A stretch of 36,262 bases of DNA from an uncultured Rhodospirillaceae bacterium (GTDB taxonomy: Bacteria; Pseudomonadota; Alphaproteobacteria; Rhodospirillales; Magnetospirillaceae), in the NCBI GenBank assembly GCA_903901915.1, contig CAIUSV010000052.1:1-36262 (forward strand). The letters run 5' to 3'. The position numbers and the translations under genes are program-made. Below, one piece after another: positions 1 to 36,262 of the stretch (positions are counted from its first letter, which is position 1; the number at the start of each line of letters is the position of its first letter). A model generated the notes under the pieces. That model saw only the letters and a list, made by a program, of their open reading frames with translations, did no database searches and was not told the origin of the DNA.

Positions 1-78
1 GCCTGCTTGGCCGCTTTTATACGTAACCCATTGAATCTAAATGCTTCTAAAAATTCCGCGTGTTTGGGCTTACACCCC

Positions 79-414
79 CTAATGGGCCATCTCGATGCCG
101 GGGCGAAGCCCGAAGAACACATAGCGGATTCCCCTGTCGTCCTTTTCCCGCCACACCTTGCAATCGCAGTATTCGGCGATGGCGGGGATACAGGCCGAAA
201 TCGGCTGGCGCTGCTTGCGGTTGGTTTCGATGGCGGACTGCTCGCATTGTTCTTCGCGGATCTCCAGATCGCTCAGCAGCAGGTCGTGACGGTCGAGCAG
301 TTCCGCGACCTTGGCCGCCGCCGCCAGGGCTTCCTCCTCGGTACAGCCGTTGGCGGTGGTCTTGGCGCGAAGCGCCTGGAGACGGGTCTTCAGCTTGTCG
401 AGATCGTTCGCCAT
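79..414 (-). CDS. DUF2786-type protein, short or C-terminally truncated
   Basis: The 111-residue product has the amphipathic N-terminal helix pair of DUF2786 (LDKLKTRLQAL, then EEEALAAAAKVAELLDRHDL). A second segment begins around residue 80 and stops after FFGLRPGIEMAH. Larger family members, as I recall them, continue past this point with a further helical domain, so this copy looks cut inside that domain by a TAG. The stop lies where base composition falls: positions 1-78 are about 46% GC, clearly lower than the surrounding genes. ATG at 414 gives the canonical family start; GTG at 432, overlapping the DUF3572 stop as GTGA, and TTG at 441 are alternatives. It is the last gene of the transcript that begins with the nicotinate genes, though a functional link is doubtful. 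No biochemical role is known for the family. Confidence 0.6.
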   Translation of the reverse strand: MANDLDKLKTRLQALRAKTTANGCTEEEALAAAAKVAELLDRHDLLLSDLEIREEQCEQSAIETNRKQRQPISACIPAIAEYCDCKVWREKDDRGIRYVFFGLRPGIEMAH

Positions 415-428
415 CGGATCGTTCGCCG

Positions 429-728
429 TCACGGGGACCAATCCACCGGCATGCCGGGGAGTTCGGCCCGGGCGCGCGACACCGCCTCGGGGGCTACCCC
501 CGCCGCCTGGGCGAGCGTTTGTACGGTGGCGTCGTTCTCCAGCACGAAATCGAGAACGGCACCCAGGAAATCGGGATCGGTGATGCGGTGGCGCAGGTCC
601 TCGGCGCCGCTGCCGGTGAAGGCGAGAAAGCGCGGCAACAGCTCGTCATCTCCGACGATGATCGCCACGGCCTGAAGCGCCAGGGATTCGGCGCCATCGC
701 GTCCGGGTCGGGGCGTTTTCGGGGGCAT
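429..728 (-). CDS. DUF3572 family protein
   Basis: This 99-residue protein matches DUF3572 along its length. It has the ALQAVAIIVGDDELLPRFLAFTG block, then a DLRHRITDPDFLGAVLDFVLENDATV block and an alanine-rich tail. The family is small, uncharacterised and known mainly from alphaproteobacteria, so it is a lineage marker rather than a functional clue. A Shine-Dalgarno AAGGGA lies 6 bases before the ATG. The start is 26 bases downstream of the livF stop with no hairpin between, so it can be cotranscribed with the importer. It is probably a housekeeping neighbour. Confidence 0.8.
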   Translation of the reverse strand: MPPKTPRPGRDGAESLALQAVAIIVGDDELLPRFLAFTGSGAEDLRHRITDPDFLGAVLDFVLENDATVQTLAQAAGVAPEAVSRARAELPGMPVDWSP

Positions 729-754
729 CCGCGTTCCCTTGGGTCGGTTTGGGA

Positions 755-1459
755 TCAGACCGCCAGATAGGTGTTGCGGACCTCGTCGTTGTTTGACAGC
801 TCGGCCATGGTGCCGTCAAAGCAAATCCGGCCCTTCTCGATGATGTAGGCCCGATCCGAAATCATCTTGGCGAAGTGCAGGTTCTGTTCCGAAATCAGCA
901 CCGCCAGTCCCTGGTCCTTCATGGTCAGGATGGCGTTGGCCATGTCCTCGACAATCTTGGGGGCCAAGCCCTCGGACGGTTCGTCCAACATGATCAGCGA
1001 CGGGTTGCCCATCAGCGACCGGGCGATGGTCAGCATCTGCTGCTCGCCGCCGCTCATGCGCCCGGCGCCGCGATTGCGCATGCCGGCCAGATTGGGAAAC
1101 AACTCGAACAACCGTTCCTTGGTCCAACTCGGCGCGCCAGCGCGGGCGGGCTGGGTGCCGACGTCGAGATTTTCCTCGACGGTGAGATCGGTGAAGATCC
1201 GGCGGTCCTCCGGTACATAGCCCAGACCGAGGCGGACGATATCGTGAACCGGCAGGCCGGAGATATCGGTACCGTTGAATACCAGTTGACCGGTCCGTGC
1301 CGTTACCAGTCCGACCAGGCTCTTGAAGGTGGTGGACTTGCCGGCGCCGTTGCGGCCGATCAGGGCGACCACCTCGCCGGTATCGGCCTTCAACCCCACG
1401 TCGAACAGGATCTGGGCGCGGCCGTAGAAGGCATTGAGGTTGTGGGCTTCCAGCTTCAT
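755..1459 (-). CDS. livF: Branched-chain-type ABC importer ATPase, LivF
   Basis: One of two cytoplasmic ATPases of a LivFGHMK-type (HAAT family) importer. In the 234-residue protein, Walker A (GRNGAGKST) is at residues 35-43, the signature MSGGEQQ at 135-141 and Walker B LIMLDE at 155-160. The short length and the SEQN sequence after Walker B are LivF-like rather than LivG-like. The ATG overlaps the livG stop as ATGA, so the two ATPases are translationally coupled. The transporter follows nicotinate genes in the same direction, so the imported substrate is probably a pyridine carboxylate or related aromatic acid rather than leucine. That assignment is inference from context. Confidence 0.92.
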   Translation of the reverse strand: MKLEAHNLNAFYGRAQILFDVGLKADTGEVVALIGRNGAGKSTTFKSLVGLVTARTGQLVFNGTDISGLPVHDIVRLGLGYVPEDRRIFTDLTVEENLDVGTQPARAGAPSWTKERLFELFPNLAGMRNRGAGRMSGGEQQMLTIARSLMGNPSLIMLDEPSEGLAPKIVEDMANAILTMKDQGLAVLISEQNLHFAKMISDRAYIIEKGRICFDGTMAELSNNDEVRNTYLAV

Positions 1460-2238
1460 GCCGCACCTGTATCCTTGGAATGATCATAGACGGCGCCGGT
1501 GCCGAGATAGGTGGCCTGGACCTCGGGGTTTTCACGCACCTCCTTGGGTTTGCCCTCGGCGACAACCCGGCCGCGGCTCAACACCATGATGCGGTTGGCG
1601 TGGGTGAAGACCACGTCCATGTCGTGTTCGGTGAACAGCACGCTGATGCCGCGTTGCTTGACGATATCGGCGGTCAGTTGCATCAGTTCGATGCGTTCCT
1701 TGGGCGCCATGCCGGCGGTGGGCTCGTCCATCAGCAGCAGCTTGGGGGAATTGGCCAGGGCCACCGCCAGCTCGACCCGCTTGAGGTCGCCATAGGCCAG
1801 CACGCTGCAAGGCCGGCCGGCCTGGGTGGCCATGCCCACCAGTTCCAGCAGCTGAAACGCCTGCTCCTGATACAGGCCGCCGGCGAAGGGCCACAACGCC
1901 CGCAGCCGGTCGTGGAACGAGATCAGCGCCATCTGGACGTTTTCAAGCACGGTCATCGACCCGAAGGTGGCGGTGATCTGGAAGGTGCGGCCGACTCCCA
2001 TGCGCCAGATCTGGCGTGGCTTCTTGCCCACCAGCTCCTCGCCGAACATCTTGATGCTTCCGGCCGACGGCGGGAACTGGCCGTTCAGCATGTTGAAGCA
2101 AGTACTCTTGCCGGCGCCGTTGGGGCCGATCAGAGCCAGGATCTCGCCGGGCGCCAGATCGAAATCCACGCCGCTGACCGCGGCGACGCCGCCATAGTTC
2201 TTGCACAGGCCACGAACGGAAAGGGTGTTGGCGCTCAT
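1456..2238 (-). CDS. livG: Branched-chain-type ABC importer ATPase, LivG
   Basis: Second ATPase of the importer, 260 residues. Walker A GPNGAGKST is at 38-46, the LivG-type signature LAYGDLKRVELA is mid-protein, and Walker B LLLMDEP follows, then a TEHDMD switch region. The C-terminal extension (EVQATYLGTG) is typical of LivG. The reading frame is open upstream to 2352, but that part lies inside the permease gene and is composition-driven. The ATG at 2238 overlaps the permease stop as ATGA and begins with the conserved LSVRGLCKNYGG. It pairs with LivF under the fused permease. Confidence 0.93.
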   Translation of the reverse strand: MSANTLSVRGLCKNYGGVAAVSGVDFDLAPGEILALIGPNGAGKSTCFNMLNGQFPPSAGSIKMFGEELVGKKPRQIWRMGVGRTFQITATFGSMTVLENVQMALISFHDRLRALWPFAGGLYQEQAFQLLELVGMATQAGRPCSVLAYGDLKRVELAVALANSPKLLLMDEPTAGMAPKERIELMQLTADIVKQRGISVLFTEHDMDVVFTHANRIMVLSRGRVVAEGKPKEVRENPEVQATYLGTGAVYDHSKDTGAA

Positions 2239-4091
2239 GCCGCATCCTCCACCCGGCCGGACCGGAGCAGGCGGTTTTGGATGAAGCCGACGATGCCCAT
2301 GGGAAAGGCCACCACCAGCACGATGATGATCACGCCCAGCGCCGTCCGCCACTGGTCGGTATAGCTGCTGATCGAGACATGCAGGATCTTGTAGGTGGCG
2401 GCGCCGACGATGGGACCAGCCAGGGTCTGCACCCCGCCCAGCAGCACCATCACCAACGCATCCACCGAGGTGGCGATGGAGATGGTGTCGGGGAAGACGC
2501 TACCCTTGAGGAAGGCGTAAAGCGATCCGGCGATGCCGGCGAAAAAGCCGGCCAAGGTGAAGCCGTACCAGCGGTGGCGTGCCAGATCGATGCCGATGGA
2601 ATCGGCCCTCAGCGCTGAATCCCGGCAGGCCCGCAAGGTATAGCCGAAGGGCGCGAAGGTGATGCGGCGCACCGCGACGATGCCGCCGCCGCACAGCAGC
2701 AGCGACAGGTAGTAGAAGGCGGTCGGGCTGGCCGCCCAGGGCGCCGGCCAGATGCCGATCAGGCCGTTGTCGCCGCCGGTGAAGCTGGACCACTGGAACA
2801 CCACGGCATAGGCGATCTGGGCGAAGGCCAGGGTCAGCATCGCCAGATAGACCCCCGACAGCCGGACGCAGAACCAGCCGAACACCAGGGCGGCGATTCC
2901 GGCCACGGCCGGTCCGGCGACCAGGGCCGCCAGCATGGGAACGCCAAAGTATTTGACCGTCAGGGCGGCGCCATAGCTGCCCAGGCCGAAATAGGCGGCG
3001 TGGCCGAACGATACCATGCCGCCGGTCCCCATCATGAAATGAAGCGAAGCGGCGAACAGGGTGTAGATCAATACCTCCGAGGCCACCGACAGTCCGTAGT
3101 TGCCGCTGATCATCGGCAGCGCCAGCAGCGCCACCAGCAGGGCGACGGTGGCGTTGCGGCCCGTAGGCGACAACGGCTTGATGGGACGTTCCGCCCCGGC
3201 GCCGCCCCGCACCACCCCTTCCGGCTTGCCCAGCAGGCCCCAGGGGCGGACCACCAGGATCACCGCCATGACCAGGAAGGTCAGCACCAGGGTGAGTTGG
3301 GGGAAGATCAGGATGCCGAAGGCGTTCAGCTCCCCGATGATCACCGCCGCCAGGAAGGCTCCCAGCACACTGCCCAGGCCGCCGATGACCACGATGACGA
3401 AGGCTTCGGTGATGATCTGGAGATCCATCACATGATTGACCGCCTCGCGCGGCAACTGCACCGCGCCGCCCAGACCGGCGAGGAAGGCCCCCAGGGTGAA
3501 GACCGAGGTGAATAGCCAGCTTTGATTGACGCCCAGGGCGGCGACCATTTCGCGGTCCTGGGTGGCGGCGCGGATCAGCGTGCCCCAGCGGGTGCGGTGG
3601 AACAAAAGCCACAGCAGGCCAAGCACCACCGGCCCGAGGATGATCAGCACGAAATCGTATTGCGGAAACGACTGGCCGAAAATGTCGATGGCGCCCCTGA
3701 GGCCAGGGGCACGCGGCCCCAGCAGATCCTCGGGTCCCCAGATGGTCAGCACCAGATCCTGGACGATCAGCACCAGGCCGAAGGTCGCCAGCAATTGCAG
3801 CAGCTCCGGGGCTTGATAGATCCGGCGCAGCAGGATCATCTCGACCAGGGCTCCCACCACCGCCACGGCGGCGGCAGCCAGCACCACGCCTCCCCAGAAT
3901 CCGAAAATCGTTCCGCCGCTCAGCTTGTGCACCAGGGTGAACGCCATGTACGCCCCCAGCATGTAGAACGAACCGTGGGCGAAATTCACGATGCGGCTGA
4001 CGCCGAAGATGATCGACAACCCCGATGCGACCAGGAACAGCGACGATGCCGAAGCGAGCCCGTTAAGGAACTGGATGAAAAGAAAGCTCAC
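2235..4091 (-). CDS. Fused LivH-LivM permease of branched-chain-type ABC importer
   Basis: One 618-residue chain carries both membrane subunits of a HAAT importer. Residues 1 to about 290 are LivH-like (GLSIIFGVSRIVNFAHGSFYM, multiple hydrophobic segments). A hydrophilic linker near 290-310 (GAGAERPIKPLSP) leads to a LivM-like half (GTGGMVSFGHAAYFGLGSYGA and a further block of hydrophobic segments). Separate livH and livM genes are the usual arrangement; fusions occur. I place the start at GTG 4091 because AGGAG lies 8 bases upstream and the product begins directly with the LivH helix; the longer ATG frame (4148) adds an Arg/Pro-rich tail without homology. It lies 72 bases after the binding-protein gene and overlaps livG. 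Confidence 0.9.
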   Translation of the reverse strand: MSFLFIQFLNGLASASSLFLVASGLSIIFGVSRIVNFAHGSFYMLGAYMAFTLVHKLSGGTIFGFWGGVVLAAAAVAVVGALVEMILLRRIYQAPELLQLLATFGLVLIVQDLVLTIWGPEDLLGPRAPGLRGAIDIFGQSFPQYDFVLIILGPVVLGLLWLLFHRTRWGTLIRAATQDREMVAALGVNQSWLFTSVFTLGAFLAGLGGAVQLPREAVNHVMDLQIITEAFVIVVIGGLGSVLGAFLAAVIIGELNAFGILIFPQLTLVLTFLVMAVILVVRPWGLLGKPEGVVRGGAGAERPIKPLSPTGRNATVALLVALLALPMISGNYGLSVASEVLIYTLFAASLHFMMGTGGMVSFGHAAYFGLGSYGAALTVKYFGVPMLAALVAGPAVAGIAALVFGWFCVRLSGVYLAMLTLAFAQIAYAVVFQWSSFTGGDNGLIGIWPAPWAASPTAFYYLSLLLCGGGIVAVRRITFAPFGYTLRACRDSALRADSIGIDLARHRWYGFTLAGFFAGIAGSLYAFLKGSVFPDTISIATSVDALVMVLLGGVQTLAGPIVGAATYKILHVSISSYTDQWRTALGVIIIVLVVAFPMGIVGFIQNRLLRSGRVEDAA

Positions 4092-4163
4092 GGGGCGCGC
4101 TCCTGTTGCTCGGGATCGAAAGGGTAGGGGACGGCAGCCACGGGCCACCGTCCCCGTGATCCG

Positions 4164-5372
4164 TCAGTTCTTCGGCCGCAGCTTGGCGACCTCGGACGAT
4201 GGCGGCAGGTAATCGGCGCCGTTGGCATAGCGCCAATCGACCATCATGCCCTTGCCGTCCTTCATGTCGGTCTTGCCGATGTAGCCGCCCATGGTGGACT
4301 GATGATCCTCGGCCCGGAAGGAGATCGGCCCCAGGGGCGAGTCGATCTTCAGGCCTTCGCCGGCGGCGATCAGCTTGTCGGTATCGGTGGACCCCGCCTT
4401 GCGGATCATTTCCGCCACCGACTTCATGGTGTTGTAGCCCACCACCGAGCCAAGACGGGGATAGTCGTTGAACTTGGCGCGATAAGCCTTGAGGAAGGCA
4501 TCATGCTCGGCGGTCTTGATCTGCTCCCACGGATAACCGGACACGATCCAGCCCTTGGGGGTCTCGTCGCCCAGCGGGTCGAGGTACTCCGGCTCGCCGG
4601 TCAGCAGGCTGACCACGGCGCGGTTCTTGAACAGGCCGCGGGTATTGCCCTCGCGGATGAACTTGGTGAGATCGGCGCCGAAGGTGACGTTGAAAATGGC
4701 TTCGGGTTCGGCGCGGGCCAGGGCCTGCACGGTGGCGCCGCCGTCGATCTTGCCCATGGCCGGCCACTGCTCGTCCACCCATTTGATGTCCGGCCGCTTG
4801 GCCGACATCAGTTCCTTGAACACCTTCACGGCGACCTGACCGTATTCGTAGTTGGGGGCGACGGTGGCCCAGGTCTTGGCCGGCAGCTTGACCGCCTCTT
4901 CCACCAGCATGGCCGCCTGCATGTAGGTGCCTGGACGCAGGCGGAAGGTATAGCGGTTGCCCTTTTCCATGGTCAGGGCGTCGGTCAGCGGCTCGGCGGC
5001 GACGAAGACGATCTTGCGTTGGTTGGCGAAGTCGGAGACCGCGAGGCCGATATGGGAAAAGAAGGTGCCGAACAGCACGGAGACGTTCTCGCGGCTGACC
5101 AGTTCGTTGGCGGCGGTGACGGCGTCGCCCGGCTTGCCGCCGTCGTCGCGGGACACCACTTCCAGCTTGCGGCCGTTGATGCCGCCGGCGGCGTTGATCT
5201 CGTCCAGGGCCAGTTGCCAGCCGTTGCGATAGGGCAGGGTGAAGGCCGGAAGCGAGGTATAGGAGTTGATCTCGCCGATCTTGATGGTGTCGGCCGCCGA
5301 AGCCAAGCCGGCCTGACCGCCGGTCAGCAGCGTCGCCAGCGCGATGGTCTTGAGTAAGGTCCTACGATCCAT
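4164..5372 (-). CDS. ABC importer periplasmic substrate-binding protein (LivK-like)
   Basis: A periplasmic type I binding protein of 402 residues that should deliver its ligand to the fused LivHM permease. The N-terminus is a signal peptide with a twin-arginine-like start (MDRRTLLKT) and probable cleavage after GLASA, near residue 26. The mature part opens with DTIKIGEINSYTSLPAF and contains the family segment ALDEINAAGGINGRKLEVVSRDDGG. The ATG at 5372 has AAGGAGG 6 bases upstream, which excludes the longer frame. The gene follows the AA_synth pair after 39 bases, inside the nicotinate operon, so nicotinate or an analogue is the likely ligand. The sequence alone does not identify it. Confidence 0.88.
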   Translation of the reverse strand: MDRRTLLKTIALATLLTGGQAGLASAADTIKIGEINSYTSLPAFTLPYRNGWQLALDEINAAGGINGRKLEVVSRDDGGKPGDAVTAANELVSRENVSVLFGTFFSHIGLAVSDFANQRKIVFVAAEPLTDALTMEKGNRYTFRLRPGTYMQAAMLVEEAVKLPAKTWATVAPNYEYGQVAVKVFKELMSAKRPDIKWVDEQWPAMGKIDGGATVQALARAEPEAIFNVTFGADLTKFIREGNTRGLFKNRAVVSLLTGEPEYLDPLGDETPKGWIVSGYPWEQIKTAEHDAFLKAYRAKFNDYPRLGSVVGYNTMKSVAEMIRKAGSTDTDKLIAAGEGLKIDSPLGPISFRAEDHQSTMGGYIGKTDMKDGKGMMVDWRYANGADYLPPSSEVAKLRPKN

Positions 5373-5411
5373 GGGGTCCCTCCTTGACGTGGTTACCACT
5401 TCGGTCTGGCA

Positions 5412-5996
5412 TCAGCGCAGGCCGTCCTCTCCCTTGATCTCACTCACGGTCAGGCCGCCGACGCGGGGCAGGGGGCGACCGGAATCGGTGACCGCCACGG
5501 CGACGACGATTTCGTTGGCGCGGGGCGCGTCCGGCACCCGTACTTCCATGCCGTCGAAATGGCTGCGGACGAAGGCGGCGTCCTTGTGCCCCAGCGGAAT
5601 GTCGATGGGCGCGTTCATGCCGCCTCGCTTCTTGGACGACGGCACCAGGGCGGCGCCCTTTTCCACCGCCTTACGCAGCGGCGCGCCCAGCTTGGGGTGA
5701 AGAATGGCGGCGGCGTGTTCAAGCTCGCCGTTCTCGCCGACCACCGCTGCCTTGCCGTAGCTTTCCACCTGGGCGGGGGCGATGCCCAGGGCCTCGACCG
5801 CCTTCTGTCCCAGCAGGGCGCCGAGTTCCTCGCCGATGGCGGTCAACTCGGACAGATCCTCCTGGAAGCGTCCGGCGAAGGGATTGGCGATTACCGCCAC
5901 CGCCGCCGCCTTGCGGGTGGGCGGGTCGATCTCGCGGTCCATCTCGCGACGGGTTTCCTCGACCACCACCAGGATCTTGCGGATTTGGGCGCTCAT
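5412..5996 (-). CDS. AA_synth (DUF1185) family protein, copy 1
   Basis: This 194-residue protein belongs to the 'amino acid synthesis' family (PF06684), a name without firm biochemical support. It starts MSAQIRKILVVVEETRREMD and has the family segments AVAVIANPFAGRFQEDL and GENGELEHAAAILHPKLGAPLR. It ends DAPRANEIVVAVAVTDSGRPLPRVGGL followed by SEIKGEDGLR. It is a clear paralogue of the neighbouring 192-residue protein: same length, same motif order and an identical C-terminal decapeptide. The two genes overlap as ATGA, which suggests a hetero-oligomer. The position after 6-hydroxynicotinate reductase implies a step in, or protection of, the nicotinate path; no reaction can be assigned. Confidence 0.82.
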   Translation of the reverse strand: MSAQIRKILVVVEETRREMDREIDPPTRKAAAVAVIANPFAGRFQEDLSELTAIGEELGALLGQKAVEALGIAPAQVESYGKAAVVGENGELEHAAAILHPKLGAPLRKAVEKGAALVPSSKKRGGMNAPIDIPLGHKDAAFVRSHFDGMEVRVPDAPRANEIVVAVAVTDSGRPLPRVGGLTVSEIKGEDGLR

Positions 5997-6571
5997 CGCA
6001 AACCATCCTCTCCCTTGATTTCCGAGGCCTTCAGGCCGCCGACGCGGGCGTGGATGCGCGAGCCGGTGGTCATGACCAGGACCACCACCATCTCGTCGGC
6101 GCGCGGCGCGTCGGGAACTCCCACCTCCATGGCGTCGAAATGACTGCGGACATAGGACGCGTTGACATGGGTGATCGGCACGTCCAGGCGCGCTCCGACG
6201 CCGCCGACTTTCTTGGTGGAAGGCACGATGGCCTTGGCGTCGCCCAGGCCTTCACGCATGGCATAGCCCCCCGGCACATGCCACAGGGCGCCATGTTCCA
6301 GTTCTCCGGCCTCGCCGACGATGGCGCCTTTGCCATAGCCTTCGACCAGGGAACGGTCGCCGCCGAGAATGGCGACCAGCCGTTCCGCCAGTTCCAGTCC
6401 CAGCGGCTCCAGTTCCTTCATGGTGCCCTGGATATCCTCGACATAGCGTCCGGCATGGGGATTCTTGATCACCGCCATGGCCGCGCCGCGCAACAGCGGC
6501 TTGTCAGCCACCGGGCCGCCTTCGTGGAAGATTTCTTCCTTGATGGTGACGATTTTCCGAACTTCGATCAT
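5993..6571 (-). CDS. AA_synth (DUF1185) family protein, copy 2
   Basis: Paralogue of the following gene, 192 residues, beginning MIEVRKIVTIKEEIFHEGG. Matching segments are AMAVIKNPHAGRYVEDI, GEAGELEHGALWHVPGGYAMR, FDAMEVGVPDAPRADEMVVVLVMTTGSR, and the ending ASEIKGEDGLR. It carries an additional glycine-rich region (KVGGVGARLDVP) where copy 1 has KKRGGMNAPIDIP. The ATG lies 4 bases after the UPF0280 stop. Two adjacent, diverged copies retained in one operon suggest an alpha/beta complex rather than simple redundancy. The chemistry is unknown; handling of 2-formylglutarate, the enamidase product, is a possibility raised only by context. Confidence 0.82.
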   Translation of the reverse strand: MIEVRKIVTIKEEIFHEGGPVADKPLLRGAAMAVIKNPHAGRYVEDIQGTMKELEPLGLELAERLVAILGGDRSLVEGYGKGAIVGEAGELEHGALWHVPGGYAMREGLGDAKAIVPSTKKVGGVGARLDVPITHVNASYVRSHFDAMEVGVPDAPRADEMVVVLVMTTGSRIHARVGGLKASEIKGEDGLR

Positions 6572-6575
6572 GTCA

Positions 6576-7451
6576 TTATCCTTGTTGGCCTGCGGCGATC
6601 ATGCGGTGTCCGGCATCTTCCCGTCCATCAATCACCTGTGCCCGCCCTTGCAATGTCAGGCAGGCGGAGTGAATCAGTCCCCGCAGCCGTATGGTTCGCG
6701 CCACATCCGTTCCGGCACGCAAAGCCTCGGCGATCATTTCCGGCGGTAGCGGGGCGACCGCGACCGTCACGGGCCGGTCGCCCAGATCGCTGTCGGGGTC
6801 AAGCACCTGCGCCGGGATACGCTGAATGCCGGGATGGTCGGCGTTGACGGCGTTGGCGATCAGGGTGGCGGCGGCGTCGGCGGCGGCGGCGTTATCGGCC
6901 AGCACGGTGACCGAATCGGCGATACCCAGCGAGAACGAACGGCCGCCCCGGCCGCTGGTGGCGATGCCGCGCACCGCCATATCGGCGGTGACGTCGGCGA
7001 CGCCGTCCAGGCTGGGATGATTCACGTCGGAGACCATGCCCACGGCGAAGCGTTCTCCCAGGGTCAGATGAAGCGCGATATCGCCGCCGTTGTTGACATA
7101 GGCCCGCGCCAGTTTGCGCCCTTGCACCATGGCGGCAAGGATTTCATCGGCCACCGCCCCCGCCACCGCCGCCATGGGGGTGATGAAGGTGGCGCGATGA
7201 GGATGGGTTGCCGCCAGCATCCGCCGCGCCACCGGGCCGAACAGCGCCGTGGCGGCTGTGACTTCGGAGCGCAGGGCGGGCAGTTCCTCGACAAGACGGG
7301 GTAGGATGGCGGGAAACGCGGCCGCCGCCTGGCCATAGGCCGCCGCGATCTCCAAATTCTCGCCGAAGGCCTCGATCACCAGATCGATGGGGCCGTGCTG
7401 GAGATGCAGGCGCTTGCCGTCGGCAAGCAGGGCGGTGACGGGTGGGCTCAC
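6576..7451 (-). CDS. UPF0280 family (ApbE-superfamily-like) protein
   Basis: A 291-residue protein of the UPF0280/COG2122 group, distantly related to the flavin transferase ApbE. Family marks are HGPIDLVIEAFG near the N-terminus, AAVAGAVADEIL, the glycine/asparagine motif YVNNGGDIALHL, and GIATSGRGGRSFSLGIADSVTVLA. The GTG at 7451 overlaps the reductase stop as GTGA and has a purine-rich GGGGGGA upstream; ATG 7466 lacks a ribosome-binding site. It directly follows 6-hydroxynicotinate reductase, whose characterised relative in Eubacterium barkeri carries covalently bound flavin. A role in attaching that flavin is an attractive inference but is not demonstrated. Confidence 0.8.
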   Translation of the reverse strand: MSPPVTALLADGKRLHLQHGPIDLVIEAFGENLEIAAAYGQAAAAFPAILPRLVEELPALRSEVTAATALFGPVARRMLAATHPHRATFITPMAAVAGAVADEILAAMVQGRKLARAYVNNGGDIALHLTLGERFAVGMVSDVNHPSLDGVADVTADMAVRGIATSGRGGRSFSLGIADSVTVLADNAAAADAAATLIANAVNADHPGIQRIPAQVLDPDSDLGDRPVTVAVAPLPPEMIAEALRAGTDVARTIRLRGLIHSACLTLQGRAQVIDGREDAGHRMIAAGQQG

Positions 7452-8929
7452 GCCTGATCCCCCCATTTGTAGTTACGGCTGGCCAGCGGCCAGGGATTGA
7501 GCGGGTCCCACTGCACCGATTTGCGCCGGTCCTGGCCGATGACCTGCTCCAGGCGGACCACCGCATCCATGTGGCCGCCCAGGGTGCGATAGTCGTCCAG
7601 GCGCATGGTGAACTCGATGGGGGCGACCAGGGCGGGGGTGGGCACCGCGCCGAACGAGTGGTCGGGCATGCGCAGCACATCGACCATGTAGGTGATGCCG
7701 CCGCCCGGCCAGACGTAGACCGGGGCACCGCCGCTGGTGACCAGGGTCAGCGAGTCCTTGACCGAGCGGGTCAGCTTGACCGGATTCTCGGTAACGCCGG
7801 CCCGCAACGAGCCGCCCGCGCCGGCGATGAACAGCACCGAGCACAGGGCCGGCTCGCAATTCTCGCGAATGCGCTCGACCGTGGCGGCCACCGCGGCCGG
7901 CATCTCGGCCGGGACCGGTCTCAGCTCCTGGTCGAGAATGTAATAGGCGGCGTGTTCCCCGGTGGTGCTGACCATCAGCAGGCGGAAGCCGGGCTTGGCG
8001 ACCTTGGGGTTGAACGGGTCGAGGATGGCAAGCGGATCGCTGATATTGGTGCCGCCCCAGCCGGTGCCGGGTTCGGCCACCTGGAAATAGCGTCCCAGGG
8101 TGGAACGGCGACCGCGAATGATCGCGCCGCTGTCCTCGATGCCCAGGTACCGCCCGGCCTTGTGTTCGGACAGCAGGCCGGTGATGTGGTCGTCCACCAC
8201 CACCACCTCCTCGACCAGACCGAACCATTGCTTGGCGAACATGCCGATGGTGGCGGACCCACATCCCACCCGCATGCGCTCTTCCGGTACGCCGTTGACG
8301 ATGGGGGGCTTGCCCGCCTGGACCACCACGGTGGAGCCGCCGTCGATGGTCAATTCCACCGCCTGCTTGTTGCACAGCGCCAGCATGGCGTCGCAGGTCA
8401 GCTTGCCTTCCTTTCTGCTGCCGCCGGTCAGGTGATGGACACCGCCGATGGACAGCATCTGCGAGCCGTATTCGCTGGTGGTGACATGGCCGATCGCCTC
8501 GCCGCCGGCCCGCACCGTGGCCTGTTCCGGCCCCAGGAAGCGGTCGGTGTCGATCTTCACCTTGACGCCGCAATAGCTGAAGATGCCCTCGGTCACCACG
8601 GTGACCATGTCGACACCGTCGTGTTCACTGGCGACGATGAAGGGGGCGGGCTTGTAGTCGGGGTAGGTGGTCGAGGCCCCGACCCCGGTGATGAAGGTAG
8701 GGGAATTGGACACCACCGCGCCGTCCCATTCCCGTTCGTTGGACAGGAAAGGGATCAGCTTGCCGTCGCGCTCCTTGACCGCTTGGACCACCACCAGAGG
8801 ATCGACCCGGGTCAGGGTGCCGCCGGTATTGGCGTAACGATCGCAGGCGCCGGTGCGGCCATCGCGGATGCGGCACAGTACCGGGCAGGCGTCGCAATTG
8901 ATGATGCCGGTCTCGCTTTGCTCGCTCAT
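7448..8929 (-). CDS. hnr: 6-hydroxynicotinate reductase (Hnr-like)
   Basis: The 493-residue protein resembles the iron-sulfur flavoprotein of Eubacterium barkeri that reduces 6-hydroxynicotinate to 1,4,5,6-tetrahydro-6-oxonicotinate (EC 1.3.7.1, ferredoxin-dependent there). It opens with a cysteine cluster, CDACPVLCRIRDGRTGAC, suited to a [4Fe-4S] site, and has further cysteines in FSYCGVK, LTCDAML, ALCNKQ, VGCGSA and ENCEPALC. The GASTTYP segment near residue 85 and a glycine-rich stretch VTSGGAPVYVWPGGG near 400 are conspicuous. The gene sits between the molybdenum hydroxylase that would make its substrate and a flavin-transferase-like protein; enamidase is encoded divergently nearby. The ATG at 8929 overlaps a 33-codon mini-ORF as ATGA. 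Confidence 0.85.
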   Translation of the reverse strand: MSEQSETGIINCDACPVLCRIRDGRTGACDRYANTGGTLTRVDPLVVVQAVKERDGKLIPFLSNEREWDGAVVSNSPTFITGVGASTTYPDYKPAPFIVASEHDGVDMVTVVTEGIFSYCGVKVKIDTDRFLGPEQATVRAGGEAIGHVTTSEYGSQMLSIGGVHHLTGGSRKEGKLTCDAMLALCNKQAVELTIDGGSTVVVQAGKPPIVNGVPEERMRVGCGSATIGMFAKQWFGLVEEVVVVDDHITGLLSEHKAGRYLGIEDSGAIIRGRRSTLGRYFQVAEPGTGWGGTNISDPLAILDPFNPKVAKPGFRLLMVSTTGEHAAYYILDQELRPVPAEMPAAVAATVERIRENCEPALCSVLFIAGAGGSLRAGVTENPVKLTRSVKDSLTLVTSGGAPVYVWPGGGITYMVDVLRMPDHSFGAVPTPALVAPIEFTMRLDDYRTLGGHMDAVVRLEQVIGQDRRKSVQWDPLNPWPLASRNYKWGDQA

Positions 8930-8960
8930 GGTGCAGCCCTCAGGCGCCGGGCGGTCGCTC
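8921..8960. repeat. Dispersed intercistronic repeat, copy B
   Basis: These 40 bases match 22781-22822 at about 37 positions after a 2-base gap, sharing CTCGCTCATGGT and the 17-mer GCGCCGGGCGGTCGCTC. Both copies lie immediately upstream of, and include, the initiation codon of a redox enzyme gene (hnr here, fdsA there). Both follow a gene whose stop is an ATGA overlap. Confidence 0.75.
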
Positions 8961-9027
8961 CGCTCCCTTGGCGCCTCCGCGTTGCTCCGGGCGCCTCAAT
9001 GGTGCCGTGCTCGCTTTGCTCGCTCAT
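8926..9027 (-). other. 33-codon intercistronic mini-ORF
   Basis: A short frame bridges the hydroxylase and hnr. Its ATG overlaps the hydroxylase stop (ATGA at 9024-9027) and its TGA overlaps the hnr ATG (ATGA at 8926-8929). It begins MSEQSEHG, a near copy of the hnr start MSEQSETG, then runs into an Arg/Ala/Gly-rich tail of low complexity. It probably arose from duplication of the hnr initiation region and may serve only to carry ribosomes across the junction. I do not claim a functional peptide. Confidence 0.4.
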
Positions 9028-11777
9028 GATTGTTCTCCAGCGGCGGCGCGGATGGCGGCGCGGATCCGCTCGGGCGTGGCCGGGACTTGGCGGATGGTGA
9101 TTCCGGTGGCGTGGCGGATGGCGCACAGGATGGCCGGAGCGGTGGGGATCAGCGCCTGTTCGCCGATGCCCTTGGCGCCGAACGGACCCAGCGGCTCGGC
9201 ATCTTCGATGATGATGGTCTCGATCGGCGGAACGTCGCCGGCGGTGGGAATCAGGTAGTCGTGCAGGTTCTCGGTGCGGCCGGGGACATATTCCTCCATC
9301 AGCGCCAGCCCCAGCCCCTGGGCGACGCCGCCTTCGATCTGGCCTTCCAGCAGCATGGGGTTGATGGCGCGCCCGACGTCGTGGGCGGCGACGATCTTCA
9401 GGACCTTCACGGTTCCCAGCAAGGTATCCACCTCCACCTCCGCCATCTGGGCGCCGAAGCCATAGGTGGCGTAGGGAATGCCCTGGCCGTTGGCGTCCAG
9501 CTTCCCGGTCGGCGGGTCGAAGGTTCCCTCGCCCTCCAGCACCATCCCATCCTTGCCGCGCGGCAGATTTTCGAGGTCGAGCACCGTGGTGGCGTCACCG
9601 TCGGTGATGCGCAGATGCCGGCCGTCCAGGCTGAGGCGCGCCTCGGTTCCGGCATTGACATGGCGGAGGATCTTTTTCCGCAGGTCCTCGCCCGCCAGTT
9701 GCGCCGCCCGCCCGGACACGAAGGTCTGGCGCGAGGCCGAGGTCTTGCCGGCATCGGCGGTCAGCGAGGTGTCGCCGTAGACCAACGAGAATTTACCGAT
9801 GTCCACACCCAGCGCATCGGCGCAGATCTGGGTGATGACGGTGTTCGAGCCCTGGCCGATGTCGACCGCTCCCTGGAACAGCACCACCGAGCCGTCATGT
9901 TTAAGCGCTACACGGATGGTGGAGGGGTTGGTCATCGAGGTGTTGCCGCAACCGTACCACATGCCCGCCACCCCGACGCCGCGACGGCGGTCGGTGGCGG
10001 TGCGGTTGAAGATTTCGGCGGCGGCCACCGCCTCGCGCCATCGCGGCGCGATAGCGTCGAAACAGGCCCGCATGCCAACGCTGGTCTCCAGAATCTGGCC
10101 GGTGGCAGTGGGTTGTCCGGCGGTGATGGCGTTGAGACGCCGGAATTCCAGCCGGTCCAGGCCCAGCGTGTCGGCCAGTTCGTCGAACAGGGTTTCCTGG
10201 GCCAGGGCCGCCTGGGGAATGCCGAAACCGCGAAATGCCCCCGCCGGAGGATTGTTGGTGTGGATGGCGCGGGTGCGGGCGCGGAGCGCGGGCAGGTAAT
10301 AGGGGCCGGAACAATGGACCGGAACCCGGTTGGCCACCGTCGGTCCCCACGAGGCGTAGGCGCCGGTATTGAAATCACCGTCGAATTCCAGAACCGTCAG
10401 CTTGCCGTCGGCGGTGGCGCCGACCCGGGCGGTGATCGAGGCGGGATGGCGCTTGGTGGACGAGGCCATGGAGTCCTGCCGGGTATAAAGGCAGCGCACC
10501 GGCCGTCCCAAGGTCCAGGCGGCGATGGCGACATAGGGCTGCAACGAGATGTCGAGCTTGCCGCCAAAGCCGCCGCCGACGGCGGTGGGAACGATCCGCA
10601 CCTGTTCGGGCGCCAACGCCATCATGGCGGCGACACTGTCGCGGTCCATGTAGGGCGCCTGGGTACAGGCGTAGATCTCCAATGTGTCGCCGACGCGGCG
10701 GGCATAGCCGGCCTCGGGTTCGATATAGGCGTGTTCGACGAAGGCGGTGTCGAAACGGCCTTCCACCGTCACGGCTGCCTTGCTCCAGTGAAGATCAAGG
10801 TCGCCTTTCTGGACGAAGCCGCGCACCAGGATGTTGCCGGGGCGCTTGGCATGAAGCGCCGGGGCGTCGGGCGCCACCGCCTGCACCATGGTCAGCGCCG
10901 GGGGCAGCACCTCCCACTCCAAGGGAAAGTGGGAATCGTCGAAGATTTCGTTGGTCGCGGTGTCCATGACCACCGCCGCCACCGCCTCACCGCGATAGCG
11001 CACCATCCCCTCGGCGAAGGCGGGCTGATCCTCCATGCCGGGGATGACGCTGAACAGGTTGATGCCGGGGACGTCGGCCGCTGTCAGGATCTTGGCGATA
11101 CCGGGATAGCGGGTCCGCAGCGGCGCCGGATCGCCGATGGTGAAGCGGGCATGGGGATGGGGCGAACGGATCACCCGGACCCACAGGCAGTCCGGAGGGC
11201 AGACGTCGTCGCCATAGATCTCGGTGCCGTCCACCCTTTCGAGGCCGTCGAGACGCCGCAAACGGGCGCCCACGGCCTCGCCGGCCTCGGGTGTCACCGG
11301 CTCGTCGGCGAAGCGGTGGGACTCGACCACGGCTTCGATGATCTTGCGATAGCCGGTGCAGCGGCACAGCACGCCGCCGATGGCGGTCAGCACCTCGTCC
11401 TCGGTAGGGCGGGGGTTGGATCGCAGCAGGGCGGTGGCGGCGTTGAGCATCGCCGGGGTGCAGATGCCGCACTGGGCCGCGCCGAAATGATGGAAGGCGC
11501 GTTGGAGGCGGCCAAGCGCCGCGCCTTCCGACAACCCCTCCACGGTGATGATCTCGCGTCCGGACAGGCGTCCCACCGGGATCATGCAACTACAGACCGA
11601 TGCGCCGTCGATCAGCACGGTACAGGCACCACAATCGCCGGCATCGCAGCCGACCTTGGTGCCGCGTAGTCCAAGGTCCTCGCGCAGGACCTTGGAGAGG
11701 CGGCGCATGGGCGGCACCTCCAGGCTGTGGACGTGGCCATTGATGGTCAGGGTCAGGCGACAGGTGGCAGACGACAT
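9024..11777 (-). CDS. Molybdenum hydroxylase, fused 2Fe-2S and Mo-binding subunit; candidate nicotinate dehydrogenase
   Basis: A 917-residue xanthine dehydrogenase-family protein that joins the small iron-sulfur subunit to the large molybdopterin subunit. Residues 1-160 hold the plant-type [2Fe-2S] cysteines C44, C49, C52, C62 and the second cluster C103, C106, C138, C140. The remainder is CoxL-like, with VGGGFGGKLDIS, AFRGFGIPQAALA, DIGQGSNTVI and, near the C-terminus, GAKGIGEQALIPTAP containing the catalytic glutamate. The neighbouring reductase and enamidase point to C6 hydroxylation of nicotinate. E. barkeri nicotinate dehydrogenase instead splits the Mo subunit in two (NdhL/NdhM). ATG 11777 overlaps the FAD-subunit stop as TGATG; the open frame upstream to 12110 is a shadow of that gene. 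Confidence 0.87.
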   Translation of the reverse strand: MSSATCRLTLTINGHVHSLEVPPMRRLSKVLREDLGLRGTKVGCDAGDCGACTVLIDGASVCSCMIPVGRLSGREIITVEGLSEGAALGRLQRAFHHFGAAQCGICTPAMLNAATALLRSNPRPTEDEVLTAIGGVLCRCTGYRKIIEAVVESHRFADEPVTPEAGEAVGARLRRLDGLERVDGTEIYGDDVCPPDCLWVRVIRSPHPHARFTIGDPAPLRTRYPGIAKILTAADVPGINLFSVIPGMEDQPAFAEGMVRYRGEAVAAVVMDTATNEIFDDSHFPLEWEVLPPALTMVQAVAPDAPALHAKRPGNILVRGFVQKGDLDLHWSKAAVTVEGRFDTAFVEHAYIEPEAGYARRVGDTLEIYACTQAPYMDRDSVAAMMALAPEQVRIVPTAVGGGFGGKLDISLQPYVAIAAWTLGRPVRCLYTRQDSMASSTKRHPASITARVGATADGKLTVLEFDGDFNTGAYASWGPTVANRVPVHCSGPYYLPALRARTRAIHTNNPPAGAFRGFGIPQAALAQETLFDELADTLGLDRLEFRRLNAITAGQPTATGQILETSVGMRACFDAIAPRWREAVAAAEIFNRTATDRRRGVGVAGMWYGCGNTSMTNPSTIRVALKHDGSVVLFQGAVDIGQGSNTVITQICADALGVDIGKFSLVYGDTSLTADAGKTSASRQTFVSGRAAQLAGEDLRKKILRHVNAGTEARLSLDGRHLRITDGDATTVLDLENLPRGKDGMVLEGEGTFDPPTGKLDANGQGIPYATYGFGAQMAEVEVDTLLGTVKVLKIVAAHDVGRAINPMLLEGQIEGGVAQGLGLALMEEYVPGRTENLHDYLIPTAGDVPPIETIIIEDAEPLGPFGAKGIGEQALIPTAPAILCAIRHATGITIRQVPATPERIRAAIRAAAGEQS

Positions 11778-12619
11778 CAGACCAGACCTCCGACCTCGGC
11801 AAGCCCGCGACGGATCATGGTCAGAGCCGTGTCGAGGCGATATTCCGGTGTTCCACGCAAATCCTGAATCGGGCTGAGCGGCGACAGGTGTGCCGCCATC
11901 GCCCGTTCCGCCAGGGCGGGGGACAGGAGATGGCCTCGCAGATCGGCCTCCAGCGCGCTCAGGCGTTGCGCCACGGCGGAACATGCCCCGACGGCAACGG
12001 CGGCGTGGGCAACCCGTCCGGCGGCATCGGCCTCCAGCAGTACCGCCACCATGGCGATGGAAATCACCAGCGAACTGCGCGCCCCCAGCTTCAGGAAGGT
12101 CGAGGCGCAAGCGCCGGCCCGGCCCGGAATCAGAATGGCGGTGACGATCTCGCCGGGATCACGGGCGGTCTTGCGGTTGCCCAGGATGAAGTGCTCCAGC
12201 GGCAGAACCCTTACCCCGTCGACCGACGACAACTCGACCCGCGCATCCAGGCAGAGCAGCGGGGGGACGCCGTCGGCGGCGGGCGAGGCATTGCACAGGT
12301 TGCCGCCGATGGTGCCGACGTTCTGGATCTGGACGGCGCCGACCTGCCTTGCTGCCAGTTGCAGGCAGCAGAATGCGGGCGGTAACGCCGCCTTGGCGAT
12401 GTCGGTCCAGGTGGCCAGGGCGCCGATGCGAATGCCGTCGGCCGTCGCCGTGATGGTGCGGGCCTCGTCAATCCCGGACAGGTCGATCACCGGCCGGGTT
12501 ACCGGCCGCAATCCCTGGGCGGGGTAGAAGTCGGTGGCGCCGGCGATAAGAACGCTGTCGGGCGCCCGGGCCAGAAGCGCCAGCGCCTCTTGTACGGTGG
12601 ATGGATGATCGTAGCGCAT
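11777..12619 (-). CDS. Molybdenum hydroxylase FAD-binding subunit
   Basis: The 280-residue medium subunit (CoxM/NdhF-like) passes electrons from the iron-sulfur clusters of its partner through FAD. FAD-binding marks are VLIAGATDFYP near residue 30 and VGTIGGNLCNASPAADGVPPLL near 100, followed by a C-terminal CO-dehydrogenase flavoprotein domain. The ATG at 12619 has GGAAGG about 7 bases upstream and gives the usual MRYDHPSTVQEALALL start. It is the first gene of the operon, preceded by a sigma-70-like promoter and a MarR-type palindrome. NAD or another acceptor cannot be decided from sequence. Confidence 0.9.
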   Translation of the reverse strand: MRYDHPSTVQEALALLARAPDSVLIAGATDFYPAQGLRPVTRPVIDLSGIDEARTITATADGIRIGALATWTDIAKAALPPAFCCLQLAARQVGAVQIQNVGTIGGNLCNASPAADGVPPLLCLDARVELSSVDGVRVLPLEHFILGNRKTARDPGEIVTAILIPGRAGACASTFLKLGARSSLVISIAMVAVLLEADAAGRVAHAAVAVGACSAVAQRLSALEADLRGHLLSPALAERAMAAHLSPLSPIQDLRGTPEYRLDTALTMIRRGLAEVGGLV

Positions 12620-12667
12620 TGTCCAGCCTTCCTTCCCGCAGCCGACCTCTACAGGCATTCGCCATAT

Positions 12668-12685
12668 TGTTCGTGTACAAACGAT
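12668..12685. promoter_or_regulatory. Putative MarR operator, site 1
   Basis: TTGTTCGTGTACAAACGA is an imperfect palindrome centred on GTGTAC. It shares 16 of 18 bases with the site at 13346-13363 and lies just downstream of a candidate -10, over the expected transcription start of the hydroxylase operon. That placement suits repression by the adjacent MarR protein. Confidence 0.65.
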
Positions 12686-12686
12686 G

Positions 12687-12715
12687 TTAAGGGGAGGTGG
12701 GGTGGCGCTGTCAAG
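12687..12715 (-). promoter_or_regulatory. Putative sigma-70 promoter of the nicotinate operon
   Basis: On the minus strand a perfect TTGACA (-35, 12715-12710) is followed after 17 bases by CTTAAC (-10, 12692-12687, weak). The start would fall in the operator, about 60 bases before the ATG of the FAD subunit. Confidence 0.45.
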
Positions 12716-12752
12716 AGGGTGATTACCGGGTGGGCATAATAATCTTCAGCTG

Positions 12753-12773
12753 AAAAATTGTGCAGCGCACAAT
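12753..12773 (-). terminator. Intrinsic terminator of the marR gene
   Basis: Read on the minus strand, ATTGTGC-GCT-GCACAAT forms a 7-bp stem with a 3-base loop and runs into a short T tract, 18 bases after the marR stop. It separates marR from the operon promoter further on. Confidence 0.6.
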
Positions 12774-12790
12774 GCGGCCCGGCAACCGTG

Positions 12791-13264
12791 CTAGATCAGT
12801 CGGGACAGCAGCCGCAGCAGGGTTGCCCGCTCGCGCGGGTTCAGCGGCGACAATGTTTCGCGGCTGACGGCGAAGGCCTTGTCGGTCGAGGACAACACGG
12901 TTTCCCGACCGGCTTCGGTCAGGCAAAGCGTGAGGCGGCGGCGATCGTTGGGGTCGCTGTCGCGTGAAACCAGGCCGCGTTCCATCAGGCGTCGCACCAC
13001 GCCTTGCATGGTGGCGGCATCCATGGCGGTCATCCGTCCCAGCAGATTCTGCGACAGCGGGCCGCCTTCGTGCAGCTTCGAGAGCACCGCCCATTGGGTC
13101 GGCGTCAGGTCGGAAAAATGCTCCTGGAAGATGGCGGTGGCGCGTTGGTGGGCCCGGCGCAGGACAAACCCGATCTGCCCATCCAGCGAATAGTCCGACG
13201 CTTCCGGCACGACGTCCGGGTCCAGGCCGTCGGGCGCTGCTTTCGATTGGTCCGGCTGGCTCAT
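12791..13264 (-). CDS. MarR family transcriptional regulator of nicotinate genes
   Basis: A 157-residue winged-helix repressor. The core runs from IGFVLRRAHQRATAIFQEHF through LTPTQWAVLSKLHEGGPLSQNLLGRMTAMDAATMQGVVRRLMERGLV (recognition helix) to the wing DPNDRRRLTLCLTEAGRE. ATG 13264 is chosen as the last methionine before the conserved domain; ATG 13306 would add 14 residues. It is divergent from enamidase and convergent-side neighbour of the hydroxylase operon. The same palindrome lies before both. By analogy with NicR of Pseudomonas putida, a MarR protein relieved by a nicotinate-path intermediate, the inducer is probably nicotinate or 6-hydroxynicotinate. This is inference. Confidence 0.85.
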   Translation of the reverse strand: MSQPDQSKAAPDGLDPDVVPEASDYSLDGQIGFVLRRAHQRATAIFQEHFSDLTPTQWAVLSKLHEGGPLSQNLLGRMTAMDAATMQGVVRRLMERGLVSRDSDPNDRRRLTLCLTEAGRETVLSSTDKAFAVSRETLSPLNPRERATLLRLLSRLI

Positions 13265-13345
13265 AAGCACCCCGTTGTCCTGATCGCCCTGGCGGATTCG
13301 CGACATCCGACAGCCATTGACAAAGCTATGATAGTCCATGCACAT

Positions 13346-13363
13346 TTGTTCGTATACAAACAA
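13346..13363. promoter_or_regulatory. Putative MarR operator, site 2
   Basis: TTGTTCGTATACAAACAA is palindromic except for one central C/A pair around GTATAC. It lies in the 116-base divergent region between marR and enamidase, just downstream of a TATGAT -10-like hexamer (13327-13332) and 17 bases before the enamidase ATG. It matches site 1 at 16 of 18 bases. Confidence 0.65.
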
Positions 13364-13380
13364 CATGCGGGGAGGGCGCC

Positions 13381-14541
13381 ATGGCCGCCAGATTGGTTAT
13401 CCGCAATATCGGCCTGCTGCTCAGCGGTGATATCCATCGCCCGGTGCTGGATGCCGACGCCATTCTGGTCGAAGATGGCCGCATCGCCGCCATCGGCAAG
13501 GCCAAGGATGTGGATGCCGAGGGTGCCAAGGTGGTCGATTGTCAGGGAACGACGCTGGCGCCGGGGCTGATCGACAGTCATGTCCACCCGGTCTTCGGCG
13601 ACTGGACCCCGCGTCAGAACCAGACCGGCTGGATCGACAGCTTTCTTCATGGCGGTGTCACCACGATGATTTCGGCGGGAGAGGTTCATCTTCCCGGCCG
13701 TCCCAAGGACATCGTCGGCGTCAAGGCGCTGGCCATCACCGCCCAGCGCGCCTTCGCCAATTTCCGGCCTGGCGGCGTCAAGGTCCATGCCGGCGCGCCG
13801 GTGGTGGAAAAGGGCATGGTCGAACAGGATTTCAAGGAGATGGCGGCCGCCGGCGTCACCCTGCTGGGCGAGGTCGGCCTGGGCGGCGTCAAGGGGGCCG
13901 AGGAAGCGCGACAAATGGTCGCCTGGGCCCGGAAATACGGCATTCGCAGCACCATCCACACCGGTGGTCCCTCGATTCCCGGGTCGGGGCTGATCGACCA
14001 GGACGTGATCCTGGAGGCCGATGCCGATGTCATCGGCCATATCAACGGCGGCCACACCGCCCTGCCCGACAAGCAGATCACCTGCCTCTGCGAGACCTGC
14101 CAGCGCGCCATCGAGATCGTCCACAACGGCAACCAGCGCTCCGCCCTGGTGGCTCTGCGCGCCGCCAAGGAACTGAAGCAGCTGGAGCGGGTGATTTTGG
14201 GCACCGATTCCCCCGCCGGCTCGGGCGTCCAGCCGTTGGGCATCCTGCGGATGATCGCCATGCTGTCCAGCCTGGGCGAGGTGGCTCCGGAAATCGCCTT
14301 CTGCTTCGCCACCGGCAACACCGCCCGCATCCATGATCTTGACGTCGGCCTGATCGAAATCGGCCGCTCGGCGGATTTCGTCATCATGGACAAGGCCCAG
14401 CACTCGGCGGGACGCGATCTGCTCGACAGTGTCCGGCTCGGCGATCTGCCCGGCGTCGGCATGACCATCATCGACGGCGTCATTCGCAGCGAACGCAGCC
14501 GCAACACCCCTCCGGCGACGACGATTCCCGTCATTCTGTGA
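13381..14541 (+). CDS. ena: Enamidase (Ena-like amidohydrolase)
   Basis: Metal-dependent amidohydrolase that hydrolyses 1,4,5,6-tetrahydro-6-oxonicotinate to 2-formylglutarate (EC 3.5.2.18). The 386 residues equal the usual length of the E. barkeri enzyme. Metal ligands are visible in order: H67 and H69 (DSHVHP), E164 (LLGEVGLGG, bridging carboxylate), H193 (TIHTGG), H220 (IGHINGG) and D276 (LGTDSPAGSG). The glutamate bridge, instead of carbamylated lysine, is a feature I associate with enamidase. GGAGG lies 6 bases before the ATG. It heads a plus-strand pair with the CoA-transferase and carries a MarR palindrome in its promoter. Confidence 0.88.
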   Translation: MAARLVIRNIGLLLSGDIHRPVLDADAILVEDGRIAAIGKAKDVDAEGAKVVDCQGTTLAPGLIDSHVHPVFGDWTPRQNQTGWIDSFLHGGVTTMISAGEVHLPGRPKDIVGVKALAITAQRAFANFRPGGVKVHAGAPVVEKGMVEQDFKEMAAAGVTLLGEVGLGGVKGAEEARQMVAWARKYGIRSTIHTGGPSIPGSGLIDQDVILEADADVIGHINGGHTALPDKQITCLCETCQRAIEIVHNGNQRSALVALRAAKELKQLERVILGTDSPAGSGVQPLGILRMIAMLSSLGEVAPEIAFCFATGNTARIHDLDVGLIEIGRSADFVIMDKAQHSAGRDLLDSVRLGDLPGVGMTIIDGVIRSERSRNTPPATTIPVIL

Positions 14542-14554
14542 AAGACGTACGGCC

Positions 14555-15763
14555 ATGTCCGGACCGCTGTCCCATTTGCGCATTCTCGATCTCAGCCGGG
14601 TGCTGGCCGGTCCGTGGGCGGGTCAGCTGCTGGCCGACATGGGAGCGGAGGTCCTCAAGATCGAAAAGCCGGGCGAGGGGGACGATACCCGTGGTTGGGG
14701 GCCGCCCTTTCTGCCGTCGGCCGAAGGTGGCAGGGGCGAAAGCGCCTATTATCTGTCCACCAACCGGGGCAAGCGCTCGGTCACCATCGACTTCACCCAG
14801 GCGGAGGGGCAGGCGCTGGTGCACCGGCTGGTCGCCGATTGCGACGTGGTGCTGGAGAACTTCAAGGTCGGCGGCCTCGCCAAGTATGGATTGGACTATG
14901 AGTCGCTGAAGCGGATCCGGCCCGACCTCGTCTATTGCTCCATTACCGGCTTCGGTCAGGATGGCCCCTATGCCCAGCGGGCGGGATACGATTTTCTGGT
15001 CCAGGGCATGGGCGGATTGATGAGCCTGACCGGCGCTCCCGACGGCGAGCCGATGAAGGTGGGGGTGGCGCTGACCGACATTTTCACCGGCATGTATGCT
15101 GGCTTCGCGGTTCTGGCCGCCCTGGCCCATCGCGACCGCACCGGCGAGGGGCAGCATATCGATCTCGCGCTGCTGGATGTCCAGGTCGCGGTATTGGCGA
15201 ATCAGGCCACCAACTATCTGGTGGGCGGCATGATTCCCAAGCGTCTGGGCAACGCCCACCCCAATATCGTGCCGTATCAGGCCTTCGCCACCCTGCGCGG
15301 CCATATCATTCTCGCCATCGGTAATGACGGTCAGTTCCGCCGCTTCTGCGAGGTCGCCGGCCGTCCGGAACTGGGAACCGACCCGCGTTATGCCACCAAT
15401 GCCGAGCGGGTGCGCCACCGCGCCACCCTGGTGCCGCAGCTGAGCGAAATGTTGATGGCGTACGACTCCGACCACTGGATTCGGGAACTGGAGAAGGCCG
15501 GGGTGCCGTGCGGCCCGATCAACGGTCTGGACCGGGTGTTCGACGACCCCCAGGTCAGGCATCGCGGCATGGCGGTGACCATGGAGCATCCCCAGCGCGG
15601 CGATTTGCGGCTGGTGGCCAATCCCATCCGGATGTCGGCGACACCGGTGGACTATGTCCGGCCGCCGCCGTTGTTGGGTGCCGATACCGATTCCGTCCTG
15701 TCCGGCCTGCTGGGCCTGGATGACGCCGAGCGGACCCGCCTTCGCTCGGCGGGCGTTATCTGA
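14555..15763 (+). CDS. CaiB/BaiF family (class III) CoA-transferase
   Basis: The 402-residue protein has the class III signature: RILDLSRVLAGPWAGQLLADMGAEVLKIE at the N-terminus, the VLENFKVGGLAKYGLDY region, and the catalytic aspartate D175 in GVALTDIFTGMYAG. These enzymes move CoA between carboxylic acids through an aspartyl-CoA intermediate. It starts 13 bases after enamidase. Relatives that act on glutarate and hydroxymethylglutarate make activation of a C5 dicarboxylate the leading guess, feeding glutaryl-CoA oxidation elsewhere in the genome. The ribosome-binding site is weak, so translation may depend on coupling to enamidase. Confidence 0.85.
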   Translation: MSGPLSHLRILDLSRVLAGPWAGQLLADMGAEVLKIEKPGEGDDTRGWGPPFLPSAEGGRGESAYYLSTNRGKRSVTIDFTQAEGQALVHRLVADCDVVLENFKVGGLAKYGLDYESLKRIRPDLVYCSITGFGQDGPYAQRAGYDFLVQGMGGLMSLTGAPDGEPMKVGVALTDIFTGMYAGFAVLAALAHRDRTGEGQHIDLALLDVQVAVLANQATNYLVGGMIPKRLGNAHPNIVPYQAFATLRGHIILAIGNDGQFRRFCEVAGRPELGTDPRYATNAERVRHRATLVPQLSEMLMAYDSDHWIRELEKAGVPCGPINGLDRVFDDPQVRHRGMAVTMEHPQRGDLRLVANPIRMSATPVDYVRPPPLLGADTDSVLSGLLGLDDAERTRLRSAGVI

Positions 15764-15769
15764 TCGACT

Positions 15770-16468
15770 TCAGCCGTCGGCACTGTCCAGCACGCCGTCG
15801 CGCACCCGCAGCATCCGGTCGAAACGGTCGAAGATTTTCTCGTCGTGACTGACCACCAGTACCGTGGCGCTTTGCTCGCGCGCCACCTTGCGCAGCAGGT
15901 CCATGACAATGGCCGCCCGCTGGGAATCCAGGGCGGCGGTGGGTTCGTCGGCCAGGATCAGGCGCGGGTGATTGGCCAGGGCGCGGGCGATGGCGACCCG
16001 CTGGGCTTCGCCGCCGGACAGGTGCGCCGGAGAGGCCGCTGCCCGATTGCCGACCTCTAGATAATCCAGCAATTCGTCGGCCCGTCGCCGCGCCGCCTGC
16101 TTGCCGTGGCCGGCCAGTTCCAGCACCACCGCGACGTTGTCGCGGCTGTTGAGGAACGGCAGCAGGTTGTGGAACTGGAAGATGAAGCCGATCTTGTCGA
16201 GGCGCAGGCGGCGCAGATCGCCACCGGCGGGGCGATCGTCGAACACCAGTTTGCCATCCAACACCATGCGTCCCTGGCTGGGTTCGATGACGCAGCCGAT
16301 GATGTTGAGCAACGTGCTTTTTCCCGAGCCGCTTGGGCCGAGCAGTCCTACCACCTCGCCGGGATAGAGTGACAGGCTGACATGGCGCAATGCATCGACG
16401 CGGGTTTCGCCCTCGCCATAATGTTTGGAGATGCCAGTCAGTTCCGCCAGCGGGCTGGAAAAGGTCAT
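15770..16468 (-). CDS. ABC exporter ATPase (MacB/LolD/DevA-like)
   Basis: A 232-residue ATPase of the LolD/MacB/FtsE class. Walker A is GPSGSGKST, the signature LSGGEAQRVAIARAL and Walker B LILADEPTAAL, followed by VVSHDEK. It is the last gene of a three-gene minus-strand operon with an FtsX-type permease and a membrane-fusion protein, the DevBCA/MacAB layout. It ends 6 bases from the convergent CoA-transferase gene, with no clear terminator between. Substrate unknown. Confidence 0.9.
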   Translation of the reverse strand: MTFSSPLAELTGISKHYGEGETRVDALRHVSLSLYPGEVVGLLGPSGSGKSTLLNIIGCVIEPSQGRMVLDGKLVFDDRPAGGDLRRLRLDKIGFIFQFHNLLPFLNSRDNVAVVLELAGHGKQAARRRADELLDYLEVGNRAAASPAHLSGGEAQRVAIARALANHPRLILADEPTAALDSQRAAIVMDLLRKVAREQSATVLVVSHDEKIFDRFDRMLRVRDGVLDSADG

Positions 16469-16470
16469 GA

Positions 16471-17604
16471 TCAGCCCCCCAACGCCGCTGCCGGCTCGAT
16501 CCGCAGGGCGAGGCGCACCCCCAGCGAACTGGCCAGGACGCAGACCACCAGGACGACGCCGCCCAGCATCAGGGCGTCCTCGGCTTGCAGAAGAACCCGC
16601 CGGGGAAAGCGGTCGGCGACCAGATTGATCAGCCCCCAGCCGACGCCGAAGCCGATGAAGCCCATGGCCAGCGCCTGTTGCAGGATCAGCGCGACAATGG
16701 TGCGGTCGGAAGCGCCGATCAGCTTGAGGGTGGCGATGTCACGCATCTTGTCCATGGTCATGGTGTAGATGATCAACGCGATCACCACGGTAGAAACCGT
16801 CAGCAGAATGACGGTGAACAAGCCGATCTGGCGCCGTGCCTTTTCCACCACGGATTGGATCAGGATGGCTTCCTGCTGGTGCTGGGTATTGGTGCCGAGA
16901 TGCTTCCAGCGGCCGATCTCGTGCGCTACCGCGTCGGCGGCGACACCAGGGATCAACCGCGCCACCACCGCGTTGATGGTGTCGAGGGCCGGCGGCGGCG
17001 CCCCACGCGCCTGATCGCGGCGATAGGTCGAGGGCTTGGGCAGGAATTGCAGGTCCTGGGCATCGCGCAGGCTGAGAAACAGCACCGGGTCGCCGCCGGT
17101 GGAGACATGGTGGCGGGTCAGGCCGACCACCAGATAATCGTCGCGGCCGAGATGAAGTCGGTCGCCTAGGTCGATTCCCGCCCGGACATCGGCGACCGCC
17201 TCGCCATGGCGGGTGGCGATGGCACGTCCTTCGGCGATGGCGGCGGGGCCGCCCATCCGTCCCGGTTCGTAGCCGACCACCTGCAGGCGCAAGGTTTGGC
17301 CGCGATAGGGGGCTTCCACCGTCTGATAGGTGACGGAGCCGGCCTCGGCGATGCCGGGGACCCGGGCCACCATCTCGCGGGTGTCGCCGGGCATGCGCGA
17401 CGCCTCGGCGAAGGGGCCGCGCGTTCCGGCCTCGACCACCCAAAGCTCGGCGGCCGGCGCCCGTACCAGCGACAAGGCATCATCCACCAGCCCGCGGTAG
17501 ATGCCGATCATGGACAGAACCACCCCTAGCAACAGCGACAGACCCAGGCAGGTGAGAAGAAAGCGCCCCAGCTTGTGGCGGATATCGCGCAGCGCCAGAT
17601 TCAT
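16471..17604 (-). CDS. ABC exporter permease, FtsX/DevC-like
   Basis: A 377-residue permease with one N-terminal membrane segment (LGRFLLTCLGLSLLLGVVLSMI), a large periplasmic domain of about 210 residues, and three C-terminal hydrophobic segments (VILLTVSTVVIALIIYTM, then two more). This is the FtsX/MacB_PCD arrangement without the fused ATPase, most like DevC. The ATG overlaps the membrane-fusion gene stop as ATGA, and the ATPase starts 2 bases after its own stop, so the three form one complex. Confidence 0.87.
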   Translation of the reverse strand: MNLALRDIRHKLGRFLLTCLGLSLLLGVVLSMIGIYRGLVDDALSLVRAPAAELWVVEAGTRGPFAEASRMPGDTREMVARVPGIAEAGSVTYQTVEAPYRGQTLRLQVVGYEPGRMGGPAAIAEGRAIATRHGEAVADVRAGIDLGDRLHLGRDDYLVVGLTRHHVSTGGDPVLFLSLRDAQDLQFLPKPSTYRRDQARGAPPPALDTINAVVARLIPGVAADAVAHEIGRWKHLGTNTQHQQEAILIQSVVEKARRQIGLFTVILLTVSTVVIALIIYTMTMDKMRDIATLKLIGASDRTIVALILQQALAMGFIGFGVGWGLINLVADRFPRRVLLQAEDALMLGGVVLVVCVLASSLGVRLALRIEPAAALGG

Positions 17605-18764
17605 GGCTTCGCCTCGACGATGCCGGCCGACCGGCCTTCACTCAAGCCGGACACCAGCCTTGTGATCACACGGGCGCCGTCGGGCAGGTCCGCCACCACT
17701 TCCAGCCGGCCATCCAGGGTGCGGTGACCGAAGGAAATCTTGCGCCGGGCCAGCTTGCCCGCCTCCACCGTCCAGACCGTGCCCTGGCGGCCGTCAAAGC
17801 CTTCCACTGCGGCGATGGGGACTAGGATGGCGCTGTCCAGCCGGGCGGTGTCGATCACCACCTCGGCTTGTTCGCCGAGATGCTGGGGACAATCACGACA
17901 GGCAATATAGATCCGGCGCTCTTCGGTGGTGCGGTCGCTTTCGATATCGATACGCACGACCGAACCGGCAAATCGCCGGGCCGGAGCCGAGCGCAATTTG
18001 ACTTCGGCGGGCTGGCCGATCTCGATGCCGCCGGCCAAGGTCTCGTCCACATAGGCCAGAACCCAGACCGTGGCGGGATCGTACATGGTGAACACCGCCT
18101 CGCCCGGTGCCAATACGCTGCCCAGTTCCTTGTAACGGAAGGCGATGCGGCCGTCATAGGGGGCGGTCAGGGTGTGATGGGCCAGCAGGACTTCGTTCAG
18201 ATCCAACTGGGCGCGAGCATCGGCCAGGGTTGCCAGCGCCAGCGCCACCTCGGCCGAGGCCGCCTGGGAATCGGCGCCGGCGCTTACCGCGGCGGCATGG
18301 GCGTCGCCGAAGGTTTCCTCGCTGATCGTTCCCGACGCCACCAGGGCTTTCCGCCGCTGGCTCACCCGTTCCTTCTGCGCCTGATTGGCCGCCGCCTTGG
18401 CGACGATCGCCCGTGCCGAGGCCGATTGCGCCATGGCCTTGTCGTACTGGGCGCGCGCCGCCGCGACCTTGGCCTTCTGTTCGGCGTTGTCCAGCCGCGC
18501 CAGAATCGTTCCCTGGGATACGGTGCCGCCGGCATCGATTCCCAGTTCGGAGAGGGTGCCGGCGACGGCGAAGCCGAGCTTCGAGGAAACCTTGGCCTCG
18601 ATGGTGCCAAGGCCATAAACCCTGACCGCGACATCGCCGGAACGGCCGGCGACTTCGACGGTCAGTCCGCCGAGGACAAGGCGCAGTACCAATGCCACCG
18701 CCATCGCGGCGACAGCTCCAATAGCGATCGTCCGCGGCGATCGAATCGATGATGCGACAGTCAT
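17601..18764 (-). CDS. Membrane-fusion (HlyD/MacA/DevB-like) periplasmic adaptor
   Basis: A 387-residue adaptor with an N-terminal membrane anchor (AIGAVAAMAVALVLRLVLGG). Then comes a split lipoyl/barrel-sandwich domain (AGTLSELGIDAGGTVSQGTILARLD and later LTAPYDGRIAFRYKELGSVLAPGE) around an alanine-rich coiled-coil hairpin, and beta-barrel domains with EQAEVVIDTA and VPIAAVEG. It should connect the permease to an outer-membrane channel encoded elsewhere. ATG 18764 is preferred over 18785 and 18791 because a GAGGA lies upstream. An AT-rich stretch at 18790-18815, unusual here, is the probable promoter. Confidence 0.86.
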   Translation of the reverse strand: MTVASSIRSPRTIAIGAVAAMAVALVLRLVLGGLTVEVAGRSGDVAVRVYGLGTIEAKVSSKLGFAVAGTLSELGIDAGGTVSQGTILARLDNAEQKAKVAAARAQYDKAMAQSASARAIVAKAAANQAQKERVSQRRKALVASGTISEETFGDAHAAAVSAGADSQAASAEVALALATLADARAQLDLNEVLLAHHTLTAPYDGRIAFRYKELGSVLAPGEAVFTMYDPATVWVLAYVDETLAGGIEIGQPAEVKLRSAPARRFAGSVVRIDIESDRTTEERRIYIACRDCPQHLGEQAEVVIDTARLDSAILVPIAAVEGFDGRQGTVWTVEAGKLARRKISFGHRTLDGRLEVVADLPDGARVITRLVSGLSEGRSAGIVEAKP

Positions 18765-18836
18765 GCTGAGGGGTCCTCGAAACATCGGCACTATAACTTT
18801 AGAATATACTAATGTTTCGAGGGTGGGAAGGATATC

Positions 18837-18873
18837 CCGCCCCCCCCGGGACGGTCACTCCCAGGGGGGGCGG
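18837..18873. terminator. Strong GC hairpin ending operon 2
   Basis: Left arm 18837-18851 and right arm 18859-18873 pair at 14 of 15 positions, including a run of seven C:G pairs, around a 7-base loop. It begins 5 bases past the stop of the last gene of operon 2. There is no T tract after it, so it may act as an RNA-stabilising 3' end or a Rho-assisted stop rather than a classical intrinsic terminator. Confidence 0.6.
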
Positions 18874-18878
18874 ACGCT

Positions 18879-20036
18879 TCAGTCGCTCAGCACCCAGTCG
18901 CCGTTCTTCACCTCGATCATGTGATAGGCGTCGGCACCGAGGCCGAGATGGTCGGTGGGCGACATGTTGACCTTGCCGGCGGTGCCGATGAAGCCGGTGG
19001 TCTTCTCGATCTCGTCCCTGACCTTGGCCTTGTCGGTACCGCCGGCCCGCGTGATGGCGCCGATGGCGATCATCAGCGAATCCCAGCCGTGCCCGGCCAA
19101 GGTGCTGACGTCCTGGGGCTTGTTGCGCTCCTCGAACATGTGCTTGAAGTTGACCACCACCGGCCGCTGGGGATCGCTGGCGGGAAGCTGTTCGGCGACG
19201 ATCAGGGCGCCGGCGGCAAGCCGCATGCCATCGGCGGCATTGCCCACCAGCCGCAGGAACTCGCGCGATGCGACCCCCGGCGATTGATAGACCGGGATGG
19301 TGAAGTTGAGCTGGCGGATATTCTTGGTGACCACGGCGGGGCCGTTGCCGGTGCCGAACACGAACAGCGCCTGGACTCCGGCCGCGCCCCGGATTTTCGT
19401 CAACTGGGCGGTGACATCCGGGTCCTTGGGAGAATAGACCTCGTCGGCGACGATCTCGACGCCGTATTTCGGCGCCAGGGCGACGGTGTGGTCGTGGCCG
19501 GATTTGCCGAAGCCGACATTCTCGGACAGGATCGCCAGCTTGGTCAGGCCGCGCGCCTTGAGTTCGGCCAGGACGCGATCGGCGGCCATGCGGTCGGTCG
19601 GCGGCACCTTGAATACCCATTTGCGCACCGGATCGACGATGCCGACGCCGCCGCCCAGCGAGATGTAGGGGATCTCGGCGCGTTCGATCAGCCCCAGCAC
19701 CGCCATGCTGGTGGGGGTGCCCGAGCCGCCGATGATGATATCGACCTTGTCGTTGTCGATCAGGCGCTTGACGAAGGTGGTGGCCTTTTCCGGCTCGGAG
19801 CCGTCGTCGTACATGGTCATCTGGATCTTGCGTCCAAGCACGCCGCCTTCGGCATTGACCTTGTCGATCAGCATGTCGAGCGTGCGTTTCTCGGGGTCGC
19901 CCATAAGCGACATTACCCCGGTCACCGATAGGAACACGCCGATACGGATATCGTCGGCGGCACGGGCCGGTGCTACGACCCCACTTACACCCATGACAAC
20001 GGCCAGGACTGCCCCGGCGACGGCTTTCCAGTTCAT
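18879..20036 (-). CDS. Orphan ABC substrate-binding protein (LivK/aromatic-acid type)
   Basis: A 385-residue periplasmic binding protein. The signal peptide (MNWKAVAGAVLAVVMG, cleavage near APARA) precedes ADDIRIGVFLSVTGVMSLMGDPEKRTLDM. The segments GGSGTPTSMAVLGLIERAEIPYISLGGG and LTKLAILSENVGFGKSG are reminiscent of binding proteins for aromatic acids. ATG 20036 has GGAGG 6 bases upstream and overlaps the fdsA stop as ATGA, so it belongs to operon 2. No permease or ATPase accompanies it, and the only matching importer in the window is LivFGHM at 755-4091. The ligand is probably the methylated substrate whose methyl group the operon consumes, an inference from position. Confidence 0.85.
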   Translation of the reverse strand: MNWKAVAGAVLAVVMGVSGVVAPARAADDIRIGVFLSVTGVMSLMGDPEKRTLDMLIDKVNAEGGVLGRKIQMTMYDDGSEPEKATTFVKRLIDNDKVDIIIGGSGTPTSMAVLGLIERAEIPYISLGGGVGIVDPVRKWVFKVPPTDRMAADRVLAELKARGLTKLAILSENVGFGKSGHDHTVALAPKYGVEIVADEVYSPKDPDVTAQLTKIRGAAGVQALFVFGTGNGPAVVTKNIRQLNFTIPVYQSPGVASREFLRLVGNAADGMRLAAGALIVAEQLPASDPQRPVVVNFKHMFEERNKPQDVSTLAGHGWDSLMIAIGAITRAGGTDKAKVRDEIEKTTGFIGTAGKVNMSPTDHLGLGADAYHMIEVKNGDWVLSD

Positions 20037-22789
20037 GACGACCTCCCTCGGTGTTGTGGTGTGGTATTGGCCACCGTCACCTGAACCGCCGTAACCTTGA
20101 ATTCCGGGCAACTGGTCGCCCAGTCGGAGTTGTCGGTGGTGATCTTGTTGGTGCCCGATTCGGGGAAATGAAAGGTGGTATAGACCACTCCCGGCGGCAC
20201 TCGTTCGGTGACGGCGGCGCGCAGGGAGGTGTGGCCGGTTCGCGATGCGATGGCGACCACGTCACCGTCGCCGATGCCCCGGTCCTCGGCATCGTGGGGG
20301 TGGATTTCAAGAACATCCTCGCCATGAAAACGCAGGTTGCCGGTTCTTCGGGTCTGGGCGCCGACGTTGTAGTGGGCGAGGGTGCGGCCGGTGGTCAGCA
20401 ACAGCGGAAAGCGGCCGCTGACTTTTTCGTCGGTGGGGACGTATTCGGTGGTGATGAACCGCCCCAATCCGCGGGCAAAGTGATCGACATGCATGATCGG
20501 GGTGCCGTCGGGCGCTTGCGGATTGCAGGGCCACTGGATCGACCCCAGTTCCTCCAACCTGGCGTAGCTGATGCCGCGGAAGCTGGGGGTGAGGGCGGCG
20601 ATCTCGGCCATGATCTCCGCCGGATGGGAGTAGGGCATGGCCTGCCCCAGGGCGGCGGCCAGGGCGACGGTGACTTCCCAGTCAGCCTTGCCGGCCAGCG
20701 GCGCCATCACCCGCCGCACGCGGGAAATGCGGCGCTCGGCGTTGGTGAAGGTGCCGTCCTTTTCCAGGAATGACGAGCCGGGCAGGAAGACATGGGCGTA
20801 GCGGGCGGTTTCCGACAGGAAGATGTCTTGGACCACCACGCACTCCATGTTTTCCAGCGCGGCGATGACGTGATGGGTGTTGGGGTCGGATTGGACGATG
20901 TCCTCGCCCTGGATGTAGAGGCCCTTGAAACCGCCGGTGCAAGCGGCGTCCAGCATGGCGGGAAGGCGCAGGCCGGGTTCGGGGTCCAGCGCCACCCCCC
21001 AGGTCCGCTCGAACGAGGCGCGGACGCCGTCGTCGGCCACCGAACGGTAGCCGGGCAACTCATGCGGGAACGAACCCATGTCGCACGAGCCCTGGACGTT
21101 GTTCTGTCCCCGCAGTGGGTTCACCCCCACGCCGTCGCGGCCGATATTGCCGGTGGCCATGGCCAGATTGGCGATGGCGATCACTCCGGTCGAGCCCTGG
21201 GAATGTTCGGTCACCCCCAGACCATAGAAGATGGCGCCGTTGCCGCCGGTGGCGTAAAGCCGGGCGGCGGCGCGCAGGTCGGCGGCGGCGACGCCGCTGA
21301 TCGCCTCGGTGGTCTCGGGCGAATGTTCGGGTCGCGCCACGAAGTCGCGCCATTCGGTGAACGAGCCGGTATCGCAGCGGGCGGCGATGAATTGTTCGGC
21401 CAGCAGGCCCTCGGTGACGATGACGTGGGCCATGGCGGTCAGCACCGCCACGTTGGTGCCGGGGCGCAAACGCAGGTGATGGTCCGCCCCGGCATGGGGC
21501 GAGTCCACCATGGCGATGGCGCGGGGATCGACCACGATCAGCCGGGCGCCCTGGCGCACCCGTCGCCGCAGGCGTGATCCCACCACCGGATGGGCGTCGG
21601 TGGGATTGGCCCCGACCAGGACGATGACGTCGGCCTTGTCGATGGAACCGAAAGTCTGGGTGCCGGCGGATTCGCCCAAGGTCTGCTTCAGCCCGTAGCC
21701 GGTGGGGGAGTGGCAGACGCGGGCGCAGTTGTCGATGTTGTTGTTGCGAAAGGCGGTGCGGACCAGCTTCTGGACCAGATAGGCTTCCTCGTTGGTGCAG
21801 CGTGACGACGCCAAGCCACCGACGGCGGTTCTGCCGTAGCGCGCCTGGATGCGGCTGAACTCGGCGGCGGCATGGGCCAGCGCCTCGTCCCAGCTCACCT
21901 CGCGCCAAGGGTCGGCCGTGCTGGCCCGCACCATGGGGCTGAGAATGCGGTCGGGGTGGGTAGCGTAGGTCCAGGCGAAGCGGCCCTTGACGCAGGCGTG
22001 GCCCTGATTGGCCTTGCCGTCGTCGTCGGGCACCATGCGGACCACCCGGTCGCCCTTGACCTCGGCGCGGAAGGCGCAGCCAACGCCGCAATAGGCGCAG
22101 GTGGTGACGACGTGGCGGTCGGGCCGCCCCTGGGCGATGACGCTGTTTTCCATCAGGGCGGCGGTGGGGCAGGCGGCGACGCAGGCCCCGCACGAGACGC
22201 AGGCCGAGTCCATGAAGGTTTGGCCTTGCCCCGCCGTCACCCGCGAGGCGAAGCCGCGCCCGCTGATGGTCAGGGCGAAGCTGCCTTGGGTCTCGCCGCA
22301 GGCGCGGACGCAGCGGTTGCAGACGATGCATCTGGCCGGATCGTGGGTGAAATAGGGATTGCTGGTGTCGGTGGCGCTTCCAAGATGGTTGGCGCCGCCG
22401 TAGCGCATCTGGCGCAATCCGACGGCGGCGGCCATGTCCTGCAACTCGCACATGCCGTTGGCGGCGCAGGTCAGGCAGTCGGTGGGATGGTCGGACAGGG
22501 TCAGTTCCATCACGCCGCGCCGCAACCGGGTCAGCAATGGCGACTGCGTTCGCACTTTCATGCCCGGTTCGACCGGGGTGGTGCAGGATGCCGGCGTGCC
22601 GCGCCGTCCCTCGATCTCCACCAGACACAGCCGGCACGAGCCGAATGGTTCGAGCTTGTCGCTGGCGCACAGCTTGGGGATGGTGGCGCCGGCCACGACG
22701 GCGGCGCGCATTACCGACGTGCCCGCCGGCACCGTTACCGCGATGTCGTCGATGCAGAGGCCGACGAAGGAGCCTGTCGCCTCGCTCAT
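20033..22789 (-). CDS. fdsA: NAD-dependent formate dehydrogenase alpha subunit FdsA
   Basis: Catalytic subunit, 918 residues, of a cytoplasmic Mo/W formate dehydrogenase (formate to CO2, electrons to NAD through FdsB/FdsG). In order: an N-terminal [2Fe-2S] domain (C41, C52, C55, C69), a His/Cys cluster segment (HPTDCLTCAANGMC), two ferredoxin-type motifs (CIVCNRCVRAC and CVSCGACVAACP), a further [4Fe-4S] motif (CAYCGVGC), and the bis-MGD domain. A cysteine in ARVCHSPTGYGL is the expected Mo ligand, so no selenocysteine is needed. The C-terminal domain ends with a formate dehydrogenase-type segment. The fdsC/fdhD and fdsD accessory genes are not in the window. It is coupled to a 12-codon mini-ORF upstream and to the binding protein downstream. 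Confidence 0.92.
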   Translation of the reverse strand: MSEATGSFVGLCIDDIAVTVPAGTSVMRAAVVAGATIPKLCASDKLEPFGSCRLCLVEIEGRRGTPASCTTPVEPGMKVRTQSPLLTRLRRGVMELTLSDHPTDCLTCAANGMCELQDMAAAVGLRQMRYGGANHLGSATDTSNPYFTHDPARCIVCNRCVRACGETQGSFALTISGRGFASRVTAGQGQTFMDSACVSCGACVAACPTAALMENSVIAQGRPDRHVVTTCAYCGVGCAFRAEVKGDRVVRMVPDDDGKANQGHACVKGRFAWTYATHPDRILSPMVRASTADPWREVSWDEALAHAAAEFSRIQARYGRTAVGGLASSRCTNEEAYLVQKLVRTAFRNNNIDNCARVCHSPTGYGLKQTLGESAGTQTFGSIDKADVIVLVGANPTDAHPVVGSRLRRRVRQGARLIVVDPRAIAMVDSPHAGADHHLRLRPGTNVAVLTAMAHVIVTEGLLAEQFIAARCDTGSFTEWRDFVARPEHSPETTEAISGVAAADLRAAARLYATGGNGAIFYGLGVTEHSQGSTGVIAIANLAMATGNIGRDGVGVNPLRGQNNVQGSCDMGSFPHELPGYRSVADDGVRASFERTWGVALDPEPGLRLPAMLDAACTGGFKGLYIQGEDIVQSDPNTHHVIAALENMECVVVQDIFLSETARYAHVFLPGSSFLEKDGTFTNAERRISRVRRVMAPLAGKADWEVTVALAAALGQAMPYSHPAEIMAEIAALTPSFRGISYARLEELGSIQWPCNPQAPDGTPIMHVDHFARGLGRFITTEYVPTDEKVSGRFPLLLTTGRTLAHYNVGAQTRRTGNLRFHGEDVLEIHPHDAEDRGIGDGDVVAIASRTGHTSLRAAVTERVPPGVVYTTFHFPESGTNKITTDNSDWATSCPEFKVTAVQVTVANTTPQHRGRSS

Positions 22790-22822
22790 GGTTTGTAGCC
22801 CCCAAGCGCCGGGCGGTCGCTC
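22781..22822. repeat. Dispersed intercistronic repeat, copy A
   Basis: The partner of 8921-8960, with about 37 matching positions. It covers the fdsA start codon and the fdsB-fdsA junction. The shared core GCGCCGGGCGGTCGCTC lies between the two genes in both cases. The homology continues only weakly into the coding regions. Confidence 0.75.
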
Positions 22823-22824
22823 AT
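22786..22824 (-). other. 12-codon mini-ORF linking fdsB and fdsA
   Basis: The frame MSDRPALGGYKP starts in the ATGA that ends fdsB and stops in the ATGA that starts fdsA. It fills the whole 31-base gap, so ribosomes could pass from fdsB to fdsA by two re-initiations. It sits on repeat copy A. Whether the peptide itself matters is unknown. Confidence 0.4.
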
Positions 22825-24341
22825 GATTGGAAATCCTCGGCGAAGTGCTCCAGCGCCGACAGCACCGGTATCGGGGTCATGCCGCCCATGGCGCAAAGCG
22901 AGGCGCCCTGCATCACCTCGCACAACTCGCGCAGCAGGGCAATTCGTCCGGCATCCTTGTCGGCGACGATGCGGTCGATGATCTCGACCCCGCGGGTCGA
23001 GCCGATGCGGCATGGGGTGCACTTGCCGCAGGATTCGATGGCGCAGAACTCCATGGCGAAGCGGGCTTGGCGTGCCATGTCGACGCCGCCATCGAAAACC
23101 ACCACGCCGCCGTGGCCCAGGGTCGCGCCGCGGGCGGCGAAGGCCTCGTAATCCAAGGGCGTATCCAGCAGTGACGGTGGCAGATAGGCCCCCAGCGGCC
23201 CGCCGACCTGGACGGCGCGCAATGGGCGGCCGCTGGCGGTGCCACCGCCGAAGTCGTCGATCAACTCGGCCAGGGTGAGGCCGAACGCCTTTTCCATCAG
23301 ACCGCCGTGACGGACGTTGCCGGCCAGTTGCAAGGCCAAGGTCCCGCGTGAGCGGCCCGTGCCGAATTCGCGATAGCATTCGGCGCCGCGCGCCAGGATC
23401 ACCGGCACCGTCGCCAGCGTCACCACGTTGTTGACGATGGTGGGCTGGCCGAACAGGCCGGAGATCGCGGGCAGGGGCGGCTTGGCCCGTACCACCGGGC
23501 GGTTGCCCTCCAGGCTTTCCAGCAGCGCCGTCTCCTCGCCGCAGACATACGAGCCGGCGCCCTTGCGCACCCGGACGCGGAAGGCGCGGCCCGCGCCCAG
23601 GACGTCATCGCCCAGCCAGCCGAGGCCGGTGGCAATCGTCACCGCTTGGTTCATGACCTCGAAGGCGCGGGGGTATTCGCTGCGGATATAGATGAAGCCT
23701 TCGCTTGCCCCCACCGCCAGACCCGCGATGGCCATGCCTTCCAGCAGCAGGAACGGGTCGCCCTCCATGAGCAGGCGGTCGGCGAAGGTGCCGGAATCGC
23801 CCTCGTCGGCGTTGCAGACGACATATTTCTGGGCGGCGGCGGCATCGCGGGTGGTGCGCCACTTGATGCCGGTGGGAAAAGCGGCGCCACCGCGCCCGCG
23901 CAGCCCCGAGTCGATTACCGTCTGGACGATGTCGGCGCCGAGGGCGGCGCGCAGCCCGGCAAGGCCGCCGTGAGCGAGATAATCGTCCGGCGACAGCGGG
24001 TCGGTGATGCCGACGCGGGCGAAGGTCAGGCGATCTTGTCGGCACAGCCAGGGCAGATCGTCCACCACCCCCAGGTTCAGGCGATGGCCGCCCCCGTTCA
24101 GGAAATCGGCATCGAACAGGGCCGGCACGTCCCCGGCCGCCACCGGGCCGAAGCCGATCCGGCCGGCGGCGGTGACGACCTCCACCAGTGGTTCCAGCCA
24201 GAACATCCCGCGTGAACCGTTGCGTATCAGTCGGATCGCGACTCCCCGCCGTCCCGCCTCGGCGGTCAGGGCGGCGGCCACCCGGTCGGCGCCCTGGGCG
24301 ATGGCGGCGGAATCGGCGGGGATGTAGACCGTGATGGTCAT
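22821..24341 (-). CDS. fdsB: NAD-dependent formate dehydrogenase beta subunit FdsB (NuoF-like)
   Basis: The 506-residue NADH/FMN subunit. A thioredoxin-like N-terminal domain of about 110 residues (fused NuoE-type, usual for FdsB) precedes the NuoF domain. The FMN/NAD-binding segments are GLRGRGGAAFPTGIKW and NADEGDSGTFADR, with the later KGAGSYVCGEETALLESLEG. The [4Fe-4S] ligands are C438, C441, C444 and C483. It receives electrons from FdsA and reduces NAD. The ATG overlaps the fdsG stop as ATGA. FdsG-FdsB-FdsA is the standard gene order. Confidence 0.92.
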   Translation of the reverse strand: MTITVYIPADSAAIAQGADRVAAALTAEAGRRGVAIRLIRNGSRGMFWLEPLVEVVTAAGRIGFGPVAAGDVPALFDADFLNGGGHRLNLGVVDDLPWLCRQDRLTFARVGITDPLSPDDYLAHGGLAGLRAALGADIVQTVIDSGLRGRGGAAFPTGIKWRTTRDAAAAQKYVVCNADEGDSGTFADRLLMEGDPFLLLEGMAIAGLAVGASEGFIYIRSEYPRAFEVMNQAVTIATGLGWLGDDVLGAGRAFRVRVRKGAGSYVCGEETALLESLEGNRPVVRAKPPLPAISGLFGQPTIVNNVVTLATVPVILARGAECYREFGTGRSRGTLALQLAGNVRHGGLMEKAFGLTLAELIDDFGGGTASGRPLRAVQVGGPLGAYLPPSLLDTPLDYEAFAARGATLGHGGVVVFDGGVDMARQARFAMEFCAIESCGKCTPCRIGSTRGVEIIDRIVADKDAGRIALLRELCEVMQGASLCAMGGMTPIPVLSALEHFAEDFQS

Positions 24342-24796
24342 GTCTGGCCTCGCGCGGCGTGGATCAGGGCATCGAGTCCGGCCGGGGTGACGCCGGCATG
24401 CAGCCCGGCCTCATCCACCAGGACTGCCGGTCCGCTGGCGCACAGGCCCAGGCAGAATACCGGTTCGAGGGTGATGGTGCCGTCGGCGGTGGTCTGGTGG
24501 AAGTCGCAACCCAGGCGGTCGCGAGCATGGTTGGCCACGGCGTCGGCGCCACGCGCCTGGCAGGCTTCGCCCCGGCAGATCCGCAAGGTCGTGCCGCCGC
24601 CCGGTTCGCGGCGGAAATGATGGTAGGCACCGATGGCGCCGTGGATCTCGGCTTCCGAACGGTTGAGCGCGGTGGCGATGAGGGGAACGGCGGCGGCGGG
24701 AACATGGCCCAATTGGTCCTGGATGGCGTGCAGCATCGGCAGCAGCGCCCCCGGCTGTGCCTTCAAGCTCTCGACGATGGCGGCGATATCCATCAT
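24338..24796 (-). CDS. fdsG: NAD-dependent formate dehydrogenase gamma subunit FdsG (NuoE-like)
   Basis: A 152-residue [2Fe-2S] subunit. The helical N-terminal part (GALLPMLHAIQDQLGHVPAAAVPLIA) is typical of NuoE/HoxE proteins, and the ligands are C74, C79, C115 and C119 (CRGEAC, CLGLC). AAGGAGG lies 6 bases before ATG 24796, followed immediately by a second ATG. The frame open upstream to 25396 is a shadow of the reductase gene. It overlaps metV-metF and fdsB, so the formate dehydrogenase is made from the same message as the methyl-transfer genes. Confidence 0.9.
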   Translation of the reverse strand: MMDIAAIVESLKAQPGALLPMLHAIQDQLGHVPAAAVPLIATALNRSEAEIHGAIGAYHHFRREPGGGTTLRICRGEACQARGADAVANHARDRLGCDFHQTTADGTITLEPVFCLGLCASGPAVLVDEAGLHAGVTPAGLDALIHAARGQT

Positions 24797-26103
24797 CCCC
24801 CGCCTCCTTTCCCCGGACCGGCCAGTCCTCGCACGATATCGGGCAACACGGTATGATCGGCACCGAACAGCATCAGATGGACGCCGCTTACCCCCGGCAG
24901 TCGCGATACCGCCTCCACCGTTTCGCGGGCGAGGCGGCAGCCTTCTTCCCTTAGATTGGCCGCCGTTTCCAGGCGATGGCGAACCTCTTCGGGGTAGTCG
25001 ATGCCGGGGATTCTCGGGATCATCTCCATTGCCGGTTTGGAAATCACCACCGGCACCCCGGCCAACAGAAACAAGTCGCGGTCCAGGCCGGCGTCGCGGA
25101 ACCGCCGCATGAAGTCGGCAAAGGCCGCCAAATTGAAGACCAGTTGCGTCTGGACAAAATCGGCGCCGGCTGCGGCCTTCTGTCGCAGGCGGCGAATGGG
25201 AACTTCGATCGGGGTCGAAAACGGATTGATGGCGACACCGATGAACGGACGCGGCGCGTTCTTCATGGCCTCGCCGGTAAAGTGGATGGTTCCGGTTTCG
25301 CGCAGATGGCGCGCCTCGTAGACCATCAACGACGAGTCCATGTCGAACACCTGCTTGATGCGGGGGTTGCCGGCATAGGAATCGCCGGTCAGACACAGCA
25401 CATTATGGATACCGTTGGCGTCGTTGGCGATCAACTCGGACACGAAGGAGGTCTTGGTCAGGTCGCGGCAGGTGAGCTGGCATACCGGCTCCATGCCGAA
25501 GCGCAGCAGTTCGAGGCAGGACCGCGCCGCCGGCAGCGACGGCTTGCCGTTGAGGTAGGCGGTGGCGTTGACCGCGTCGAAATGGCCCTGGATCGCCCCG
25601 ATTTCCTTGTCCAGGCGGGCGAAGTCGGCGTGGCGCGGCGAACGGATTTCGCAGGTGGCGACGAAACGCCCCGACTTGCAGGCGGCTTCCAGCCGCGAGG
25701 CGGTGGCCGGGGGCTGGCCGACTCTGGGGCTCGGCAGGTCGAGATAGGCCAGCGGCGTGGTGCCCGGCCGGTCCAGTCCGCTCAGCCAGTTGGCATAAGA
25801 CGAGGTGAAGAACAGCGCGGCGTCGGGCGACGGGTTGAGCGCCGGAACGCTGTCGCCGCCCTTGGCGGTGTGGGCGTGGATGCGGACCCAGACGCATTGG
25901 CGGTCGGGGTAGACCTCGCACATTTCGCCGACGGTGCCGCCGCAAGGACCGTTGCGCAGGCCCTTGGGACAGCTCATCGGACAGATCAGCCCGGTTCTGG
26001 ACAGCATGCACTGGCCGCAGGCGCGGCAATCGAAGGCGGTGCCCTTGAGAAAGGCCTCGGCCCTCGCCGCCGTGCGGCGGAGTATGCCCTTCAGGCTGGT
26101 CAT
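24793..26103 (-). CDS. metF: Fused MetV-MetF methylenetetrahydrofolate reductase
   Basis: The 436-residue protein begins with a cysteine-rich MTHFR_C/MetV-type domain (C26, C29, C32, C41, C45, C54, C62, C70; motif LICPMSCPKGLRNGPCGG) and continues from about residue 130 with a MetF TIM barrel (RFVATCEIRSPRH, VNATAYLNGKPS, VCQLTCRDLTKTSF, GDSY, GADFVQTQLVFN). In acetogens MetV and MetF are often separate genes. In this operon it would oxidise methyl-tetrahydrofolate to methylene-tetrahydrofolate, the reverse of biosynthesis. Its electron acceptor is not evident. ATG 26103 overlaps the amidohydrolase stop as ATGA; GTG 26112 is less likely. Confidence 0.88.
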   Translation of the reverse strand: MTSLKGILRRTAARAEAFLKGTAFDCRACGQCMLSRTGLICPMSCPKGLRNGPCGGTVGEMCEVYPDRQCVWVRIHAHTAKGGDSVPALNPSPDAALFFTSSYANWLSGLDRPGTTPLAYLDLPSPRVGQPPATASRLEAACKSGRFVATCEIRSPRHADFARLDKEIGAIQGHFDAVNATAYLNGKPSLPAARSCLELLRFGMEPVCQLTCRDLTKTSFVSELIANDANGIHNVLCLTGDSYAGNPRIKQVFDMDSSLMVYEARHLRETGTIHFTGEAMKNAPRPFIGVAINPFSTPIEVPIRRLRQKAAAGADFVQTQLVFNLAAFADFMRRFRDAGLDRDLFLLAGVPVVISKPAMEMIPRIPGIDYPEEVRHRLETAANLREEGCRLARETVEAVSRLPGVSGVHLMLFGADHTVLPDIVRGLAGPGKGGGG

Positions 26104-27278
26104 TGTCTCCACACCCCGAGAGGCGACCGCAACGTCCGGATATCGTCGAACGGCGATATCGCCAGCAGCACGGCATCGAAAGCCGCGCCCTTGCGCAACA
26201 CCGGATGGGGATGGCCGAAATGTCTGCGGGCGGACGCCGTGGCGGCGGTCAGGGTGGCGTCCAGCGACATCCCTGCCTCGACATAGCGCTCGATCTCGTC
26301 GATGACGGCGGCGCCATGCTCGACCCCCATGCTGCCGGCGTCGGTTCCGAGAAGCAGCGGCACTCCCATCCGGTGAGCCATCACCAGATGATGGGCGTGG
26401 TCGTCGAGGATGCGGCGCAGGTTAGCCACCGTCGGGGCCGACCAACCCACCGCCTCGGGATGCGCCCATTGGAAGTGGACGGGGCAGAAGGTGGGGGTCC
26501 AGGCGATGGCCTTGGCGGCCATGATCTCCAGGATCTCCCTGGTCATGAAGAAGCCGTGCTCGATCGAACCGACACCGGCTTCGGCCGCGACCGTCAACCC
26601 CTTGACGCCGCTGCAATGGGCGAAGGTGTTGCGGCCGCAGGACCGGGCGGCGTCGACCACACGGCGGGCATCTTCGGCGGAAAACTGCGGCTCGTCGGTA
26701 ACGGCGCCGGCGTCGAAATCGATGATGCCGGTCAGGATCAGCTTGATCTCGTCGTTGTCGGCGGCCAGTCCGGTTACCGAGGCGTGAATGTCGCCATCCT
26801 CGCCAACATCGGTGGCCATGAAGGCGCCATAGCGCTTGGGCCGCTTGACCCCCAGGCCGCCCGAACGGACCACGGGCATAGTGCCGGGATTTCGCCGCGC
26901 CTCATCGCGGATACGGTGATTGATGCCGTGGCGGTCACCGGCGTCGCGGACCACGGTTACCCCGGCGGCCCGCGCTTGGCGGGCGCTTTGGCGGGCGGCT
27001 TCGGTCAATCGCTCCAGCGGCTGTTTCAGGTGCTCGGACCGGGCCTTGCCGTCGGTGGGGGCGCCGTCGAGGAACAGATGGACATGGGCATCGACCAGAC
27101 CGGGCATCAGATAGCCACCGCGATGCACCGCCGCGCCGCGCTTGGCCAGAGCGTCGCCGTGATCGCCGGTGGCGATGTCGGCGATGATGCCATCTTCGAC
27201 CAGGATGGTGGTGGGTACGGGGGAATGGTTGGTCTCCCCGTCAAACCAGCCGGTGACGATGATGGCGAAGCTGTCCAT
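26100..27278 (-). CDS. Amidohydrolase family protein of the C1 operon
   Basis: A 392-residue binuclear-type amidohydrolase. H65 and H67 (DAHVHLF) are the first metal ligands. The lysine in DEIKLILTG may be the carbamylated bridge; NTFAHCSG and IEHGFF supply histidines, and LLGTDAGS the catalytic aspartate. It resembles imidazolonepropionase-like and prolidase-like cyclic-amidase members and differs from the enamidase in using lysine, not glutamate, at the bridge. It lies between the tetrahydrofolate methyltransferase and the reductase, 5 bases after the former and overlapping the latter. Either it acts on the methylated substrate or it replaces a folate hydrolase step. The frame upstream of 27278 is a shadow. 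Confidence 0.82.
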   Translation of the reverse strand: MDSFAIIVTGWFDGETNHSPVPTTILVEDGIIADIATGDHGDALAKRGAAVHRGGYLMPGLVDAHVHLFLDGAPTDGKARSEHLKQPLERLTEAARQSARQARAAGVTVVRDAGDRHGINHRIRDEARRNPGTMPVVRSGGLGVKRPKRYGAFMATDVGEDGDIHASVTGLAADNDEIKLILTGIIDFDAGAVTDEPQFSAEDARRVVDAARSCGRNTFAHCSGVKGLTVAAEAGVGSIEHGFFMTREILEIMAAKAIAWTPTFCPVHFQWAHPEAVGWSAPTVANLRRILDDHAHHLVMAHRMGVPLLLGTDAGSMGVEHGAAVIDEIERYVEAGMSLDATLTAATASARRHFGHPHPVLRKGAAFDAVLLAISPFDDIRTLRSPLGVWRQ

Positions 27279-27283
27279 GCCCC

Positions 27284-28162
27284 TTACGCCTTGTAGAACT
27301 TGCGCACGGCGCGCAGGGCGTTGCTGCCCGTCTGTTCCAGAAAGTTCCGGTAGGCGGCCAGCACGTAATGGTCGTCGGCCAGCCGCTGGTATCCCCGCCA
27401 CGGCGTGCCCAGCACGGTATCGAAGCCATGCTCGACGGTCAGTGACAGGAAGGCGTTCTCCAGACAGTGCTTGAGGTCGGAGCCGTCGGCGGCCTTGGGC
27501 GGCAATTGCTGGCCGATATTGGACAGCCCCCCCATCATGTGGACGCCCGTCAAATCGGGATCGGCGCCGATCATCTTGATGGCATCGATGGTGCTGCGGT
27601 TGAGGCCCTCGGTATCGGCGATGATGGCCGATACCGACATGTCGATGAAGATGTGGTCCAGCGGCATGCCATAATCGTTTTTCAGCCGCAGCGCCGCCCG
27701 GCGGGCGGTGCCGTAGATCTCCTCGGCGGTCTTGTTGCCTTTGGCGACGCCGTCTTCGACCCGCTCGGACGCCATCATCACCACCTTGAACTTGAAGCGG
27801 CCATACAGCTCCATCAGGTCCCAGCGATGTTCGGTGATGGAATTGACGATGGGAAGTTCGCCGCCCGCCTTGGCCGGGTCGTAACTGGACAGGCAGATTT
27901 CCTGCACCGTCTGGCTGGGGAAGTCGAAGGACAGCGGTGTCGTCACCACCGTTTGGATGGCGCGGATCACCTCGGCCATCCATTGCGGTTCGGTCAGCGC
28001 CCTCGCGCCGATATTGACGTTCTGGTAGCGCGCCCCGGCCTCGGCCTGCTTGATCGCCAGCGCCTGGATGCCGGGAATGTCGGAATTGTCGAACAACGCC
28101 TTGGTGCTTTTGAATCCGGGATTGATCCGCTCGCCGATGATGCTGATGTTAAAGCCGGTCAT
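27284..28162 (-). CDS. Methyltetrahydrofolate:corrinoid methyltransferase (pterin-binding, MtvA/AcsE-like)
   Basis: The 292-residue TIM-barrel enzyme has pterin-binding family marks: IIGERINPGFKST near the start, AGARYQNVNIGARA, LPIVNSITEHRWDLM, and toward the end GVHMMGGLSNIGQQLP. It should transfer the methyl group between the corrinoid protein and tetrahydrofolate. In demethylating systems it works as methyltransferase II, making methyl-tetrahydrofolate. ATG 28162 overlaps the activator stop as ATGA; the longer frame to 28246 lies inside that gene. With the corrinoid protein and the UroD-family enzyme it completes a three-component set like MtvABC of Moorella. Confidence 0.88.
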   Translation of the reverse strand: MTGFNISIIGERINPGFKSTKALFDNSDIPGIQALAIKQAEAGARYQNVNIGARALTEPQWMAEVIRAIQTVVTTPLSFDFPSQTVQEICLSSYDPAKAGGELPIVNSITEHRWDLMELYGRFKFKVVMMASERVEDGVAKGNKTAEEIYGTARRAALRLKNDYGMPLDHIFIDMSVSAIIADTEGLNRSTIDAIKMIGADPDLTGVHMMGGLSNIGQQLPPKAADGSDLKHCLENAFLSLTVEHGFDTVLGTPWRGYQRLADDHYVLAAYRNFLEQTGSNALRAVRKFYKA

Positions 28163-29949
28163 GACGTTTCCCCGTTGGTTAGAGCAATGTTGCTCATGAA
28201 CTTTTTCTGGAATTCCTTCGATCCGCTCATGTCCACGTATTGACATCGGGCGGCCAATTCAACCGACCGTCTCATGTCGGCGCGTGACAGCAGGATACGG
28301 CGCACTCCCAAGCCGGCGGCATTGCCCACCTGCTCGAAGCGCTCTGGCGGCAGGGCGGGAAGCAGGCCGATGGCGATACCGCTGGCAATGTCGATGTATT
28401 GGCCGAAGGCGCCGGCGATAATGAAGTGACGGATGTCGTCGGCTGCCAGCCCGGCGCGGTCGAGCAACAGGTCGGTGGCGGTGCGGATGGCGGCCTTGGC
28501 CAGTTGTACCGCGCGGATATCCTCCTGGGTCAAGACGACGCCCGGTGTCAGCCGGGCGGCCAGTTGACCGTCGTTGGAGATGACGTCGGCGTGGGCGGCC
28601 GACAGCCGGCCGCGCCGGTCCACCATGCCGGTGCCCAGCAGGCTGGCTACCGCGTCCAGCACTCCGGACCCGCACAGGCCGATGGCGGGCTTGTCGCCGA
28701 TGGTGCCGGTGACGATGCGGCCGTCGACCACGGCCACCCGCTCGATCGCCCCTTCGGCGGCGCGCATGCCGCAGGAGATGTGTCCGCCTTCCAGCGCCGG
28801 GCCGGATGGCGACGAGGCCGAAAGAATGACGCCGTCGTGGATCAGCGAGATTTCGGTGTTGGTGCCGATGTCCATCACCAGGCTGGTGCCGTCGCTCCAA
28901 CGGCTTTCGGTGGCGAGCAGGGCGGTGACGTGGTCGCCGCCGACGAAGCCGCCGACATTGGCCACCAGATGCACCCGGGCGCCGGGGCAGATGTCCAGTC
29001 CCAGCTCGGCGGCGCCGACCTCCATCGCCCCCGAGACCGCCGCGACGAACGGAGCACGCCCCAATTGGTGAACGGGCAGTCCGGCCAGCAGATGATGCAT
29101 GGCGGTGTTGCCGCAGATGGCGGCATCGATGATATCGGCCCGGTCGGCTCCCACCGCGTGGCAAAGGTCATGGGCCAGGGCGTTGAGACCGCCGAGAATG
29201 GCGAGGCGCAATTCCTCGCCGCCGGCCGGGGCGCGGATGGCGTGGTTGATCCGGCTGATGACGTCGGCTCCCCAGGCGACCTGGGGGTTTTCGATGCCGA
29301 TTCCGGCCAATCGCCGGCCGCTTTCGAGGTCGAGCAGAAAGGCGGCGGCGTTGGTGGTTCCCAGATCTACCGCCAAGCCGAGGAGCGGGCGGTTGACCGC
29401 GGAAAATCCGATGATCGAATCGCCGCGCAGGCGCACCCGTACCGCGCCGTCATGCCGCCGCAGCAGCTCCGGCAGTTGCCGTGCCGCCGTCAGTTCGATG
29501 GTGTCGACCGGGCGGTCCAGCGCGCGGGCCATCCGCTCGGTATCCCCGGTGGGGTCGGCCAGGGTGGCGGGCGGAACCTGGACATCGACGGCAACGATCC
29601 GGGCATCCACGGCGAGACATTCGCCATGTTCGCCTTCGGTTTCGGCCCGTACCACGGCGGCCAGGGAACGCGGAGCGATTTCGACGGCGCAGTCGGTTCG
29701 CGGCGTGATCCGGCAGGCGCGCAGCCAACTCCGGCCGTGCGATCCATCTTCGTCGGGATGATGCTCGATCCCGCCGCCGGCAATGCGAACCATGCAGGTG
29801 CCGCAGGTGCCACGTCCACCGCAGGCGCCGACGATGCGCACCCCGTTGCGCCGCGCGCTTTGAAACACGGTCTCGCCGGCGATGCCGCCGACCTTGCGGC
29901 CGAGATCGACGAAATCGAGGTGATGCGGGGGGCGGGGATGCTCGGACAT
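28159..29949 (-). CDS. Reductive activator of corrinoid proteins (RACo/AE-like, [2Fe-2S] plus DUF4445 ASKHA domain)
   Basis: A 596-residue ATP-dependent activator that rescues corrinoid protein accidentally oxidised to Co(II). Residues 1-85 are a plant-type ferredoxin domain with C43, C49, C52 and C79 (ACGGRGTCGTC, LRACR). A middle domain follows, then from about 215 an actin-like ATPase (AVDLGTTNAAAFLLDLESG, VMDIGTNTEISLI, CGSGVLDAVASLL, IAGAFGQYIDIASGIAIGLLP). Such proteins accompany methyltransferase systems of acetogens and methanogens, and are not needed for MetH. ATG 29949 starts 1 base after the preceding stop. Confidence 0.88.
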   Translation of the reverse strand: MSEHPRPPHHLDFVDLGRKVGGIAGETVFQSARRNGVRIVGACGGRGTCGTCMVRIAGGGIEHHPDEDGSHGRSWLRACRITPRTDCAVEIAPRSLAAVVRAETEGEHGECLAVDARIVAVDVQVPPATLADPTGDTERMARALDRPVDTIELTAARQLPELLRRHDGAVRVRLRGDSIIGFSAVNRPLLGLAVDLGTTNAAAFLLDLESGRRLAGIGIENPQVAWGADVISRINHAIRAPAGGEELRLAILGGLNALAHDLCHAVGADRADIIDAAICGNTAMHHLLAGLPVHQLGRAPFVAAVSGAMEVGAAELGLDICPGARVHLVANVGGFVGGDHVTALLATESRWSDGTSLVMDIGTNTEISLIHDGVILSASSPSGPALEGGHISCGMRAAEGAIERVAVVDGRIVTGTIGDKPAIGLCGSGVLDAVASLLGTGMVDRRGRLSAAHADVISNDGQLAARLTPGVVLTQEDIRAVQLAKAAIRTATDLLLDRAGLAADDIRHFIIAGAFGQYIDIASGIAIGLLPALPPERFEQVGNAAGLGVRRILLSRADMRRSVELAARCQYVDMSGSKEFQKKFMSNIALTNGETS

Positions 29950-29950
29950 C

Positions 29951-30634
29951 TCAGCTCTCCGCCGCGTCGGCGCGATGACCGGCCATCCGGCATTTCCCCC
30001 GGAATGGACAAGCATCGCACCGCGACCACCGGACCTCGGGCAGGTCGATGCCGATGCCGAAAATGGCCGAGGTGCTTTTGACCGGGCGTAGCATCGAGCG
30101 TTCGGAGACCTCGACCCCGATGGCGGCGCCCCCGGCCAGACCGACCACTGCCGCCTGAGTGTCGAGCGCCAGTCCGGGATCGCCCGACCGTAACTCGCCG
30201 GCCATGGACAGCCTTCGACGGCGGGCCTCGGCCATCAGCCGGTCTTCCATCAGGCGCGACACGCCGAACAACAGTTCATTGCCGAGACTGCCCAGGGCCA
30301 AGGCCAGGGAGCGGCGTCCGTCGGCGAACAGCTCGGCGGCACGGTCTTCCAGCGCCGTTCCCAAGGTGCAGACGCCGCAGGCCACCGCCGTCAGTTCTCC
30401 GGACTCGGGGATCAGCAGCGGGGCGGCCAGCCGTTCGCCGCCCACCAGAAGAGTATCTTGGGCAATACCATCCAGCGGGACGATGCGGCAACGATAGGAG
30501 CCCTTGCCAAGGTTTTCGGCCGCCGCCAACGCCATGGCCTGCTCGCGCTGGCGCCGGGCGACCGCCGATAGCCCCGGGCTCGGCGGGCAGGCGGCCAAGG
30601 CGGGCAGAACGTCGATGGCGTGGGCTTCCAACAT
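29951..30634 (-). CDS. MetH-activation-domain-like protein with C-terminal cysteine motif
   Basis: The 227-residue protein resembles the vitamin B12-dependent methionine synthase activation region. It has VACGVCTLGTALEDRAAELFADG and the helical LALALGSLGNELLFGVSRLMEDRL, and near the C-terminus ERSMLRPVKSTSAIFGIG, which corresponds to the S-adenosylmethionine-binding end of that fold. It then adds CDACPFRGKC (C206, C209, C215), a possible iron-sulfur or zinc site. Proteins of this type accompany corrinoid activators in methyltransferase operons. A part in reductive remethylation or in docking the activator is plausible. The start ATG has only a weak ribosome-binding site, 24 bases after the previous gene. 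Confidence 0.72.
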   Translation of the reverse strand: MLEAHAIDVLPALAACPPSPGLSAVARRQREQAMALAAAENLGKGSYRCRIVPLDGIAQDTLLVGGERLAAPLLIPESGELTAVACGVCTLGTALEDRAAELFADGRRSLALALGSLGNELLFGVSRLMEDRLMAEARRRRLSMAGELRSGDPGLALDTQAAVVGLAGGAAIGVEVSERSMLRPVKSTSAIFGIGIDLPEVRWSRCDACPFRGKCRMAGHRADAAES

Positions 30635-30658
30635 GTGCCAACCCCGCTTTCGCTGCGA

Positions 30659-31927
30659 TTACCCGCCGTATTTGCGGGCGGCGTCGAACATGGCCCGGAC
30701 GTTCTCCACCGGGGTTTCATCGGGAATGCCGAAGGCGCAGTCGAGAATCAGCCGCCCCCCCTTGTTGAAGACATTGTCCACCAGATGCCTGACTGCGGCA
30801 TCGACATCGGCGGGGGTTCCGGTGGTCATCATCGACGGCGACAGATTCCCGCGCAGCGCGACCACGTCCCCCAGCACCTCGAACGCCTTGACCATGTCGG
30901 TGCGCTCGAACCAGTAGATGCATTTGCCGGGCGGAACGTCCTTGATGATCTCCAGCCGTTTGGTGCAGTCGGCTTCCCACAGCGGCATGGGGATCAGGTC
31001 GGCATCGATCAGGTCGAGCAGCATCTGGCGGAACGGCGGCCACCAGAATTCGCGGAACTGCTTGTCGGACATGAAGGCGTCGGGCGCCCAGTGGATGGGG
31101 ATGAAAACGATGGGATTGCCCGTCGCCTTGGCGGTGGTGATTATCGCCCGGGTGAGGAATATCCGCGATTTGTCCAGCAGTTGAAGCAGCTTGTCCTTGT
31201 TGCGGTACAGGTCGGTCATCATGCCGCGGGCGCCGCGGAAATAGTCGGCGATGTAGTCGTAGGGCGACACCCCGGTACTGAGATAGGCGGTGGGAAAACC
31301 GAGGTCGGCCAGCTTCGCGGTCAGGGCGAGGTGATGGGCGGCCATGGTCTCCGCCTCCTCCGCCGCTTTGAAGATCTTCTCGAAGGCTTGGCGTACTCCC
31401 GGCTTGGCGAAACCGCGCAGGCCCCCCAGCAGCCGGAAATAGTAGAGGCCGGGCAGGACCGGCATGTCCTGGATGCCCTCGAAGGCGCCGGCGACTCGGG
31501 GCAGGTATTTTTGCAGGTAGAATCCGGTGGGGTCGAACAGGAATTCGTCGTATTCGTCCGCCATCATGTATTCGCGGTCGAGATACTGGAACGGCTGGTG
31601 GTCGCCGACACCGTGCCCCGGCCATTGCAGTTGCTTGAATTCGGCCGCTTCAAGCACCCGGCCCGAGGTGACTCCCTGGATCGGGGGCGAATAGATGTCG
31701 GGCTGGAATTCCAAAATCGCACGAGTGGCGATCTCGGCGGTCTTGTCGTAGTCGTACATCAACTGGCGGTGAGAAATGTCGCCATACTTGGCCAGCCAGA
31801 AGGTGGCCAGCATGGCCACCGGCATGCGGTCCGGCTGTTTGAGGGCGACGCAGTCCATAACCCGCCGCCAACGGGCGTCATGGGCCGCCTTGGCGTCGGT
31901 CGTCCGGGTCGGCGAGGCGGCGGTCAT
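30659..31927 (-). CDS. UroD-family substrate:corrinoid methyltransferase (MtvB/MtaA-like)
   Basis: A 422-residue member of the uroporphyrinogen decarboxylase superfamily that in this setting is a cobalamin methyltransferase, not a haem enzyme. It is longer than UroD and MtaA (about 340) and closer in size to the vanillate methyltransferase MtvB. Visible family features are LKQPDRMPVAML at the N-terminus, FIPIHWAPDAFMS, MPLWEADCTKRLEIIKDVPPG and the C-terminal LILDCAFGIPDETPVENVRAM. The cysteines in the last two are candidate zinc ligands; the classical HxC is absent. It should demethylate the growth substrate onto the corrinoid protein, with which it overlaps as ATGA. The substrate is unknown. 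Confidence 0.85.
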   Translation of the reverse strand: MTAASPTRTTDAKAAHDARWRRVMDCVALKQPDRMPVAMLATFWLAKYGDISHRQLMYDYDKTAEIATRAILEFQPDIYSPPIQGVTSGRVLEAAEFKQLQWPGHGVGDHQPFQYLDREYMMADEYDEFLFDPTGFYLQKYLPRVAGAFEGIQDMPVLPGLYYFRLLGGLRGFAKPGVRQAFEKIFKAAEEAETMAAHHLALTAKLADLGFPTAYLSTGVSPYDYIADYFRGARGMMTDLYRNKDKLLQLLDKSRIFLTRAIITTAKATGNPIVFIPIHWAPDAFMSDKQFREFWWPPFRQMLLDLIDADLIPMPLWEADCTKRLEIIKDVPPGKCIYWFERTDMVKAFEVLGDVVALRGNLSPSMMTTGTPADVDAAVRHLVDNVFNKGGRLILDCAFGIPDETPVENVRAMFDAARKYGG

Positions 31928-32586
31928 GCCGCCGCTCCTATCCACGACTTGGACAGTGCCACCGCGTCGACAGCGGTGGTGCCGAAGGCGTCCGCGCCGG
32001 TATAGCTGCGCACCGTCTCGTCGATCTGACCGCCGCCGATCATGATCTTCAACTTGTCGCGCAATCCCGCCTCCTCGATCGCCATGATGGTCTCCTTCAT
32101 GGAATCGAAGGCCAGGGTAAGGAAGCCGGACAGGCCGACGACGTCGGGTTTGAAGGCGGTGATCTCATCGATGAATTTTTGCACCGGTACGTCGATACCG
32201 ATATCCTTCACCTCGAAGCCGTTGATGTCGAGCATGAAGCAGACGATGTTCTTGCCGATGTCGTGCAGGTCGCCGTGGACCGTTCCGACCAGGACCTTGC
32301 CCAGCTTTCTGGGGGCTTCGCCGGGGCGCGACAGGATGAGCGGCTTGGCCAGCCCGCCGATGGTTTCCAGCATCTCGCCGGCCAGCACCAGTTCGGGCAG
32401 AAAATAGTCACCCTCCTCGAAACGTTTGCCGACGATATCCATGGCCAGGCGACAGAGTTCCAGAACCCGTAGCGGATCGGCCTTGTCGTCGAACAGCATG
32501 CGTTTGGCCAAGGCCAGCGCCTCGTCCTCGTTCATGTCGGCCAGCCAATCGACCAACTGCTTTTCCAGATCCGACAGCTCGTTCAT
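31924..32586 (-). CDS. Corrinoid (B12-binding) methyltransferase protein, MtvC/MtaC-like
   Basis: The 220-residue methyl carrier. Residues 1-90 are the helical cap (EKQLVDWLADMNEDEALALAKR, LPELVLAGEMLETIGG) and 95-220 the B12-binding Rossmann domain. The motif D106-L-H108-D-I-G111 supplies the lower-ligand histidine, with SGFLT at 153-157 and GGG at 184-186. It starts operon 2: ATG 32586 has GGGGGA 6 bases upstream. It would accept a methyl group from the UroD-family enzyme and donate it to the tetrahydrofolate methyltransferase. Confidence 0.92.
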   Translation of the reverse strand: MNELSDLEKQLVDWLADMNEDEALALAKRMLFDDKADPLRVLELCRLAMDIVGKRFEEGDYFLPELVLAGEMLETIGGLAKPLILSRPGEAPRKLGKVLVGTVHGDLHDIGKNIVCFMLDINGFEVKDIGIDVPVQKFIDEITAFKPDVVGLSGFLTLAFDSMKETIMAIEEAGLRDKLKIMIGGGQIDETVRSYTGADAFGTTAVDAVALSKSWIGAAA

Positions 32587-32654
32587 GTGCGTTCCCCCGA
32601 AACAGCCTGCCCCGCCGCTTCGGGCGGTGGCTTGACACGATGACTGGCCGATCC

Positions 32655-32701
32655 GTGCGGGGGGCGCATGACCCCGCACCATCGCGGGCGGAATGCCCGC
32701 G
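32655..32701. promoter_or_regulatory. Two hairpins in the operon 2 leader
   Basis: GTGCGGGG/CCCCGCAC (32655-32679, 9-base loop) and CGCGGGC/GCCCGCG (32683-32701, 5-base loop) lie side by side in the presumed 5' leader, about 70-115 bases before the corrinoid-protein start. No T tract follows on either strand. They may be leader structure or remnants of an earlier gene end. I saw no cobalamin riboswitch core. Confidence 0.4.
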
Positions 32702-32714
32702 CGAGCCAACGTAT

Positions 32715-32906
32715 TCAACTGCGATAGCGGTGGGGCCGGGGCAATGGTCCGGCATCCGCTTCCTCCCGGGCCTGAGTCTCCGCCATTCCGGTGATCCGGA
32801 AGAAGCGTGCCAATGCCTCGTTGCAACCATCCTGAGAGACGGTACGTATACTGTCAATAATTTTGTCGCGATTCTCGGGGGGTGGCCATTGGATATAGTT
32901 GGACAA
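32715..32906 (-). pseudogene. Protein-like open frame, possible gene remnant
   Basis: A 63-codon minus-strand frame with a TTG start and no clear ribosome-binding site. The composition is protein-like (SNYIQWPPPENRDKIIDSI, then NEALARFFRITGMAE) and the frame stays open about 22 more codons upstream (containing RPDTFNTLGEILPGS) without a usable start. It overlaps the proposed operon 2 promoter and operator, so it is either an old gene fragment or chance. I do not recognise a family. Confidence 0.25.
32838..32855. promoter_or_regulatory. Putative operator/promoter of operon 2
   Basis: GACGGTA-CGTA-TACTGTC is an inverted repeat with 6 of 7 arm positions paired. On the minus strand it overlaps a perfect TTGACA (-35, 32857-32852) whose -10 candidate, CAGGAT at 32834-32829, is weak. 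The start would give a leader of about 235 bases. The same 7-4-7 design recurs at 32972-32989. Confidence 0.45.
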
Positions 32907-32971
32907 TTGGCGTGATCCCGGGAGGATCTCACCGAGGGTGTTGAACGTGTCCGGCCGAATGACACCATAAA

Positions 32972-32989
32972 AATAGTATGTTCACTGTC
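32972..32989. promoter_or_regulatory. Second putative operator, near marR
   Basis: AATAGTA-TGTT-CACTGTC repeats the architecture of the site at 32838-32855 (right arms differ at one base, left arms share AGTA-like ends). It lies within the stretch before the MarR gene and would suit autoregulation. Confidence 0.4.
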
Positions 32990-33061
32990 TAAATTTCGGT
33001 GGAGCGGTTGCGTTCGGCCAATGGGATGATTATACCGACGGCAGGCTTTCCGCGATGGGTG

Positions 33062-33559
33062 ATGACGATGGACACCAACCAAGGCGGGGACATCCACCTT
33101 CCCCTGACCGATAATCCCGGACATCTGGTTCGGCGCCTGCACCAGATCGCCGTATCGATCTTTCTACGTGAGACTGAAAATCTCGATGTAACACCAGTAC
33201 AGTACGCGGCGATGTTCACCCTGCGCGACAACCCTGGACTGGATCAGCGGGCGCTGGCTCGGGCCATCGCCTTCGACCGCTCGACCATCGGCGACGTGGT
33301 CCAGCGACTGGAAAAGAAGGGGCTGGTGCGGCGCGAGGGCGGCCGCGACCGGCGAACCAAAAACCTGTTTCTGACCATCGAGGGGGAGCGTCTGCTTGAC
33401 GACAGCGTCGGGCCGATCGGCGTGTTCAAGGCGACGTTGATGGCGCCCCTGTCCGAAGGTGAACAGTTCATCTTCATGTATCTGCTGCGCAAGCTGGTCA
33501 TTCAGAACAACGAGTTGAGCCGGGTGCCGATGGGCGGCGCTGCCGAGGCCGAGCGTTGA
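33062..33559 (+). CDS. MarR family regulator divergent from the C1 operon
   Basis: A winged-helix regulator of about 165 residues. Features are HLVRRLHQIAVSIFLRET, LTVTPVQYAAMF-like second helix (here DVTPVQYAAMFTLRDNPG), the recognition region LARAIAFDRSTIGDVVQRLEKKGLV, and the wing GGRDRRTKNLFLTIEGERLL. It is not a close copy of the first MarR. The start is uncertain: ATG 33062 and ATG 33068 are likely, and the frame is open to GTG 32999. Its divergent position and the two related palindromes in the 475-base gap make it the likely regulator of operon 2, perhaps responding to a methoxylated or methylated aromatic acid. Confidence 0.82.
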   Translation: MTMDTNQGGDIHLPLTDNPGHLVRRLHQIAVSIFLRETENLDVTPVQYAAMFTLRDNPGLDQRALARAIAFDRSTIGDVVQRLEKKGLVRREGGRDRRTKNLFLTIEGERLLDDSVGPIGVFKATLMAPLSEGEQFIFMYLLRKLVIQNNELSRVPMGGAAEAER

Positions 33560-33615
33560 GTCTGCGCCCCGGAATGGGGTAAACCGATGTTCCCATCAAC
33601 CGGCTCCCGGACCCA

Positions 33616-35946
<2,331 letters not shown>

Positions 35947-35980
35947 TAATCGCCCTTTCATTGGCCGGGTGGCCTGAGGG

Positions 35981-36013
35981 AAAAAAAAGGGCGGTTGCGT
36001 GCGGCAACCGCCC
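35981..36013 (-). terminator. Intrinsic terminator of the 36-residue gene
   Basis: On the minus strand GGGCGGTTGC-loop-GCAACCGCCC (10-bp stem, 5-base loop) is followed by eight T residues (complement of 35981-35988). It lies 72 bases past the stop of the small gene and is convergent with the end of tex. Confidence 0.85.
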
Positions 36014-36025
36014 AAGTTCCCAACT

Positions 36026-36079
36026 GCGACAGGAGGTGTCGCGGCCGGGGTGGGGCGAACCGGACAACGGCCGGTTCGC
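36026..36079. other. Two further hairpins in the 3' region of the small gene
   Basis: GCGACA/TGTCGC (36026-36042, loop GGAGG) and GCGAACCGG/CCGGTTCGC (36055-36079, 9 perfect pairs, 7-base loop) precede the terminator. Three hairpins in about 90 bases is unusual for a plain 3' end and could be a stable RNA. Confidence 0.5.
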
Positions 36080-36085
36080 GGGAGG

Positions 36086-36196
36086 CTAATCGGACAGGCA
36101 GACGATCTTCGGGTCGGGTTCGGCGGCGTTATAGTCACGCGGGAGGTCGAGCGCGTGCTCGGACGTTGTCAGCCCGGAAGCGGTGTGGGTTGTCAT
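36086..36196 (-). CDS. 36-residue small protein of unknown function
   Basis: An ORF of 36 codons with an excellent ribosome-binding site: GGAAGGAG 7 bases before the ATG. The peptide starts MTTHTASGLTTSEHALDL and ends PDPKIVCLSD, with a single cysteine four residues from the C-terminus and an acidic/proline-rich middle (RDYNAAEPDP). No signal peptide or membrane segment is present. It is followed by three hairpins, the last a textbook terminator, so it forms its own transcript or ends one that enters from beyond 36262. I do not recognise the family; a peptide precursor or a small structural protein are both possible. Confidence 0.6.
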   Translation of the reverse strand: MTTHTASGLTTSEHALDLPRDYNAAEPDPKIVCLSD

Positions 36197-36262
36197 GGCC
36201 TTTCTCCTTCCTTTCTTGCTGTCGCGCCGGCGTACCGGGGCGTTGGCGTTCACAACCCGATA

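What the first reader, a model, noticed from the sequence alone, without database searches (positions are those of the whole stretch)
18879..32586. A complete corrinoid methyl-oxidation operon in a proteobacterial-type genome
Eleven genes from the corrinoid protein to the orphan binding protein are joined by overlaps or gaps of at most 31 bases. They encode a methyl-group path: UroD-family methyltransferase to corrinoid protein to methyl-tetrahydrofolate (MtvA-like) to methylene-tetrahydrofolate (MetV-MetF), plus NAD-linked formate dehydrogenase, and two activation proteins that keep the cobalt reduced. The component set is that of acetogen O-demethylases (MtvABC and activating enzyme), but the electrons would end as NADH, not acetate. 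No Wood-Ljungdahl carbonyl genes are present. Such a compact demethylation-to-formate unit is not something I know to be described in alphaproteobacteria.
Basis: partly seen in the sequence, partly recalled or inferred. Interest (0 to 1): 0.85.

Follow-up and report, generated by a model that had tools for sequence, protein, structure and literature searches.

The report
Anaerobic methoxy-group removal operon in Proteobacteria
An eleven-gene operon in a purple-bacterium relative most likely strips methyl groups from lignin-type aromatic compounds without oxygen and oxidises them; close relatives of its core occur in many other aromatic-degrading Proteobacteria.

Summary
Eleven minus-strand genes (32586 to 18879) are joined by six 4-base overlaps and gaps of 1, 5, 24 and 31 bases. 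The core is not peculiar to this genome: act2-raco-mtvA follows UroD in 48 of 62 named loci with room, and the amidohydrolase comes next in 42 of 48. Context points to aromatic O-methyl ethers: a VanA-like gene lies within 12 of 41 such loci (0.18 expected), and benzoyl-CoA reductase is over cut-off in 25 of 45 carrier genomes, this one included. I read it as an acetogen-type O-demethylase wired to tetrahydrofolate C1 oxidation instead of acetogenesis. FdsGBA is a local addition: no other locus read has it inside the operon, and FdsA is this genome's only Fdh-alpha match. No FdhD maturase was found, so its activity is uncertain. My bolder proposal, about one chance in three, is that the amidohydrolase releases formate from formyl-THF. 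Substrate and reactions are inferred, not shown.

The parts
31924..32586 (-). corrinoid protein, 220 aa, DLHDIG cobalamin motif
   Evidence: PF02310 + PF02607; D-x-H-x-x-G at residue 106
30659..31927 (-). UroD-family methyltransferase I (substrate to corrinoid), 422 aa
   Evidence: PF01208 over cut-off; nearest solved structure CdmB 9rui, E 2.2e-35
29951..30634 (-). MetH-reactivation-like protein, 227 aa, Cys206/Cys209/Cys215 invariant in all 34 aligned rows
   Evidence: profile A2 hits PDB 1j6r, E 5.9e-6; alignment; no Pfam hit
28159..29949 (-). RACo-type corrinoid reductive activase with 2Fe-2S domain
   Evidence: PF14574, PF17651, PF17650, PF00111 over cut-off
27284..28162 (-). methyltransferase II, MtvA-like (corrinoid to tetrahydrofolate)
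   Evidence: PF00809 over cut-off; PRK07535 102.8 bits, below its cut-off of 259
26100..27278 (-). binuclear-metal-type amidohydrolase; proposed formyl-THF (or methenyl-THF) hydrolase
   Evidence: PF01979; His65, His67, Lys179, His221, His241, Asp313 invariant in all 33 aligned rows; function inferred from genome patterns
24793..26103 (-). MetV-MetF fusion, methylene-THF reductase family
   Evidence: PF12225 + PF02219
24338..24796 (-). FdsG, NAD-linked formate dehydrogenase gamma subunit
   Evidence: PRK05988 203.8 bits, cut-off 198
22821..24341 (-). FdsB, NAD/FMN subunit of formate dehydrogenase
   Evidence: nuoF_fam 399.8 bits, below its cut-off of 559; 65 and 70% identical to copies beside FdsA in two other genomes
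20033..22789 (-). FdsA, molybdopterin/Fe-S formate dehydrogenase alpha, Cys type (CARVCHSP)
   Evidence: TIGR01591 901.6 bits, cut-off 666; the only match in the genome at E<=1e-60
18879..20036 (-). substrate-binding protein of a branched-chain-amino-acid/urea-type ABC transporter, apparent signal peptide
   Evidence: PF13458; 87 and 90% identical copies downstream of the related operon in two congeners
32999..33559 (+). divergent MarR-type regulator
   Evidence: PF12802/PF01047; relatives near the operon in L014/L023, L018, L031, L079

Best explanation
This is an anaerobic O-demethylase operon. The UroD-family protein moves a methyl group from a methoxylated aromatic acid (vanillate-like) to Co(I) of the corrinoid protein. 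The MtvA-like protein passes it to tetrahydrofolate. RACo, helped by the MetH-reactivation-like protein, re-reduces Co(II). MetV-MetF oxidises methyl-THF to methylene-THF, FolD (assumed elsewhere in the genome) takes it to formyl-THF, and formate is released (by the amidohydrolase and/or PurU) and oxidised by FdsGBA with NAD. The demethylated ring goes to the benzoyl-CoA pathway. Shown: gene content, order, conservation and genome context. Inferred: substrate, every reaction, and the direction of flow.
For: Families and spacing. Core act2-raco-mtvA after UroD in 48 of 62 named loci with room (4 of the 14 misses, L023, L027, L030 and L041, carry the core in another arrangement); corrinoid gene just upstream in 54 of 67. 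Closest solved protein CdmB, which PMC13222342 (passages) places next to the methoxy-aromatic demethylases MtvB, OdmB and VdmB. VanA-like Rieske demethylase in 15 of the 80 named loci by clustering, all 15 recovered by phmmer with one of them; in the 41 loci whose genomes were counted it lies in 12, against 0.18 expected from 44 genome-wide matches; VanA_C confirmed in 10 of 10 tested. VanB-like in 7, LigB-like in 6, an acyl-CoA synthetase of feruloyl type (type recalled) in 4 of the 80 by clustering; LigA and LigB in L073 and PobA in L070 named. BcrC over cut-off in 25 of 45 carriers, this genome included, and in 4 of 4 UroD-bearing against 21 of 56 other near relatives. FolD beside the operon in several loci (L069's named). 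No VanA match in this genome at E<=1e-45.
Against: No VanA, LigAB or CoA ligase gene was seen beside the operon in this window; the five-row Rhodospirillaceae UroD branch (support 91, not starred) has no VanA-linked member. VanA is missing from 29 of the 41 loci, and BcrC is not over cut-off in 20 of 45 carriers (9 have no match at E<=1e-20). BcrC is common in the genus anyway. I had no reference sequences of MtvB/OdmB/VdmB, so placement in that clade is indirect, and CdmB itself does not act on methoxylated aromatics (PMC13222342). Fds function is in doubt: no FdhD match in a 99.86% complete assembly.
Confidence: 0.72

Rival explanations
1. The UroD-type protein is a haloalkane (chloromethane-like) methyltransferase, as in CdmBCA, and the rest of the operon oxidises that methyl group.
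For: CdmB is the closest solved structure.
Against: VanA-like genes cluster with the operon across several UroD clades, LigAB or an acyl-CoA synthetase in a few; 25 of 45 carriers have BcrC over cut-off. CdmB is the only non-decarboxylase among the solved hits, so its rank says little.
Confidence: 0.08
2. The substrate is an N- or S-methyl compound (betaine, trigonelline, N-methyl heterocycle) carried in by the Liv-type binding protein.
For: A Liv/urea-type binding protein ends the operon; the other half of the window holds a xanthine-dehydrogenase-family hydroxylase gene set with its own Liv-type transporter.
Against: Known betaine and trimethylamine demethylases are MttB-type, not URO-D (recalled); the MT I here hits only URO-D in Pfam. 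Flanking genes in relatives include methoxyaromatic genes.
Confidence: 0.12
3. The amidohydrolase acts on the growth substrate or a peptide-like compound (amide hydrolysis) and not on a folate C1 carrier.
For: Its nearest solved relatives are amide and dipeptide hydrolases (Xaa-Pro dipeptidase 2qs8, Arg carboxypeptidases, ochratoxinase). PurU, a known formyl-THF deformylase, is present here and in most carriers.
Against: It travels with the core: next to mtvA in 42 of 48 loci; in Aromatoleum it sits with mtvA-raco-act2-corr-metVF on the strand opposite UroD; the stand-alone UroD loci L029, L032, L033 and L036 do not show it; three genomes without it have formyl-THF synthetase.
Confidence: 0.4
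4. The methyl group is used for biosynthesis (methionine, C1 supply) rather than oxidised.
For: MetF and MtvA-like enzymes are reversible in principle (recalled); the Mtg system links demethylation to methionine synthesis (PMC12478193, passages).
Against: FolD-like genes (L044, L060, L067, L069, L086) or HdrA-type redox proteins (L018, L069) follow the core in some relatives, and FdsGBA follows here.
Confidence: 0.08

Closest known systems
Acetogen O-demethylases MtvABC (Moorella), OdmABCD and VdmABCD (Acetobacterium dehalogenans)
   Same: Four-component set: UroD-family MT I, corrinoid protein, MT II to THF, activating enzyme
   Different: Sits in a proteobacterium with BcrC and no formyl-THF synthetase match; carries an amidohydrolase, a MetH-reactivation-like protein and here FdsGBA; methyl oxidised, not used for acetogenesis (inferred)
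CdmBCA chloromethane system (PMC13222342; PDB 9rui)
   Same: UroD-family MT I plus separate corrinoid protein plus MT II; best sequence match among solved structures
   Different: Different genome context; CdmB rejects methoxylated aromatics, while the neighbours here suggest them
CmuAB, aerobic chloromethane methylotrophs
   Same: UroD/corrinoid chemistry feeding THF oxidation to formate (recalled)
   Different: CmuA acts as MT I and corrinoid protein in one (PMC13222342, passage); here they are separate genes; the MtaA/CmuA model scores 33 bits, cut-off 235
MtgBCDE, glycine betaine demethylation in roseobacters (PMC12478193)
   Same: Corrinoid methyl transfer to THF in alphaproteobacteria
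   Different: MT I of MttB family (recalled) against URO-D here; tied to methionine synthesis
VanAB Rieske demethylase and LigM/DesA THF-dependent demethylases
   Same: Remove methyl from vanillate or syringate in Proteobacteria
   Different: VanAB is an oxygenase; LigM/DesA need no corrinoid protein (recalled). No VanA match in this genome; LigM/DesA were not searched for
FdsGBACD formate dehydrogenase (gene set recalled)
   Same: FdsG, FdsB, FdsA; the active-site Cys is conserved in the four sequences compared
   Different: The binding-protein gene follows fdsA, and no FdhD match was found in the genome; a congener's copy has FdhD next to fdsA

Membership tests
Acetogen-type corrinoid O-demethylase (MtvABC/OdmABCD) | All four components encoded together: UroD MT I, corrinoid protein, MT II, activating enzyme | tested here: met
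Acetogen-type corrinoid O-demethylase (MtvABC/OdmABCD) | MT I falls in the MtvB/OdmB/VdmB clade | tested here: inconclusive
   nearest solved protein CdmB, said in PMC13222342 to be close to MtvB, OdmB and VdmB; those sequences were not at hand
Acetogen-type corrinoid O-demethylase (MtvABC/OdmABCD) | Demethylates phenyl methyl ethers | not testable with these tools
   context only
Acetogenesis (Wood-Ljungdahl) link | Formyl-THF synthetase present | tested here: not met
   PF01268: no match in the genome
Acetogenesis (Wood-Ljungdahl) link | CODH/ACS present | not tested
   no search was made for it
CmuA chloromethane methyltransferase | UroD and corrinoid functions in one polypeptide | tested here: not met
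   separate genes 30659-31927 and 31924-32586
MttB/MtgB methyltransferases | MT I is MttB-type | tested here: not met
   only URO-D in Pfam for this protein at E<=0.01
FdsGBACD NAD formate dehydrogenase | FdsA equivalog with active-site Cys | tested here: met
   TIGR01591 over cut-off; aligned residues
FdsGBACD NAD formate dehydrogenase | FdsC/FdhD maturase available | tested here: not met
   PF02634: 0 matches in own genome; the other 4 of the 5 genomes searched have one
MetH reactivation protein family | Sequence similarity to MetH reactivation proteins | tested here: met
   1j6r E 5.9e-6 over about 110 residues; no Pfam hit, so remote
Formyl-THF hydrolase (proposed for the amidohydrolase) | Fits as a stand-in for PurU/Fhs in genomes that lack them | tested here: inconclusive
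   6 of 41 amidohydrolase-bearing genomes lack both by the cut-offs (a 7th, G090, is doubtful); 3 of 4 without it have Fhs against 5 of 41 with it; but PurU is present in this genome

The most novel reading that the evidence does not exclude
The operon is the unassigned oxygen-free demethoxylation route of anaerobic aromatic-degrading Proteobacteria. Its conserved amidohydrolase is a new kind of formate-releasing enzyme (10-formyl-THF or methenyl-THF hydrolase), a folate counterpart of the amidohydrolase-type FwdA/FhcA that hydrolyses formyl-methanofuran (recalled). With it the operon carries most of a methyl-to-formate path, to which different lineages attach different electron outlets: FdsGBA here, HdrA2-like plus MetV-MetF in Telmatospirillum, another formate dehydrogenase in Desulfuromonadaceae.
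Probability: 0.35. Interest if true: 0.85.

Novelty: new variant of a known kind. Interest (0 to 1): 0.7.

Why it matters
Lignin monomers carry methoxy groups, and how nitrate-reducing and phototrophic Proteobacteria remove them without oxygen is unsettled. In Rhodopseudomonas palustris the oxygenase-type VanAB is invoked even under anoxia (PMC12366328, passages). This operon, found beside VanA-like genes in some genomes and together with benzoyl-CoA reductase in many, is a concrete, testable alternative. It also places acetogen-style chemistry in non-acetogens, and it points to an unassigned amidohydrolase that may release formate from folate.

Tried and rejected
Considered and set aside: a one-genome curiosity (rejected). 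FDH as part of the conserved unit (rejected: of 80 named loci only L086 has an FdsA-like match over 300 bits, 44% identical). Amidohydrolase simply replacing PurU (not supported as stated: PurU is over cut-off in 33 of 45 carriers, this one included, and the four genomes with mtvA but no amidohydrolase are under the PurU cut-off too). The Fisher value of 0.014 for amidohydrolase against Fhs rests on 4 amidohydrolase-less genomes, three of them from one UroD branch, so it is suggestive only. Six of the 26 genomes lack the amidohydrolase at E<=1e-60; G101 and G104 were not tested for Fhs and, like G087, are small drafts (2.4 to 2.9 Mb). From the 'neither PurU nor Fhs' count I left out G065 (PurU split over two frames) and G090 (a 40-residue match to the C-terminal end of PurU, 26.5 bits); scores of about 100-130 bits were taken as PurN (recalled), not PurU.

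Limits: one search kept 80 of 93 relatives and looked for two conserved peptides, so distant UroDs are missed; several genomes give more than one locus. ORFs in relatives were called by my own script, which misses or overextends some; the LigB, VanB, FolD and synthetase counts are by clustering, with only representatives named by NCBIfam. Some names (TRAP binding protein in L086, MetV in L103, MarR-like in L012) are by eye. Promoter/terminator scan gave 6 promoter-like sites against 1.9 expected and 10 terminator-like against 8.9; nothing was built on it. A PADLOC scan of the amidohydrolase gave nothing. Papers: none read whole; PMC13222342, PMC10418091, PMC8630106, PMC6486533, PMC12478193, PMC7997838, PMC12366328 and PMC13289028 by passages, others by search listing and start of abstract only. 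The formyl-THF/amidohydrolase paper search listed nothing that looked relevant.

Full report
Setting. The window is the whole of contig C52 (36,262 bases) of a 4.10 Mb, 99.86% complete genome. So it is an alphaproteobacterium of the Rhodospirillales (placement recalled from those names).

Observation. Eleven minus-strand genes run from 32586 to 18879 with junctions of -4, 24, 1, -4, 5, -4, -4, -4, 31 and -4 bases. In order they are: corrinoid protein, UroD-family methyltransferase, a 227-aa protein without Pfam hits (act2), RACo, MtvA-like, amidohydrolase, MetV-MetF fusion, FdsG, FdsB, FdsA and a Liv/urea-type binding protein. A MarR-type gene is divergent at 32999. The 227-aa protein is a remote relative of MetH reactivation proteins (PDB 1j6r, E 5.9e-6) with a C-terminal Cys trio invariant in all 34 aligned rows.

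Conservation. UroD relatives occur in 4 of 60 near genomes counting this one. A profile scan of one genome per species kept 80 named loci of 93: mostly records of beta- and alphaproteobacteria (Azospirillum, Aromatoleum, Thauera, Sterolibacterium, Sulfuritalea, Ramlibacter; two labelled Gammaproteobacteria), some Geobacterales/Desulfuromonadales and one Terriglobia. A corrinoid gene is just upstream in 54 of 67 loci with room; act2-raco-mtvA follow in 48 of 62, and 4 of the 14 misses (L023, L027, L030, L041) carry the core in another arrangement; the amidohydrolase is next after mtvA in 42 of 48. UroD genes without the core beside them also exist (L029, L032, L033, L036 among others), and this genome has a corrinoid-UroD pair on C84 with its own binding protein (52% identical). 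This suggests substrate-specific front ends sharing one core. In Aromatoleum anaerobium the core, amidohydrolase included, lies on the strand opposite the UroD gene.

Substrate. Around the operon in relatives are VanA-like (15 of 80), VanB-like (7), LigB-like (6) and feruloyl-type acyl-CoA synthetase genes (4) by clustering. VanA_C was confirmed in 10 of 10 tested; LigA and LigB in L073 and PobA in L070 pass NCBIfam cut-offs, while the synthetase in L061 is just under its own (766.7 against 777 bits). As a control, VanA matches were counted in 45 carrier genomes: 44 in 31 genomes. By chance 0.18 would fall inside the 41 loci concerned; 12 loci have one and 29 do not. The VanA-linked UroDs are spread over several branches, but not the five-row branch that holds this window. 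Benzoyl-CoA reductase subunit C is over cut-off in 25 of 45 carriers and here; 9 of 45 have no match at E<=1e-20. Among near relatives it is in 4 of 4 with UroD and 21 of 56 without. This genome has no VanA match, so the operon may be its main way to demethylate such compounds; LigM/DesA were not searched for. The nearest solved relative of the UroD protein is CdmB; PMC13222342 places CdmB beside MtvB, OdmB and VdmB and says that CdmB itself does not react with methoxylated aromatics (passages). My reading is therefore aromatic O-demethylation, inferred from context.

Mechanism. Inferred steps: aryl-OCH3 to methyl-Co(III) (UroD protein); to methyl-THF (MtvA-like); Co(II) re-reduced by RACo with the reactivation-like protein; methyl-THF to methylene-THF (MetV-MetF); to formyl-THF (FolD, whose relatives by clustering sit next to the operon in L044, L060, L067 and L069 and one gene further in L086; L069's named; FolD was not searched for in this genome); to formate; to CO2 (FdsGBA). 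Electron outlets differ between lineages. In the Telmatospirillum draft the operon is followed by FolB, an HdrA2-like protein of 1543 aa, a putative MetV (by eye; no NCBIfam hit) and a MetF-family protein. L069 has FolD then an HdrA-like protein. L086 has a TRAP-type binding protein (by eye), FolD, an NAD/FAD reductase and another molybdopterin protein 44% identical to FdsA.

Formate dehydrogenase. FdsA is over the equivalog cut-off, its catalytic Cys and most Fe-S cysteines align with the three other sequences compared, and it is the only match at E<=1e-60 in the genome. But no FdhD match was found in the genome, whereas a congener's fds operon has FdhD next to fdsA. In Telmatospirillum the closest of the three Fds copies compared (75% in FdsA) lies near a TupA-like tungstate-transporter gene (214 bits, cut-off 400) and a MobB gene, on the contig that also holds BcrC. 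Activity of the window's Fds is therefore an open point.

Amidohydrolase. His65, His67, Lys179, His221, His241 and Asp313 are invariant in all 33 aligned rows; that these are the binuclear metal ligands is recalled knowledge of the superfamily. Nearest solved relatives are dipeptide and amide hydrolases. Its tie to the core, rather than to UroD, suggests a C1 role. PurU is over cut-off in 33 of 45 carriers and Fhs in 8 of 45. Six amidohydrolase-bearing genomes lack both (G060, G075, G094, G095, G097, G099); G090 is doubtful because of a short PurU-like fragment, and G065 has PurU in two frames. Of the four genomes among the 45 with mtvA but no amidohydrolase at E<=1e-60 (G087, G096, G098, G100), three have Fhs, against 5 of 41 with it (p 0.014; not phylogenetically independent, and drafts). 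This fits an enzyme that releases formate from formyl-THF, but PurU is present here and co-occurs in most carriers, so I give it about one chance in three.

Novelty. Parts and chemistry are known from acetogens. The combination (O-demethylase core in Proteobacteria often bearing benzoyl-CoA reductase, amidohydrolase, mostly no Fhs, variable electron outlet) was not seen in the listings of my ten paper searches, which cover open-licence full text only. Known neighbours in alphaproteobacteria are Mtg and Cmu (PMC12478193). For R. palustris, anaerobic demethylation is ascribed to VanAB (PMC12366328), and THF-dependent demethylases are named as able to act without oxygen (PMC7997838). I rate it a new variant of a known kind.

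Noticed in passing
window 755-15760: A separate gene set: Liv/Urt-type ABC transporter with a fused double permease, binding protein, two PF06684 proteins, a xanthine-dehydrogenase-family Mo hydroxylase with FAD subunit, a MarR-type gene, an amidohydrolase and a class III CoA-transferase; looks like another (hetero)aromatic catabolic operon.
   Followed up: partly
G000:C84:20850-22747 (L012 10839-12748): A second corrinoid-UroD pair (76 and 68% identical) with a MarR-like gene (by eye) and a 52% identical binding protein but no core genes in the 19 kb read; probably a second substrate using the window's core.
   Followed up: partly
whole genome G000: No FdhD match although an FdsA of 902 bits is present; the four other genomes searched have FdhD.
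   Followed up: partly
window 18879-20036: The binding protein is 87-90% identical in two congeners, while in the same operon there UroD is 71-75%, the corrinoid protein 63-65% and the other enzymes 32-53% identical: an odd mismatch of rates.
   Followed up: no
L106 (G060:C378): FdsGBA copy near a TupA-like tungstate-transporter gene and MobB, on the same contig as benzoyl-CoA reductase subunit C.
   Followed up: no
L103 and L018 17603-21265: FolB, an HdrA2-like protein of 1543 aa, a putative MetV and a MetF-family protein downstream of the same operon.
   Followed up: partly
window 15773-18791: HlyD, FtsX/MacB-type permease and ABC ATPase, co-directional 87 bases after the operon. In the loci the only HlyD match is one of 24% at the far end of L075; a distant HlyD (27%) and ABC set lies further upstream of the operon in the Telmatospirillum contig (L104).
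   Followed up: partly
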